NCBI GenBank assembly: GCA_009929375.1
Contig: SAAO01000005.1
Coordinates: 1 to 64,000, forward strand
DNA from: Bacteroidia bacterium
Lineage (GTDB): Bacteria > Bacteroidota > Bacteroidia > Bacteroidales > Paludibacteraceae
Direction of reading: 5' to 3'
Length of the DNA: 64,000 nucleotides
The position numbers and the translations under genes are program-made. Under the pieces are notes generated by a model. The model was not told the DNA's origin and did no database searches. It saw nothing but the letters and a program-made list of their open reading frames with translations. Positions 1-64,000 of this stretch are shown piece by piece. How positions within the stretch are numbered: position 1 is the stretch's first letter; every line of letters begins with the position of its first letter.

Positions 1-87
1 ATATGTGTTTGTGGTAAAACAAAAGTACTATATCGGGGGAAGTTATCGCTTAGATGGCTTCCCTTTTTGCTAAATCAATTTTTTGTC

Positions 88-122
88 GGTCAGTAGTGAA
101 AACAAATAAAAATAGTAAAAAG
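88..122. repeat. composite of two short repeats shared with 3384-3751
   Basis: Bases 88-98 read GGTCAGTAGTG, identical to 3741-3751 and the reverse complement of 3537-3547. Bases 99-122 are a 24-bp A-rich sequence identical to 3384-3407. Here the two repeats are adjacent, whereas near 3.4-3.75 kb they are separate. This suggests the same intergenic element lies at both ends of the 946-residue gene, partly degraded. What it does is unknown. Confidence 0.6.
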
Positions 123-380
123 GTGGATATATAATAAGTAAAATTACTAATAATATGTTTTTTGTAGGCGCGTTGTTCGTAAATAGGGCGATTTATCTAA
201 TAAAAAGGATAGTAACTCTCTATTGTTTTATAAATTTTTCGTGATGTGTTTTTTGTGATTTATGCTTCGAACTGTCTGGTTGTGAAAAGATGCCGGTGTT
301 GAAGGTTGTTGTTTGTGTACGGCGTTTTTTGTGAATGTGTGGAATGGGAGTTGATACCGGTTTTGTGTGTGAGGAGAGTC

Positions 381-420
381 AATAAAAACGGCTGCCCGAA
401 CCGAAGTTCTGAGCAGCCGT
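381..420 (-). terminator. intrinsic terminator of the T9SS modular protein gene
   Basis: An 8-bp perfect stem ACGGCTGC/GCAGCCGT (388-395 with 413-420) encloses a second short stem GAAC/GTTC. Read on the minus strand it is followed by a T-rich tract (complement of 381-388). It lies 48 bp beyond the stop codon of the minus-strand gene that ends at 468. Confidence 0.85.
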
Positions 421-467
421 AATTATTGCTACAAGTGAATGTGTGAAATTACATTGTGCTGTTAGCT

Positions 468-3308
468 TTATTTTACATTTACTTTAAATGACTGGTTTTG
501 GATGCGAACAATGTATATTCCGCTTTCCAGAGCCTGCATTTTGTTGAGTTTTCGTCCGCTGATACTGTATATGTCAAAGTTTTCGACACCATCCACAGTG
601 ATCATTTTGTTGGTAGTACGGATGATATACTTCACATTAGGAGTATTTACATTCCCGGTGGTAAAGTTGTAGTTGGTCAGACTTCCCGGTTCTACCACAA
701 AGTACCATGCGAGCATGCTGTTGGCAGTTGTCACCAAACTCAGGCGGTCGCAGAGGTTGTTCTTCCATGTGTTTATGTAGCTTGGCTGGTCGGCGGTTTT
801 CATTACATACTGTGTAGGTGCGGCCTCGAGTGTTGTGCTTGTAAATGCACTTCCTGTGGTACCTACTGCACGTGAGCCGTTCATAAACCAGCCAGTGGCT
901 TTGTTTTTAAGCATGGTTACACCTTCTACGTTTACTATTTGCCACAATGCATGGTCGTTGCTGGTGGCAGCGCTGAGTTTGTTGTGAATGATATTTCCGG
1001 CAGTTGTAGGTGAAATCATTACATTGTTGCGGAAGTCGCCACTGTAGCCGTTGAATACGTATGAACCATCGGAGGCTGACTGGATATAATAATACACAGG
1101 CATAATATCATCGGTGGTCAATGGACGGCCTACAGTTCCGAGGGTTGCGAAATTGGCTTTCAGTTGGATGTCGGTAGTACCCGTGTAAGTAAACAAAGGC
1201 TCGCTGCTCACATCGGCATCGGTCACAGCATCTGTCCATTTGCTAAAGATAAAGCCTGGTAGCGGTATTGCTTTTACGGTTATATTTTCGGCAGTAGTTG
1301 TAGTGCTTTCGGTGCTTCCTACAATGGCTGCAGTACCTTTGTTAGTGTCGGCTGAGCTAACGCTAATGGTTCTGGATACCGGTTTGGCTGTTTCAGTAAC
1401 ATAATCGAATACCCATGCGGAAGCTGAACCTGCAATGCCGGGCCAGTTTACGATGTGTGAGCCGGCCTCCTGTGCATGAATGGCATTTGCGCTGGCTGGT
1501 TTGATGTTGAATGAATAACCGTCCGTTAATTGATCAAGAGCAAAGCTGGCAGCTGTTTCGGAGATAGCCCCATCGGCAGCCATATAGTAACTGTTTGCTT
1601 TATTTCTTATCTTCACCTGATTGTCTGATATTTCGAATCTGAACAGCTGGGTGTCGGTGACTGGCTCGCCGGGAACTTCAAAAGTAAACTTATTGCTCAG
1701 AACTCTGCCGGTTGAGGAAATTACCTTTCCGGAAACATAAGTTGCAGTACCGGTACTGCGAATGCTGTACCAGCGATAATTTTCGGGATTAGCAGATAAA
1801 AGTGAATTTATGTTTTTGTTTACTGAGCTTTTGAAGTTGTCAATGGCTGATTGTAATGTGCTGATATTTTCTTCTAATTGATTAAAGCTTAAAGTTTCAA
1901 CGTCTTTAGCTTCTTCTGCTGAAACAACTCCATCAAGTGTGCTGCGGTTTGCAGCGCTGAATTGTCCAAAGTCAGAACCTTCGTAACTTGCCGTATTTGT
2001 ATAAAGCTCGCGGGCTTCTGTACGTTTTTGGTTGTAAGCATCTTTAAGTACCGTCAAGTCTAATTCAATAAACATCCAGTTGTTGCCGTCGTCGGCAGCT
2101 CCACCATTGTAATACGAAATTTTATCGGTATAGCTATTCAGTTGTCTTAAACTTGTTTCAGTTGATATCAGGTAGTGATCTGTTTGTGCATTCTCAAACA
2201 ACCAGCTTATTGGGGTTGAATCGATACGAATGATTTCTCCGTTGTTGGTGGTAGGTGATGACAGGGCATTCGTTGCATCAGACTTACTATAGATATAGTA
2301 TCCTGTGTTTGGATAGGGGGCTTTTACAAATTTGAAAAGTTGTGTATTGGCGGTAGGGTTAGAGCTTGTTGTTCTGCCCAATGCATTGGCTGTTGTGCCT
2401 ACTGTGGCTATGTTCCAGTATACAGCAGGTGATCTTTTGTCGTGTATTTGATACCAGTATGTATTGGTTTCGTCGCTTACATTGAAAGGCATTACCCGGC
2501 TCGACTTGTAGTTGTAGATGCCCAGGTTTAAAGCGGCTATTGCATCTATCGCTTGCTGAGTACTTGTAGTGCTGTTATCGTAAACCGCTTGTGCTGCATC
2601 GATGGCAGATTGAAGATTGTTTCGGCTGGCAGCGCTGTAGTTGAAAATTTCAGTACCTTCCACTGTGTTTGTCAGTAAACTGGTAGCTGCTGTAATTTGA
2701 TTGCCCAACAATGTAACCTGATAGCTTGCATAATAATCATTGTAGTTGTCTTCGTAGCCGGGTACAACGATAAAATACCAGGCGGTTCTGCTGTTTGCTC
2801 CCTGGCTGCTATACTTGTCTAAGTAATTTCCTCTTGCATCGTTATGCCAGGCTATGACCGGGTTGCCGGTGGTCGGTCTGATGCTGAATTGAAATGTGTT
2901 CGCATACTGAGAAAGGATATTCTCTTCGGCTGTTGCTCCTAAGGTAACGAGCGTGGGGTTTACAGAGGTTTTTAAGTACCAGGTGTTTTTGTTGATGATT
3001 TTGATATTGGCTCCGGAGGCCTCCAGTCTCCATGTGGCAACATCGTCAACGTTTGTTATGCTCTCTTTTAAAGCGTAATTTGCATTGCTGTTGTCGGTTG
3101 TTTGCGAATACAGAAGCATTCCATTGCTCGAAATCCCTGTTGCGGGTTTTGCACCGGTACTGCCGTCATAAGCACTTTCGATGTAATAATACACTGGTTT
3201 TTCGGGCGTAGAGGCTAAAGGTATTGCCGCAGTCCCATTCACCTGTGCAGTGAGTTGTGTTGTGATTCCGAATATAATCAGAATAATAAATAATGTAGTT
3301 TTTTTCAT
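468..3308 (-). CDS. T9SS-exported multimodular protein, probable glycan-binding surface protein
   Basis: The 946-residue product starts with a signal peptide (about 1-21) and ends with a type A T9SS sorting tail (NFDIYSISGRKL then GIYIVRIQNQSFKVNVK), so it should cross the outer membrane and be attached to the surface. Four related blocks beginning with YYYI- or YWYQ-like segments (about 38-180, 285-420, 510-640, 735-890) look like beta-trefoil or ricin-like folds. Helical FIVAR-like modules lie between them (about 205-270, 425-500). A divergent InlB-type repeat at about 645-720 contains the segment GFIFSKWTD. I see no catalytic domain. Its position at the end of a glycan-degradation locus suggests substrate capture or adhesion, but that role is inferred. 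Confidence 0.75.
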   Translation of the reverse strand: MKKTTLFIILIIFGITTQLTAQVNGTAAIPLASTPEKPVYYYIESAYDGSTGAKPATGISSNGMLLYSQTTDNSNANYALKESITNVDDVATWRLEASGANIKIINKNTWYLKTSVNPTLVTLGATAEENILSQYANTFQFSIRPTTGNPVIAWHNDARGNYLDKYSSQGANSRTAWYFIVVPGYEDNYNDYYASYQVTLLGNQITAATSLLTNTVEGTEIFNYSAASRNNLQSAIDAAQAVYDNSTTSTQQAIDAIAALNLGIYNYKSSRVMPFNVSDETNTYWYQIHDKRSPAVYWNIATVGTTANALGRTTSSNPTANTQLFKFVKAPYPNTGYYIYSKSDATNALSSPTTNNGEIIRIDSTPISWLFENAQTDHYLISTETSLRQLNSYTDKISYYNGGAADDGNNWMFIELDLTVLKDAYNQKRTEARELYTNTASYEGSDFGQFSAANRSTLDGVVSAEEAKDVETLSFNQLEENISTLQSAIDNFKSSVNKNINSLLSANPENYRWYSIRSTGTATYVSGKVISSTGRVLSNKFTFEVPGEPVTDTQLFRFEISDNQVKIRNKANSYYMAADGAISETAASFALDQLTDGYSFNIKPASANAIHAQEAGSHIVNWPGIAGSASAWVFDYVTETAKPVSRTISVSSADTNKGTAAIVGSTESTTTTAENITVKAIPLPGFIFSKWTDAVTDADVSSEPLFTYTGTTDIQLKANFATLGTVGRPLTTDDIMPVYYYIQSASDGSYVFNGYSGDFRNNVMISPTTAGNIIHNKLSAATSNDHALWQIVNVEGVTMLKNKATGWFMNGSRAVGTTGSAFTSTTLEAAPTQYVMKTADQPSYINTWKNNLCDRLSLVTTANSMLAWYFVVEPGSLTNYNFTTGNVNTPNVKYIIRTTNKMITVDGVENFDIYSISGRKLNKMQALESGIYIVRIQNQSFKVNVK

Positions 3309-3361
3309 AACGTATTTTTTTAGAAGTGTTTATTTAACAAAGCTTGTGTGTTATTCTGCTG

Positions 3362-3391
3362 CAAATATATAAATTATTTTTATAAAACAAA
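3362..3391 (-). promoter_or_regulatory. Bacteroidota-type promoter
   Basis: On the minus strand the -33 element TTTG (complement of 3388-3391) is followed after 18 bp by TATATTTG (complement of 3362-3369), which fits the TTTG-N19-TAnnTTTG consensus. It lies 53 bp upstream of the 946-residue gene. The -33 element is inside the 24-bp repeat also found at 99-122. Confidence 0.75.
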
Positions 3392-3536
3392 TAAAAATAG
3401 TAAAAAGAGCATTATTTGTATGGGAATTTATTAAATAGGTGTTGTGTATGGTGAGTGTTTTTTTAATGAATCGTTAAATTGAATGCTGGTGTTGAAGATG
3501 AATTGACTGTTATGTAAAATTTTTTTTATTTAAAAT

Positions 3537-3751
3537 CACTACTGACCGGCTAAATATATGAGATTCTTCGCTACGCTCTGAATGACAATGCTTTCTATTG
3601 ATTATGGTTGGGAGGAGGTAGGTTGGCGGCGAAGGCGCCAGCCTGGCTTCTCCCAAAAGCCTAACTTGTTGATTACCTGTCCTTCCGAACGTAGTGAGGA
3701 ATCTAACAAACTATAAAAAATAATTCAAACTATTTTTATAGGTCAGTAGTG
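3537..3751. repeat. MITE-like imperfect inverted-repeat element
   Basis: The outer ends are an 11-bp perfect inverted repeat, CACTACTGACC at 3537-3547 and GGTCAGTAGTG at 3741-3751. Inside lies a longer imperfect pair, 3561-3587 with 3678-3704, agreeing at about 22 of 27 positions. There is no coding region inside. The layout resembles a non-autonomous foldback element. One terminal repeat also occurs at 88-98. Confidence 0.6.
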
Positions 3752-3828
3752 TGTTTTTATAAATAAATAATTTAGAGTTATTTTGTGGTGAATTTTCAAA
3801 TCCGATATCAAATCTAGGCTTATTGGGC

Positions 3829-3844
3829 TTTTTTTTGGGGGGGG
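3829..3844 (+). repeat. T8-G8 homopolymer tract upstream of the esterase gene
   Basis: Eight T residues are followed directly by eight G residues, about 79 bp upstream of the sialate O-acetylesterase start. Tracts of this kind can change length by slippage. Nothing here proves that it does. Confidence 0.6.
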
Positions 3845-3922
3845 CAGATTTTGGTCTGCTTGTTATACTTTCAAACAGTTTCTTAAAGTAGTTGTCAGAT
3901 ATTTAATTAAATCAGATATTGT

Positions 3923-5434
3923 ATGAAAAGATTGTTGATTTTTCCTGTTTTTTTTCTGTGGTTTCTAATGTATGTAAATGCTACGCCAGTATTGGACAAA
4001 GTTTTCTCGGACAATATGGTGCTTCAGCGCGACAAAAATATTCGTGTTTCGGGACGGGGCATTCCGGGTGAGGGCGTAGAGATTATCTTCGGAGGGAAAA
4101 TAAAAAGTACTCAGGTCGGAAATGATTCGCTCTGGGTCGTAAACTTTCCGCCCCGAAAGAGTTGCGCTGTTCCTCATGAATTAATTGTTCGCTCCGGGGG
4201 CGCGGAAATTGTGCTCCGGAATATATTGATCGGCGATGTGTGGCTTTGTTCGGGACAAAGCAATATGGAATGGACAATGGGAAAGGAGATGTATTATAAA
4301 CAAGCCCTCAAAAGTGCGAATCAGCCTTTGGTGCGGTTTTGCAATCCGTGGCCTGCAGGACGTTATGTATATGGGGAAGCCTTTAAGCCGGATTTGTTGA
4401 AAAGACTGACACCCGGGAATTTTTATCGTTGGGAGAAATGGCAGATTTGCGACAGTACCACGCTGGCAGCGCAAAGTGCGGTGGCTTATTATTTTGCCAA
4501 AATGGTGGCTGAGCGCACGGGCGTTCCTGTAGGCATTGTGAATGTGTCGCTGGGTGGTGCGCCGATTGAAACTTTTATTGCACGCGATGCTTTGGCTGCA
4601 AGCAAACAGTTTGCACCCAAAGTAAAACCGGGCAACTGGCTCAATAACGAAAGTCTGCCTGTGTGGCCCCGTGAGCGCGGACGACAGAATGTGGGATCGC
4701 AACCTGATGCTTTTGCCGACGATCTTGGCCCGAATCATGGTTACAAACCGGGTTTTGCTTTCGAAGGTGGTGTAAAATCATTATCGCAACTTGCCATAAA
4801 AGGAGTGCTTTGGTATCAGGGCGAAAGCAATGCGCAGGAAACCGAAAGAGTGGAGGAATACGATGCATTGTTCATGCTGATGGTGAGGAATTACCGTGCG
4901 GAATGGAAAAATCAGCGTATGCCTTTTTACTGGGTGCAACTTTCATCGATTGATACATTGCATTATAAATCGCATTTTTGGCCGCAGTTCCGCGACCTTC
5001 AGCGACTGACGCTGCGCAAAGTACGACATGGAGGCATGGCTGTGAGCAGCGATATTGGCAGCCGGCACGATGTGCATCCCACCAACAAAAAAGATGTGGG
5101 CGAAAGACTTGCCCGCTGGGCTTTGGCGCAGGATTATGGTCAGGAAATCACGCCTTCGGGGCCACTTCCGCTAAAAGCAAAATACCGGAAAGGACAAGTT
5201 GAAATTACTTTTCAATATTCCGAAGGGTTAAAAACATCGACAGGAAACGAAATAAAAGGTTTTTCGACGGATGGAAAAACAGAAATCCGGGCTTTTGTCG
5301 AACGTGACAGGGTTATCATTCCTGTGTCCGAAAAGCCCGGATTTGTGTATTATGGCTGGAAACCTTTCAGCGACGCCAATCTGGTGAATGGCGAAGGTTT
5401 ACCGGCAAGCACATTTAAAATAGAAGTGAAGTAA
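3923..5434 (+). CDS. sialate O-acetylesterase (SASA family)
   Basis: A secreted serine esterase predicted to remove O-acetyl groups from sialic acids or other acylated sugars, so that sialidase can act on capped glycans. The 503-residue product has a signal peptide (1-20). The nucleophile motif GQSNM lies at 111-115 (Ser113), the family motif WYQGESN at 297-303, and the Asp/His motif DVHPTNK at 383-389 (His385). The C-terminal part is a beta-rich domain usual for bacterial members. There is no T9SS tail, so a periplasmic location is likely. It stands alone on the plus strand between two minus-strand genes. Its partner is probably the sulfatase-sialidase at 32.8 kb. The family is clear, but the exact ester substrate is inferred. 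Confidence 0.88.
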   Translation: MKRLLIFPVFFLWFLMYVNATPVLDKVFSDNMVLQRDKNIRVSGRGIPGEGVEIIFGGKIKSTQVGNDSLWVVNFPPRKSCAVPHELIVRSGGAEIVLRNILIGDVWLCSGQSNMEWTMGKEMYYKQALKSANQPLVRFCNPWPAGRYVYGEAFKPDLLKRLTPGNFYRWEKWQICDSTTLAAQSAVAYYFAKMVAERTGVPVGIVNVSLGGAPIETFIARDALAASKQFAPKVKPGNWLNNESLPVWPRERGRQNVGSQPDAFADDLGPNHGYKPGFAFEGGVKSLSQLAIKGVLWYQGESNAQETERVEEYDALFMLMVRNYRAEWKNQRMPFYWVQLSSIDTLHYKSHFWPQFRDLQRLTLRKVRHGGMAVSSDIGSRHDVHPTNKKDVGERLARWALAQDYGQEITPSGPLPLKAKYRKGQVEITFQYSEGLKTSTGNEIKGFSTDGKTEIRAFVERDRVIIPVSEKPGFVYYGWKPFSDANLVNGEGLPASTFKIEVK

Positions 5435-5457
5435 GGAGTTTCAGGGTCTGTATTTGC

Positions 5458-5494
5458 GATTTGAAGATTTGAAGATTTGAAGATTTGAAGATTT
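5458..5494. repeat. short tandem repeat, period 8
   Basis: Four perfect copies of GATTTGAA plus a partial fifth lie in the 200-bp gap between the converging esterase and GH89 genes. It is a simple-sequence tract with no evident function. Confidence 0.7.
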
Positions 5495-5634
5495 CGCATT
5501 TCGGAAGTGATTCCACAAATAATCACACATTCGAAAGTCTTTTGTCTTTGTTCTCAGTGTCCTTTTGTCTCCGTGTTTAAATGCCTCAAATTCCCAAGTC
5601 TTTGCTCTATATTCTTTGCTCTTTGTTCTGAATA

Positions 5635-8600
5635 TTATTCCGGCAAAAGCTTCATGTGGCAATCGAGGTTTTTGTTACTGACATTTACCAGATAAGCTCC
5701 GCGTGGAAATGTGTCGGTTTTGATAGTCAGTAATTTGCCGCTATCACAACCTGATAGATATACTTTTCCCATTGTGTCAGATACCGATATATTCACTTCC
5801 TGGTCGTAAGGCAGCTGAACGAAGCATTCATCTTTAGCCGGATTCGGGAAAAGTTGCACATCAGTGGCTTTATCCGAATTACGCAAGGCACTTACTGCAT
5901 TCAAATTAATCGTCACATCTGTGTAACTTACAAATTCGGGTGTGGAGCTGTTGCCCGCTTTTACCCGCAGTTTGAAAACAGGATGCACTGCAAAAAGCAT
6001 TTGTTCTGCTTTGTTGACAGTGATTTTTCCTGAATTATCGATGCTGAATGCATCTGTTACCGACTGCGATTGAATGCTGTAATTTGTGGTATTAGCTACG
6101 CTTAACTGTCCTGCAATATATCCTGCCTCCTGTTTCTCCGGGATTGAAAAACTCTTTTTATCAGTCCCCAAAATCAACGGCATGTATTTTTCGTACAGAA
6201 AGGCAGAAATCTCTATTTCGTCGCCCTGAGGCTGTGTGCTGTGTGTTTCGCTGAATTTTGTAATCCAGGGAAATTCCAGCATGCTGAAATAATTGTAGTT
6301 TTTGGCTGTGTTGCCATCCAACTGTCCCTGCAGGTCGCTGAAGAACAGTTTCCAGCGTTCGTAGTACAGGTTTTTGGTGAGTCCCGCCCACTCGCGATGT
6401 GAGTAGTCGTGCAGGCTGCCATCTTTCTTTGTATCCCAGGTCGTAATCAGTGCGCGTGCATTTTTTTCGAAAAGATCTTTTTCGCTAATATTTGTGCCCA
6501 TAGCGCGTGCATCGGCTATCCATGTGCCTACGAGACATTCCTCGCGGGTGCGGAGCAGACTGTCGATATCCAGTATCAGTTCGAGAAAAAGCTGACTTTT
6601 GGACGCAAAAGCAGCTTTATCTTTGGCGCGGAAAGCAGTTGTGACTTCCTTTTGTAATACCTGAGCATAGTTCACCAGGCACTGACGCGTAATATCCACA
6701 AGGTCGAAACGGAAGGTTGTTTTGTTGCTGAACTCACCGGCCGATTTCAGCATCAAAGTCCATGCCGGTAAAATGGTTTTCGGGTCGTAATACAAATTGG
6801 TGGTGGACCACGATGAGGCTCTTGCGATATCCAGTCCGGGACGCGCATTGACAACCGATTCGGATGCTCCATCCTGCCAACTGTTGCCGGGGCAGTTTAA
6901 GGCTGTGGTCGAAAGTATTTTCCAGGCATTCGTTGTGTGTTCAAACTCCTTACCGTAGCGGTAGGCTGCAAAGTTTGTTACATAATCCTGCACATTTATT
7001 TTATCTGATTTCCAAACCAAATCCCATAACAGATCATAGCCCACCTGATTGAAAATAATGGCTTCGGGAGCAATTCCTATTCCCCAGTTATTTCCTTTCT
7101 GAGGATGAGTTTGCATTGCAAAATGATTGTCGGCAATGCGTTGCAGACGGGCATAAATTCCCATGCGGCCGCCAAAGTTATGGATTACGCTATACACCCA
7201 GGGGATATTGGTAAATGCTGCAGGCGCATCTCTGAGCCAGCCGTTGTCGCGTTCGTTGCCAAGGTCAATCACCAGGGTTTGATCTTTTTTAAGTCCGGCA
7301 ATTACTTCTGCTTTGGGATTGTGTAACCACGATTGCAAAACCCAGACAGCTTCGGGGTTGGCTTTGAGCATTTCGGCCTGAATGTCGGCTGCAAACTGAG
7401 TTACGTCGAGGCCGGCCGGTATCTGACCACCTTCGTGAAACAGGTCGCCGCCATAATATTTAGCTGCACCAAACAATTTGATAGATTCTTCGTACCAGCT
7501 GGCTGCCAGTTCAAAAGCTTTCGGCCCGCTTACGACCACCGGACGCTTGTATCCACTGACCCATTCGCCCTGATCGTGAACGTTTATGCCTGTTATTTTA
7601 GAGCCGATTGTAGTGGGAGCAAAGCCACAAAATCCCTGCATCACCACTTCCATCCCCAGTTCTTTTGCACGGGCTAAGATTTTCTTTTGCAATGTCACAC
7701 GCCCATCGATATACGCCTGACTCACAGGCCCGCCTTCGCCCTCGAGATTTCCCATCAGCCACCATGCGGTATAAGCAGGTCCGGGAATGAATTTTTGTAT
7801 TTCGCTGAATGTATATCCGTATTTCTGCATTACATTTTGCCAAACGGCTTCGGTGCCGATTCCCGAAAGAAAGAGGTTGACTCCCTGCGTGGCCATAAGG
7901 TCAATTTCGCGTTCCCAGCGCTCCCAGTCCCAAAACGACATGGTGTAATTGAGCGTACAATAATTCAATGCGTAACGATGACGGTAAGTGGTTTCCTTGC
8001 GAACAGCGTTAGTAATCACGGGCAATGAGGCTGGCAGTATGTTCTGGTCGCCATTCCATGAAAATGACGCATTGCAGTAATTGTTCAGATAATAACGAAC
8101 GCCGGCCGCCATTGCGGTGCCCGAACTTCCGCTTACGCGAATTTTATTTCCGACCGATATTAATTCGAAAACATCCAGTACATCGTCCACAGGATCGATA
8201 GCCGCAAATTCAAATTCGGCTGCACGATCGGGGAGTAGGCGTTGCATAAGCGCTTTTACGCCTTCAATTTGTGAGCTTAAATCCTTTATGCTGTTGGTCG
8301 TTGTAAATGTGGTGGAAATCAGTTTTTGTTCGGTGCCGGCCACTTCAAGTACTCCGTAAAGTGTGTAAGTGTTTGCAGGGGTAAGTCCGTTGATTACCCA
8401 AAAGTCGGTGTAAGGATGTGTTTTGTAATCTTTTACTCCGTATTTTACAGCATTGGTTCCATTTTTTACCTGATCGATACCGATGTTTGTAGCCGAAGAA
8501 GGATAAACGGCCCAATAAAGTTTTCCGGGTACATTGGAACTGATATAAGCATGTGCAGTGTTGTTTTTTACATGTCCGGTGCTGATATTTCCTCCGTCGG

Positions 8601-9348
8601 GAGTGATTTCGGATACTTTTTCGGTATACACAATATTGCCCATCCGGGTTAATGTGTTTCCTTTGCCCGAAAGGTCGGTTACCACATCTGCTCTATCATT
8701 AAAATCCCAGTATCCCCAAAGCGAAGTTTCGGAGGTGTTGACGCCGCTGCTGAACTCATTTGCAATTTGCTCGGCAGTGCGTGCCGATGTGTAAAACGCC
8801 AAATCATTCATTTGTCCTTTAAAAGCTTCTTTGAATGCTCCACTCTGATAAAGTCCTCCAAAACGAAAACCATCGCTAACCGTGTTGTTATCCATTGGCG
8901 CTGTGCCGTTGGTGTAAACAGCTGCACTTTCAACTCCGTTGATGTAAAAACGCAGGGTATTGTTGTCCTTTACCAGTGCCACATGTTGCCATTTACCAAA
9001 ACTGAGTTGTGTGGTCGATCGGGCTTTTTTAAAGGAGCCATTCCATTGGCCATAAAACAGGTTGTCGTCGCCTTCGATGCGGAAAAAATTTCCTACGTTA
9101 CCATTGCTTGTGGTAGCCCACGCAGCTATGGTGCGTATGGTTCCCGAAGTGTTCAGTGCCGGAAAAATCCATCCTGAGATGGTAAAAGTGGCACCAAACT
9201 GTGGAATTGTTCCGGTTGGTTTAAGCGAAGAGTTTCCATCGAAAGAAACTGCATAATCTGTGCTGTTGGTTTTGCTTAAAGCTTTGGTCGGCCATGCAAA
9301 CAGCATTGTTGAAAGGCACAGAAATGCAAGAAAAGTGTGTTTTTTCAT
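5635..9348 (-). CDS. LamG-GH89 alpha-N-acetylglucosaminidase with T9SS tail
   Basis: The 1237-residue enzyme is predicted to remove terminal alpha-linked GlcNAc, the cap of some gastric mucin O-glycans and a residue of heparan sulfate. The order is signal peptide (1-24), LamG/concanavalin-like domain (about 30-240), GH89 N-terminal domain (about 355-440), catalytic barrel (about 450-790) and helical C-terminal domain (to about 1060). A type A T9SS sorting tail follows (from about 1160, with VQLFPNPAKDE). The two family glutamates fit Glu639 in DLFHEGG and Glu762 in APEAI, by analogy with human NAGLU Glu316 and Glu446. The T9SS tail predicts surface display. The fucosidase gene lies 77 bp upstream with no clear promoter between, so co-transcription is likely. 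Confidence 0.9.
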   Translation of the reverse strand: MKKHTFLAFLCLSTMLFAWPTKALSKTNSTDYAVSFDGNSSLKPTGTIPQFGATFTISGWIFPALNTSGTIRTIAAWATTSNGNVGNFFRIEGDDNLFYGQWNGSFKKARSTTQLSFGKWQHVALVKDNNTLRFYINGVESAAVYTNGTAPMDNNTVSDGFRFGGLYQSGAFKEAFKGQMNDLAFYTSARTAEQIANEFSSGVNTSETSLWGYWDFNDRADVVTDLSGKGNTLTRMGNIVYTEKVSEITPDGGNISTGHVKNNTAHAYISSNVPGKLYWAVYPSSATNIGIDQVKNGTNAVKYGVKDYKTHPYTDFWVINGLTPANTYTLYGVLEVAGTEQKLISTTFTTTNSIKDLSSQIEGVKALMQRLLPDRAAEFEFAAIDPVDDVLDVFELISVGNKIRVSGSSGTAMAAGVRYYLNNYCNASFSWNGDQNILPASLPVITNAVRKETTYRHRYALNYCTLNYTMSFWDWERWEREIDLMATQGVNLFLSGIGTEAVWQNVMQKYGYTFSEIQKFIPGPAYTAWWLMGNLEGEGGPVSQAYIDGRVTLQKKILARAKELGMEVVMQGFCGFAPTTIGSKITGINVHDQGEWVSGYKRPVVVSGPKAFELAASWYEESIKLFGAAKYYGGDLFHEGGQIPAGLDVTQFAADIQAEMLKANPEAVWVLQSWLHNPKAEVIAGLKKDQTLVIDLGNERDNGWLRDAPAAFTNIPWVYSVIHNFGGRMGIYARLQRIADNHFAMQTHPQKGNNWGIGIAPEAIIFNQVGYDLLWDLVWKSDKINVQDYVTNFAAYRYGKEFEHTTNAWKILSTTALNCPGNSWQDGASESVVNARPGLDIARASSWSTTNLYYDPKTILPAWTLMLKSAGEFSNKTTFRFDLVDITRQCLVNYAQVLQKEVTTAFRAKDKAAFASKSQLFLELILDIDSLLRTREECLVGTWIADARAMGTNISEKDLFEKNARALITTWDTKKDGSLHDYSHREWAGLTKNLYYERWKLFFSDLQGQLDGNTAKNYNYFSMLEFPWITKFSETHSTQPQGDEIEISAFLYEKYMPLILGTDKKSFSIPEKQEAGYIAGQLSVANTTNYSIQSQSVTDAFSIDNSGKITVNKAEQMLFAVHPVFKLRVKAGNSSTPEFVSYTDVTINLNAVSALRNSDKATDVQLFPNPAKDECFVQLPYDQEVNISVSDTMGKVYLSGCDSGKLLTIKTDTFPRGAYLVNVSNKNLDCHMKLLPE

Positions 9349-9425
9349 GATTGATTGTGTGTTTATTTCATATTGTCTTGATTAAGCCGTGAAGAACAAT
9401 AAAATCCAAATGATAAAACAGCCTG

Positions 9426-10943
9426 TTATTTACTTAAATACAATCCTGCTTCAATAATTTCAGGGGCAGCCCTGAAGCCTGTAAAGCGAATTCGTGCTTT
9501 GCTGAAGGTCGTTTTTTCGAATCGAAGAATGCGTTTGTATCCTACCGTTTTTCCTTCGGCCAGTTTTTCCCATTTTCCATTGTTGTAAACTTCGAGTACA
9601 AAATTCTCGATTCGTTGTCCGTTACGGATATTTTCCTGTAGCAGAAGGCGGTCGCAACTTACAGCTTTGCGGAAACTGATTTCAATGACAGGCTCCTTGT
9701 CGGTTGTGGCTGCTCTCCAGAAACTTAGTTTGTCAGCATCGGTGATATTGCGGTTTGCGCTGTATTTTCGTCCGTTGCTTTTGGCTTTTATTTTGGCACT
9801 TTTTAAAATATTGTTTGCAAAAGTATTGTCGATGCGCTTACGGAGTTCCAGTAAGTTTTTAATGTCATTATCGTGAATCAGCCCACGACGATCAGGAGGA
9901 ATATTCAGCAACAGAGTGGAGTTCATTCCTATGGAAGTGTAATAAATATCCTCCAGTTTATCCACGCTTTTTACCTTGTCGTCCTGACTTGCATGGTAAA
10001 ACCAGCCCGGACGAATGGAAGTGTCCACCTCGGATGGATACCAGATCATGGCTTCGGTGCCTTTGAGCAAGTGGCGACTTCCCAAATCGGCACCACGCGC
10101 ATCTTTGGGTACAAACATGTTTTCACCGGCATTTTGTTGCGAGTTTTCGGCAATAGTGCTGCGTGAGGCTGCGCCAACAGGCAATGCGCTCCATTCGGGA
10201 TCGCGACCGCGTCCGGCTTCGTTGCCCACCCAGCGTACATCGGGACCCATAATGGCAATGACTGCTTTGGGTTGCAGGCGGCGGATCAGAGTATAAAACG
10301 ATTCAAAATCGTATTGCTGCACTTTTCCGTTCGGACCTTCGCCATTGGCACCATCGAACCATACTTCGAACATTTCGCCGTAGTTGGTGAGCAATTCGGT
10401 AAGCTGGTCGCGGAAAATCTGATTGTAGGCCGGCGAATCGCCATAAGTAGGATGATTGCGATCCCATGGCGATAAATATATGCCCATTTTCAGTCCGTGA
10501 CGACGACAGGCATCGGCCACTTCGCGAACCAAATCGCCCTGACCGTTGCGCCATGGTGATTTTTGTACGGAATATGAAGTTGTTTTAGTTGGCCACAGAC
10601 AAAACCCATCGTGATGTTTCGCTGTCAGAATCATACCTTTCATGCCCGCAGCCTTAAAGGTTTTTACCCACTGTTCGGCATCGAGCGCTGTAGGGTTAAA
10701 CAGTTCGGGCGGATTGGTTCCGTCGCTCCATTCCTGTCCTGTAAAAGTGTTTATTCCGAAATGTATAAATCCGTAATACTCCATTTCCTGCCAATTCATT
10801 TGGCGTTCGGAGGGGCGTACAGCCAGTGCAGCTTTCAGAATTTCGTCGTCACCGGCTCCCGGTTTTACAGGTATGTAGTTTTGCGCCGGTAATATGAGGC
10901 AAAAAGCCAGGAGGCATGATAGTATGATTGATTTTTTATTCAT
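9426..10943 (-). CDS. GH29 alpha-L-fucosidase
   Basis: The 505-residue enzyme is predicted to release alpha-L-fucose from glycan ends. It has a signal peptide (1-20), the GH29 substrate-site segment AKHHDGFCLWPT (108-119) and a probable nucleophile Asp197 in EVWFDGANGEG. A small C-terminal beta-sandwich of F5/8 type C character (about 370-505) completes it. No T9SS tail is present, so it is probably periplasmic. It lies between the GH2 and GH89 genes on the same strand. Upstream is a nested hairpin element (11002-11112) rather than a recognisable promoter box. GH29 subfamily and linkage preference cannot be read from the sequence. Confidence 0.92.
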   Translation of the reverse strand: MNKKSIILSCLLAFCLILPAQNYIPVKPGAGDDEILKAALAVRPSERQMNWQEMEYYGFIHFGINTFTGQEWSDGTNPPELFNPTALDAEQWVKTFKAAGMKGMILTAKHHDGFCLWPTKTTSYSVQKSPWRNGQGDLVREVADACRRHGLKMGIYLSPWDRNHPTYGDSPAYNQIFRDQLTELLTNYGEMFEVWFDGANGEGPNGKVQQYDFESFYTLIRRLQPKAVIAIMGPDVRWVGNEAGRGRDPEWSALPVGAASRSTIAENSQQNAGENMFVPKDARGADLGSRHLLKGTEAMIWYPSEVDTSIRPGWFYHASQDDKVKSVDKLEDIYYTSIGMNSTLLLNIPPDRRGLIHDNDIKNLLELRKRIDNTFANNILKSAKIKAKSNGRKYSANRNITDADKLSFWRAATTDKEPVIEISFRKAVSCDRLLLQENIRNGQRIENFVLEVYNNGKWEKLAEGKTVGYKRILRFEKTTFSKARIRFTGFRAAPEIIEAGLYLSK

Positions 10944-11001
10944 ATACAGTATGATGATGTAAGTTTGTTGAAATATTTAATGATATGTTTCTAACACAAT
11001 A

Positions 11002-11112
11002 GAACACATAGAAATTATTTAAGAAAAAGACTTAGTTCGCATAGTAAAAGTATCTGACGATACTTTTATCGCTCAGAGATTATCCCGAATGTCGGGATAA
11101 TCCTATGTGTTC
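11002..11112. repeat. nested hairpin element between GH2 and GH29 genes
   Basis: Three perfect inverted repeats are nested. The outer GAACACATAG (11002-11011) pairs with 11103-11112. Inside are AAAAGTATC/GATACTTTT (11046-11054 with 11059-11067) and GATTATCCCGA/TCGGGATAATC (11078-11088 with 11092-11102). The sequence just beyond (to 11156) shares the 12-mer CTATGTGTTCTT and the 10-mer ACTATGTGGT, in the same order, with 32524-32581. This marks a dispersed repeat family. It may also terminate or attenuate the GH2 transcript. Confidence 0.65.
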
Positions 11113-11208
11113 TTAGTCTTTTCTGTTGTTTTCAAAACTACTGTGTACTATGTGGTGAAAACATATCAACAATAATTATCGATTATTTAAGCTTAATTAT
11201 CAGAAAAT

Positions 11209-14325
<3,117 letters not shown>

Positions 14326-14359
14326 TTAGTGTGATGTGTTGTGATTTTGTATTTGTCTA

Positions 14360-14389
14360 CAAAAATAATTTAAAAAATTGATTTTCAAA
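14360..14389 (-). promoter_or_regulatory. promoter of the GH2 gene
   Basis: Read on the minus strand, TTTG (complement of 14386-14389) is followed after 18 bp by TATTTTTG (complement of 14360-14367), which fits the Bacteroidota consensus. It lies 43 bp upstream of the GH2 start codon. Confidence 0.65.
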
Positions 14390-14455
14390 ATGAAATATAT
14401 TTATTAAATACCTGGTTGTGGAAATAATATTTATAAATATGACTTTTTATACGGC

Positions 14456-16762
14456 TTACTGCACAATCACTTCGTCCAATGCAAAGCGTGTTTGTGTATC
14501 GGGTCGTACGTGCCCGGCAGGGGTTACGCCCGGGTTTTTAATTTCGAGTTTAATAAAACGTGCGTTTTGTTTGCCAAAAAGATACTCTCTTGTATCTCTG
14601 TACATTCCAAACTGAAAACGTTCGTTCTCGCTGTAAGTCTGAGTGTGTATATGTCGGAAGTCTGTTCCGTTGTCGGATACCACGATTTTTATTTCAGTTG
14701 GCAGGTGCAATGTCATTCCTGCATTGATATTCCAGCTGATTTTCACACTGTTGAAAGTGTTTGTTTGTCCTATATCTATCACAAAGGCAGCGTCGCGGTC
14801 GTACACTTCCACCCATTCGCCATCGGTGCGTTTTTCACTACCGAGCAAGCCGTTGGTCAGCAATCCGGCATTTGCTTCTGTCGAAATTACTTTGGCGCCA
14901 ATGGCCTTGTGCGAAAGAAAATTTAGAGCTAAAATCTCGCCGAATGCTTGTTGGTTGATAAAGACTCTTGCTCTTACAGACGTTCCTTCGTTCACAAAAA
15001 ACGGTGAACGATATAGTTCAGAACTGATGATTGGTTCGCTCTTATCTGTTGTGTAGCGAATTTCGGCATCGGGACGGATATTTTCAAGTGTCAGACGGAC
15101 TTTATTGTCAGTCACTTCGGCTTTGTGAGCAATGTTGAACATTGATTTGGCGTAGTTGATGCCTGCCGATTTGTAGTCGGCGGTCATTTTATCAATCCTT
15201 TTTACAAAGCTTTCCCAGTTTTTATTTTCGGGAAGGCTCCAGGCCGATTCAGCAAAAGCCGACAAACGCGGAAAAATCAGATACTCAGCATCGCGACTAC
15301 TGTTTACAAATTCTGTCCACAGGCAGGCCTGCACACCGAGCATGTTTTTTGTCACACTTTCGGGATATTGCGTGTTTAGCGGTTCATATTGGTAAATGTC
15401 TTTCAGAGTGGTGTTACCGAAATAAGTGTAAGGTTCAAACCATTGTGGACCCTGATAGCGAAGCAGGTAGTATTTCTGAGCGGGACTTTTGATATATTTA
15501 AAGCCTTTTTTTCCGGCTTCTTCGGCTGCATTACCCATGCCACGCCAACCAAAAATGGTTGCTCCTTCGGGAATCTCGCTGTCCACAAGCTCATCCCAAC
15601 CCATTAGTTTTTTATTGTTTTTCTGCAGAAAAAGGTTGATTCTTTTGATAAAATAACTCTGAAGTTCTTCTTCGTTCGGAATATTATGATCTTTCATTCG
15701 TGCCTGACAACGGGGGCATTTTTCCCAGTTTGTTTTTGTGGCTTCATCGCCCCCGATGTGAATGTACTGTGAAGGAAAAAGCGCCATCACTTCGGTGATT
15801 ACATCTTCGAGAAATGTAAAAACACTGTCGTTGCCTGCACAATAAATATTGGCTGCATGAGCGCCTCCCATTCCGGGCAGAACGCCTATGTGATTTTTTA
15901 CCACAGGGCAGGTTAAATGCGGGTAAGCAGCCAGCGATGAATTGGTGTGTGCGGGCATTTCAATTTCGGGGATCACTTCGATATACCTTTCGGCTGCATA
16001 TTGCACAATTTCGCGGATATCGTTCTGTGTATAATAACCTCCTACTGTGGCAGGTTCGCCTGGTTCGGGATTGTGACGCATGGAGAAATTGTTGTGTCTG
16101 TCCACTTTCCATGCTCCTATGTCGGTGAGCAGGGGATATTTTTTTATTTCAATGCGCCATCCATTGTCGTCCACCAAATGCCAGTGAAAATAATTAATTT
16201 TATGATAAGCCAACTGATCGAGAAGTCGTTTTATATCTTCCACAGGCATAAAAAAACGCGATACATCAAGCATAAATCCGCGATAGTCAAAGCGCGGACT
16301 GTCGCTGATGGAAGCAGCTTTTACCGTCCATTTTGCGTTCGGCATAAGTGTTTTTCCATTGATTTCGGAAGGTAACATTTGACGAAGCGTTTGTATTCCG
16401 TGAAAGAATCCATGCGATGTGGACGCTTTCAGAATTATTTTTTTTGCTGTAATATCCAGTGAGTAAGCCTCTTTTTCGAGTTCTTTGTCGGTTTGCAGTA
16501 TTACTGCATTGCGTGAAGCTTTACCTGACAATCGAACGGAGTTTTCGAATCCGGCTGTTTTAGTAAAAAGGGAACTGAGTGAGCGTACAATGGCTTCCTG
16601 CTCTTTGTTCTCAACTATCCATTGCGTTTTCCGGTTGAATTCGAACTGTGCTTCGTGGTAAATTATTTCGCGCGGCTGTGGGATAAGTGCTTGCAGGGTT
16701 TGTGGTGTCAGTGCAGTTAATAAAACAACAATGCCTGTCACGATCAGAGATCTGAGGGTCAT
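14456..16762 (-). CDS. GH20 beta-N-acetylhexosaminidase
   Basis: The enzyme is predicted to release terminal beta-GlcNAc or beta-GalNAc by substrate-assisted catalysis. I chose the ATG at 16760-16762, giving 768 residues, because the signal peptide MTLRSLIVTG begins there; an upstream in-frame ATG would add 31 residues that are unlike a leader. The order is a GH20 N-terminal domain, a barrel with the catalytic pair Asp339-Glu340 in HIGGDEA, and a C-terminal F5/8 type C-like domain (about 620-768). No T9SS tail is seen, so a periplasmic location is likely. It sits between the T9SS small-protein gene and the GH2 gene, all on the minus strand. Confidence 0.92.
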   Translation of the reverse strand: MTLRSLIVTGIVVLLTALTPQTLQALIPQPREIIYHEAQFEFNRKTQWIVENKEQEAIVRSLSSLFTKTAGFENSVRLSGKASRNAVILQTDKELEKEAYSLDITAKKIILKASTSHGFFHGIQTLRQMLPSEINGKTLMPNAKWTVKAASISDSPRFDYRGFMLDVSRFFMPVEDIKRLLDQLAYHKINYFHWHLVDDNGWRIEIKKYPLLTDIGAWKVDRHNNFSMRHNPEPGEPATVGGYYTQNDIREIVQYAAERYIEVIPEIEMPAHTNSSLAAYPHLTCPVVKNHIGVLPGMGGAHAANIYCAGNDSVFTFLEDVITEVMALFPSQYIHIGGDEATKTNWEKCPRCQARMKDHNIPNEEELQSYFIKRINLFLQKNNKKLMGWDELVDSEIPEGATIFGWRGMGNAAEEAGKKGFKYIKSPAQKYYLLRYQGPQWFEPYTYFGNTTLKDIYQYEPLNTQYPESVTKNMLGVQACLWTEFVNSSRDAEYLIFPRLSAFAESAWSLPENKNWESFVKRIDKMTADYKSAGINYAKSMFNIAHKAEVTDNKVRLTLENIRPDAEIRYTTDKSEPIISSELYRSPFFVNEGTSVRARVFINQQAFGEILALNFLSHKAIGAKVISTEANAGLLTNGLLGSEKRTDGEWVEVYDRDAAFVIDIGQTNTFNSVKISWNINAGMTLHLPTEIKIVVSDNGTDFRHIHTQTYSENERFQFGMYRDTREYLFGKQNARFIKLEIKNPGVTPAGHVRPDTQTRFALDEVIVQ

Positions 16763-16872
16763 AATCTTTTTTGTTTGAATGATAAAAACTAATTGATATT
16801 CAGTGTGAAAAATAATGTGTTGTCTGAATCTATGCAGGAAAAATATACCAGACATTTACATTTTGTTGTAAA

Positions 16873-16929
16873 CTGACAGTACCAACAGGAATAGTTACGG
16901 TTTCTGTTGATACTGTCAGATTTTTTTTA
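16873..16929. terminator. strong hairpin between the T9SS small-protein and GH20 genes
   Basis: A 16-bp stem with one mismatch (16873-16888 with 16904-16919) is followed on the plus strand by a run of T. No plus-strand gene lies upstream. On the minus strand, the direction of transcription here, only a short TTTACAAC stretch follows. It may partly terminate the small-protein transcript or stabilise its 3' end, leaving lower read-through into GH20. Confidence 0.55.
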
Positions 16930-16963
16930 TTTATCGAAAAACGAATTGAATAAGTTGGTTTTT

Positions 16964-18136
16964 TTACAACACAATTTTCATACTCTCGTTATCGATTTTA
17001 AGAATGTACACACCGTTTGTGGTTTTCAGATTTAATTCGTTGTGAATGCTTTGAGCATCGAAAACTTTCTGTCCCGAAATACTGAATAGCTTCACGTTTT
17101 GTCCGGGGATTAAATTCCGAATAAATAAATTGCCATTTTGGAAACTGTATTTTACTGTATCAATGGTTTTCCTGTCAACTGAGGTGGTTGCACCCGAGAA
17201 AACAACATGCATACTGGCATCTTCATTCAGCAAAGGAGTTGTAAAGCTGAAAGTGCCGTCATTGTTGTCGGTTACGGTTACAGTATTGTCGTTGTAAGTG
17301 ACCGAAACCAGCGATGCACCTTCGGCCGGAGTGAATGTGAAGGTCTGCGTGTCCTGGTCGCGCACTGTTTCAGTGGCAGTACTCACAGTTCCGTTGCCGG
17401 CTTTTGTTACATTTATGATTCGTACAGCGGGTTCAGTTCTGCTTGTGAGCATAAGTTCAGGAGTTTCGAAATACGCAAACAATCCGGCAGTATTGGGAAT
17501 GCTCATTTTAAAGCGGAATGGTCTGTTGGCTGTCTGTTCGAAAGTAGCTGTATGCCATCCTTTGGTGGCGTAGGTTTGTGTGGTTCCCAATTGCCCGCCG
17601 CCCATATCGTACACAAGCATTTGTAAATTGAATGAGCCCGGATTGTAGATGCGCGATTTGAATGAGACATTATAATTCGTGTAGTTGTATGCCGATGGAA
17701 TATACCAGTTCAGGTTTACATATCCCAGAAACTTTCCGGCTTTGTCGTCGGCAACAGGGGCTGTATTTTGTGCAAAACGCAGCGTGTTCGGAGCAACGAG
17801 TGATGTATCGGCAATTGTAAATGCTTTGCGTACATTGGTTGGGTCGGTAATGTCACCGGCCTGAATTTGTCCGCCTGTGACTGCGAAAAAACCGTTGGTA
17901 AGATCCTCACCTGTACTGTTTGTAATAGCCGGATTTGGATTTGCCCCTCCTGCCAAAGGCATTACCATAGTGCGAAGGCTTGTAGTGGTCATTGTGGCAA
18001 AGTTAAGTGCAGAGGGTGTAATGTTCTTTTCCCATTTCGATGTGGTACTGTTGAATTGCCAGTTGCCGGCAAATGTGTGAGCGCTGCACAGTGCAAGGGC
18101 GATAGTGAAAACTGAAAAGAGTTTGTTTTTTTTCAT
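16964..18136 (-). CDS. T9SS-exported protein of unknown function, first gene of the minus-strand unit
   Basis: The 390-residue product has a signal peptide (1-23), a beta-rich body, a bacterial repeat-like domain (about 240-310, KAGNGTVSTATETV) and a type A T9SS sorting tail (NVKLFSISGQKVFDA then GVYILKIDNESMKIVL). No catalytic motif is visible. It is the first gene left of the divergent regulatory region at 18211-18393. The N-terminal half shares a local pattern (an ANP segment, then NGFF and GG) with the first gene on the other side, so the two may be related. A surface glycan-binding role is plausible but unproven. Confidence 0.7.
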   Translation of the reverse strand: MKKNKLFSVFTIALALCSAHTFAGNWQFNSTTSKWEKNITPSALNFATMTTTSLRTMVMPLAGGANPNPAITNSTGEDLTNGFFAVTGGQIQAGDITDPTNVRKAFTIADTSLVAPNTLRFAQNTAPVADDKAGKFLGYVNLNWYIPSAYNYTNYNVSFKSRIYNPGSFNLQMLVYDMGGGQLGTTQTYATKGWHTATFEQTANRPFRFKMSIPNTAGLFAYFETPELMLTSRTEPAVRIINVTKAGNGTVSTATETVRDQDTQTFTFTPAEGASLVSVTYNDNTVTVTDNNDGTFSFTTPLLNEDASMHVVFSGATTSVDRKTIDTVKYSFQNGNLFIRNLIPGQNVKLFSISGQKVFDAQSIHNELNLKTTNGVYILKIDNESMKIVL

Positions 18137-18210
18137 GGCATTTTAATTTTGTAAGTTGAATATTGATTTTTGGTTTCTGAACGCTTTTTGTTTGTTCAGA
18201 TTTCTCAGGG

Positions 18211-18218
18211 CAAAGAAA
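18211..18218 (-). promoter_or_regulatory. -7-like box of the minus-strand unit
   Basis: The minus strand reads TTTCTTTG, one base from the TAnnTTTG consensus. Exactly 20 bp separate it from the proximal operator half-site (18239-18251), the same distance as on the plus side. No TTTG -33 element was found, consistent with activator dependence. Confidence 0.5.
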
Positions 18219-18238
18219 AACAGAAATCAGTGCCGGCA

Positions 18239-18272
18239 TGTTCCGAAATGTATCATTGATGTTCGGAATTGT
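18239..18272 (-). promoter_or_regulatory. operator, two direct half-sites 21 bp apart (minus orientation)
   Basis: On the minus strand ACAATTCCGAACA (complement of 18260-18272) is followed by ACATTTCGGAACA (complement of 18239-18251). The start-to-start spacing is 21 bp, two helical turns. The motif matches the plus-oriented pair at 18332-18365. It is a candidate site for an AraC-type activator. Confidence 0.65.
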
Positions 18273-18331
18273 GCAAAAGTGCTTTTGAGCAATTTGCTGA
18301 AGGGATTAATAATGGTCAAACAAAAATCTGT

Positions 18332-18365
18332 ACAATATCGGACAAAATCAAAACAATATCGAACA
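18332..18365 (+). promoter_or_regulatory. operator, two direct half-sites 21 bp apart (plus orientation)
   Basis: ACAATATCGGACA (18332-18344) and ACAATATCGAACA (18353-18365) differ at one base and start 21 bp apart. The proximal half-site ends 20 bp before the -7 box at 18386, where a bound activator would cover the -33 position. Confidence 0.7.
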
Positions 18366-18385
18366 TGCGTCACAAAGGCTTGTTT

Positions 18386-18393
18386 TACATTTG
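18386..18393 (+). promoter_or_regulatory. -7 box of the plus-strand unit
   Basis: TACATTTG followed by CAGC fits TAnnTTTG. There is no TTTG at the expected -33 position, as often seen in activator-dependent promoters. It is 69 bp upstream of the chosen start codon at 18463. Confidence 0.6.
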
Positions 18394-18462
18394 CAGCGTC
18401 GATAATGTCATTGTTTGTTCTCGGCAAAAACAAATTCAAATTACAACTTTAATTTAATTATT

Positions 18463-19518
18463 ATGAAATCAAAACTTCTACTTTCTTTGCTTTCAGTGGC
18501 GATGTGTTCGGTAGCTTACGCACAAACCGACATTACTCCTTCCCGTTATGTTTTTTCTGATCAGCCTGTAGGTCAGTTTACAGTAAATGCTGTAAATGCC
18601 GGAGCTAATCCTGCTGCCGGTTGGGCAGTGCCTGTGGATAATTTCAATAACGGATTTTTTATGCTGGCCGGTGGACCTGCTGTTTTTACATCTTTAGAAG
18701 CTGCGCAACCTGCGGCAATTCAGCAGGGCATTAATATTGTAGATTTGGGTGGTGAAGTTGGAAAGGTACTGGTGATGCGTGGCAAAACTTCCACTTATAA
18801 TGTGGGGACTGCAATGGGCGATGGTTATGCGGGTGCATGGTTCAATATGAATTTCTACTTCGATAAAATTCTCACTCCGATACGTGAAACAGTGCGTGTG
18901 CGTTTGGTTTTTTCTATTCACGAAAATGTAATCAGTGCAACAGGTTCGGCTTTGGGTAAATTCTATACTTCGAACTGGCAAAACAATGTATCACCTGCTT
19001 TGGCCGATGTACCAACTACTTTCCCGAGCGATTTTTTTCAGGCAACCGACGAACTTGGCGATCCACTTGCAAATGATGATGGCGAAGCTTACTACGATCC
19101 CACAAAATGGATGGTTTACGAATTTGATACTCAGATACCCGAAGAATCAGGAAATCCAAATCGTTTGAAAATTGAATTCTTAGGCACTGCCGGAAATATG
19201 ACTATCCTTTTTAAAGAAATAAAATTCATCAAGAATCCGGTGGGAGATCCTGCTGTTCGTCAGTTAGTGCGCTATACTCCGGGTACCACATCGGTAAAAG
19301 ATATACTCGCTGCAAGTCGCAATCTTCAGGTGGCTGTAGTTGGTAATAATGTGCGTTTGCTCGATGTTGCTGCCGGAAGTCGCGTGGAAGTATTTTCGGT
19401 GAGCGGACAACTTCAGAATTCGTTTATTACGACTACCGACAACGAGAGCTTCGAAATGCCAAAAGGTTTTTATATTCTGAAAGCAGGAGCAAAAACTGCC
19501 AAACTGAATATCAGATAA
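18463..19518 (+). CDS. T9SS-exported protein of unknown function, first gene of the plus-strand unit
   Basis: I chose the ATG at 18463 (351 residues) because the signal peptide MKSKLLLSLLSVAMCSVAYA starts there; the longer reading frame adds 16 residues that run into the promoter leader. The body is beta-rich without a recognised fold. The C-terminus is a T9SS sorting tail (VEVFSVSGQLQNSF then GFYILKAGAKTAKLNIR). The gene leads the unit that continues to GH18, the lipoprotein, SusC and SusD, so it is probably made at high level. It may be a surface glycan-binding protein. Possible relationship to the 390-residue protein across the divergent region is noted there. Confidence 0.7.
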   Translation: MKSKLLLSLLSVAMCSVAYAQTDITPSRYVFSDQPVGQFTVNAVNAGANPAAGWAVPVDNFNNGFFMLAGGPAVFTSLEAAQPAAIQQGINIVDLGGEVGKVLVMRGKTSTYNVGTAMGDGYAGAWFNMNFYFDKILTPIRETVRVRLVFSIHENVISATGSALGKFYTSNWQNNVSPALADVPTTFPSDFFQATDELGDPLANDDGEAYYDPTKWMVYEFDTQIPEESGNPNRLKIEFLGTAGNMTILFKEIKFIKNPVGDPAVRQLVRYTPGTTSVKDILAASRNLQVAVVGNNVRLLDVAAGSRVEVFSVSGQLQNSFITTTDNESFEMPKGFYILKAGAKTAKLNIR

Positions 19519-19739
19519 TTTTTATTTTAGATTTGAAGTGTGTTTATAACAAAAAACAGAAGATCAGCGCGGAATTAGTTTTTTAAGGTTTTCTCTATGT
19601 GTTTTAAAGTAAATATTGCCTGACTTCTGTTTTTATTTCACAACATCAAATGTTTTCCGTATAAATACTTACAACAGAGCCCGATGGTGATAAAGTTATA
19701 GCCGGTTTTGTTCGACCTTTAAGAATCAATTATTTACAT

Positions 19740-22301
19740 ATGAAGAAATATTTTTCTCTGCTGCTCTTTGCCGCACTCTTTTTTGGCCATGCAAATGCTC
19801 AGGTCGATAATTACAGTCTCCGTATGGATACAAACGGATCGCTGGATGCCGGTTATGTGAGCGAAATAAACGAATCAGACAGATTTACAGTGCAGTTTTG
19901 GATGCATCCGGATGTGTGGACTCCAAATGCTGCTGTTTTTACACGTGGGAATGCCGACCAGCTTTTCGAACTCAGACTAGGAAGTGAAAGCGGGCGACTG
20001 AAATTGTTTGCAGGCGCACAGTCGGTTGACATTGTGTCGGTCAATATTGCTGCGGCTAAATGGGCGCACATAAGCATTGTGTCACAGCCGGGCAGTCTTA
20101 AAGTGTATGTAAATAATACACTTACCATCAACACAAATACCGGAGTCATTATTCCCTCGTCGGGCAGTAATCTTTTCCTGGGCAATAATTTCAAAGGGCG
20201 TATCGACGAATTCCGTATCTGGTCCGAAGCGCTTGCTACTAATGACCTGCTTTGGCGGAATACCCTTAATAAGTATCACCCACAGTGGAACAATCTGGTT
20301 TTGTACTACAAATTCGATCAGAATCTTTGTCCCAATGTGGTGGATTATACTTTCAAACATCACGGAACTTTTTCGGCTGCAGGCGCTGTGCGCGAAAAAG
20401 TAACCGATAATGCTGCATTCAAATACCGTATTCAGGCTGCTTACACCGATTTTTCGCGCTTTGCCGATCGTGGTGTCGACCGTGAAAAGTATCTGCTTTC
20501 AAACGATATCATTATGCTTGGAGTGGAGTCGAATTCCGATGGTACTATTACAATGCCTTTTCCGTACAACGAAGGTAAAATAACCAACGCGGTGCAAATG
20601 CAGGCTTTCGAAGGTCGCACGGGTGTACTTGCTTTCAATGGTGCTGGTGCTGGCATGGAAGTGGGAGCAAAGGCGCTTATCCCTACTGCAAAATATTCGC
20701 TGCATACATGGCTTTACATCGACGAGTGGACCGAAGGTGCTTATCTTTTTCAGAAAGAAGCTTCTGTGAATCAGGGATTTTCAGTCCGTTTGGGAAATCC
20801 GGCCACTTATGAACTTATCCTGCGTCTTAACGGACAGGAATTTAAACGTAACATTCCCACATCATTGATCACAAAACCTGTGGGTTCATGGTGGAATCTG
20901 GGTGTGGTGGCTTTCTCGCTCGAAATGGGCGCCACCAAAACTTTTATGTTCACTTTCGATGGGAAAGGATATTTCCCGCTCAGTTCAGGAGTTCCTGCTA
21001 CAGTTCCTGCCACGCTTTTGCCACAGGGAGTTAATCAGACGGCTGCCGTCATCGGCAAGGATTTTAAAGGGAAACTCGACGAAACTGTGATTTGGCATGC
21101 CGACCTTTCTGAAGCTCAGATAAAGGGCTACATGTCGGAATTACCAATGCCCGGATTCGGGAAAATTGTGGAAGCGCAAACAGTGCTTTACCGCATGAAT
21201 TCGTTCTGGAACTATGATAATGCCGAAAATCCCGGTTACGATCTGTATTCGTACAAGCATTTTATGAACATTGTGCGCAGTGCTTTCGATGGATATCGTG
21301 GTTATAAAATCCGTATGAGTGTAAAGGGACACGATGGCTGGGAATCGACTATGGCTAACGCAACTAAACGCAAAACAATGGCCGAAGGTATTGTGGCTGC
21401 TGCTGCCGATTTCGATGGTATCGACCTCGATTTCGAATGGTGTTACGACGGAACATGTTTTAATAATTATGGATTGCTGTTGGAAGAAATTGGCAAAATA
21501 ATGCCTGCTGAGAAAATATTTACTGTCTCGCCACATTATGTCTCGTACAGCTTCCCCACAAAATATATGACTCATGTGGATTATTTCACCTTCCAGATTT
21601 ACGGTCCGAGTGCCAATGTCTTCCGCTGGAATACATATGTGGATGCATACAACCGATTTATTGCTCAGGGTTATCCCAAAGATAAAATTGTAATGTCGTA
21701 CGCCACTACCACATCGCGTGCTTACGAGGATGCTGCAGGCAATGTACAAACTGCTGCTGCGCCTATAGGTGTGCGCAATGGTCTGCTCGATGGAACTTAC
21801 ACGCCCGACATGGATGTGGTAATGGATAGCAATGGAAAATATCGTTTTATTACCGGCGTAAACCAAACCCGCAACCGCAGTGAGTACATTCACGAAAAAG
21901 ACCTCGCAGGAATTATGTATTGGGACATGGGAAATGATGTGGCTACATCGCACCCGTACAGTATTCCAAAGGCATCGAACTATGCGCTGGCCAGCAATGT
22001 GGATACTGTTATTACGCAGGTGAATATGAATCCCAGTGCTATACATCCGGTTTCGGCACAACGTGCTGTAATAAAGATATATCCCAATCCGGCTACAAAC
22101 TTTATCCGCCTTTCGTTACCGGCAAATGATATGATTGACACGGTGAAAATTTTCAGTGCCAATGGTCAGTTGATGCAAACTGTGACCGGCGAAAAAACAC
22201 TGACAAATATGGATGTGAAAGCTTTGCCCGGAGGTTTTTACAGTCTGCACGCAAACACGCGAACAGGCAAGCTTTTTTCAGCCACTTTTTTGAAACAATA
22301 G
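19740..22301 (+). CDS. LamG-LamG-GH18 protein with T9SS tail, probable endo-acting glycosidase
   Basis: The 853-residue product has a signal peptide (1-20), a LamG-like domain (about 25-165), a second LamG-like domain (about 290-460) and a GH18 barrel (about 470-750). The GH18 signature DGIDLDFEW at 559-567 carries the catalytic acid Glu566. A T9SS sorting tail follows, beginning near IYPNPATNF. GH18 proteins in Sus-type loci are often endo-beta-N-acetylglucosaminidases that release N-glycans, though chitinase-like members exist. The two lectin-like domains and T9SS tail predict a surface enzyme that makes the first cut or holds glycoprotein. It lies 221 bp after the leading T9SS gene and 29 bp before the lipoprotein gene. 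Confidence 0.85.
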   Translation: MKKYFSLLLFAALFFGHANAQVDNYSLRMDTNGSLDAGYVSEINESDRFTVQFWMHPDVWTPNAAVFTRGNADQLFELRLGSESGRLKLFAGAQSVDIVSVNIAAAKWAHISIVSQPGSLKVYVNNTLTINTNTGVIIPSSGSNLFLGNNFKGRIDEFRIWSEALATNDLLWRNTLNKYHPQWNNLVLYYKFDQNLCPNVVDYTFKHHGTFSAAGAVREKVTDNAAFKYRIQAAYTDFSRFADRGVDREKYLLSNDIIMLGVESNSDGTITMPFPYNEGKITNAVQMQAFEGRTGVLAFNGAGAGMEVGAKALIPTAKYSLHTWLYIDEWTEGAYLFQKEASVNQGFSVRLGNPATYELILRLNGQEFKRNIPTSLITKPVGSWWNLGVVAFSLEMGATKTFMFTFDGKGYFPLSSGVPATVPATLLPQGVNQTAAVIGKDFKGKLDETVIWHADLSEAQIKGYMSELPMPGFGKIVEAQTVLYRMNSFWNYDNAENPGYDLYSYKHFMNIVRSAFDGYRGYKIRMSVKGHDGWESTMANATKRKTMAEGIVAAAADFDGIDLDFEWCYDGTCFNNYGLLLEEIGKIMPAEKIFTVSPHYVSYSFPTKYMTHVDYFTFQIYGPSANVFRWNTYVDAYNRFIAQGYPKDKIVMSYATTTSRAYEDAAGNVQTAAAPIGVRNGLLDGTYTPDMDVVMDSNGKYRFITGVNQTRNRSEYIHEKDLAGIMYWDMGNDVATSHPYSIPKASNYALASNVDTVITQVNMNPSAIHPVSAQRAVIKIYPNPATNFIRLSLPANDMIDTVKIFSANGQLMQTVTGEKTLTNMDVKALPGGFYSLHANTRTGKLFSATFLKQ

Positions 22302-22330
22302 GCAGTTTTTAGAATTATAATCGTTTAAAA

Positions 22331-22924
22331 ATGAATAAGATTAAATTTTACAGCTTTTTGATTGCAGCCATTCTCATGTTTGGAGCCTGCGAGGAAAAAG
22401 CCCTGAATCCCGGAGATTTCACTCTCCCTACCGAACTCGAAGTAGTTCAGATTTACGATACCCTGGGTAATGAATATCCGGTGCAGGTACTCCGAAGCAT
22501 CGATACCACTTATCTTTATCCGCGCATTAAATCTGATACACTGAAAGATGAAAATGGCATTCCGGTGCGCGATAGCAATAATAAATTGCAAATTACACGC
22601 GACACCACTTACACGCCCGGCACTAAAACTGCACGATTTGTAGAGTTGGAGCCTGTGTTGTTGGCAGCGCCGCGTAACGAATTGCACATTACACTGACAT
22701 CGAATGCGCGCTGGCTGGCTCCAACGCCCGACTTTAAAGGAAAAATTGCCTGGTATCTGACACAAAATGTAAACGGAGGTGGAGATGCGACCATTAAGGT
22801 GAAAATTCTGGCCGGACTGGCCACAAAGCGTCGTCCGGTATTGGCTCAGCAATTTATTTATAGCCGCGACAGCCTTGTGATGTATAAAATTGTTTTCGAT
22901 CAGAAAGCACAAAACGAACAATAA
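22331..22924 (+). CDS. lipoprotein with a BACON-like C-terminal domain
   Basis: The 197-residue protein has a lipobox ending in Cys20 (FGAC), followed by EEK. Acidic residues at this place resemble the Bacteroidota surface-export signal. The C-terminal part (about 115-190) has the spacing of a BACON-type domain: a TSNARW start, a middle strand with GGG, then an RRPVLAQQFIYSRDS segment and a final FDQ. Such lipoproteins hold or present glycans. It lies directly before susC (18 bp gap), whereas SusE/F-type proteins usually follow SusD. No enzyme motif is present. Function is inferred from domain shape and location. Confidence 0.65.
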   Translation: MNKIKFYSFLIAAILMFGACEEKALNPGDFTLPTELEVVQIYDTLGNEYPVQVLRSIDTTYLYPRIKSDTLKDENGIPVRDSNNKLQITRDTTYTPGTKTARFVELEPVLLAAPRNELHITLTSNARWLAPTPDFKGKIAWYLTQNVNGGGDATIKVKILAGLATKRRPVLAQQFIYSRDSLVMYKIVFDQKAQNEQ

Positions 22925-22942
22925 ATCAAATACTTTTCAGTG

Positions 22943-25900
22943 ATGAAACGAATCATATTTTTAGTCGCCGCAATGACGGTTTTGCTGCAGGCTGTGATGG
23001 CCCAGTCGGTGAAGGTGAGCGGCAAAGTGCTCGATAATAATAATGAAACCATAATCGGTGGAACTGTTATTGAAAAAGGAACTACCAATGGAACAACTAC
23101 TGATTTCGATGGTAACTTCAGTCTCAGTGTAGGTTCACGCAATGCTGTGCTGGTGGTTTCGTACGTGGGAATGAAAACGCAGGAAATCAGCGTTGGTGCC
23201 AAAAACAGCGGACTTGTAATCGTACTGCAACCGGACACGAAAGTGCTCGACGAGGTTGTGGTAGTAGGTTTTGGTACACAGAAAAAAATAAATGCAACCG
23301 GCGCTGTAAAATCTATTGATGCAAAAGCGCTTGAATCGCGACCGATTTCGAATGCCGTGCAGGGCTTACAGGGTGTAATTGCCGGTCTGAACATTACAAA
23401 CGATAATGGTGGCGGACTCGGACAATCGATGAGCATCAATATTCGTGGTTTGGGAACAATTGGCGAAGGTTCTAATTCCTCTCCGCTTGTATTGATCGAT
23501 GGTATCGAAGGCGATCTTTCGACCATTAACCCAAACGATATTGAAAATATTTCGGTGTTGAAGGATGCGGCAGCAGCTTCTATTTACGGTTCGCGTGCTC
23601 CTTTCGGGGTTATTTTGGTCACTACCAAATCGGGTGCTGAGCAGAAAACTGCTGTGACCTATACCGGAAATGTGCGCGTTTCAAATCCTGTGGCAGTGCC
23701 CCGTGCGGTAGATTCGTACACTTATGCCCTGATGGTAAACGATGCATACAGCAACTCGGGTGGAAATCCGCCTTTCGGTGCCGGACAGCTTGGCAAAATT
23801 ATGAGTTATCAGCGTGGTGAATTGCCTTTTGGTATCGAAAAAGCCGAGGGTGTTAACGACTGGGCGTGGAATCAGCGCAGTTTCGGAAATACAAACTGGT
23901 ACAACGAACATTTGAAATCAGCCACTTACTCGCAGGAGCATAATATTAGTTTACGTGGAGGCAATAAGGCCACAAGTTATTTTGTGTCTGCCAATTATTT
24001 GGGACAGAATGGACTATTTACCTATGCTGACGAAAAATTCAGCCGTCTTTCGGTAAATGGAAAACTGAATATGAAAATTACCGATCGCCTTATGTTTAAC
24101 TGGAGCTCGCGTCTTACCGATACTTCGAACGATAAACCTTCGGCGCTTAACGATTTGTTTTATCACAATCTGGGTCGTCGCTCACCATTGATGCCTGTGT
24201 ATATGCCTAATGGTGAATATAACCGCGAATCGCTTATTCCTTCATTGCTGAATGGTGGACGTTATATTGTAAAAAATCAGTTATTTTACAACCAGGCTCA
24301 GTTTACATTCGAAGCAATGAAAAACTGGAAATTTTATTTTGACCTTGGAAGCCGTATCGAAAAACCGAGCGAAAGCCGTCAGTTCAACCGCCTGAGTTAT
24401 ACCTTGCCCGATGGAACGCAAAACTATTTTGCAGTGCTCGAAGGTGTGGCCGATAAAAGCGTGGTAAACGAAGTAAACGGAACTATTCTTCGTCAGCCTG
24501 CTGCCGGAACTAATTACTACGAGCGTGCTTTTGGTCATGTAAATTATATGAATACAAACTTCCGTACCGATTATGAGTTGAAACTTAACAACCATTATTT
24601 CAAAGTGCTGGCTGGTATGCAGAGTGAGTATTATTTTACCGAAAAAATCCGTGTAGGTTCTGACAATATTACGCTGGACAGTAAGCCGTTTCTTCCTTCA
24701 GGAGCCGGAACAAATCCGCGTATGTCCGAGAAAAAAGGAGAATGGGCAAACCTCGGTATTTTCGGTCGTGTGAACTATGCGTATGCCGATCGTTATATGC
24801 TTGAACTGAATTTGCGTGCCGATGCAGCTTCGCGTTTTCCGGCCAATCAGCGCTGGGCTACTTTTCCCTCGGTTTCGGCAGGCTGGAATCTCGGACAGGA
24901 AGAATTTTGGGCCGGTTTGTACGAAAAAGGTTTCGAAATGCTGAAATTCAGAGCTTCGTACGGTGTTTTGGGAAATCAGAATACCAGCAGCTTTTATCCT
25001 TATTTCCAGTATATGAGTTCGGGAATGGGCGGTATTGTAATTGGTAATCAGGAAGCTACCGTGCTACCTGGCCCGCAACCTTTTGCTACTTCGCTCACAT
25101 GGGAAAAAATTGAAAACTCTGGTGTAGGTCTTGATCTTGGTTTCTTTTCGAACCGTTTGAGTGCAGCATTCGATCTTTATCAGCGTGTGACGCTCGACAT
25201 GGTGGGGCCGGCCAAACAGCTTCCGGCTGTGTATGGCGCGAATCCTCCAAAAACCAATAATGCTGAACTTCGTACACGTGGCTGGGAAATGGAAATAAGC
25301 TGGCGCGACCGCGTGGGCAAGGATTTTAGCTATTCGGCTACAGCCACACTCAGCGATTATCAGAGCGAAGTCACAAAATACGATACACCCGACGGCGCAC
25401 TGAACGGATATTTCCCCGGTAAGAAGCTTGGTGATATATGGGGTTATCAGGTAGTGGGAGTGGCCAAAAGTGATCAGGAAATGAACAACTGGTTGAGCAC
25501 CACTTCGCAATCGAACCTTGGTAAAAACTGGGGTGGTGGCGACTTGATGTATCGCGACATTGACGAAAACGGTAGTGTGAATGCCGGAGGTAATACCATT
25601 TACGATAGTGGCGACCTTTCGGTAATCGGAAACGGAACGCCCCGATATGCTTTTGGTCTGAATCTGGGCGCTGCGTGGAAATTTGTTGATTTTTCGATGT
25701 TCTTTCAGGGAATTGGTAAACGTGATGTGTTTTTCAATAACAGTGCTACTTTCTTTGGTTTTGCTGGTGAATGGCAGCGCTCACTTTTCTACGACCATCT
25801 CGATTATTTCCGCTATGCAGGCGATCCGCTGGGAGCAAACCTCGATCCTTACTACGGTCGTTTGCGTACCGATTATAACAATATACAGGTTTCGGATCGC

Positions 25901-26149
25901 TTTATTCAGAATGCTGCTTATGTGCGTTTGAAAAATCTTCAGATTGGATTTACACTACCTAAAACATCTGCACTTTCGAAACATGTTCAGAAGGCACGAT
26001 TGTATTTCTCGGGCGAAAACCTGTTCACATTTACAAACCTGCGCATCTACGATCCCGAAGCTATTGGCAGCGGTATCAGCGAATATGGTCCAGGAAAAAC
26101 ATATCCAATGTACAGGGTATTTTCGGCAGGACTCGATATTACACTTTAA
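22943..26149 (+). CDS. susC-like: SusC/RagA-family TonB-dependent outer-membrane transporter
   Basis: The protein imports oligosaccharides across the outer membrane, powered by TonB, in complex with the SusD lipoprotein encoded next. I chose the ATG at 22943 (1068 residues); a GTG codon immediately before it is in frame but unlikely. The order is signal peptide (1-20), a carboxypeptidase-regulatory-like domain (about 22-95), the TonB-box region with EVVVVGFGTQKK, a plug domain (about 110-215) and a long 22-stranded-type barrel ending in a terminal aromatic/hydrophobic strand. No STN domain is present, so there is no sign of anti-sigma signalling. The substrate is expected to be a mucin-type glycan, inferred from the surrounding enzymes. 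Confidence 0.95.
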   Translation: MKRIIFLVAAMTVLLQAVMAQSVKVSGKVLDNNNETIIGGTVIEKGTTNGTTTDFDGNFSLSVGSRNAVLVVSYVGMKTQEISVGAKNSGLVIVLQPDTKVLDEVVVVGFGTQKKINATGAVKSIDAKALESRPISNAVQGLQGVIAGLNITNDNGGGLGQSMSINIRGLGTIGEGSNSSPLVLIDGIEGDLSTINPNDIENISVLKDAAAASIYGSRAPFGVILVTTKSGAEQKTAVTYTGNVRVSNPVAVPRAVDSYTYALMVNDAYSNSGGNPPFGAGQLGKIMSYQRGELPFGIEKAEGVNDWAWNQRSFGNTNWYNEHLKSATYSQEHNISLRGGNKATSYFVSANYLGQNGLFTYADEKFSRLSVNGKLNMKITDRLMFNWSSRLTDTSNDKPSALNDLFYHNLGRRSPLMPVYMPNGEYNRESLIPSLLNGGRYIVKNQLFYNQAQFTFEAMKNWKFYFDLGSRIEKPSESRQFNRLSYTLPDGTQNYFAVLEGVADKSVVNEVNGTILRQPAAGTNYYERAFGHVNYMNTNFRTDYELKLNNHYFKVLAGMQSEYYFTEKIRVGSDNITLDSKPFLPSGAGTNPRMSEKKGEWANLGIFGRVNYAYADRYMLELNLRADAASRFPANQRWATFPSVSAGWNLGQEEFWAGLYEKGFEMLKFRASYGVLGNQNTSSFYPYFQYMSSGMGGIVIGNQEATVLPGPQPFATSLTWEKIENSGVGLDLGFFSNRLSAAFDLYQRVTLDMVGPAKQLPAVYGANPPKTNNAELRTRGWEMEISWRDRVGKDFSYSATATLSDYQSEVTKYDTPDGALNGYFPGKKLGDIWGYQVVGVAKSDQEMNNWLSTTSQSNLGKNWGGGDLMYRDIDENGSVNAGGNTIYDSGDLSVIGNGTPRYAFGLNLGAAWKFVDFSMFFQGIGKRDVFFNNSATFFGFAGEWQRSLFYDHLDYFRYAGDPLGANLDPYYGRLRTDYNNIQVSDRFIQNAAYVRLKNLQIGFTLPKTSALSKHVQKARLYFSGENLFTFTNLRIYDPEAIGSGISEYGPGKTYPMYRVFSAGLDITL

Positions 26150-26183
26150 TTACTAAAATTGAGAACTTTACAGAATTACTGAA

Positions 26184-28085
26184 ATGAAGAAATTATTTTA
26201 TATACTAACCGCATTACTTTCAATGTCTTTGGTTTCGTGCGAGGACTTTTTGCAGCGCGAACCGCTCGACTTTGGTAACGATCAGGCTTTTCTGAGAAAT
26301 GTGGACGATATGCGCAATTATACAAACGGATATTATTCGTTGTTTCCTTCGATGCGCTCAGGTTTTTGGGGTGGTGTTTATGCCGACGACAACAACAGCG
26401 ATAATCAGGCAGGGCCATCGGCTAATCAGCTTTTTTATCGTGGCGATAAATATACGCCGCTTGTAAAAGATTCGCACTGGAAATTTGATCACATACGCAA
26501 TCTGAATTATTTTATCAACCGAATGAAGACTGATGTGCCTGCCGGAAAAGTGAGTGGCTCTCGGGAACTCATTAATCATTATTTAGGCGAAGCGTATTTT
26601 TTCAAGGCTTATGAATATTTCCGTCTGCTTTCGAATCTGGGCGATGTACCCATTGTCGAAGATGTGCTGAGTGAAGATTATGATGGACTTATTGCTGCAA
26701 GCAAACGTATGCCCCGCAATGAAGTGGCCCGCTATATTCTGGGTCTGCTCGATCAGTCGAAGCAACTATTGATGGAAAAAGCTCCTGAAAGCGGTCGCCT
26801 CACGAAAGATGCAGCATTGCTAATGAAAGCCCGTGTCGCACTTTTCGAAGCTACATGGGAAAAATATCATCAGGGGACTACTTTTGCGCCCGGAAATCCT
26901 AAATGGGTTGGTGCTGCTTCTCATCCGAATTTTGCTTTTGCAGGTGGAAGCATTCAGTCGGAATATAATTATTTCTTCGAACAGGCCATTGCAGCAGCCG
27001 ACAGCGTGGCTTCGAAACGTACACTTTTTGCTGATTATGCATCGCTGTTCAACGACACAAAAGGCACAGTGATGGCTTCGCCGGAAGTGATTCTGGCACG
27101 CTATTATTTACAAGGTGTAAATGCACATTCAGCCACTCATTATTTGCAACGTACTGGTGCTGGGACTGGTCTGACACGTGCTATGGTGGAAACCTTCCTG
27201 ACAAAATCGGGTTTACCTGTGTATGCCGATAATACTTATCAGGGCGATTCGGTCATGTATCTGATGCTTCAAAACCGCGATATACGCCTTACTTCTTCGG
27301 TAAAGCCGGGAGGTTTGGTAGTAAACGGCACTGATACCATTGTAAATTACAAACCGCTGATTTATTCTTCAGGAAATCAGGGAACACCAACCGGATACGA
27401 ACTTAAAAAATGGATAAGTTATGAAGCCGGTCAGGATGCTACGCCTACCAGCGGAACTTCTGCAACGCCGGTTTTCAGAGTGGCCGAGGCGTATCTTATT
27501 TATCTTGAAGCATATTACGAACGATACGGACAACTGGGCGGAAATTGTGATACCTACTGGAAAGCTTTGCGTACCCGTGCAGGTGTAAGCACCGATTATC
27601 AGGCTACTATTGCTGCTACCGACCTGAACCTCGAAAATGATCTGGCTTCCAAATCGCGTGGAACTTTTGTGGATGCCACACTTTACAATATTCGTCGCGA
27701 ACGTCGTTGTGAGTTTGTGGCCGAAGGTATGCGACTTCTGGATTTGAAGCGCTGGCGTTCGCTCGATCATATGATTAATTATCAGGTGGAAGGTATTAAT
27801 CTCTGGGCTGATATTTACCGTTTATATACAGCTGATCAGATAAAAGTCGGACAGACAGTGTCGTCATCTTCGCTAAGTACTTATCTCCGTCCTTATCAGA
27901 TTGTATCGACATCTATCGTGTATGATGGTTATACTTTCCCCAAACCTCATTATCTGGAGCCTGTTCCGGTGAGCGAAATAATAATGACTTCGACCAACGG
28001 ACAGGATAATTCGCCGATTTATCAAAATCCGGGCTGGCCTGCCAAAATCAGTGGCCCTGCCGATTATAACTTCGATTGCGATTAA
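26184..28085 (+). CDS. susD-like: SusD/RagB-family surface glycan-binding lipoprotein
   Basis: The 633-residue lipoprotein has a lipobox ending at Cys19 (SLVSC) followed by Glu-Asp. It begins with the usual SusD opening, CEDFLQREPLDF, followed by TPR-like helices. The C-terminal RagB/SusD segment includes RRERRCEFVAEGMRLLDLKRW (split here by context, at about 514-534). It forms the lid over the SusC barrel and delivers glycan. The gene starts 34 bp after susC and ends the plus-strand unit; the hairpin at 28398-28449 terminates it. Assignment is firm, specificity is not. Confidence 0.94.
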   Translation: MKKLFYILTALLSMSLVSCEDFLQREPLDFGNDQAFLRNVDDMRNYTNGYYSLFPSMRSGFWGGVYADDNNSDNQAGPSANQLFYRGDKYTPLVKDSHWKFDHIRNLNYFINRMKTDVPAGKVSGSRELINHYLGEAYFFKAYEYFRLLSNLGDVPIVEDVLSEDYDGLIAASKRMPRNEVARYILGLLDQSKQLLMEKAPESGRLTKDAALLMKARVALFEATWEKYHQGTTFAPGNPKWVGAASHPNFAFAGGSIQSEYNYFFEQAIAAADSVASKRTLFADYASLFNDTKGTVMASPEVILARYYLQGVNAHSATHYLQRTGAGTGLTRAMVETFLTKSGLPVYADNTYQGDSVMYLMLQNRDIRLTSSVKPGGLVVNGTDTIVNYKPLIYSSGNQGTPTGYELKKWISYEAGQDATPTSGTSATPVFRVAEAYLIYLEAYYERYGQLGGNCDTYWKALRTRAGVSTDYQATIAATDLNLENDLASKSRGTFVDATLYNIRRERRCEFVAEGMRLLDLKRWRSLDHMINYQVEGINLWADIYRLYTADQIKVGQTVSSSSLSTYLRPYQIVSTSIVYDGYTFPKPHYLEPVPVSEIIMTSTNGQDNSPIYQNPGWPAKISGPADYNFDCD

Positions 28086-28447
28086 TTAAAGTTGATTATA
28101 ATTCTACTTTGACAGATTAAAGATAAGAAAGAGATTAAAAAGAATAGTAACGCGGATTTAACGGATGAAACTGATTACAACAGATTTAAATTGAATAAAA
28201 AACAGATATAATTCGGATTAAAATTTTGACAAGTCAAAATTAGGATAAAATTAAAATATACAACAACTTAAATCTGTAAATTTTATTTATAAAATTTTTA
28301 TAATCCGTTTAGAAATCAGTTATTTTAAAAAAAATAATCCGCTAAATCCGCGTTACTATTTCTTTTAAAATAAATCTGTCAAAGCAGAAATAAAATGAAA
28401 ATCCGTTTTCAGGAATGCTTCAAAAGCAACTTAAAACGGATTTTTTT
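28086..28447. other. gene-free region between converging susD and regulator genes
   Basis: Nearly all of this 362-bp gap is taken up by the long palindromic element at 28107-28384 and the plus-strand terminator at 28398-28449. No coding region is seen. Confidence 0.7.
28107..28384. repeat. 278-bp imperfect palindrome, MITE-like
   Basis: The ends are a 12-bp perfect inverted repeat, CTTTGACAGATT (28107-28118) and AATCTGTCAAAG (28373-28384). A second, longer pair lies inside, about 24 bp with one mismatch (28143-28166 and 28337-28360). A perfect 8-bp palindrome around a 2-bp spacer sits near the middle (28223-28230 with 28233-28240). The whole can fold into one long hairpin or cruciform. It has no coding capacity and resembles a non-autonomous transposable element. 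Confidence 0.65.
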
Positions 28448-28449
28448 TT
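28398..28449 (+). terminator. terminator of the susCD operon
   Basis: A 12-bp perfect stem, AAAATCCGTTTT (28398-28409) with 28433-28444, is followed by a run of T up to 28449. The T run reaches the stop codon of the converging regulator gene. Confidence 0.85.
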
Positions 28450-31400
28450 ACGACAGTTTTTCGTGTTGTTCTCTGTACTGAGTTGGTGTTAATCCGGTTT
28501 GCTGTTTGAATACGGTGCTGAAATATCGCTGGCTGACATAACCCAGCTCGAAAGCAATTTCCTGTATGGGTAAATCTTTATTTAACAGCATTTTTGTGGC
28601 TTTTTTGATTTTAAAATCCGTCACATAATTGTTGGCAGTCAGGCCGGTTAGTATTTTAACTTTATTGTAAAAAGTGGTACGGCTCATTGCCATTTCGGAG
28701 GCTACATTGTCGATGCGTAATTCATTGTCCGATAAATGTTCGCTTATGTAATCGTTGAGCTTGTTCAGAAATTTCTCGTCAGCATTGCTGTATGTAATTT
28801 CGTTGATGCCCACTTCGCTTTCAGTAGTCGAAAACTGCGTTCTCAACTGCAAGCGCTGACGAAGAATATTGGCGGTAGCAGCCAGTAACAAATCTACTCC
28901 GAAAGGTTTTGCCAGATAAAGGTCGGCGCCCATTTTGTAGCCAGTGAGCGAGCTTTCGTCGTCGCTGAGCGCCGTGAGCAACACCACGGGGATATGACTG
29001 ATATTGACATCGGATTTTATAGTTTTGCAAAGTTCAAAACCATCCATGCCGGGCATCATTACATCGCTAATCAGCATATCGGGCATGTGTTCGCGAATTT
29101 TTTCCAGCGCTTCCTGTCCGTTTGTGGCTGCAATAACTTTTCCGAAATATTCGCTTAAACTTTCGTGCATGTAAGCCAGCAAATCGGGTTCATCTTCGGC
29201 AATAAGCAGTGTCATTTCTTTGAAATTAAAATCTGTTTCCGAAGCATTTATTGTTTGAAGACTTTGTGTGTTCCGGTTTAGTAATTCACTTTCAACGCTT
29301 TGTTTTGGTGTGTTGAAATATGCCTGCAAAGGCAAACTAAACCAGAATGTGGATCCTTTGGGTTGTGAAGGTTCATACCCGATTTCTCCTTTGTGCATTT
29401 CAATTTGCGTTTTGGCATACGAAAGTCCAATGCCGCTTCCGCCTTTTTCGTGTCGTCCCTGATAAAACCGGCTAAACAGTTTGTCTCTTTCTTCAGCAGG
29501 TACACCCATTCCGCTGTCGGTTACGCAGACTTTAACTTTGCTATCCAGCAGTTCGGTTTTTATTGTGACAGTGCTTCCTGCATCCGAAAATTTGATAGCG
29601 TTCATAAGCAGATTCGACAAAACCTTGTTGCAACGCTCGCGGTCGAAGCTTATATCCGTAATCCGTTCGTCTTTCGTAATGATCAGCTGAATATTGCGGG
29701 CTTCAAACTCAAAACTGAAATCGTCGGCTACTTCCTGTACCCAATTATTGAAATGATGACTGTTCAGGTTCAGCATGTCGCTGTTTTTCTCCATTTTTCT
29801 GACATCGAGCACCATGTCAATCATGTTTTTCATGTTTTTCACATGTTTGTACATCAGCGTCAATACAGGTTTAAGCACCTTGGGCGTGTTTTCATCTTTC
29901 AAAAGTCGCCGTAGTGGTGCGTAAATAAGTGTGAGTGGAGTGCGCAACTCATGCGACACATTGATCAGGAATCTGATTTTTTGTTCCGAAAGCTCATTCT
30001 CACGTCTTTGCATTTCAAATTCCATCGATTGCCTGGTTTTTACAATTACCGAACGTCTGATGCGTAATAATATAAATGTCAGTGCAATGATTACGATCAG
30101 ATAGAACCACCATGTTTGCCACCAGGGTGGTGACACTCTGATGTGTGCAATGCTGAAAGGCGTGCTCCAAACCTGATTTTTCAGTTCGTACTGTAGCATA
30201 ATGCGATACGAGCCCGGGTTCAGATTCTGTATACGAATGGATTGTGTTTCGGGCTCGAGATATTGAGTACTGAGACCTTCGACCAGATAACGGTAACGTG
30301 GGTGCGAACGTAGGCCGGGTGTGTTGATGAAAAAGTTGAGTTGCAGCGATGTGAAATTCCACGGCAGTGTTATCGTTGTTTTTTTATCCGATTTCGAAAT
30401 TCTTTTGGGAGCAAGCTGACTGCCGTCGAGCAAAATGTCGAGCAATTCAAATTGAGGTTCTGCAATTTCGGGAAAAGGTATGTCCGACTGAATGACCGTC
30501 ATGCCCGAAACTCCACCCAAATAAATATTGCCACGCAAGCCGAGAAGTTTCGATTTTGGCAGATATTCATTGGCTGTAATTCCATCGGCTTTTTCATATT
30601 TGTAAATTTGGTCGGTATGTATGTTGTAGCGGTAAAGTGAGATGCCAGAGCCTATCCAGAGTGTGTTTTTCGCATCCAACTGAATGGTGGATGTCGATTT
30701 AATTCTGTCGGGCATGATTTGGGTTGCTTTTTTTGTGCGCAAATTATACTTTATCAGGCCCGACGAAAGTCCTATCCATAATACGCTGTCAGCTGAATAT
30801 TCCACAGCATTAATCACTGTGATATAGTTGTTTGGGATTCTGAAAACTGATTTTTCCCTGCCGGTTTTTGAATCGATAAGTGAGAAAACTGTGTTTGCAT
30901 ACACAAGAAGTTCGTTTTTCAGAAAAGTATTCGAATGAATTCTCAGAGCGCCATCTTCTTTAATGCTTGTTTTAATTTGACGGGTTTCTTTTTTATCGGT
31001 ATCGTACAGATAAAGTTGATTGTCTGATATGAAGATTTTTCCGTTTTCGTTGGCAAACACATTGAATCCTAACAAATCATTAGTCTTAATGAGTTCACCG
31101 TTCTTGCCTGTGAGCTGAAAGTCTTTGAGTTGGCCTGTCTTTTTATCGAAAAGCTTGAGACCTGCTTTGTACAGACTGAGTAATAAATACTGATCGGAAA
31201 AGGCTGTAATAGATGATACCTTTGTGCCGAATGAATTTCGGAAATGCGTAAATTTTTCTTTGTCGGGCTCAAAAAGATTGATTCCCTGCCCATCGGTACC
31301 TATCCATATTTTGTTTTCCTCATCCTGATAAAAACTCAGTACGGTTGCATCGCTCAGTCCCCATTCAGAGTTTAGTGGCGAGTTCGAATAACTGCTTGCA

Positions 31401-32389
31401 AATGTGTTTTTAATATTCAGTAATCCTGATCTGATGGCTCCAAGCCACAGATTGCCGTATTTGTCGGGATAAATGGTCAAAAGCGAGTTTACCTGTGCTG
31501 TGCCGTGTTTGTCGTTTTGTCCGGCCACGCGTTGCAGACGGCCATTTTTCTGATCGTAAGTGATAATGCCTTCGCCATCCGAAACCATCCATATTTTGTT
31601 GTGATAGCTGCAAATGTCCATCACCTTGTCAGCTTTCAGATATGAGTCGGCTGTGCTGAGGTCATACAGCTTTTGTCCCGAACGATCGAAGCATTGTGGC
31701 GCTTTTCCGTATTCCGAAATCCAGAAGTGTCCTTCGGGAGTGCTGAAAACATCCAGAATTCCTCCGCTCTGTGTAAATGTGCTTCGTGTAAGTTTGCCGG
31801 TAGCTGTTTCGCACAAAAACAAACCTTTCCATCTTGAGCCAATAAGCAAATGATTTTTATCGAACCGGTCAATTTTGCAGGAAGCAGTCAGGTTGGTTTC
31901 TACCCCACTGAAGATTTTTTCGCTCCATTCATTCTTTCTCGAATCATGAATATATAGGGTGCTTCCATTCGTCGCATACATAAAATCCCCTTTTACAAAA
32001 ATATTTTTCAGCGAAATGTCGCGATCGTTTATTTTTTCAGGAATAAAACTGTCCGAAAGCCGGTCGTAGCGACACAGAATGCCGCCTGTACCTATCCAAA
32101 GTCTGTTTTGTGAATCTTCGGCAATGAAAAAGATATTGTTGTGAGGTAGTGAATTCGGGTTTTTCGGATCGTTCAGGTAAGTGCGGATGCTTTGTCCGTC
32201 GTAACGATTGAGGCCTTCGCGTGTACCTATCCAAAGCATGCCTATATGATCGCGGAAAATTGCTTTCACAGTGCTCTGGCTCAGACCTTCGTGAAGCGAA
32301 ATTTGCTCGAAATAGTATTTGTCGGCATTTGCGCTCACAGAAGATGTAAGCAGTAAAACTAAGAGTGCGACAGTTTTCAGATTCTTCAT
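28448..32389 (-). CDS. hybrid two-component system regulator (sensor kinase fused to AraC-type output)
   Basis: This single 1313-residue protein senses glycan fragments in the periplasm and activates the locus. A signal peptide (1-22) precedes a two-propeller sensor made of Reg_prop repeats (about 30-640, with repeated LWIG motifs) and a Y_Y_Y domain (about 680-750). A membrane helix (about 757-775) follows. The histidine-kinase dimerisation domain carries His813 in VSHELRTP and the ATPase domain Asn930 and DSGMGVP. The receiver domain carries Asp1109 in ISDVMMPGMDG. Two helix-turn-helix motifs of the AraC family close the protein (about 1210-1310). It is the best candidate to bind the 21-bp-spaced direct repeats at 18239-18365. 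Confidence 0.95.
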   Translation of the reverse strand: MKNLKTVALLVLLLTSSVSANADKYYFEQISLHEGLSQSTVKAIFRDHIGMLWIGTREGLNRYDGQSIRTYLNDPKNPNSLPHNNIFFIAEDSQNRLWIGTGGILCRYDRLSDSFIPEKINDRDISLKNIFVKGDFMYATNGSTLYIHDSRKNEWSEKIFSGVETNLTASCKIDRFDKNHLLIGSRWKGLFLCETATGKLTRSTFTQSGGILDVFSTPEGHFWISEYGKAPQCFDRSGQKLYDLSTADSYLKADKVMDICSYHNKIWMVSDGEGIITYDQKNGRLQRVAGQNDKHGTAQVNSLLTIYPDKYGNLWLGAIRSGLLNIKNTFASSYSNSPLNSEWGLSDATVLSFYQDEENKIWIGTDGQGINLFEPDKEKFTHFRNSFGTKVSSITAFSDQYLLLSLYKAGLKLFDKKTGQLKDFQLTGKNGELIKTNDLLGFNVFANENGKIFISDNQLYLYDTDKKETRQIKTSIKEDGALRIHSNTFLKNELLVYANTVFSLIDSKTGREKSVFRIPNNYITVINAVEYSADSVLWIGLSSGLIKYNLRTKKATQIMPDRIKSTSTIQLDAKNTLWIGSGISLYRYNIHTDQIYKYEKADGITANEYLPKSKLLGLRGNIYLGGVSGMTVIQSDIPFPEIAEPQFELLDILLDGSQLAPKRISKSDKKTTITLPWNFTSLQLNFFINTPGLRSHPRYRYLVEGLSTQYLEPETQSIRIQNLNPGSYRIMLQYELKNQVWSTPFSIAHIRVSPPWWQTWWFYLIVIIALTFILLRIRRSVIVKTRQSMEFEMQRRENELSEQKIRFLINVSHELRTPLTLIYAPLRRLLKDENTPKVLKPVLTLMYKHVKNMKNMIDMVLDVRKMEKNSDMLNLNSHHFNNWVQEVADDFSFEFEARNIQLIITKDERITDISFDRERCNKVLSNLLMNAIKFSDAGSTVTIKTELLDSKVKVCVTDSGMGVPAEERDKLFSRFYQGRHEKGGSGIGLSYAKTQIEMHKGEIGYEPSQPKGSTFWFSLPLQAYFNTPKQSVESELLNRNTQSLQTINASETDFNFKEMTLLIAEDEPDLLAYMHESLSEYFGKVIAATNGQEALEKIREHMPDMLISDVMMPGMDGFELCKTIKSDVNISHIPVVLLTALSDDESSLTGYKMGADLYLAKPFGVDLLLAATANILRQRLQLRTQFSTTESEVGINEITYSNADEKFLNKLNDYISEHLSDNELRIDNVASEMAMSRTTFYNKVKILTGLTANNYVTDFKIKKATKMLLNKDLPIQEIAFELGYVSQRYFSTVFKQQTGLTPTQYREQHEKLS

Positions 32390-32429
32390 GTATTATCGGA
32401 TAAGCATTAACAGTTGTATGAGTTGTAAA

Positions 32430-32581
32430 AACACATAGTTGTGAAATAACAAGTTATTTCACTTAGCTTGATTGAATTTAACGGTTGTTGAGTTTGAAAG
32501 TAAATGTTTTTAAACATTTACAGCTATGTGTTCTTCTTTTCAACAGTTCTAAGAATAAATTCTATTGTGTCACTATGTGGT
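32430..32581. repeat. second copy of the dispersed hairpin family
   Basis: It shares three blocks in the same order with 11002-11156: AACACATAG (32430-32438), CTATGTGTTCTT (32524-32535) and ACTATGTGGT (32572-32581). The first two are again inverted relative to one another. The interior differs from the 11-kb copy. Confidence 0.5.
32441..32462. promoter_or_regulatory. 22-bp perfect palindrome upstream of the hybrid regulator
   Basis: GTGAAATAAC and GTTATTTCAC are separated by two bases. The palindrome lies 52 bp upstream of the regulator start codon and could be an operator or a leader hairpin. It may also be only the inner stem of the repeat element that contains it. Confidence 0.45.
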
Positions 32582-32684
32582 TAAATACCTAACTTGTGTA
32601 AATTCTATTCAAACAGCAAAACTAAATAAAACTCCTGATAAATTGGTATGTTGGGAAATTCGTGTGAAAGGTTTCCCGCATTTA

Positions 32685-32747
32685 AACAAAAAATACGCAA
32701 TTAATACCCTTCAAATTTATTTCAGTTTGTGGATTAATTGCGTATTT
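32685..32747 (-). terminator. terminator of the sulfatase-sialidase gene
   Basis: A 15-bp perfect stem (32691-32705 with 32733-32747) lies just downstream of the minus-strand gene. On that strand it is followed by the tract TTTTTTGTTT. Confidence 0.8.
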
Positions 32748-32768
32748 CGCCATTTTAAGTTGCAGCTT

Positions 32769-35339
32769 TTATTTCTGCAGCAGTTTCTTTAACGGTACAC
32801 TTACGAAAGCATTTTTTGTATAATTATCTTTTTCGAAAAAGATGCCCAGATGGCCATCTTTTGTGATTGTGAGGGCTGAATAAGCCGAACCTCCGCTGTA
32901 AATGGGGAAGCCTGCCGACCATGTTTTGCCGTTGTCGTCGCTAATGCGAATGGTCAGATTTTCGCGTTTGTTGCGTGAGTTGGCATTCGAAAAAATCAGA
33001 TAGTTTTTGCCACGATATTTGATTGCAATCAGTCCTGCATTGCAGCTCGGGTCGGTAAGTTGCTCTTCGCGTGTGCTTTGCCATGTTTTGCCGTTGTCGG
33101 ATGAAATGTGTACGTGACGTTTGCCTGCTCCGTTTACCCGGCTGTTTATCATCAGGCGGCCATCGCTCAGTTCGGTGATAATCGATTCGTCGGCAGGTTT
33201 CACCGCATTTTCGTTTACAAACCAGGTTTTACCATTGTCGTTACTGCCAAATACAAATACGCCGTGTTTCAGATTGACCAGTGTGTGAAGCATTTGTCCC
33301 GAACGGGTTTGCAATCCACGTCCTGAGGTGATAAATTTAAAATCTTTTTCCCACTCCGGTTTTGTCATTTGCGAAGTGATATCCACAGGCTTGCTCCATG
33401 TTTTACCGTTATCGGCACTTTTGCAAAAATGTAGTTTGAAAATGTTCTTTTCTTTTTCAAGATCCATGTAGTTGTAAAACAGGAAAACTTCCTTCGTTTT
33501 GTTGTTCACAATCATCGACGGGTCCGAAGCCGATTGTCCGAACGGGAAATCAACCACAGTTTCAATTGGAAGCCATGTTTTACCATTGTCGGTGCTGCGG
33601 CGAATTACAATATTAATATCCTTGCTTGCAATAAGGTCGCCGCAATGTGGAACGCGTTCGTCAATCGCCGCTATCAGGTCGCCATTGGGCGCAGTTACCA
33701 GCGATGGAATTCGGTAGCACGAAACGCCTTCTTTCATTGAGCTGTCGAAAAGGCTTTCGAACGAAAGTGACTCATTTTTAATGCGAATCGGGTCGTCGTA
33801 TTTTATCTGCAGATCGTTGAGTTGCTTTTTGAGTGTTTTAATAGTTTTAGCATAAGCCGGATTGTCAATCAGATTATTCATTTCTGTCGGGTCGTTTTTC
33901 AGGTCGTAAAGTTCCCATGTGTCGATGTCGTTGTAGAAATGAATCAGTTTGTAACGTTGAGTACGAATACCATAATGACGTTTTACAGCATGCTCGGCAG
34001 GATATTCCTGATAATGATAATAAAGCGCATTGCGCCACGAGCGCGGATTTTTTCCTTCGAGCAAAGGCAGATACGATTCGCCCTGAATGTCGGCAGGAAT
34101 TTCGATACCGGCAATGTCGAGGAAAGTAGGAGCGTGGTCGATGTTTTGTACCATTTGGTTAATTGTTTTGCCACGTTGCTTTTGCATTTTTTCGGGTAAA
34201 CGCATTACCAGCGGTGTGCGTAGCGATTCCTCGTACATAAAACGTTTGTCGAACCAGCCGTGCTCGCCCATATAAAATCCCTGATCGGAAGTGTAGATGA
34301 CCAGCGTGTTTTCGAGCAATCCTTCTTTTTCGAGATAGGTATATAGTCGTCCGATATTGTCGTCGAGCGCTTTGGCCGTTTTCAGATAATCTTTCATGTA
34401 GCGCTGAAACTTCCATTCAGCAAGTTCGCGACCACTTAAATGGCGGTTTGCCAGATCATTTTGAACAGAATCGTAAAACTGCTGAACAGCTTGTTGTTCA
34501 TGTGGCAGCATTCGTCCTACAATTGAGTTTTTATCAGGCGAACTTATTGCGTCGGCAATATAATTTCTTTTTGAAACCGGATCGGTTACTTTCAGGTCGT
34601 AGCCCCAGTGCATGTGCTTGTCAATGCCCATTTCGGCTGTAGAAGCTGCTAAGCGACCATCGTAATTATCGAAAAAGTTTGCGGGAACCTCAAAAGTCTG
34701 CTTTTCGTAAGCATGTAAATCCTCAATTTTCGGCATCCAGTTGCGGTGTGTGGCTTTGTGATGTACGAAAAGTGCAAATGGTTTTGTTTTGTCGCGATTG
34801 CCGAGCCATTTTATACTTTTGTCGGTAATAATGTCGGTCACGTAGCCCAGTTCCACATGTCGTCCGTTCGGAGTGATAAATTCGGGTTGATAATAATGTC
34901 CCTGTCCGGGCAGTATTTCCCAATAATCGAAACCGGTAGGGTTGCTTTCGAGATGCCACTTTCCAACCATGGCAGTTTGGTATCCATTGGCTTTCAGGAT
35001 TTTTGGCATGGTTTGCTGATTGCCATCGAAATGATCTTCGTTGTTTACTTTGCCATTTTTATGGCTGTGTTTACCTGTGAGCATACAGGCGCGGCTTGGT
35101 CCCGAAATGGAGTTGGCCACAAAACTCTGGGTGAATGTAACTCCTTCAGTTGCCAGTTTGTCGATATTGGGTGTATATCCTTCTTTGCCGTTGTATGCGC
35201 CAATCATTTGGCCGGTGTGGTCGTCGGACATGATGTAAATAATGTTCAGCGGCTTTTCCTGTGCTGAAAGAAATGAGGTTGCAAAAAGTGCAGTGGCTAC
35301 TGTCAGCCCGGTTCTGATTGTTTTTTGTGAACTTTTCAT
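32769..35339 (-). CDS. sulfatase-sialidase fusion protein
   Basis: I chose the ATG at 35337-35339, giving 856 residues; 14 in-frame residues upstream lack signal-peptide character. After the signal peptide (1-26), residues 28-515 form an S1-family sulfatase. Its site SGPSR (79-83) makes Ser79 the precursor of formylglycine, the serine type that needs an anaerobic maturase not found in this window. Residues 523-856 form a GH33-like sialidase with the arginine motif YRIPS (542-546), the motif AAIDER with a likely acid/base Asp, and five Asp boxes of the form S-x-D-N-G-K-T-W. It would remove sulfate and sialic acid caps together. There is no T9SS tail. Both domains look complete. Confidence 0.9.
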   Translation of the reverse strand: MKSSQKTIRTGLTVATALFATSFLSAQEKPLNIIYIMSDDHTGQMIGAYNGKEGYTPNIDKLATEGVTFTQSFVANSISGPSRACMLTGKHSHKNGKVNNEDHFDGNQQTMPKILKANGYQTAMVGKWHLESNPTGFDYWEILPGQGHYYQPEFITPNGRHVELGYVTDIITDKSIKWLGNRDKTKPFALFVHHKATHRNWMPKIEDLHAYEKQTFEVPANFFDNYDGRLAASTAEMGIDKHMHWGYDLKVTDPVSKRNYIADAISSPDKNSIVGRMLPHEQQAVQQFYDSVQNDLANRHLSGRELAEWKFQRYMKDYLKTAKALDDNIGRLYTYLEKEGLLENTLVIYTSDQGFYMGEHGWFDKRFMYEESLRTPLVMRLPEKMQKQRGKTINQMVQNIDHAPTFLDIAGIEIPADIQGESYLPLLEGKNPRSWRNALYYHYQEYPAEHAVKRHYGIRTQRYKLIHFYNDIDTWELYDLKNDPTEMNNLIDNPAYAKTIKTLKKQLNDLQIKYDDPIRIKNESLSFESLFDSSMKEGVSCYRIPSLVTAPNGDLIAAIDERVPHCGDLIASKDINIVIRRSTDNGKTWLPIETVVDFPFGQSASDPSMIVNNKTKEVFLFYNYMDLEKEKNIFKLHFCKSADNGKTWSKPVDITSQMTKPEWEKDFKFITSGRGLQTRSGQMLHTLVNLKHGVFVFGSNDNGKTWFVNENAVKPADESIITELSDGRLMINSRVNGAGKRHVHISSDNGKTWQSTREEQLTDPSCNAGLIAIKYRGKNYLIFSNANSRNKRENLTIRISDDNGKTWSAGFPIYSGGSAYSALTITKDGHLGIFFEKDNYTKNAFVSVPLKKLLQK

Positions 35340-35370
35340 TATGTAACTAATTCTTTTCGTATTAAAGCTA

Positions 35371-35378
35371 CAAATATA
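35371..35378 (-). promoter_or_regulatory. -7 box of the sulfatase-sialidase gene
   Basis: The minus strand reads TATATTTG, matching TAnnTTTG, 31 bp upstream of the chosen start codon. No -33 TTTG was found at the proper distance. Confidence 0.5.
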
Positions 35379-35401
35379 CAAATAATTATTTAATAAGTCT
35401 T

Positions 35402-35431
35402 TTTGTATGATTGATATATTTACTATATTTG
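35402..35431 (+). promoter_or_regulatory. promoter of the two-sulfatase and GH123 operon
   Basis: TTTG (35402-35405) is followed after 18 bp by TATATTTG (35424-35431). It lies 92 bp upstream of the first sulfatase start and diverges from the sulfatase-sialidase promoter. Confidence 0.75.
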
Positions 35432-35523
35432 TCGCAGATTAATAAAATAATTAAATAAATTGTAGCAAAAATTTCAACGCTGCTATTTTTTGCATAATAA
35501 TGCCTTCAAATTGTATTTTGAAA

Positions 35524-36921
35524 ATGAAAAACACGCTTATTCCCGCTTTACTTTCCACACTTGTTGTTCCCGGAATATCTGCTCAGAAATCCGCAAAGCC
35601 CAATATTATCTACATTCTGGCCGACGATCTCGGGTACGGTGATATAGGTTGCTACGGACAAAAGCAAATTGAAACGCCCAATATCGACAAACTGGCTGCT
35701 GGTGGTGTGCAGTTTATGCAGCATTACGCAGGTTCTACCGTAAGTGCTCCTTCGCGATCGGCGCTTCTTACAGGTTTACATACAGGTCATACACCTATTC
35801 GTGGAAATGCCGAAGTAAGTCCTGAAGGGCAGAAACCACTTCCGGCAGGTACTTTTACCATTGCGCATATGCTCAAGGAACAGGGTTACGCAACCGGAGC
35901 TTTCGGTAAATGGGGACTCGGTTTTCCGAATTCGGAAGGAAATCCGAATGCCATGGGATTTGATCTTTTCTACGGGTATAATTGTCAGCGTCAGGCGCAT
36001 CATTATTATCCCGAACATATTTACAGAAACAATCAGAAAATAATGCTTCCGGGTAATGAAAACGGAGAGCGTAAGGTGTATGCGCAGGATTTGATACAGG
36101 AAGAGACGTTGAATTTCATTCGCAGAAATGCCGGAAAACCGTTTTTTGCTTTTGTGCCAGTGGTGTTGCCACATGCCGAACTTGTTTCGCCCGACGACAG
36201 CATAGCACAAAAGTACAGAGCCCGGATAAAAGATGAAAAGCCTTTTAAAGGAATTCCCGGCAGTTATGGGGCTACAGAAACTCCTAAAGCCGATTTTGCT
36301 GCCATGGTGGCCCGGTTGGATGCTTATGTGGGACAAATTGTGGAAGAACTTCGTAAAAACGGAATTGAGAAAAATACCATTATCATTTTCAGCAGCGACA
36401 ATGGTCCGCATGCCGAAGGTGGCAACAATCCGGAATTCTTCAATAGTAACGGTTCGTTTCGCGGTCTGAAACGCGATTTGTACGAAGGCGGCATTCGTGT
36501 TCCCATGATTGTGTCGTGGCCGGGGAAAGTGCAAGCCGGAAAAGTAACCGATCATATTTCGGCACAATGGGATGTAATGCCCACTGTGAAAGAACTGACA
36601 TCTTCGAAAGCGAAATTCAAAACCGACGGCGTTTCGTTTGCTAAAACTATTCTGGGAAAAAAAGGACAGAAACAACACAAATATCTTTATTGGGAATTTC
36701 ACGAAATGGGCGGTCGTGTGGCTGTTCGTGCAGGCGACTGGAAAGCTGTGGTTTACAATTACGGAAAAAATCCCAACGCTACTCCCGAATTGTATAATTT
36801 AAAAACCGATCCTTCAGAAACCAAAAATGTGGCTGCCGAAAATCCTCGTGTGCTTAAACACCTGACGAAAATGCTGCAAAACTCCCGTACAGATTCGAAG
36901 GATTTTAATTTCGGAAGATAA
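35524..36921 (+). CDS. S1-family sulfatase (arylsulfatase-like)
   Basis: The chosen start at 35524 gives 465 residues and places the signal peptide MKNTLIPALLSTLVVPGISA at the N-terminus; an ATG eight codons upstream is also in frame. The active site is SAPSR (74-78), with Ser74 as the formylglycine precursor, followed by LLTG. The metal-binding segment ADDLGYGDIGCYG (about 33-45) and the later SSDNGPHAEGG are typical of S1 sulfatases. No T9SS tail is present, so it is probably periplasmic. It leads an operon with another sulfatase (15 bp gap) and a GH123 enzyme. Which sulfated sugar it cleaves cannot be told from the sequence. Confidence 0.92.
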   Translation: MKNTLIPALLSTLVVPGISAQKSAKPNIIYILADDLGYGDIGCYGQKQIETPNIDKLAAGGVQFMQHYAGSTVSAPSRSALLTGLHTGHTPIRGNAEVSPEGQKPLPAGTFTIAHMLKEQGYATGAFGKWGLGFPNSEGNPNAMGFDLFYGYNCQRQAHHYYPEHIYRNNQKIMLPGNENGERKVYAQDLIQEETLNFIRRNAGKPFFAFVPVVLPHAELVSPDDSIAQKYRARIKDEKPFKGIPGSYGATETPKADFAAMVARLDAYVGQIVEELRKNGIEKNTIIIFSSDNGPHAEGGNNPEFFNSNGSFRGLKRDLYEGGIRVPMIVSWPGKVQAGKVTDHISAQWDVMPTVKELTSSKAKFKTDGVSFAKTILGKKGQKQHKYLYWEFHEMGGRVAVRAGDWKAVVYNYGKNPNATPELYNLKTDPSETKNVAAENPRVLKHLTKMLQNSRTDSKDFNFGR

Positions 36922-36936
36922 TTTCATTAATAAGAA

Positions 36937-38463
36937 ATGAAACATTCACATAAAATCATATATCCACTTGGGCTGCTTGCTTTGCAGGCTACTGCTCAAG
37001 CGCCCGATCGCCCGAATATCATTGTTTTTCTGGTGGACGACATGGGCTGGCAGGATACTTCAGTGCCTTTTCACAGCGAGCGTACCAAATTCAACGATAC
37101 CTACGAAACACCCAATATGGAGCGATTGGAGGCTCAGGGAATGAAATTTACGCAAAGTTATGCCTGTGCGGTGAGTTCGCCTTCGCGCGTAAGTCTGCTT
37201 ACCGGAATGAATGCAGCCCGTCATCGTGTGACTAACTGGACTTTGTTTAAAAACCAGCCGACCGACCGACGCAGCGAAGTACTCAGTTTTCCGGAATGGA
37301 ATGTGAATGGCATTTGTCAGGTAGATGGCATTGAACGCACGACTGCTGTAACTGCACTTCCGCAGCTTTTGAAAAATGCAGGATATCATACAATTCATTG
37401 CGGAAAAGCACATTTCGGAGCTATAAATACTCTGGGAGAAAGTCCGTATCATTTGGGTTTCGAAGTGAATATTGCAGGTCATGCAGGTGGTGGGCTTGCT
37501 TCGTATCTGGGTGAAAAGAATTTTGGTAATACACCCGATGGTATGCGTAAACATCCTCAGGCCATTCCGGGTCTCGAAAAATATCATGGAAAAGATATTT
37601 TCGCTACTGAAGCACTTACGCTCGAAGCCATTTCTGCACTCGACCGCGCTAAAAAACTCGGACAGCCATTTTTCCTTTACATGGCGCATTATGCTATTCA
37701 TATTCCGGTTGATAAGGATAAACGCTTTTTTCAGAAATATATCGACAAGGGGCTCGATCCGCGTGAGGCTGCTTATGCTTCACTGATTGAAGGTATGGAC
37801 AAGAGTCTGGGTGACTTGCTCAACTGGCTCGAAACCAACGGTGAGGCGCAGAATACTATTGTAATGTTTATGTCCGATAATGGTGGATTCTCAAATGGAG
37901 CGCAATGGCGTGGTGGCGAACTCTTTACACACAATGCACCCCTGCGGTCGGGCAAAGGCTCTGCTTATGAGGGCGGAATCAGAGTACCTATGATTGTGAA
38001 ATATCCGGGAAAAACAGCCGCAGCTTCGGTTTGCAAACAACCGGTGATGATAGAGGATTTCTTCCCTTCGATACTCGAAATGGCGGGCATTAAAAAGCCA
38101 GAAATCAGACAAGAAGTTGATGGCAAAAGTTTTGTCTCATTACTCGAAGGAAAGAAAATGGCACAAAGACGGAGTTTTTTCTGGCACTATCCTAATCTGT
38201 GGGATGGAACAGCTCCCGGTGTTTTCCCTTCGTCCACCATTTTAAAAGGCAATATGAAACTGATTTACAATTATGAAACAGGCGGGAAAGAGTTGTATAA
38301 TCTGGCAGTTGATCTGAGCGAAACACACAATCTGGCAAATGAAGACCCGGTGTTGCTGAAAAAACTTTCGAAAGAACTCGGGCAATATCTTCGAAAAGTG
38401 AAAGCACAACGACCTGTGATCAAAGCCACCGGAAAATTAGCGCCATGGCCTGACGAGATTTAA
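36937..38463 (+). CDS. S1-family sulfatase
   Basis: The 508-residue enzyme has a short signal peptide (1-21) and the motif SSPSR (80-84), making Ser80 the formylglycine precursor, followed by VSLLTG. The metal-site segment FLVDDMGWQD (31-40) and the later MSDNGGFSNG are intact. It differs clearly from the preceding sulfatase, with a longer insertion after the active site, so it belongs to another subfamily and probably hits another sulfate position. It lies between the first sulfatase and the GH123 gene with gaps of 15 and 31 bp, so co-transcription is very likely. Confidence 0.92.
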   Translation: MKHSHKIIYPLGLLALQATAQAPDRPNIIVFLVDDMGWQDTSVPFHSERTKFNDTYETPNMERLEAQGMKFTQSYACAVSSPSRVSLLTGMNAARHRVTNWTLFKNQPTDRRSEVLSFPEWNVNGICQVDGIERTTAVTALPQLLKNAGYHTIHCGKAHFGAINTLGESPYHLGFEVNIAGHAGGGLASYLGEKNFGNTPDGMRKHPQAIPGLEKYHGKDIFATEALTLEAISALDRAKKLGQPFFLYMAHYAIHIPVDKDKRFFQKYIDKGLDPREAAYASLIEGMDKSLGDLLNWLETNGEAQNTIVMFMSDNGGFSNGAQWRGGELFTHNAPLRSGKGSAYEGGIRVPMIVKYPGKTAAASVCKQPVMIEDFFPSILEMAGIKKPEIRQEVDGKSFVSLLEGKKMAQRRSFFWHYPNLWDGTAPGVFPSSTILKGNMKLIYNYETGGKELYNLAVDLSETHNLANEDPVLLKKLSKELGQYLRKVKAQRPVIKATGKLAPWPDEI

Positions 38464-38494
38464 AAATTGTCACACACACACAACATCTGATAAA

Positions 38495-40171
38495 ATGAGA
38501 ATTCATAAACTAATAATTATAAGCTTATTTTCAGCTTTTTCGTCGTTTGCTATTGCGCAGCAAAAAAGCAATAATTCTAATGAATCAGCCGGATTTGTAA
38601 GTTCGGATATTCGTTTTGTAAAGAATAAAATTCAGAATCCCGATTTGCGTAATTCTGACACTCTCGTGGCGTGGAAAGGCGAAAAAGTCCATACACAGAT
38701 CCTGTTTCGGGCTAAAGATGAAGTGAATGCTTTGAAAATTTCGACTAGCGATTTGAGGTCAGAGAAGGGGAGTAAAATCACCCGGAAAAGTGTAAGGGTT
38801 GGTTTTCAGAACTTTGTGGTTGCTGATGAATTCGGAAATGGTTGCGGACACCGTAAACCTGCTGATTTTGACTCGTCGTGGGTGGCCGATCCTATTGATT
38901 TTAATTTGAAAAAAGTAAATGTATCTGAAAATAATGATCAGCCATTGTGGGTGAGCATAACTGTACCACAAAATGCCAAAGCGGGTATTTACAAAACGGT
39001 TATCAGCGTAAACGGAAACAGAAAACATACGCTTTCGCTTGTTTTGCGGGTGGTGGACAGAGTATTGCCCGAACCTTCGCAGTGGACTTTTAATCTCGAT
39101 TTCTGGCAACATCCGGCGGCTATTGCAAGGGTGCATGGCGTGGAATTGTGGAGTAAAAAGCATTTCAAACTGATGCGTCCGTACTACGAAATGCTGGCGC
39201 GTGCGGGGCAGAAAAATATTACTGCTGCGATAGTGCACGAACCATGGGGACATCAGACTTACGACGATTTCCCTTCGCTTATTCAGTGGGTGAAAAAAGC
39301 TGATGGCTCGTGGAAATACGATTACAGTCTGTTCGACAAATACGTTTCGTTTGTGATGGATTGCGGAATCGATCAGCGTATCAATTGTTACAGTATGGTT
39401 CCATGGAAAATTGCATTCCGCTATTACGACGAAAAGGAGGCTGCATATCGCGAATTTACGTCTAAAATTGGTTCACCCGAATATAACGAATTCTGGGGAA
39501 ATATGCTTACTGATTTTACGGCGCATCTGAAACAGAAAGCTTGGTTCGGAAAAGCAGTCATTGCAATGGACGAACGGCCGATGAAAGCCATGCAGTCGGT
39601 AATTGCTTTACTCAAAACCATCGATCCTGCATGGAAAGTAGCCCTGGCCGGCGATTATCATCCCGAAATTGAACGTGATATTTTTGACTATTGCGTGGCT
39701 TCACGCTGGCAGTTTCCGAATGAAGTGCTCGAACGTCGACATGCTGAAGGAAAACTGAGCACATGGTACACCTGTTGTGCCGAACGATATCCGAATGGAT
39801 TTACTTTTTCGCCACCTGCCGAGCATGTGTGGATGGGTATTTATTCTGCAGCCAAGGGTATGGATGGATATTTGCGCTGGGCGTATAATAGTTGGCCTGC
39901 TAATCCGCTTACCGACAGTCGCTTTACAGCATGGCCTGCAGGCGATACTTTTCAGGTTTATCCGGGGCCGCTGACTTCCATACGATTCGAAAAACTGATA
40001 GAAGGAATTCAAAATTATGAGAAAATTCAGATTTTGCGTGAGCTGTATAAAAACGATCCGGTGAAGCTTGCACAACTCGAAAAATTACTAAAAGAGTTTG
40101 ATATTCAAAAATTGTCGACACAACCTGCAGCTGAAATGCTGCCCGCAGTTAAAAGTTTTTTGAATAAATAA
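38495..40171 (+). CDS. GH123 beta-N-acetylgalactosaminidase
   Basis: The 558-residue protein fits family GH123, which removes beta-linked GalNAc with help from the substrate acetamido group. It has a signal peptide (1-21), an N-terminal beta-sandwich (about 35-190) and a catalytic barrel (about 195-500). The adjacent acidic pair Asp359-Glu360 lies in IAMDERP, matching the Asp-Glu pair described for GH123. Aromatic-rich segments such as RWAYNSWPANPLTDSRF near the end also fit. It closes the operon after two sulfatases, so the three may act in turn on sulfated GalNAc. Some family members act on glycosphingolipids, so that substrate is an alternative. Confidence 0.85.
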   Translation: MRIHKLIIISLFSAFSSFAIAQQKSNNSNESAGFVSSDIRFVKNKIQNPDLRNSDTLVAWKGEKVHTQILFRAKDEVNALKISTSDLRSEKGSKITRKSVRVGFQNFVVADEFGNGCGHRKPADFDSSWVADPIDFNLKKVNVSENNDQPLWVSITVPQNAKAGIYKTVISVNGNRKHTLSLVLRVVDRVLPEPSQWTFNLDFWQHPAAIARVHGVELWSKKHFKLMRPYYEMLARAGQKNITAAIVHEPWGHQTYDDFPSLIQWVKKADGSWKYDYSLFDKYVSFVMDCGIDQRINCYSMVPWKIAFRYYDEKEAAYREFTSKIGSPEYNEFWGNMLTDFTAHLKQKAWFGKAVIAMDERPMKAMQSVIALLKTIDPAWKVALAGDYHPEIERDIFDYCVASRWQFPNEVLERRHAEGKLSTWYTCCAERYPNGFTFSPPAEHVWMGIYSAAKGMDGYLRWAYNSWPANPLTDSRFTAWPAGDTFQVYPGPLTSIRFEKLIEGIQNYEKIQILRELYKNDPVKLAQLEKLLKEFDIQKLSTQPAAEMLPAVKSFLNK

Positions 40172-40222
40172 ATGTGATAATCATTATTCTGTTTTGCCAG
40201 TCTGGCAGCTTGTGTTATTGTG

Positions 40223-40261
40223 AAAGGCACAGATTTCAATTTAACTGAAATCTGTGCCTTT
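40223..40261 (+). terminator. terminator of the sulfatase/GH123 operon
   Basis: A 16-bp perfect stem (40223-40238 with 40246-40261) has a 7-base loop. The 3' arm ends in TTT and is followed by GTTGTT, so the T tract is weak but the stem is very stable. Confidence 0.75.
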
Positions 40262-40359
40262 GTTGTTCATGTTGTAGTAAAAAATATTGATTTGTAGTTT
40301 GTGTAGTAAAATATCTGACAAATTATTGTGAAAATATGCGTATTTTCTAAAATATGTTT

Positions 40360-40367
40360 TATTTTTG
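40360..40367 (+). promoter_or_regulatory. -7 box upstream of the TPR histidine kinase
   Basis: TATTTTTG followed by CC fits TAnnTTTG, 71 bp before the chosen start at 40439. Its position favours that start over the longer reading frame beginning at 40328, which would start upstream of the promoter box. No -33 TTTG was seen. Confidence 0.45.
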
Positions 40368-40438
40368 CCACTGAAAATATGTATCTGATTCTCTGTGTTA
40401 AAAGGTTTTCGGTGTTTAATAGTGTTTACATAATTTTT

Positions 40439-42283
40439 ATGCATATATTCAGAATTTTTATACTTCTGCTTATTATATCCGTTTCACAATCCTGCCAACC
40501 TCCCAAACCAACCGAACCGGATGTTTTTAACTCGAACTTTGCCCGATTGCGTTCTCTGAATAATGCCGGATTTGATAGTCTTTTGGTTTTCTATCGTCAG
40601 CTCGACTCATTAAATTTGCTCTCTCCCGATAAAGGACTTGATTATCTGATAAAATCCACTGAAGGCCGAATGAATTTCCGTCAGGGAAACTATCCTCAGG
40701 CGATTGAATGTTTTCGCTCTACCGTTCAAATGACTACAATTGATTCGCTTAAAGCGCTTTCGTATATGAGCATTGGGCTTGGATATATGCAAATGGCTGT
40801 TTTCGATTCAGCTTTTTACTATCTGGGAAAATCGGCTTCGGTTTACGAGCAATCCAAAAATATGAAAATGTGGCATGTGGCCAAAAGCAATATTGCGCAG
40901 GCCTACTACAACAAACGCGAACCCGAAAAAGCTGTCGAAATCATTCGTCTTATTTTGCCACAAATGCCTGAAACCAATGTCCGACTTAATTTGTTGCATC
41001 TGAAAGCCAATATTCTGGGTAGTTCCGGACTTGTTGATAGTGCTTTGATGCTCGATCGTGAAGTGATTGCCCAATATGCACATTCCGGAGAAAACTATCT
41101 CTTGAGTTCGTTTTACAACAATATGGGAATGTGTTTTCTTGAAAAAGGCATGCCCGACAGTGCTTTGTTTTATTGTCGAAAATCGTATCAAACCGATTCA
41201 ATACAGGGCATGCGTATGAATATGGCCGCAAACCTAATGTTGATGGGCGACATTCACAAAATGCTGAGTCATAAAAATGAAGCCGACAAATTTTACATGA
41301 AGGCGCTCGAAATTTTCAGAACTGATGGCAATTTGGATAAACAATACTGGATTCTTGAATCGCTTGAGGCCTCGGCGCGAAAGGATAATAAACTTGAATA
41401 TGCCCTTCAATTGCAGGATTCAATGAAGGTGCTTTCGCAAAAGATAAATAGCAAACAGATGAATGAAACCATCGAATTGCTCAATATCCGTTTCGAAACT
41501 GAAAAGAAAGATCGCTTGCTCGGCTATCAGGAAAACTATATCCGAAGTCAGAAGGCCATTGTCTTTCTGTTGCTGATGTTTTTAGTGGTGGCTTTGTTGT
41601 CATTGTATCTGTATATCAAAAATCGTCGCCGGCAGTTGATTTTGATTCAGGCTGAGCACGATCGCAAACTGTCGGAAATGCTTGTGGAGGCTGAGCAAAA
41701 CGAGCGCGAACGCATTGCACGCGATTTGCACGACAGCGTTTGTCAGAAACTGGCTGTGATTCAGATGCAAATGTCGATGATCGAAACGCCACAACAGGAT
41801 AAGTTAAATGAAATTGCAGATTTGCTCAAAACTTCCGCCTCCGACGTACGAAATATCTCGCACAACCTGTTTCCACGCGATCTCGAAAAGGGAATTGTGG
41901 CTGCACTTACGCATCTTTGCGAACAAAATAACTATCTGAATAAGAATCTTAAGTTTGAGTTTAAGCCCGATGCAGCTTTTACAAATCATTCTTTCCCGCG
42001 TAACATTGAACTTGTAATTTACCGCGTTGTGCAGGAACTTACCAATAATACTATAAAATATTCCGGAGCAAGTCATATTACAATTTCTCTGGGATTTCGT
42101 CAGCGTACAATTTTGTTGGCTGTGGACGATGATGGTGTCGGTTTTGATACAAATAAAATCGGAGAAAGTTCCGGTATTGGTCTGAAAAATATTTTTGAAC
42201 GTATCAGGCGTATTAGCGGAAAAGTATCAGTGGTTTCGAAAGAGTTGGGCGGAACGCATTTTAATATTGAAATACCAGTGTAA
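40439..42283 (+). CDS. TPR lipoprotein sensor histidine kinase (HisKA_3 type)
   Basis: The start at 40439 (614 residues) puts a lipoprotein signal at the N-terminus, ending at Cys19 (SQSC). TPR-like helical repeats fill about 40-340, a coiled segment follows, and one membrane helix lies at about 373-393. The dimerisation domain carries the phospho-acceptor His431 in ARDLHDSVCQKL, and a GHKL ATPase domain with DDDGVGFD and GIGLKNIFERI closes the protein. It is of the NarL/LuxR-partner class. Its response regulator starts 3 bp after its stop codon. The signal is unknown. A role next to a glycan locus could be nutritional or envelope sensing. Confidence 0.9.
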   Translation: MHIFRIFILLLIISVSQSCQPPKPTEPDVFNSNFARLRSLNNAGFDSLLVFYRQLDSLNLLSPDKGLDYLIKSTEGRMNFRQGNYPQAIECFRSTVQMTTIDSLKALSYMSIGLGYMQMAVFDSAFYYLGKSASVYEQSKNMKMWHVAKSNIAQAYYNKREPEKAVEIIRLILPQMPETNVRLNLLHLKANILGSSGLVDSALMLDREVIAQYAHSGENYLLSSFYNNMGMCFLEKGMPDSALFYCRKSYQTDSIQGMRMNMAANLMLMGDIHKMLSHKNEADKFYMKALEIFRTDGNLDKQYWILESLEASARKDNKLEYALQLQDSMKVLSQKINSKQMNETIELLNIRFETEKKDRLLGYQENYIRSQKAIVFLLLMFLVVALLSLYLYIKNRRRQLILIQAEHDRKLSEMLVEAEQNERERIARDLHDSVCQKLAVIQMQMSMIETPQQDKLNEIADLLKTSASDVRNISHNLFPRDLEKGIVAALTHLCEQNNYLNKNLKFEFKPDAAFTNHSFPRNIELVIYRVVQELTNNTIKYSGASHITISLGFRQRTILLAVDDDGVGFDTNKIGESSGIGLKNIFERIRRISGKVSVVSKELGGTHFNIEIPV

Positions 42284-42286
42284 TTT

Positions 42287-42949
42287 ATGTCTGAAATTGA
42301 AAGTAGTATCAATGTACTTATTGTCGACGATCATCAGATTGTAATTGATGGCATAATAAGTATGCTCAGCACAAACAAAAGATTTGTGGTGAAGAACTTT
42401 GCACATACCGCAGAGGAGGCCTGGGCACTTATAAGTGTCAATAGTCACGATTACGATTTGGTTATCACTGACATTTCGCTGGCCGGAAAAACAGGTATCA
42501 GACTTTGTCGCGAAGTGAAAAATCTCGATCACCGTATCAAAGTGTTGATTCTGACTATGCACAACGATGTGGCCTGCGTAAAGGAAGCACTTGCCTGCGA
42601 AGCCGATGGTTATCTGCTCAAAAATAATGGTCGCGATGATTTTCTGAGAGCGTTGGATAGCCTTATCGAACGTGGATCCTGTTTTTCGCACGAAATTGTT
42701 CCATTGCTTTATCAGGAGGTTAATCAAAGCAGACTGAAACAACCGGATGTGAAGCTTACTCACCGTGAACAGGAAGTGCTTGAACTTATTCTGCTCGAAC
42801 TTACCAGTCGCGAAATTGCTGAAAAACTCTTTATCAGCAAGCAAACTGTGGATAGTCACCGTATTAGTCTGATGGAAAAGACAGGAAGTAAATCTGTGGT
42901 TGGACTTATAAAATACGCTTTGAGAAACCACCTTATCGATATTAATTAA
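42287..42949 (+). CDS. LuxR/NarL-family response regulator
   Basis: The 220-residue protein has a receiver domain with Asp62 in DLVITDISLAGKTG as phosphorylation site, and a C-terminal LuxR-type helix-turn-helix (about 150-212, with LTHREQEVLELI and SREIAEKLFISKQTVDSHR). It is the cognate partner of the kinase just upstream, with which it is surely co-transcribed. A hairpin terminator follows at 42973. Target genes are not evident; no repeated operator was recognised around the unit. Confidence 0.93.
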   Translation: MSEIESSINVLIVDDHQIVIDGIISMLSTNKRFVVKNFAHTAEEAWALISVNSHDYDLVITDISLAGKTGIRLCREVKNLDHRIKVLILTMHNDVACVKEALACEADGYLLKNNGRDDFLRALDSLIERGSCFSHEIVPLLYQEVNQSRLKQPDVKLTHREQEVLELILLELTSREIAEKLFISKQTVDSHRISLMEKTGSKSVVGLIKYALRNHLIDIN

Positions 42950-43442
42950 AAATTCCATAATCGTACTATCTTAAAAATCCATATATATGTGGATTTTTTT
43001 TTGCTTGGTACTTTTTAGTTTTGTGTGTGAAATGTTATTTATTAGGATTCTGTATCGGGATAAATTTCACTAATAATTGTTGTTGCATGTGACAGATTAA
43101 ATTTCGTTTTGTTGACAAAGCTTTTGTTTTAACTCCTATTTATTCCTAAGCTGTAGCCATAAGTACTTATATTAACATTATTCAAAAATATAAATTACAA
43201 CTAAGATTTTTGATAAGATTACCAATGAGTAAAAGCACCTCTTTTTTGAAAGGTTTAACGAACATAGATGTTACTTGATATTGATGAAATCAACTGGTGT
43301 TAATGAAGATAAATTTGTATCTGGATGGGATTTGTTTGTTAAATCTTGTTATTGGGTTTTTTTAGAATTCTTATTTGCATTTAGATTATTTTAAACAGAT
43401 TGCAATTATCTAACCCACATAAATTTTTAAAGGGATATTATT
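42950..43442. other. gene-free AT-rich region
   Basis: Apart from the terminator at 42973-43002, I see no gene, strong repeat or clear promoter box in this 493-bp stretch. It marks the start of a noticeably AT-rich segment that lasts to about 46.2 kb. Confidence 0.5.
42973..43002 (+). terminator. terminator of the kinase/regulator operon
   Basis: A 9-bp perfect stem AAAAATCCA/TGGATTTTT (42973-42981 with 42990-42998) around an AT-rich loop is followed by further T residues. Confidence 0.85.
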
Positions 43443-44573
43443 ATGAACAAACATGTTGTAGTATTATTTTTATTGATGCTCACTCAGAGCCTTCTTGCTT
43501 TTAATTTCACAGTCGATAACATCGCCTATTCAACTTTAAGCAACAATACAGTTGAAGTTGTTTCAGGTGGAGATTATACAGGAAACTTGGTTATTCCTGC
43601 GGTTGTAAAGTACGAAGGAACAGTTTATTCGGTTGTTGCAATTAAAAAACAGTGTTTTTTTCGTTGTGCTCTGACGGGTGTCAGCTTGCCAAACTCTATC
43701 GTTTCGATTGGAAGTTCAGCGTTTTATCAATGCGCCGGTTTACAAGATGTAGTGCTTCCATTAGGATTGTTGACTATTGGTAGTAGTGCATTTTATCAAT
43801 GTACGTCGCTCAAAAATATAAATATACCATCAACTGTAACTGTAATTGAAGGTTCAGCTTTTCGTGAATGTTCAAGTCTAGAGAGTATTAATTTGTCGTC
43901 TTCGATAAAATCAATACCAATGGAATGTTTTGCAGGATGTGCATCATTAAAGGATATTGTAATACCTCCCTCTGTTGCAGTAATTTATGACAATGCTTTT
44001 GTTAATTGTTCTTCGATGACAATGCTTGACTTGCCGGTATCAGTTACAACTATTGGCACAGCTGCTTTTTCGGGATGTACGGGATTGTCAGTTATTTATC
44101 TTCGTTCCTATTATTTCTCAATTGGAGAAAGGGCTTTTTCAAATTGTACTGCATTAAAAAAAATATATTCAGGTATCACAAATCCGGGTCAATTACACGA
44201 TAATGTGTTTTATAAGCTTGATAAATCTGCTTGTACGCTCTATGTTCCTGTCGGTTCAAAGAAGAATTATCACGAAACTGATGGTTGGAAAGATTTTCCA
44301 AATATAATTGAATTCAATGCAACTGAAGTAAAAGCGCCGACTGACTATGGATTGTATGTTAGATTTAATACGGAGAACAATTTCTTATCTACAATTAATA
44401 TTGATTTGCCTATTCATATTTTGGTTTTTGGTATGAATTCCGAACTTTGTTTTTATTCTAGGTTAGATGTTGATAACGGTATTAGCCTGTCGAATCTTAC
44501 GCCCGGTGTGTATGTTGTTAAGGTTATGAATAATTCCATTCAGGTACATAGAAAGATTGTTATAGTAAAGTGA
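43443..44573 (+). CDS. BspA-like leucine-rich-repeat secreted protein
   Basis: The 376-residue protein has a signal peptide (1-18) and at least six LRR_5/BspA-type repeats of about 23 residues (about 55-240), built on the pattern IGSSAFYQC-x-L-x-x-V-x-L-P. The C-terminal region (about 310-376) ends with LTPGVYVVKVMNN and IVIVK, similar to a T9SS sorting tail, so surface attachment is likely. BspA-like proteins bind host proteins or other cells; no enzyme motif is seen. Codon use is more AT-rich than in the utilization locus, which could mean separate acquisition. It has its own untranslated leader and no close same-strand partner. Confidence 0.8.
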   Translation: MNKHVVVLFLLMLTQSLLAFNFTVDNIAYSTLSNNTVEVVSGGDYTGNLVIPAVVKYEGTVYSVVAIKKQCFFRCALTGVSLPNSIVSIGSSAFYQCAGLQDVVLPLGLLTIGSSAFYQCTSLKNINIPSTVTVIEGSAFRECSSLESINLSSSIKSIPMECFAGCASLKDIVIPPSVAVIYDNAFVNCSSMTMLDLPVSVTTIGTAAFSGCTGLSVIYLRSYYFSIGERAFSNCTALKKIYSGITNPGQLHDNVFYKLDKSACTLYVPVGSKKNYHETDGWKDFPNIIEFNATEVKAPTDYGLYVRFNTENNFLSTINIDLPIHILVFGMNSELCFYSRLDVDNGISLSNLTPGVYVVKVMNNSIQVHRKIVIVK

Positions 44574-44812
44574 ATGTGATAATTCGATGTAATTTTCTTT
44601 AAACTATAATTTACCCTGTTTCATTTTAAGTTACAGGAAGAAGATATTGACATCTCTTTGAATGTCTTTTAGGTTGTTTTGCCAATACTTAAAAAGTAGA
44701 ATGCATTAAAAACATCGAGTGCTGCTTGCTCAATTGTTTTGAATGAAAATCAATTATTTGTTGCAGTTAAGTTTCAACTACAATATTTGAAAATTGTTAA
44801 ATAGTTATCTAT

Positions 44813-45400
44813 ATGAAAAGGTTATTCAGTTCAATTCTTGTGCTAGTTTTTTCCTGCTATCTAGTTGCTCAAGCTCCCGATTTGGATTATTACTCTCAAC
44901 TAGGTTTTTCTATTGGTTATGGTAACGAAAAGTTTCAAGGTCAAATTCAAAACAAAGGTTTGTCTATTGGAATAGTTCATGGCTCTGTAATATATAAATC
45001 TGTTTTTATGGAAGGGTCTGCTATCAACTTTGGTTTATATAAGGGTGGAGATAATAAACTACATTCTGTTACCTTCGATGGCTTTGTTTATGATGTAGGA
45101 CTTGGATACTCTTCTGAGAACTTTTTTATAGGTGTTGCCCCCTTGTCGGTAAATCTTACAGCGAGCTCTAATTTAGGAATGGCTGTTCTCAGTAAAGTCA
45201 AGTTAATGAGGCACTTTGTAGTTGAGAATAAGTTTATGCCATTTGTGTATGGGGATAGCCAAAACTACGGATTATTCAATAATAATTTTTTTGTTGGCTT
45301 ACATTACTGGCACTCTGATTATTTTTCATTAGGCCTAAGATATAATAAGTATTTAGACATGGGAAACTTTAGTTTGATGTTTTCGTGGAATTTACTTTGA
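44813..45400 (+). CDS. predicted outer-membrane beta-barrel protein, unknown function
   Basis: The 195-residue product has a signal peptide ending near residue 20 (CYLVAQA). It continues as alternating hydrophobic and polar strands rich in Gly, Tyr, Phe and Ser, for example SIGYGN and YDVGLGYSSENFFIGV, and ends in SLMFSWNLL, like a barrel closing strand. I do not recognise the family. It is AT-rich like the preceding LRR gene and stands alone, 239 bp after it, before a long empty stretch. Confidence 0.6.
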   Translation: MKRLFSSILVLVFSCYLVAQAPDLDYYSQLGFSIGYGNEKFQGQIQNKGLSIGIVHGSVIYKSVFMEGSAINFGLYKGGDNKLHSVTFDGFVYDVGLGYSSENFFIGVAPLSVNLTASSNLGMAVLSKVKLMRHFVVENKFMPFVYGDSQNYGLFNNNFFVGLHYWHSDYFSLGLRYNKYLDMGNFSLMFSWNLL

Positions 45401-46234
45401 TTTTATAATGATTCTCATTTTCATTATTTATTGCTCTTCCAAAAGGTTTCCTCTTTTTAGGACGCTAATTATATGTAGGAATTTAAAATTCAAAGTGGTA
45501 TAACAACTTACTAATAGGGCACAAGAAATCAACTTTCCGACTTTCAAAACAAATTACGTTCTTTTGTAATATGTTGAAAATAGTCATTTGTATTTAAATT
45601 TAATCGTAGTTTACAATAGTTTTTGTTTAGATAGAAAACAAAGAAAATATTAAAAATATCAACAGCTTTTTCCTTTGCGCTTGAAAAGTGTGGTTTGTCA
45701 AGTTACTCAAAGCTAAGTTATGCGAAATTTTATATTATATTGATTCGTATTTAAAATACTGAAAAACAATGAAATATTGGTTGTTGAGTGGGCTGTGTGA
45801 TTTTTTGCCAACCACCAAAATCTATAACATCTGACGTTTAGCTCGCTAAAGGTCATGTACCAAGTCCAACACCTGTATAAAATACTATCAATAATTGCGA
45901 CATTTTTCAGGTTTCTTGGTACCACTGTCACTTTTCCGTAGCATATTTAGCTTCCTTCCCCAATAGTTTAAAACTAAATGCTCTTGCGTTTTAGTAAAAT
46001 GTAAATATATTGTATTTTATTACATTTCTAATCAATGTTTAACTGCTTGATTGTGAATTATTTTCAAAATTCGATATTAGTATGAATTTCATTTTCCATA
46101 TTTATATGGATGAATGCGGGCTCATCTTAACGTTATTTTGTAAATGGCATTTTGTACGATAAAATACTAGGCTATTGTAGTAAAAAATGCTAAAACTATT
46201 CCTTCTTCCCATTCATAATTAAAACTTCATTGGT
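45401..46234. other. 834-bp gene-free AT-rich gap
   Basis: Stop codons are frequent in all frames. The only longer open frame (minus strand, 45713-45931) has no recognisable protein character. The sequence could be the eroded remains of a gene or mobile element, but I cannot identify one. No strong hairpin or promoter is evident. Confidence 0.5.
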
Positions 46235-46690
46235 ATGAAAACAAAAATTTTGCTATTAGCCCTGTTTACATCTCTCAGTTTTGTAGCAAAGGCTGCAGAT
46301 CCTTTTTATTTTGAGGTTATCAGTAATCCCACAAAAACCATCGATTACAGTATTGGTTTCTATCACAATGTGTATACAATTTCCACTGCATCCGACAATG
46401 CCGATTATGTTGCTTATTCTGGAGCAATTATCAACAATTCAACATCTGAATTGTCGTGGTACGATTATCACATAGCTGTGCAATTAAAAAGTGGCGAGCT
46501 GGTGTTCAATTATCTGACAGCGGCTACTTCGGGAGAGTACGACTGTTCATTTACCCTCGATTCGAAAGAAACGCGGCATACGAAATTCTGTTTTCACACA
46601 GTATTCAAACCCGCTGAAATCCAAAATGTATATCTCGTGAACAAATCGACTATGAAAGCTTTTCAGCTCATGCTTTCTGATTCGAAATAA
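46235..46690 (+). CDS. small secreted protein, unknown function
   Basis: The 151-residue protein has a clear signal peptide (MKTKILLLALFTSLSFVAKA) and a mature part of about 130 residues that looks beta-rich. Two cysteines (in EYDCSF and KFCFHT) could form a disulfide bond. I do not recognise the family. It lies 42 bp before the large PD40/OmpA gene on the same strand, so the two are probably co-transcribed and the small protein may work with it in the envelope. Confidence 0.65.
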   Translation: MKTKILLLALFTSLSFVAKAADPFYFEVISNPTKTIDYSIGFYHNVYTISTASDNADYVAYSGAIINNSTSELSWYDYHIAVQLKSGELVFNYLTAATSGEYDCSFTLDSKETRHTKFCFHTVFKPAEIQNVYLVNKSTMKAFQLMLSDSK

Positions 46691-46732
46691 AATTCTGCTA
46701 ACTATTATTGAAAATTTATAAAAATGTATGTT

Positions 46733-49639
46733 ATGAAACGAATCTATTTTATTGCAGCAATATTATTGTTCTTAAATGTATCTGCCCGTGCTCAGGGTGA
46801 TAACTATTTTAAAAACAAACAATATTCAGTAGCTATAGCAGCTTATAACGACGAAGTTAAAACAAATCCGGAAAAATACCAGAATCTGGCAAAATCGTAT
46901 TTCGGAGTTCGAAATTTTCCTGCCGCTATCGAAGCTATGGAAAATTATAAAAGTAAATATGCCAAGGCAAATGTGGCTTATGCCGACTGGTTTATTGCTT
47001 TGCTTAAACGAAACGACAGCGAGTCTGTGGTTTTGCCGGTGAAAGGTCTTATTAATACTGCGGGTTCAGAGTCGGTTCCGCGTATTTCGGCGGATGGAAA
47101 CCGCTTATATTTTAAAGCCATAGATCGTGCCGGAGGTATGGGTGGCGAAGATATCTGGTATTCCGACAGGCAGGCCGATGGTAGCTGGGGAAAGCCAGTG
47201 TTGTTTTCCGATTTGAGCACAAATTCGCACGAAACGCTGTATTCTATCAGTGCCGACGGACGCGTAGCCATACTTTTTGGTAATTATACGGGTACTTTCG
47301 GCGATGGCGATTTGTTTTATTCTGTAAAATCGGGCAGTTCGTGGACAGTGCCCTGTAATCTTGGCGGCGCTATTAATACTAAAAAATGGGAAGCGCAGGC
47401 TGCCATCAGTCCCGATGGAAAGACCATTGTATTTATAACCTCAAACAAGTTGCCCGGATATGTGGGAGATAACGATTTGTATTTTTCACATTTGACCGAT
47501 AATGGCTGGACTAAACCTAAAAATCTTGGTACAAAGATAAATACCAAAGGCTCCGAAACTCGTCCTGCTTTTGCTTCCGATGGGAAAACCCTCTATTTTT
47601 CGTCCGATGGGCATATGGGCTTTGGCGGAACCGATATTTTTATGGTGCGTCGCCTCGACGATAGCTGGACAAACTGGACAGATCCGGTGAATCTGGGCCG
47701 ATATATAAATACATTGTTCGATGATCAGGATATTTCGGTAAATGCGAATGGTACAATTGGTTATACGGTTAAATATGATCAGCCCGGCGCTCCCGGCGAT
47801 TACGATATTTATCAGTTTGTAATGCCCGAGATTGCACGCCCCGATCAAACCATTAAACTTTATGGAAATGTGCTCAATGAAGTGGATTCGGCTGCAGCCG
47901 TGAATCTGAAAATCACCAATCTTCGCACTAACAAGGTGGAGGTTGTTACACCATCGCTTGCTTCCGACGGTTCGTATAGTGTAAATTTGCCTTTCGAAAA
48001 ATATCTTGTCGAAATTAATATGAAAGGATTTTTATATCACGCGGAGGAAATAGATCTTTCCGATCGCGCTTCCTTCCTGCCAAAATTCACTTTCAAGGAA
48101 AAAATCGGAGCAGAGTCGCAGGCCAAAATTGATCAATTATTGGTGAAGGTCGATACTTTTAATACGCAACTTGGTAAAATAAATAAGTCGGAATCGTATG
48201 ATCTTAAAAATACTTTTTCAGGCTACGATGATCTTTTGAATAATTACAAATCGACTCTTACCGATATTCAGAAAATTGTAAACGATCGCAAATATGCATG
48301 GCTGTCGGAAGAAACAAAGTATGTGGATGTGTTGCGTAACTTTAAAGTACAAAGAGCTTCGAAAGGTGCTACTTTCAAACTTGAGAATATCTTTTTTGAT
48401 CTTGGGAAATCAACGCTTAAGCCCGAATCGAAACCATCGCTCGACGATTTGTTCAATATTCTTCAGAAAAATCCTATCAGTATTGAGCTTGGCGGACATT
48501 CCGACAGTATTGGTTCGGCCGAAAGTAATCTTCAACTTTCTCAGGAACGTGTAAATTCCGTGAAAAACTATCTTGTAAACAAAGGAATAGCTACCGACAG
48601 GATAGTAGCCGTAGGATATGGAGAAGAAAAACCTGTAGCCACTAATGAAACTGACGAAGGTCGAGCTAAAAACCGCAGAGTAGAGGTGAAAATTATCGAA
48701 AAGGTTGTTCAGGGACGCGAAGGTGTCGAAAACGATTTGGTGGACAAACCTGCTGAGCCCGAAGCTGAAGTTGTGTTGCCAACTGCTGTGATAAGCGATG
48801 AGGAATTGGTGACTAAACTTCGTAAGGCTGCCAATGTGGGTGGAATGCCGGCCGATAGTCCCTGCAACGATAAACCTGTAGTATCGAAAACAAAATCATC
48901 GAAAACAAAAGTGATTCGCGAACGCAAAGTGCGCACTCCAAAAACGACCAAAATAAGAAAATCCCGTACTGCAAGAGTTAGTTCCTCGGGAGCGGCTGCG
49001 GCTGCATCGGGTAGCTCTGCTTCGGGTTCTTCAGCTTACATTGGCTCCGGCTCGGGTTTTGGAAGTAGCTTGTCGTTCGACGAATTCGAAAAAGACGATT
49101 ATATTTACCGACCTTTTACGGTAGGCGTTGAAAACTTCGGTACGCTCGATAATTCATCCTTTGCCGGATATAATTTACGATTGGTAAACCGCAAAAAACT
49201 CGAAAGCAGAGGCAAGGTTCGCGAACATAATTTTGCCTATTTCCCTTCAAACGATACTTACAGTTATGGTGCCGGGTATCAGTATTTACGTTTTATCTCT
49301 ATTAAGGACTGGACAAGTCTGCCTGTAGGTTTTGTGTGGGGATTCGAAGGAAAGTATTTTAAAAATAACGGACTGAACGGAACCACTGACGATAAAGGCT
49401 ATTTCGGAATTCCTGTCGGCTTTAAAGGTTTGATTGGCATCAGTAAGTTTGTGTTAAGTCCCGATGTGTATTATTATTACGGTTTGTATTCGCCAAAAGC
49501 GGAAACAAATATCGGGATTAAATCGAACTATTGGGGTGTCGGAGCAAATTTACGCTGGCGGTTTGTTTATGGCGGCGTGCACCTTAATGTTGGAAAAAGT
49601 ATAAATTATCTGGGCTTAAGAGCCGGGCTTACTTTCTGA
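46733..49639 (+). CDS. PD40/OmpA-family envelope protein with extra C-terminal barrel-like region
   Basis: The start at 46733 (968 residues) begins the signal peptide MKRIYFIAAILLF; an ATG three codons earlier is possible. A TPR-like N-terminus (about 25-80) is followed by PD40/WD40-like blades (about 100-370, with repeated SADG-x-x-LYF patterns). Next come a carboxypeptidase-regulatory-like domain (about 380-450) and an OmpA peptidoglycan-binding domain (about 545-655, with GHSDSIGS and RAKNRRVEV). To this point it resembles PorE of the T9SS. Unlike PorE it continues with a basic Ser/Gly/Ala-rich linker (about 720-790) and a Tyr/Gly-rich region (about 795-968) that looks like a beta-barrel. 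It probably links outer membrane and cell wall. Confidence 0.8.
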   Translation: MKRIYFIAAILLFLNVSARAQGDNYFKNKQYSVAIAAYNDEVKTNPEKYQNLAKSYFGVRNFPAAIEAMENYKSKYAKANVAYADWFIALLKRNDSESVVLPVKGLINTAGSESVPRISADGNRLYFKAIDRAGGMGGEDIWYSDRQADGSWGKPVLFSDLSTNSHETLYSISADGRVAILFGNYTGTFGDGDLFYSVKSGSSWTVPCNLGGAINTKKWEAQAAISPDGKTIVFITSNKLPGYVGDNDLYFSHLTDNGWTKPKNLGTKINTKGSETRPAFASDGKTLYFSSDGHMGFGGTDIFMVRRLDDSWTNWTDPVNLGRYINTLFDDQDISVNANGTIGYTVKYDQPGAPGDYDIYQFVMPEIARPDQTIKLYGNVLNEVDSAAAVNLKITNLRTNKVEVVTPSLASDGSYSVNLPFEKYLVEINMKGFLYHAEEIDLSDRASFLPKFTFKEKIGAESQAKIDQLLVKVDTFNTQLGKINKSESYDLKNTFSGYDDLLNNYKSTLTDIQKIVNDRKYAWLSEETKYVDVLRNFKVQRASKGATFKLENIFFDLGKSTLKPESKPSLDDLFNILQKNPISIELGGHSDSIGSAESNLQLSQERVNSVKNYLVNKGIATDRIVAVGYGEEKPVATNETDEGRAKNRRVEVKIIEKVVQGREGVENDLVDKPAEPEAEVVLPTAVISDEELVTKLRKAANVGGMPADSPCNDKPVVSKTKSSKTKVIRERKVRTPKTTKIRKSRTARVSSSGAAAAASGSSASGSSAYIGSGSGFGSSLSFDEFEKDDYIYRPFTVGVENFGTLDNSSFAGYNLRLVNRKKLESRGKVREHNFAYFPSNDTYSYGAGYQYLRFISIKDWTSLPVGFVWGFEGKYFKNNGLNGTTDDKGYFGIPVGFKGLIGISKFVLSPDVYYYYGLYSPKAETNIGIKSNYWGVGANLRWRFVYGGVHLNVGKSINYLGLRAGLTF

Positions 49640-49651
49640 TCCCGGTTTCTG

Positions 49652-49696
49652 AAACGGAGCGCGACAACGCTGTCGCTGCTCCGTTTATATGCTTTT
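49652..49696 (+). terminator. terminator of the PD40/OmpA gene
   Basis: The stem AAACGGAGC-GCGACA / TGTCGC-T-GCTCCGTTT (49652-49666 with 49671-49686) has one bulged T. A T tract follows after a few bases (49693-49698). Confidence 0.8.
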
Positions 49697-49768
49697 TTAC
49701 TGCTGCAGGCATTTATATACTTTATGCAAGGACTTATAAGTTGAAAAAATCAAAAAAGTTGAAAACTC

Positions 49769-49799
49769 TTTGTTGTTTCAAAATGATTGTCTATCTTTG
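49769..49799 (+). promoter_or_regulatory. promoter of rpsU
   Basis: TTTG (49769-49772), exactly 19 bp, then TATCTTTG (49792-49799): a perfect Bacteroidota consensus. It is 49 bp upstream of the rpsU start. Confidence 0.85.
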
Positions 49800-49848
49800 C
49801 AGTCCGAATTTAAAACTTAAAACAAAACATATTAAATAACTAATAATT

Positions 49849-50040
49849 ATGATCGTAGTACCCGTAAAAGAAGGCGAAAACATTGAAAGAGCATTGAAAA
49901 AATTCAAACGTAAATTTGAAAAAACAGGTGTTGTAAAAGAATTACGTCGTCGTCAGTGTTTCGACAAACCTTCGATTGTAAAACGCGAAGAAAAAATGCA
50001 CGCGGTTTATGTACAAAAAATGCAGTTAGGCGAAGAATAA
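49849..50040 (+). CDS. rpsU: 30S ribosomal protein bS21
   Basis: The 63-residue protein has the bS21 start MIVVPVKEGENIERALKKFKR and the basic ELRRRQCFDKPS segment. bS21 sits near the anti-Shine-Dalgarno end of 16S rRNA on the small subunit. It leads a likely operon with a tyrosine recombinase (75 bp later) and hpf, driven by the strong promoter just upstream. Confidence 0.97.
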   Translation: MIVVPVKEGENIERALKKFKRKFEKTGVVKELRRRQCFDKPSIVKREEKMHAVYVQKMQLGEE

Positions 50041-50115
50041 TTTCAAATAATTGTCGGGAGGCTTGTATTCCTGACAGATTTGTTTTATTTTCGTTGCAGA
50101 ATTGGACCTACGGTT

Positions 50116-50997
50116 ATGATAAACGAATTTCTGCAATATTTACAGTATGAGAAGAATTATTCCTCTCATACTGTTTTGTCGTATCATAACGATTTGTTAC
50201 AGTTTTGTGATTTTGTGCAGCAGGATCCCTGTCATTTCAGGATCGGGGCTGTGGAGTCGACCCACGTTCAGCAGTGGGTTTTGTTTTTAATGTCCGGTGG
50301 TTTAAAGCCTTCGTCGGTTTCCCGCAAAATATCTACGCTGAAGTCATTTTGGCGCTTTCTTCTCCGCAATGGGTTTGCGACCTCAAATCCGGTTTCCGGA
50401 GTCCTTTTGCCAAAGTCGTCAAAGCCGCTTCCTTCTTTCTTTAAGGATAATGAAATGTTGCAGGCGTTAGATGAAACTTTTCTGGCCGGAGATTTTGTGT
50501 CGGTTCGCAATCATCTGATTGTTTTTATATTGTATGCCACCGGTATGCGGCGGGCCGAGCTTTTGTTGCTTACCGATGACGACTTTGATCTTCAGGCTGG
50601 AACCGTAAAGGTGACCGGAAAAAGAAATAAACAACGTATTATACCTGTTGGGGCTGAACTTTCCGATAGAATAAAACATTATATAGATATAAGAAACAAA
50701 GAAGTCGGGAGCGTGCCCGGGCATTTCTTTGTTCGTTCTAATGCTAAAATGCTCTATCCCGAAATGGTATATAAGATTGTACAACAGTTTATGCTTCCGT
50801 TTGGCAGTCTGCCGAAAAAAAGTCCCCATGTGCTTCGTCATACATTTGCTACGGGTATTCTTAATCAGGGTGCCGATATCGATGCTGTGAAAGAATTGCT
50901 GGGACATTCAAGTCTTGCTGCCACGCAGGTGTATACTCACAGTACTTTCGACGAGCTATACAATATATATAAACAAGCCCATCCCCGGGCAAAATAA
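50116..50997 (+). CDS. xerC: tyrosine recombinase of the XerC/XerD type
   Basis: The 293-residue protein has the SAM-like N-terminal DNA-binding domain (about 1-85) and the catalytic domain with all expected residues: Arg145 in TGMRRAEL, Lys169 in VTGKRNK, His238 and Arg241 in HVLRHTFATG, His264 in LGHSS and Tyr273 in QVYTHS. Size and location in a conserved housekeeping operon indicate the resident recombinase that resolves chromosome dimers at dif, not a phage integrase. I chose the ATG at 50116; the longer frame adds 12 residues before the usual INEFLQYL start. Whether it is the XerC or XerD partner is less sure. Confidence 0.88.
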   Translation: MINEFLQYLQYEKNYSSHTVLSYHNDLLQFCDFVQQDPCHFRIGAVESTHVQQWVLFLMSGGLKPSSVSRKISTLKSFWRFLLRNGFATSNPVSGVLLPKSSKPLPSFFKDNEMLQALDETFLAGDFVSVRNHLIVFILYATGMRRAELLLLTDDDFDLQAGTVKVTGKRNKQRIIPVGAELSDRIKHYIDIRNKEVGSVPGHFFVRSNAKMLYPEMVYKIVQQFMLPFGSLPKKSPHVLRHTFATGILNQGADIDAVKELLGHSSLAATQVYTHSTFDELYNIYKQAHPRAK

Positions 50998-51000
50998 AAA

Positions 51001-51005
51001 GGAGG
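51001..51005 (+). promoter_or_regulatory. Shine-Dalgarno site of hpf
   Basis: GGAGG lies 5 bases before the ATG. Most genes of the window lack such a site, so its presence is informative. Confidence 0.75.
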
Positions 51006-51010
51006 TATTT

Positions 51011-51310
51011 ATGAAACTCAGGATTCAATCCATCAATTTTGATGCTACTACTGCTTTGGAAGCTTATATTGCGAAAAAGACTTCAAAGCTTGAAAAATTC
51101 TTTGACGAAATTGTAAATGTAGAAGTATATTTAAAGGTTGTAAAGCCCGAAACGGCTGCCAATAAAGAAGCAGAAATAAAAATATCAATACCGGGAGTGG
51201 ATTTTTTTGCCTCGAAAACATGTGATACTTTTGAGGAAGCTGTTGATCTTACAGTAGATGCTGTTGATAAACAAATAAGGAAGTATAAGGAAAAAATAGC
51301 AAACAAATAA
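51011..51310 (+). CDS. hpf: short ribosome hibernation-promoting factor
   Basis: The 99-residue product fits the short HPF/RaiA family, which binds the 30S decoding region in stationary phase and helps form inactive ribosomes. It begins MKLRIQSINFDATTALEAYI and keeps the conserved VEVYLKVVKPE and EEAVDLTVDAVDKQIRKYKEK segments. The ATG at 51011 is preceded by a good GGAGG (51001-51005), which is uncommon here and decides the start over a longer frame. It lies 13 bp after the recombinase gene, and the hairpin at 51358 ends the operon. Confidence 0.93.
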   Translation: MKLRIQSINFDATTALEAYIAKKTSKLEKFFDEIVNVEVYLKVVKPETAANKEAEIKISIPGVDFFASKTCDTFEEAVDLTVDAVDKQIRKYKEKIANK

Positions 51311-51326
51311 AATATTAAGCGAAATG

Positions 51327-51356
51327 TTTTGTAATCCAAAATATATTCGTACATTT
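51327..51356 (+). promoter_or_regulatory. promoter of the tRNA-tuf unit
   Basis: TTTG (51327-51330), 18 bp, then TACATTTG (51349-51356). The expected transcription start is a few bases later, inside the 5' arm of the hpf terminator. Confidence 0.7.
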
Positions 51357-51357
51357 G

Positions 51358-51392
51358 CAAGCCGTTTGAATAGCAGTATTTAAACGGCTTTT
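51358..51392 (+). terminator. terminator of the rpsU-xerC-hpf operon
   Basis: The 9-bp stem AAGCCGTTT/AAACGGCTT (51358-51366 with 51381-51389) is followed by TTT. It directly abuts the tRNA promoter, so a transcript begun there would lack part of the 5' arm and not be terminated. Confidence 0.75.
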
Positions 51393-51424
51393 TAAACTCT
51401 AATAACCTGAAAAGTCAGGACTTT

Positions 51425-51498
51425 GCCTCTTTAGCTCAGTTGGCCAGAGCACGTGATTTGTAATCTCGGGGTCGTTGGTTCGAATCCGACAAGAGGCT
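51425..51498 (+). tRNA. tRNA-Thr (anticodon TGT)
   Basis: A complete cloverleaf of 74 bases with acceptor GCCTCTT/AAGAGGC, D arm GCTC/GAGC and T arm GTTGG/CCGAC. The anticodon TGT is at 51459-51461. The anticodon stem CGTGA/TCTCG contains one T-T mismatch. CCA is not encoded. Confidence 0.95.
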
Positions 51499-51592
51499 CA
51501 AAATAATGAAAAGTTGATGATTGACAATTGATAATTAGCTTTTCATGACAGATTTTTGTCTGTGTTCATTTTTTTCAATTGTCATTTATTCT

Positions 51593-51675
51593 GGGCAGTT
51601 ACCAGAGTGGCCAAATGGGGCTGACTGTAACTCAGCTGTCTTTCGACTTCGGTGGTTCGAATCCATCACTGCCCA
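51593..51675 (+). tRNA. tRNA-Tyr (anticodon GTA)
   Basis: 83 bases with acceptor GGGCAGT/ACTGCCC, the long variable arm of class II tRNAs and anticodon GTA at 51627-51629. CCA is not encoded. Confidence 0.95.
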
Positions 51676-51772
51676 CAAAAAACGATGAGATGATGAGTTG
51701 ATATGTTGATGTGCTGATAAAATGCATATTTAATTATCACATTTTCATATTACCGCATTATCACATTAAATT

Positions 51773-51845
51773 GCGGAAGTAGCTCAGTTGATAGAGCATT
51801 AGCCTTCCAAGCTGAGGGTCGCGGGTTTGAGCCCCGTCTTCCGCT
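51773..51845 (+). tRNA. tRNA-Gly (anticodon TCC)
   Basis: 73 bases with acceptor GCGGAAG/CTTCCGC and anticodon TCC at 51806-51808. The T loop reads TTTGAGC instead of the usual TTCGANC. CCA is not encoded. Confidence 0.95.
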
Positions 51846-51901
51846 CTGTGAAAAGAGCGAATTGATTTTCGGTAAACAATACCGGTTTTTCGCTCTGACT
51901 T

Positions 51902-51973
<72 letters not shown>

Positions 51974-52029
51974 CAACTTTGTAAGCTTTTATAAAACATA
52001 TAAATTAATTATTAAATAATCTTTGAGTT

Positions 52030-53217
52030 ATGGCAAAAGAAAAATTTGACAGGTCAAAACCTCACGTAAACGTAGGTACCATTGGTCACGTTGACCACGG
52101 TAAAACTACATTGACCGCTGCAATTACTACAGTACTTGCTAAAAAAGGACTTTCTGAATTGCGTTCGTTCGATTCAATTGATAATGCTCCTGAAGAAAAA
52201 GAACGTGGTATTACTATCAATACTGCTCACGTTGAATATCAAACTGCTTCACGTCACTATGCACACGTTGACTGTCCGGGTCACGCTGACTATGTAAAGA
52301 ACATGGTTACTGGTGCTGCTCAAATGGACGGTGCTATCATTGTAGTAGCTGCTACTGATGGTCCTATGCCACAAACTCGTGAGCACATCCTTTTGGCTCG
52401 TCAGGTAAACGTTCCCCGTTTGGTTATCTTTATGAACAAATGTGATCAGGTTGATGACGAAGAAATGCTTGAACTTGTAGAAATGGAAATGCGTGAACTG
52501 CTTTCATTCTACGATTTCGATGGCGACAATACTCCTGTAATCCGTGGATCTGCTCTTGGTGGATTGAATGGTGTTCCACAATGGGAAGACAAAATCATGG
52601 AACTGATGGATGCTGTTGATACCTGGATTGAACTTCCTGAACGTGCTGTTGACAAACCATTCCTTATGCCTGTTGAAGACGTATTCTCGATCACTGGTCG
52701 TGGTACTGTAGCAACTGGTCGTATCGAAACCGGTATTATCAAAACAGGTGAAGAAGTTCAGATCATTGGTCTTGGACAGTCAGCTAAAAAATCAGTTGTT
52801 ACCGGTGTGGAAATGTTCCGCAAAATTCTTGACGAAGGTCAGGCTGGTGATAACGTAGGTCTTCTCCTCCGTGGTATCGACAAAGACGAAATCAAACGTG
52901 GTATGGTTATTACTCACCCGGGTAAAGTAACTCCTCACACTACTTTCAAAGCTGCAGCTTATATCCTGAAAAAGGAAGAAGGTGGTCGTCACACTCCATT
53001 CCACAACCGCTATCGTCCTCAGTTCTACATCCGTACATTGGACGTAACAGGTGAGATTACTCTTCCTGAAGGAACTGAAATGGTAATGCCAGGTGACAAC
53101 CTTGAAATTACAGTAACTCTTATCTACCCTGTAGCTTGTAACGTAGGTCTTCGTTTCGCTATCCGCGAAGGTGGTCGTACAGTAGGTTCAGGTCAGATTA
53201 CAGAACTGTTAGACTAA
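52030..53217 (+). CDS. tuf: elongation factor Tu
   Basis: The 395-residue GTPase delivers aminoacyl-tRNA to the ribosome. The G1 motif GHVDHGKT is at 19-26, the RGIT element near 60-63, DCPGH at 82-86 and NKCD at 137-140; domains II and III follow in full. Codon use is strongly biased toward a few codons, as expected for a highly expressed gene. It lies 56 bp after four tRNA genes and before tRNA-Trp and secE, and is probably transcribed with the tRNAs from the promoter at 51327. Confidence 0.98.
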
Positions 53218-53255
53218 GATTTGAATCCCCTCAGGGGGACTAAAATACAAACAAA

Positions 53256-53284
53256 ACCCTCAACTCCCCTTTAGGGGTTGGGGG
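53256..53284 (+). terminator. hairpin after tuf
   Basis: A C-rich arm and a G-rich arm around TTTA form a stable stem (CTCCCC/GGGG with outer CAA/TTG), followed by GGGG and no T tract. It could shape processing between tuf and tRNA-Trp rather than end transcription. A smaller CCCC/GGGG hairpin lies at 53227-53237. Confidence 0.4.
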
Positions 53285-53290
53285 TCACAC

Positions 53291-53363
53291 ACGGGCGTAG
53301 CTCAGTTGGTAGAGCACTGGTCTCCAAAACCAGGTGTCGGGAGTTCGAGCCTCTCTGCCCGTG
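53291..53363 (+). tRNA. tRNA-Trp (anticodon CCA)
   Basis: 73 bases with acceptor ACGGGCG/TGCCCGT (final G-U pair), D arm GCTC/GAGC and anticodon CCA at 53324-53326. It lies between tuf and secE. CCA at the 3' end is not encoded. Confidence 0.95.
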
Positions 53364-53379
53364 CAAATTCTATTTATAT

Positions 53380-53568
53380 ATGAATCCAATTAACTATATC
53401 AAAGAGTCTTATTCAGAACTTGTTCAGAAAGTATCCTGGCCAACAAGCAAGGAGCTTACTAACAGCGCTGTTGTGGTTTTGATTGCTTCCATCATTATCG
53501 CATTGGTTGTTTGGGCTATGGACCTGAGTTTTGAAGCTATCATGACATTTATCTACGAGAAGCTGTAG
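53380..53568 (+). CDS. secE: preprotein translocase subunit SecE
   Basis: The 62-residue protein is the short single-helix SecE of the SecYEG channel. It has the amphipathic segment with KVSWPTSKEL (21-30) and one membrane helix (about 34-54). The ATG at 53380 is only 16 bp after tRNA-Trp; the longer open frame reads through the tRNA and is not real. nusG follows 27 bp later, the usual order. Confidence 0.95.
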   Translation: MNPINYIKESYSELVQKVSWPTSKELTNSAVVVLIASIIIALVVWAMDLSFEAIMTFIYEKL

Positions 53569-53582
53569 TAATTAATTTTTTT

Positions 53583-53589
53583 AGGAGGG
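53583..53589 (+). promoter_or_regulatory. Shine-Dalgarno site fixing the GTG start of nusG
   Basis: AGGAGGG lies 6 bases before GTG at 53596. The strong site explains how a GTG start works in a genome where such sites are rare. Confidence 0.7.
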
Positions 53590-53595
53590 TAAAAA

Positions 53596-54144
53596 GTGTC
53601 TGAGACAACAAATTTTAAATGGTACGTAATGCGTGCCATTAGTGGAAAAGAGAACAAGGTGAAAGAGTATATCGAAGCTGATATGCGAAATTCAGATCTT
53701 GGTCATTATGTTGCACAGGTATTAATACCAACTGAAAAGGTTTACCAGATTCGCAACGGCAAAAAAATTACAAAAGAACGTAGTTGTATGCCTGGATACG
53801 TGCTGATAGAAGCTGATCTGAATGGTGAAGTATCTCACCGCTTAAGAAATACCCCTAATGTTATCGGTTTTCTCGAAGAAAAAAACCACACTCCAATTCC
53901 GGTTCGTCAATCGGAAGTGAATCGTATTCTCGGTACTGTGGATGAAATGCAGGAAACAGGCGAAGAAATGCTTACACCATACTTCGTGGGTGAAAACGTA
54001 AAGGTTATTTTTGGTCCGTTTTCGGGCTTTAGTGGCGTGATCGAAGAAGTCAATTCGGAAAAGAAAAAACTTAAAGTTATGGTTATGATATTCGGACGGA
54101 AAACTCCGCTCGAATTATCGTTTACGCAAGTAGAAAAGGAATAA
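53596..54144 (+). CDS. nusG: transcription termination/antitermination factor NusG
   Basis: The 182-residue protein has the NGN domain (about 5-110, starting with FKWYVMRAISGKENKVKEY and containing CMPGYVLIEADL) and a C-terminal KOW domain (about 130-182, GENVKVIFGPFSGFSG). NusG binds RNA polymerase, increases elongation rate and couples to ribosome or Rho. It begins with GTG, supported by the Shine-Dalgarno site just upstream. A small hairpin (54147-54166) separates it from rplK. Confidence 0.97.
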   Translation: MSETTNFKWYVMRAISGKENKVKEYIEADMRNSDLGHYVAQVLIPTEKVYQIRNGKKITKERSCMPGYVLIEADLNGEVSHRLRNTPNVIGFLEEKNHTPIPVRQSEVNRILGTVDEMQETGEEMLTPYFVGENVKVIFGPFSGFSGVIEEVNSEKKKLKVMVMIFGRKTPLELSFTQVEKE

Positions 54145-54146
54145 AC

Positions 54147-54166
54147 CCGACCTTGTTACAAGTCGG
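54147..54166 (+). other. small hairpin between nusG and rplK
   Basis: CCGA-C-CTTG pairs with CAAGTCGG around TTA, with one bulged C. There is no T tract after it, so it is more likely an RNA structure in the rplK leader, perhaps for L1-type feedback or processing, than a terminator. Confidence 0.35.
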
Positions 54167-54200
54167 TCATTCCTGTTTTAACATCAAAAATTAAATAATT

Positions 54201-54644
54201 ATGGCTAAAGAGATTGCTGGACTTATTAAATTGCAGATTAAAGGAGGTGCGGCAAACCCATCTCCCCCTGTAGGACCTGCACTTGGTTCTAAAGGGATCA
54301 ATATTATGGAGTTTTGCAAACAATTTAATGCCAGAACCCAGGACAAACCAGGTAAAGTATTACCTGTTGTCATCACCTATTATACTGACAAGTCGTTCGA
54401 CTTTGTGGTAAAAACTCCTCCTGTTGCCATTCAACTTATGGAAGTTGCTAAACTTAAAGGCGGTTCAGCTGAACCAAACCGTAAGAAAGTAGCCGAAATC
54501 AGCTGGGAACAGGTTGAAACTATTGCCAAAGATAAAATGGTCGATCTGAATTGTTTTGAATTAAATGCAGCTATGAAAATGGTTGCAGGTACAGCTAGAA
54601 GTATGGGTATTACCGTAAAAGGTACATTTCCGGGTATTAATTAA
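54201..54644 (+). CDS. rplK: 50S ribosomal protein uL11
   Basis: The 147-residue protein begins [20 protein letters not shown] and has the proline-rich [23 protein letters not shown] stretch that links its two domains (about 22-44). It sits at the base of the L7/L12 stalk on 23S rRNA. It is followed after 18 bp by rplA. Confidence 0.98.
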
Positions 54645-54662
54645 TAAACACTTCAATTCAAA

Positions 54663-55358
54663 ATGAGTAAACTGACAAAGAATCAAAGGTTAGCTTTAGA
54701 AAAAATTGAAGCAGGAAAAACCTATTCACTAAAGGAAGCAGCTGCACTGGTTAAAGAAATTTCTACAACCAAGTTCGATGCCTCCGTAGATATTGATGTA
54801 CGCTTAGGTGTTGACCCACGTAAAGCCAACCAAATGGTTCGCGGTGTAGTATCGCTGCCAAATGGTACCGGAAAACAAGTAAGGGTTCTTGCATTATGTA
54901 CTCCCGATCAGGAAGCTGCGGCTAAAGAAGCCGGAGCCGACTATGTAGGTCTCGATGAATATATCGAAAAAATTAAAGGAGGCTGGACTGATGTTGATGT
55001 GATCATCACAATGCCGGCTATCATGGGTAAATTAGGAGCTTTAGGTCGCGTACTCGGTCCACGTGGATTGATGCCAAACCCTAAAAGTGGTACTGTTACC
55101 AATGAAGTAGGCAAAGCCGTGAAAGAGGTAAAACAAGGTAAAATCGACTTCAAAGTAGATAAATATGGTATCGTACATACTTCGGTAGGTAAAGTATCAT
55201 TTACTGCTGAAATGGTTGTTGAAAATGCCAAAGAATTTATTTCTACACTGATGAAACTGAAACCAACTTCAGCAAAAGGTACTTATGTAAAGAGCATTTA
55301 TCTTTCAAGCACAATGAGTGCGGGTATTAAAATTGACCCAAAATCAGTTGAAGAATAA
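54663..55358 (+). CDS. rplA: 50S ribosomal protein uL1
   Basis: The 231-residue protein has the uL1 two-domain layout, including [13 protein letters not shown] and the signature [18 protein letters not shown]. It forms the mobile L1 stalk at the E site, and in many bacteria represses its own operon by binding the leader mRNA. rplJ follows after 12 bp. Confidence 0.98.
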
Positions 55359-55370
55359 AATTAAAAGTTT

Positions 55371-55892
55371 ATGAAAAAGGAAGATAAAAGCGCTATTATA
55401 TCGCAACTCGAGTCAACAATCAGTGAGTATGCACACTTCTATTTGGCTGATATTGCCGGCTTAAACGCCGCTCAAACCAGCGAACTGAGAAGAGTATGCT
55501 ACAAACAGGATGTGAAACTCGTTGTTGTAAAAAACACATTGCTTAAAAAAGCACTTGACAACTCCGAAGTAGATTTCAGCGAACTTTATGGCTCGTTGAA
55601 AGGCGAAACTTCACTTATGCTCTCTAACACAGGTAATGTTCCTGCTAAACTCATTCAGGAGTTCAGCAAGGCTAACAAAAGCAAAAAACCTGTACTTAAG
55701 GCTGCATATGTAGAACAGAGCTTCTATATCGGCGAAAATCAACTTGAAGCACTCATCCACGTGAAGAGCAAAAACGATCTTATTGCCGACGTTATTGCAT
55801 TGCTGCAATCGCCTGCTAAGAACGTTGTGTCCGCACTCCAGTCAGGAGGTAATACTATCCACGGCGTGTTGAAAACATTGGCCGAAAGATAA
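55371..55892 (+). CDS. rplJ: 50S ribosomal protein uL10
   Basis: The 173-residue protein matches uL10, with the conserved segments FYLADIAGLNAAQTSELRR and VVKNTLLKKAL and a C-terminal helix for L7/L12 dimers. It anchors the stalk. In other bacteria the L10-L12 complex controls translation of its own mRNA; I saw no clear leader structure here. rplL follows 45 bp later. Confidence 0.96.
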   Translation: MKKEDKSAIISQLESTISEYAHFYLADIAGLNAAQTSELRRVCYKQDVKLVVVKNTLLKKALDNSEVDFSELYGSLKGETSLMLSNTGNVPAKLIQEFSKANKSKKPVLKAAYVEQSFYIGENQLEALIHVKSKNDLIADVIALLQSPAKNVVSALQSGGNTIHGVLKTLAER

Positions 55893-55937
55893 ATTTCAAG
55901 TAAAAAATAAAAAATAAAATCATAAAAAATAAGTAAA

Positions 55938-56312
55938 ATGGCAGATTTGAAAGCTTTTGCAGAACAATTGGTTAATCTCACAGTTAAAGAAGTAAATGAG
56001 TTAGCTCAAATTTTGAAAGATGAATATGGTATCGAACCAGCCGCTGCAGCTGTTGCTGTTGCTGCAGGTCCTGCAGCTGCTGCTGAAGTAGCAGAAGAAA
56101 AAACTTCTTTCGATGTAGTATTGAAAGCAGCTGGTGCTAATAAATTGGCTATCGTGAAACTGGTTAAAGAACTTACCGGTCTTGGCCTGAAAGAAGCTAA
56201 AGATTTAGTTGATGCCGCTCCTTCAGTAGTGAAAGAAGGTGCATCTAAAGACGAAGCTGAAGCCTTGAAAAAAGCGTTGACTGAAGGCGGAGCTGAAGTT
56301 GAACTTAAATAA
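55938..56312 (+). CDS. rplL: 50S ribosomal protein bL12
   Basis: The 124-residue protein has the N-terminal dimerisation helix, an Ala-rich hinge (about 33-53) and the globular C-terminal domain that contacts translation factors ([24 protein letters not shown]). It is highly expressed. Two hairpins with T tracts follow, before rpoB. Confidence 0.98.
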
Positions 56313-56317
56313 TATCG

Positions 56318-56335
56318 CCTGATAATCAGGTTTTT
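56318..56335 (+). terminator. first hairpin between rplL and rpoB
   Basis: CCTGA-TAA-TCAGG is followed directly by TTTTT. The stem is short, so termination is probably partial. Confidence 0.55.
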
Positions 56336-56374
56336 GGTTTAGATTCCCTCTTGTTGAGGGATTCTAAACCTTTT
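56336..56374 (+). terminator. second hairpin (attenuator) between rplL and rpoB
   Basis: A 15-bp stem with one mismatch (56336-56350 with 56356-56370) is followed by TTTT. Together with the first hairpin it should lower transcription into rpoBC, like the attenuator known at this place in Escherichia coli. Confidence 0.7.
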
Positions 56375-56425
56375 GTTGTCTATAAAATAATTGAGTTCAC
56401 CGCATTCAAATAACCCTCTTTGAAA

Positions 56426-59400
56426 ATGTCTTCAATAACCCAAAATCAAAGAATCAATTTTGCTTCGATTAAAAATCAGTTGGAATATCCTGATTTTTTG
56501 GAAGTACAATTAAAATCTTTCCAGGACTTTTTTCAGATGGACACCGCCCCTGAAGAAAGAAAAAAAGAAGGTTTGTATAAGGTTTTTACCGAAAACTTTC
56601 CCATCGCCGATACACGTAATAACTTTATTCTCGAATTCCTCGACTATTACGTCGATCCTCCCCGTTATTCAATCGATGAATGTATCGACCGCGGTCTGAC
56701 TTACAGCGTGCCGCTGAAAGCCAAATTAAAACTCTACTGTACCGATCCGGATCACGAAGATTTTGACACAGTCATTCAGGATGTATATCTTGGCCCTGTG
56801 CCTTACATGACTCCCAAGGGAACTTTTGTGATCAATGGTGCCGAGCGCGTTATTGTTTCGCAGCTTCACCGTTCACCGGGTGTTTTCTTCGGTCAGAGTG
56901 TACATGCTAATGGAACTAAACTTTACTCGGCTCGTATTATTCCTTTCCGTGGTTCGTGGATCGAATTTGCAACTGACATCAACAATGTGATGTATGCTTA
57001 TATCGATCGTAAAAAGAAATTACCCGTAACTACATTGTTGCGTGCTATCGGATTTGAGAGCGATAAAGATATTCTTGAAATTTTCAATCTTGCTGAAGAA
57101 ATCAAAGTAAATAAAACCAGTCTCAAGAAAGTGGTAGGTCAGACTCTGGCTGCCCGTGTACTGAAGACATGGATTGAAGACTTTGTGGATGAAGATACCG
57201 GCGAGGTTGTAAGTATCGAGCGTAATGAGGTGATTATCGATCGTGAAACTGTACTCGAAAACAGTCATATCGATGAGATTATTGAATCGGGCACTCAAAC
57301 TATCCTGATTCACCGCCCTGATGCTAATCAGAACGACTATGCGATAATTTACAATACTTTGCAGAAAGACCCGAGCAACTCGGAAAAAGAAGCTGTATTG
57401 TATATCTATCGTCAGTTGCGTAATGCGGTTCCTGCCGACGATTCTTCAGCAAGAGAGGTTATCAATAACCTGTTCTTCTCTGAAAAACGTTACGATTTGG
57501 GTGATGTGGGTCGTTTCCGTATCAACCGCAAACTGAATCTGAACATCAATCCGGATGTAAAGGTTCTGACAAAAGAAGATATTATCGAGATCATCAAATA
57601 CCTCATCGAACTTATCAATTCGAAAGCCGATGTGGATGATATCGACCACTTGAGTAACCGTCGTGTGCGTACAGTAGGCGAGCAGCTCTACAACCAGTTT
57701 GGTGTAGGTCTTTCGCGTATGGCACGTACCATTCGTGAACGTATGAATGTGCGCGATAACGAGGTGTTTACTCCGATTGATCTGATTAATGCCAAAAGCA
57801 TTTCTTCAGTAATCAATTCGTTCTTCGGAACAAATGCCCTTTCGCAGTTTATGGATCAGCAAAATCCGCTTGCCGAAATTACGCACAAACGTCGTATGTC
57901 GGCTCTCGGGCCTGGTGGTCTCTCGCGTGAACGTGCAGGTTTCGAGGTTCGTGACGTTCACTATACTCACTACGGACGTCTTTGTCCGATTGAAACTCCT
58001 GAAGGACCAAACATTGGTCTTATCTCGTCGCTTTGTATTTATGCAAAGATTAACGAGCTTGGGTTTATCGAAACTCCATATCGTAAAGTAGAAAACGGTA
58101 AGGTTGACCTTAGTCCGGAAGGAATTCAGTACTTCACAGCTGAGGAAGAAGAAAATCTTGTGGTAGCGCAGGGTAATGCTCCGTTGAAAGATGATGGAAC
58201 ATTTATCCGTACAAAAGTAAAATCGCGTTTGGAAGCTGACTTCCCCGTAGTTGCACCTAATGAGGTGAATCTTATGGACGTGGCTCCATCGCAGATTGCT
58301 TCTATTGCTGCTGCACTTATTCCGTTCCTTGAGCATGACGACGCCAACCGTGCACTCATGGGATCGAACATGATGCGCCAGGCTGTACCTTTGCTTCGTT
58401 GCGATGCTCCTATTGTGGGTACCGGTATCGAAGGTCAGCTGATTCGCGACTCAAGAACTCAGGTTGTTGCCGAAGGCGCAGGTGTGGTTGAGTATGTGGA
58501 TGCTAATTGTATAAAAGTAAAATATGACAGAACCGAGGATGAAGATTTTGTAAGCTTCGATTCGGCTGTGAAAGAATATAAACTTCCGAAATTCCAGAAA
58601 ACCAATCAGAATACAACTATCGACCTTCGCCCGATTGTAAGAAAAGGCGACAGAGTAGTAGCTGGTATGATTATGACCGAGGGTTATTCAACTCAGGGTG
58701 GTGAACTGGCTATCGGTAAGAACCTGAAGGTGGCCTTCATGCCATGGAAAGGTTACAACTTCGAGGATGCTATTGTAATCAACGAACGTGTTGTACGTGA
58801 AGATATCTTTACATCTATTCATGTGGTTGAACAATTACTTGATGTACGCGAAACAAAACGCGGAGTTGAGGAATTTACCAACGACATTCCGAATGTGAGT
58901 GAAGAAGCTACAAAAGACCTCGACGAAACAGGTATTATCCGTATTGGTGCACGCATTGAACCGGGCGATATTATTATCGGTAAGATTACACCGAAAGGTG
59001 AATCTGATCCTTCACCTGAAGAAAAACTGCTTCGTGCCATATTCGGTGATAAAGCAGGTGATGTGAAAGATGCTTCGTTGAAAGCAACTCCATCGTTGTC
59101 GGGTGTTGTTATCGGAAAACGTCTGTACTCAAAAGCACAGAAAAACCGCAAATCGAAACTTGCCGACAAAGCTGTATTGCCACGTCTCGACGAAGAATTC
59201 GAAACACAGGCTGCTGTATTGCGTGAAACACTTGTGGATAAACTGATGATACTTCTGACAGATAAAACTTCTGCCGGAGTAAAAGATTTCTTAGGCACTG
59301 ATGTGATTTCGCGTAACAGCAAATTTACACCTGAACGTCTTCGCGAAATTGATTATACAACTGTACAGTTGAGCAAATGGACTACAGATAATCACAAAAA

Positions 59401-60238
59401 TGAACTGGTAAAACAGCTTATTCTGAATTATCTGAAAAAATATAAAGAACTCGACGCACAAATCAAACGTCAGAAATTCAATATCACAATTGGTGATGAA
59501 CTGCCAAACGGTATTGTGCAGATAGCCAAAGTGTATATCGCCAAAAAACGTAAGATTCGTGTAGGTGATAAAATGGCCGGTCGTCACGGTAACAAAGGTA
59601 TCGTATCACGTATCGTTCGTCAGGAAGATATGCCATTCCTTGCTGATGGAACTCCTGTGGATATTGTACTTAACCCGCTTGGTGTACCTTCGCGTATGAA
59701 CCTTGGACAGATTTTCGAAACTGTACTTGGTTGGGCAGGAAAAGAGCTCGGAGTGAGATTTGCAACACCTATTTTCGATGGAGCAAGCCTTGACGATCTG
59801 AACCAATGGACTGACAAAGCCGGAGTTCCACGTTATGGTAAAACTTATCTTCACGATGGTGGTACCGGAGAACAATTCGACCAGCCTGCTACGGTAGGTA
59901 TTATCTACATGCTGAAACTTGGTCACATGGTTGAAGATAAAATGCATGCCCGTTCAATCGGACCATATTCACTTATTACTCAGCAGCCTCTTGGAGGTAA
60001 AGCTCAGTTTGGTGGACAGCGTTTCGGGGAAATGGAAGTTTGGGCACTCGAAGCTTTCGGTGCTGCTCATATTCTGCAGGAAATCCTGACTGTAAAATCC
60101 GATGATGTAATGGGACGTGCCCGTACTTACGAAGCTATCGTAAAAGGTGACCCAATGCCAACACCGGGAATTCCCGAATCGCTCAACGTATTATTACACG
60201 AACTCAGAGGTTTAGGTTTGAGTATTAATTTGGACTAA
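56426..60238 (+). CDS. rpoB: DNA-directed RNA polymerase beta subunit
   Basis: The 1270-residue beta subunit starts at the ATG at 56426; a TTG two codons earlier is in frame but less likely. Protrusion, lobe, fork, hybrid-binding and clamp-contact regions are all present, ending with the usual [21 protein letters not shown] tail. The rifampicin-site cluster ([24 protein letters not shown]) keeps the sensitive-type Asp, His and Ser residues, so no resistance change is seen. The hairpins before it suggest reduced expression relative to rplL. rpoC starts 93 bp later. Confidence 0.98.
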
Positions 60239-60245
60239 TAAGCTT

Positions 60246-60274
60246 GTCAACCTCCCTGAAAAGGGGAGGCTGAC
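60246..60274 (+). other. hairpin between rpoB and rpoC
   Basis: GTCAACCTCCC pairs with GGGAGGCTGAC (one mismatch) around TGAAAAG. It is followed by TTGTTT rather than a clean T run. It could modulate or process the rpoBC mRNA. Three copies of ATTGTAAATT-like sequence fill the rest of the gap. Confidence 0.45.
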
Positions 60275-60331
60275 TTGTTTGTAATGTTCCGGATTGTAAA
60301 TTATCAATTGTAAATTGTAAATTAGAAAAAT

Positions 60332-63300
60332 ATGGCTTTTAAAAACGATAATAAGCTAAAGACTAATTTTAATAAGATTTCTATCGGGCTTGCATCTCCC
60401 GAAGAAGTCCTGAAATTATCCAGCGGCGAGGTACTCAAACCTGAAACTATCAACTATCGTACCTACAAACCCGAACGTGATGGTTTGTTCTGCGAACGCA
60501 TTTTTGGTCCTACCAAGGATTTCGAATGTCATTGCGGTAAATACAAACGTATTCGTTATAAAGGAATTGTGTGCGACCGTTGCGGGGTTGAAGTAACCGA
60601 GAAAAAAGTTCGTCGTGAGCGTATGGGACACATTCAGCTTGTGGTTCCTGTGGCGCACATCTGGTATTTCCGTTCGTTGCCGAATAAAATCGGTTATCTG
60701 CTCGGTATGCCAACCAAAAAACTCGATGCAATTATTTATTACGAAAAATATGTAATTATACAGGCTGGTGAAGCTCATAACGGTGAAAATATCGTTGATG
60801 GCGAACTTTTGACCGAAGAAGAATATCTTGATATACTGGATGCTCTTCCACGCGAAAACCAGTTGCTCGAAGATAGCGATCCAAATAAATTTATTGCAAA
60901 AATGGGTGCTGATGCAATCTACGATTTGCTCACCCGCCTCGATTTGGATATGCTTTCGTACGATCTTCGTCACCGTGCCAATACCGATACATCGCAGCAA
61001 CGTAAAAACGAGGCTCTGAAACGTCTTCAGATTGTGGAATCGTTCCGTGCTTCGAAACAGCGTAACAAACCGGAATGGATGATTGTAAAAATCGTTCCTG
61101 TAATTCCGCCTGAATTGCGTCCGTTGGTGCCTCTGGATGGTGGCCGTTTTGCTACATCGGATTTGAACGACCTTTATCGTCGTGTGATTATCCGTAACAA
61201 CCGTCTGAAACGTCTGATTGAAATTAAAGCTCCGGAAGTGATTTTACGTAACGAAAAACGTATGCTTCAGGAAGCTGTGGATTCGCTTTTTGACAATTCA
61301 CGTAAATCGAGTGCTGTTAAAACTGACGCAAACCGTCCGTTGAAATCGCTTTCGGATTCGTTGAAAGGTAAACAGGGTCGTTTCCGTCAGAACCTGCTCG
61401 GTAAACGTGTGGATTATTCGGCTCGTTCGGTAATTGTTGTTGGACCAGAATTAAAAATGCACGAATGCGGTTTGCCAAAAGATATGGCTGCCGAACTTTA
61501 TAAACCGTTTGTTATCCGTAAGCTTATTGAACGCGGAATTGTAAAAACGGTTAAATCAGCGAAAAAAATCGTTGATCGCAAAGACCCGGTGATCTGGGAT
61601 ATTTTAGAGTACGTGATGAAAGGACATCCCGTATTACTAAACCGCGCCCCGACTCTTCACCGTCTTGGTATTCAGGCTTTCCAACCCAAAATGATCGAAG
61701 GTAAAGCTATTCAGTTGCACCCGCTTTCATGTACTGCGTTCAATGCCGACTTCGACGGTGACCAGATGGCTGTTCACCTTCCGCTTGGTAACGAAGCTGT
61801 ACTCGAAGCGCAAATGCTTATGCTTGCTTCACACAACATTTTGAACCCTGCAAATGGTGCACCTATTACAGTTCCTTCGCAGGACATGGTGCTTGGTTTG
61901 TATTATATTACCAAACCACGTGCAGGTGCTAAAGGTGAAGGACTTGTTTTCTATTCGCCCGAAGAAGCCGAAATTGCTTACAACGAGAAAAAAGTAGCTT
62001 TACACGCGCCAATCAAAGTAAGAACTTACGATATGATCAATGGCGAACGCAAGCTTACCATGATTGAAACAACTGTGGGACGTATTTTATTTAATAAATG
62101 TGTGCCCGAACAGGTTGGATATATCAATGAATTGTTGTCGAAAAAGTCGCTTCGCGATATTATCGGTAATGTAATCGAAATTTGCGGAGTTGCCCGTACA
62201 GCACAATTCCTCGACGATATCAAGGATCTTGGTTATTATATGGCCTTCAAGGGTGGTTTGTCGTTCAACCTGGGTGACGTAATTATTCCTGAAGAAAAAG
62301 AACAACTTGTAAAAGAAGGTAACGCTGAAGTTGAAGAGATTTTGAATAACTATAACATGGGATTCATTACCTACAACGAACGTTACAATCAGATTATTGA
62401 CACCTGGACACACGTCAATTCAAAATTATCGAATATCCTTATGAAACAGCTTTCGAGCGACAATCAGGGATTCAACTCGGTATATATGATGCTTGATTCC
62501 GGTGCCCGTGGTTCGAAAGAACAGATTCGTCAGCTTTCAGGTATGCGTGGTCTTATGGCTAAACCTCAGAAATCAGGTGCCGAAGGTGGACAGATTATTG
62601 AAAACCCGATTCTTTCAAACTTTAAGGAAGGTCTTTCGGTACTCGAGTACTTTATTTCTACTCACGGTGCCCGTAAAGGTCTTGCGGATACGGCTCTTAA
62701 AACGGCTGATGCCGGTTATCTGACCCGTCGTTTGGTCGACGTATCGCAGGATGTGATTATCAACGAAGATGACTGTGGTACTCTTCGTGGTTTGATCGCT
62801 ACTGAAATGAAGAACAACGAAGAAGTTGTTTCGTCGCTTTACGAACGTATTCTTGGTCGTGTTTCGGTACATGATATTTATCACCCGCTTACAGGTGAAC
62901 TGATTGTTTCTTCAGGAGAGCAGATTGTTGAATCGCTTGCCAAGAAAATTCAGGATTCTCCGATTGAACGTGTTGAAATTCGTTCGGTTTTAACCTGCGA
63001 ATCGAAAAAAGGTGTTTGTGCCAAATGTTATGGCCGTAACCTTGCAACCAACAAAATGGTACACATTGGTGAAGCGGTAGGTGTGATTGCAGCTCAGTCG
63101 ATTGGTGAGCCCGGAACTCAGCTTACACTTCGTACGTTCCACGTTGGGGGTATTGCTTCGAACATTGCAGCCGAATCGAAAATCGTTCTTCGTTACGATG
63201 GACGTCTCGAATTCGATGAACTTCGTACTGTAGAAGCAGCCGACGAATCAGAAAATGCTTATCAGGTAGTTGTAAGCCGTCTTGCTGAAATGCGTGTAAT

Positions 63301-64000
63301 TGATACTCATACAGGAATTGCACTTACAACTCAGAATATTCCTTACGGTTCTAAACTCTATGTGAAAAACGGGGAAATGGCAACCAAAGGTCAGCTTGTC
63401 TGCGAATGGGATCCGTTTAATGCTGTAATTATTTCGGAAACTGAAGGTACGATTGCTTTTGAAGATGTGGTTGAAAACGTTACGTTTAAAACTGAAACCG
63501 ACGAGGCAACCGGATTACGTGAGAAAATTATTATTGAATCGAAAGACCGTAATAAGGTGCCAAGTGCACACATTCTTGACGCTTCAGGTAATATTCTTCG
63601 TACTTATAACCTTCCGGTGGGAGCTCACCTAGTACTTGATAACGGCGATAAAATCCGCAGTGGTCAGATGCTTGTGAAAATTCCACGTGCTGTAGGTAAA
63701 GCTGGTGATATCACCGGTGGTCTTCCACGTGTAACTGAATTGTTTGAAGCACGTAATCCATCGAATCCGGCTGTAGTAGCTGAAATTGATGGAGAAGTAA
63801 ACTTCGGAAAAATCAAACGTGGTAACCGCGAACTGAGTGTAACTTCGAAAACCGGAGAGGTTAAGAAATATATGATTCCGCTGTCGAAACAAATTCTTGT
63901 ACAGGAAAATGACTTCGTTCGTGCCGGAACTCCACTTTCGGATGGTGCTATTACTCCAACTGATATTTTGATGATTAAAGGTCCGACTGCAGTTCAGGAT
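60332..64000 (+). CDS. rpoC: DNA-directed RNA polymerase beta' subunit (partial, cut by window end)
   Basis: The frame stays open from the ATG at 60332 to the last base, giving 1223 residues; the C-terminus is outside the window. The zinc-binding cysteines Cys66, Cys68, Cys81 and Cys84 are intact. The catalytic magnesium site NADFDGDQM holds Asp473, Asp475 and Asp477. The later [17 protein letters not shown] zinc motif and the bridge/trigger-loop segment [18 protein letters not shown] are also present. It assembles with rpoB and the alpha subunits into RNA polymerase. Confidence 0.97.

Follow-up and report, generated by a model that had tools for sequence, protein, structure and literature searches.

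Mirror-image promoters with 21-bp direct repeats in a Paludibacteraceae glycan-degrading locus and their predicted control by a hybrid two-component regulator

The analyzed window, a stretch of 64,000 nt, contains a glycan-degrading gene cluster with two divergent halves, each presumed to be an operon. The intergenic region between them carries two sets of repeats and -7 boxes, and a gene for a hybrid two-component regulator (HTCS) lies beyond the plus half. The features are given below, together with the state of the intergenic elements in two related genomes, G148 and G136.

5635 to 18136, minus strand: minus half, presumed operon; protein without a Pfam match (16964–18136), GH20, GH2, alpha-L-fucosidase, NAGLU
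18211 to 18218, minus strand: minus-side -7 box, TTTCTTTG, unchanged in G148 and reading TAAATTTG in G136
18239 to 18251, minus strand: proximal half-site of the minus promoter, ACATTTCGGAACA, exact match; 1 mismatch in G148 and in G136
18260 to 18272, minus strand: distal half-site of the minus promoter, ACAATTCCGAACA, exact match; 1 mismatch in G148, 4 (degenerate) in G136
18332 to 18344, plus strand: distal half-site of the plus promoter, ACAATATCGGACA, exact match; 0 mismatches in G136, 1 in G148
18353 to 18365, plus strand: proximal half-site of the plus promoter, ACAATATCGAACA, exact match; 1 mismatch in G148, 2 in G136
18386 to 18393, plus strand: plus-side -7 box, TACATTTG, unchanged in G148 and in G136
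18463 to 28085, plus strand: plus half, presumed operon; protein without a Pfam match (18463–19518), LamG+GH18 protein, small protein without a match, SusC-like, SusD-like
28448 to 32389, minus strand: HTCS; Pfam matches to a Reg_prop sensor, Y_Y_Y, HisKA, HATPase, receiver, and AraC-type HTH

The Pfam matches place sensor, kinase, receiver, and AraC-type HTH of the HTCS in one chain, and its gene adjoins the susC/susD pair. The AraC-type output domain that a preliminary description of this DNA had ascribed to the regulator was recovered as a Pfam HTH_18 match at residues 1230–1308. The motifs SHELRTP, SDVMMP, and SHIP are located at residues 812, 1108, and 1131, respectively. The DNA-binding domain matched 18 distinct PDB sequences; the leading ones are from an HTCS protein (12aw) and from a response regulator, followed by SoxS and AraC. 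The available part of PMC11253607 links an S/CHIP-DK motif, which includes SHIP, with phosphorylation-controlled DNA binding. In the HTCS, the D and K of this motif may lie in NADEKF and FYNKVK. The enzymes of the locus suggest a host-type glycan.

Two further features were observed to the right of the HTCS gene. A fused sulfatase and BNR-repeat ORF is located at 32769–35381, and its sulfatase part is 67–71% identical to minus-half proteins of G136 and G148. This ORF is without an operator, though its relatives sit in the minus half in G136 and G148. At 40328–42949, beside a sulfatase/GH123 cluster, a sensor kinase with TPRs (HisKA_3) is encoded together with a response regulator of the LuxR type; this pair is a candidate second control system for the right-hand part.

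The 13-bp motif ACAWTWYSGRACA occurs in four exact copies, which are its sole exact matches in the 64-kb window and form two mirror-image pairs, one per divergent promoter. On the plus and the minus side alike, the two copies of a pair are spaced 21 bp start to start, and the end of the proximal copy lies 20 bp before the -7 box. The plus box is TACATTTG, and the minus box, TTTCTTTG, has one mismatch to TAnnTTTG. The -33 slot is occupied by AACA on both sides, with the AACA ending 20 bp before the box, and neither TTG nor TTTG is present at this slot in the plus or the minus promoter. A -33 TTTG and a -7 TAnnTTTG are the consensus given in the available part of PMC7366714. Coordinates, strands, both spacings, the missing -33 TTTG, and the single mismatch of the minus box had all been reported in the preliminary description, and every one of them was reproduced. 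With a proximal half-site at the -33 slot and no -33 element of its own, each promoter has the layout expected of a class II-type, activator-dependent promoter. The 13-mer carries ACA at each end, 10 bp apart, a distance that would suit an AraC-type domain with its two HTH units. No ACAWTWYSGRACA-type operator was found before the HTCS gene itself.

When up to 3 mismatches were allowed, the pair pattern matched only the two intergenic pairs in the own genome (3,868,148 bases, 122 contigs), and its reversed control gave 0 matches. Matrix scores for the two pairs were 37.8 and 33.7, compared with 16.9 for the next place in the window and a best score of 16.6 over 20 Markov resamples; as the matrix was built from 13 copies, the window's four among them, these values gauge uniqueness and are not an independent proof. 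Because the motif was derived from the sites themselves, independent support has to come from conservation. Two general scans were uninformative: a sigma-70 scan, for a promoter type not used by these bacteria, yielded 47 matches versus 37.3 in shuffles, and a terminator scan yielded 20 versus 21.5.

A search with the plus-side protein in 200 family genomes (own included) led to matches at E<=0.001 in 35 of them. Among the matches listed, only those in G148 (67%) and G136 (64%) were full-length besides the own one, and the remaining listed matches were confined to the part after residue 225. G148 and G136 were then scanned with the single motif, allowing up to 2 mismatches and imposing no spacing. 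Both pairs were present in G148, each at 21 bp; in G136, the plus pair was found, again spaced 21 bp, along with a single minus copy. The 20-bp distance to the box is kept in every promoter of the three orthologous loci, and the plus box reads TACATTTG in all three. The preliminary description had named loss of the repeats and of their 21-bp and 20-bp spacings in relatives as a refutation, and this outcome did not occur, as both are kept in G148 and G136. Two points weigh on the other side: the minus -7 box is off consensus in the window and in G148, and the distal minus copy has 4 mismatches in G136. An alignment of seven promoters by their distal copies showed 15 invariant columns among the 34 of the elements versus 2 among the 128 outside (a T 5 bp and a G 2 bp ahead of the distal copy), a comparison that registration on the motif biases toward the elements. 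The invariant core includes the 3′-end ACA of both half-sites and the TTTG of the box. The minus half of G148 contains a second GH18-type protein directly after the first gene (L113:2344-4659), which shares 33% identity with the GH18 protein on the plus side of the window's locus.

A composite pattern of two sites, N20, and TANNTTTG, with up to 3 mismatches, was run on 358 family genomes, own included. It yielded 6 matches in 3 of the 358 genomes and 0 with the reversed control; the loosened positions of this pattern had been picked after G148 had been seen. The HTCS was searched at E<=1e-200 in 48 genus genomes, and five were found: the own one and those of G136, G148, G160, and G122. Identity to the window's HTCS was 48.7% for G136 and 52.4% for G148, versus 35–36% for G160 and G122. 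The three genomes with a composite match are the same three that have close HTCS orthologues in this search, and neither G160 nor G122 had a composite match. The G136 orthologue is 58.7% identical over receiver and HTH, whereas that of G148 ends at a contig end, at residue 1168, before the HTH domain. A Pfam Reg_prop search of the 48 genus genomes gave no match, and none for the controls either, the E-value limit being too strict for a 24-position model.

The co-occurrence bears on the question of which regulator would use the repeats. They could be operators of another AraC-type protein or of the LuxR-type response regulator at 42287–42949: the window contains a second sensor/regulator pair, and the genome has 7 further HTCS-type matches at E<=1e-70. 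However, the composite is limited, among 358 family genomes, to the three for which the search of 48 genus genomes gave a close HTCS orthologue, and the HTCS lies inside the same cluster in the window and in G136. LuxR-type sites are usually inverted, whereas the repeats found here are tandem. We therefore regard another regulator as improbable.

One of the six composite matches, G136:C34, came unexpectedly; it is on another contig than the main locus of that genome and precedes an orthologue of the window's first minus gene. The product of this ORF (L127:2430-4925) is 57.6% identical to the window's first minus-half protein over residues 3–314. The ORF is longer, with 831 aa versus 390, and the similarity stops at residue 314 of the window protein. 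It has its own operator and -7 box, while the minus half of the main locus in G136 starts with a sulfatase, followed by GH20 and a fucosidase. The position of the operator before the moved gene indicates that operator and gene stayed together despite a changed neighbourhood.

As expected for operators of an HTCS-controlled PUL, a direct repeat of about 21 bp lies upstream of the operons of the locus, and the site is conserved with its genes in related genomes. We consider it highly likely that the HTCS (28448–32389) binds each pair as a tandem AraC-type dimer, with the proximal half-site in the -33 slot, and activates both operons. The intergenic region would then consist of two mirror-image, activator-dependent promoters under one regulator. 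The HTCS is envisaged to sense a periplasmic glycan fragment, and phosphorylation would free its AraC-type output domain. Two output domains would bind head to tail on one DNA face per 21-bp direct repeat, and the two HTH units of one domain could read the ACA ends in neighbouring major grooves. The proximal half-site would take the -33 slot, and the bound regulator would recruit RNA polymerase instead, in a class II-like activation. The two back-to-back promoters probably switch on both halves of the cluster together. The HTCS as the binder and the joint control of the halves are suggested by the co-occurrence with an HTCS orthologue and by the operator beside the relocated gene, and on these sequence-based grounds the earlier reading of the repeats as HTCS operators with joint control gains support. 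The sequence itself shows the repeats, their spacing and conservation, the co-occurrence with the regulator, and the operator beside the relocated gene, whereas binding, activation, ligand, and joint induction are predicted.

A different role for the bound HTCS appears quite unlikely, namely, that it mainly represses, or that the two operators form one looped complex that couples the promoters. A half-site over the -33 slot is a possible seat for a repressor as well, and one repressing HTCS is mentioned in the available part of PMC11253607. However, no -33 element is left for a polymerase acting unaided, and the SHIP motif of the HTCS is consensus, whereas the repressing HTCS of that report departs from it. 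The mirror arrangement invites the idea of looping, but the distal copies are separated by 59, 106, and 51 bp in the respective species, and in G136 the C34 operator has no partner. A looped, jointly phased operator pair was thus judged unlikely, and the promoters appear to be independent of each other. Chance resemblance or a duplicated stretch without function has a negligible probability: the motif was taken from the sites themselves and 21-bp-lag repeats are above chance in control promoters too, but the pattern is unique in the genome, its elements are conserved while the flanks diverged, and a relocated copy exists in G136.

The fixed distance to the -7 box was also analyzed at HTCS loci in general. 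The genus set comprised 311 boxes in 60 other HTCS neighbourhoods, with the three orthologous loci left out, and the control set comprised 225 boxes in 40 regions spread over the genus genomes, 2 of which were dropped. Boxes were counted only outside ORFs and if an ORF on the same strand started within 400 bp, and the distance d in bp was taken from the end of an ACA to the -7 box. In the genus set, ACA ended at d=20 in 20 cases, at d=30 in 20, at d=41 in 21, and at d=51 in 7, and at other distances the mean was 5.56 and the maximum 16. The respective control values were 1, 2, 5, and 2. ACA at d=20 paired 21 bp apart was found at 10 HTCS boxes and at 0 control boxes. Receiver+HTH sequences for clustering were obtained from 92 loci, and at 50% identity 5, 4, and 9 HTCS clusters stand behind the boxes with d=20, 30, and 41, and 3 behind the 10 paired boxes, so that related loci inflate the ACA counts. 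Among 4480 trinucleotide-distance pairs, ACA at d=20 ranked first for HTCS versus control, with an uncorrected P=1.4e-4 that alone would not survive correction. A recurrent promoter type with the same 21-bp/20-bp spacing and half-sites ending in CACA was observed at HTCS loci (L140, L148, L163, L172, L180, L183, L186); its distal half-sites often read TTRCACA or TACACA, and its proximal ones mostly TCCACA.

Outside the genus, 44 loci were analyzed, consisting of 20 loci (48 boxes in 17 of them) and 24 loci (61 boxes in 19), the latter chosen by title as Bacteroidota and including some matches that stop short of the HTH domain. A rule for every HTCS promoter, with ACA ending at d=20 and also repeated at a lag of 21, had been fixed beforehand and was rejected, as ACA at d=20 was found at 1 of 109 boxes, with 0 paired. 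ACA at d=30, also fixed beforehand, was found at 10 of the 109 boxes (P=6.7e-6, 7 HTCS clusters; 2 of 48 and 8 of 61 in the two sets, respectively), and at other distances the mean was 1.59 and the maximum 6. ACA ended at d=51, which was not among the preset distances, at 6 of 109 boxes, and at d=41 at 1. Within the genus, d=51 showed no enrichment (7 of 311 boxes, against a mean of 5.56 at other distances), whereas d=41 did (21 of 311). ACA pairs at lag 21 outside the genus numbered three at d=30 and one at d=9, with none at other distances from 8 to 39. Thus, d=30 alone is common to both sets. HTCS operators across Bacteroidota could share a single register set by the -7 box, in which the ACA that starts a half-site ends 30 bp before the box and the distal copy lies 21 bp further up. 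A bound dimer would then be held at a fixed place in lieu of a -33 element. As only d=30 is shared, we put this forward tentatively, as a possibility that is rather less than probable.

The spacing of 21 bp is not a hallmark in itself. The proposal that HTCS promoters can be recognized by a 21-bp repeat was dropped: at least 9 of 13 positions were identical at lag 21 in 25 of 311 HTCS boxes versus 14 of 225 control boxes, and repeats with at least 2 shared C/G were found at 23 of 311 versus 12 of 225. The 21-bp periodicity alone is not HTCS-specific. Regions that lack an HTCS also showed a mild excess of such repeats ahead of their -7 boxes, and phased A-tracts or other AraC-type regulators might be behind it. 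TTG peaked at 20 bp in the control boxes (14, mean 6.0; 11 at 19 and 11 at 35), and in the HTCS-locus boxes it was found 16 times at 19, 15 times at 20, and 15 times at 12 (mean 8.4). This signal is weak, but in both sets TTG is most frequent 19–20 bp before the boxes, which places the -33 slot at the end of the proximal half-site.

Motifs of Bacteroides HTCSs were predicted by Ravcheev et al. in 2013 (PMC3878776). According to the available part of that paper, all were direct repeats with an average distance of 21 bp, motifs were obtained for 16 of 36 HTCSs, and 20 of 36 in B. thetaiotaomicron were left without one. The preliminary description had suggested that the motif may be undescribed, which does not hold for its kind, HTCS direct repeats averaging 21 bp. 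The operator itself appears to be a new member of a kind of switch that had already been predicted. The words "transcription start" and "TAnnTTTG" are absent from the available text of PMC3878776, the available parts of PMC12125979, PMC4942465, and PMC11501099 contain nothing on the position of HTCS repeats, and a fixed distance from HTCS repeat to -7 box was not found in the titles and abstracts of the open-licence literature searched or in the text consulted of the papers cited here. The register anchored on the -7 box is thus possibly new.

The locus offers a concrete and cheaply testable candidate operator for the HTCS of a glycan locus. If the register were general, HTCS target promoters could be predicted from sequence without orthologues, with the mirror-image locus as the clearest case. 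HTCS binding would then be tied to the unusual promoter of Bacteroidota, which would help to read the regulons of HTCSs without a known motif.

At enterobacterial class II promoters of the AraC/SoxS type, direct half-sites are about 21 bp apart, the proximal one is at the -35/-33 slot, and the DNA-binding domain has two HTHs. The promoters described here are similar in half-site spacing, proximal slot, and two-HTH domain, the relation in fold being based on the PDB matches. In contrast, the regulator here is a membrane-bound hybrid kinase, the promoter is of the Bacteroidota -7 TAnnTTTG type, and binding is predicted. With the HTCS operators of PMC3878776, as far as the available text goes, the locus shares direct repeats of about 21 bp upstream of operons, an HTCS gene together with susC/susD, and several operons per regulator. 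The operator sequences are apparently not given in that text. Unlike those operators, and in ways that the available text does not mention, the two operators found here are mirror images placed back to back, each at a fixed distance of 20 bp from its -7 box.
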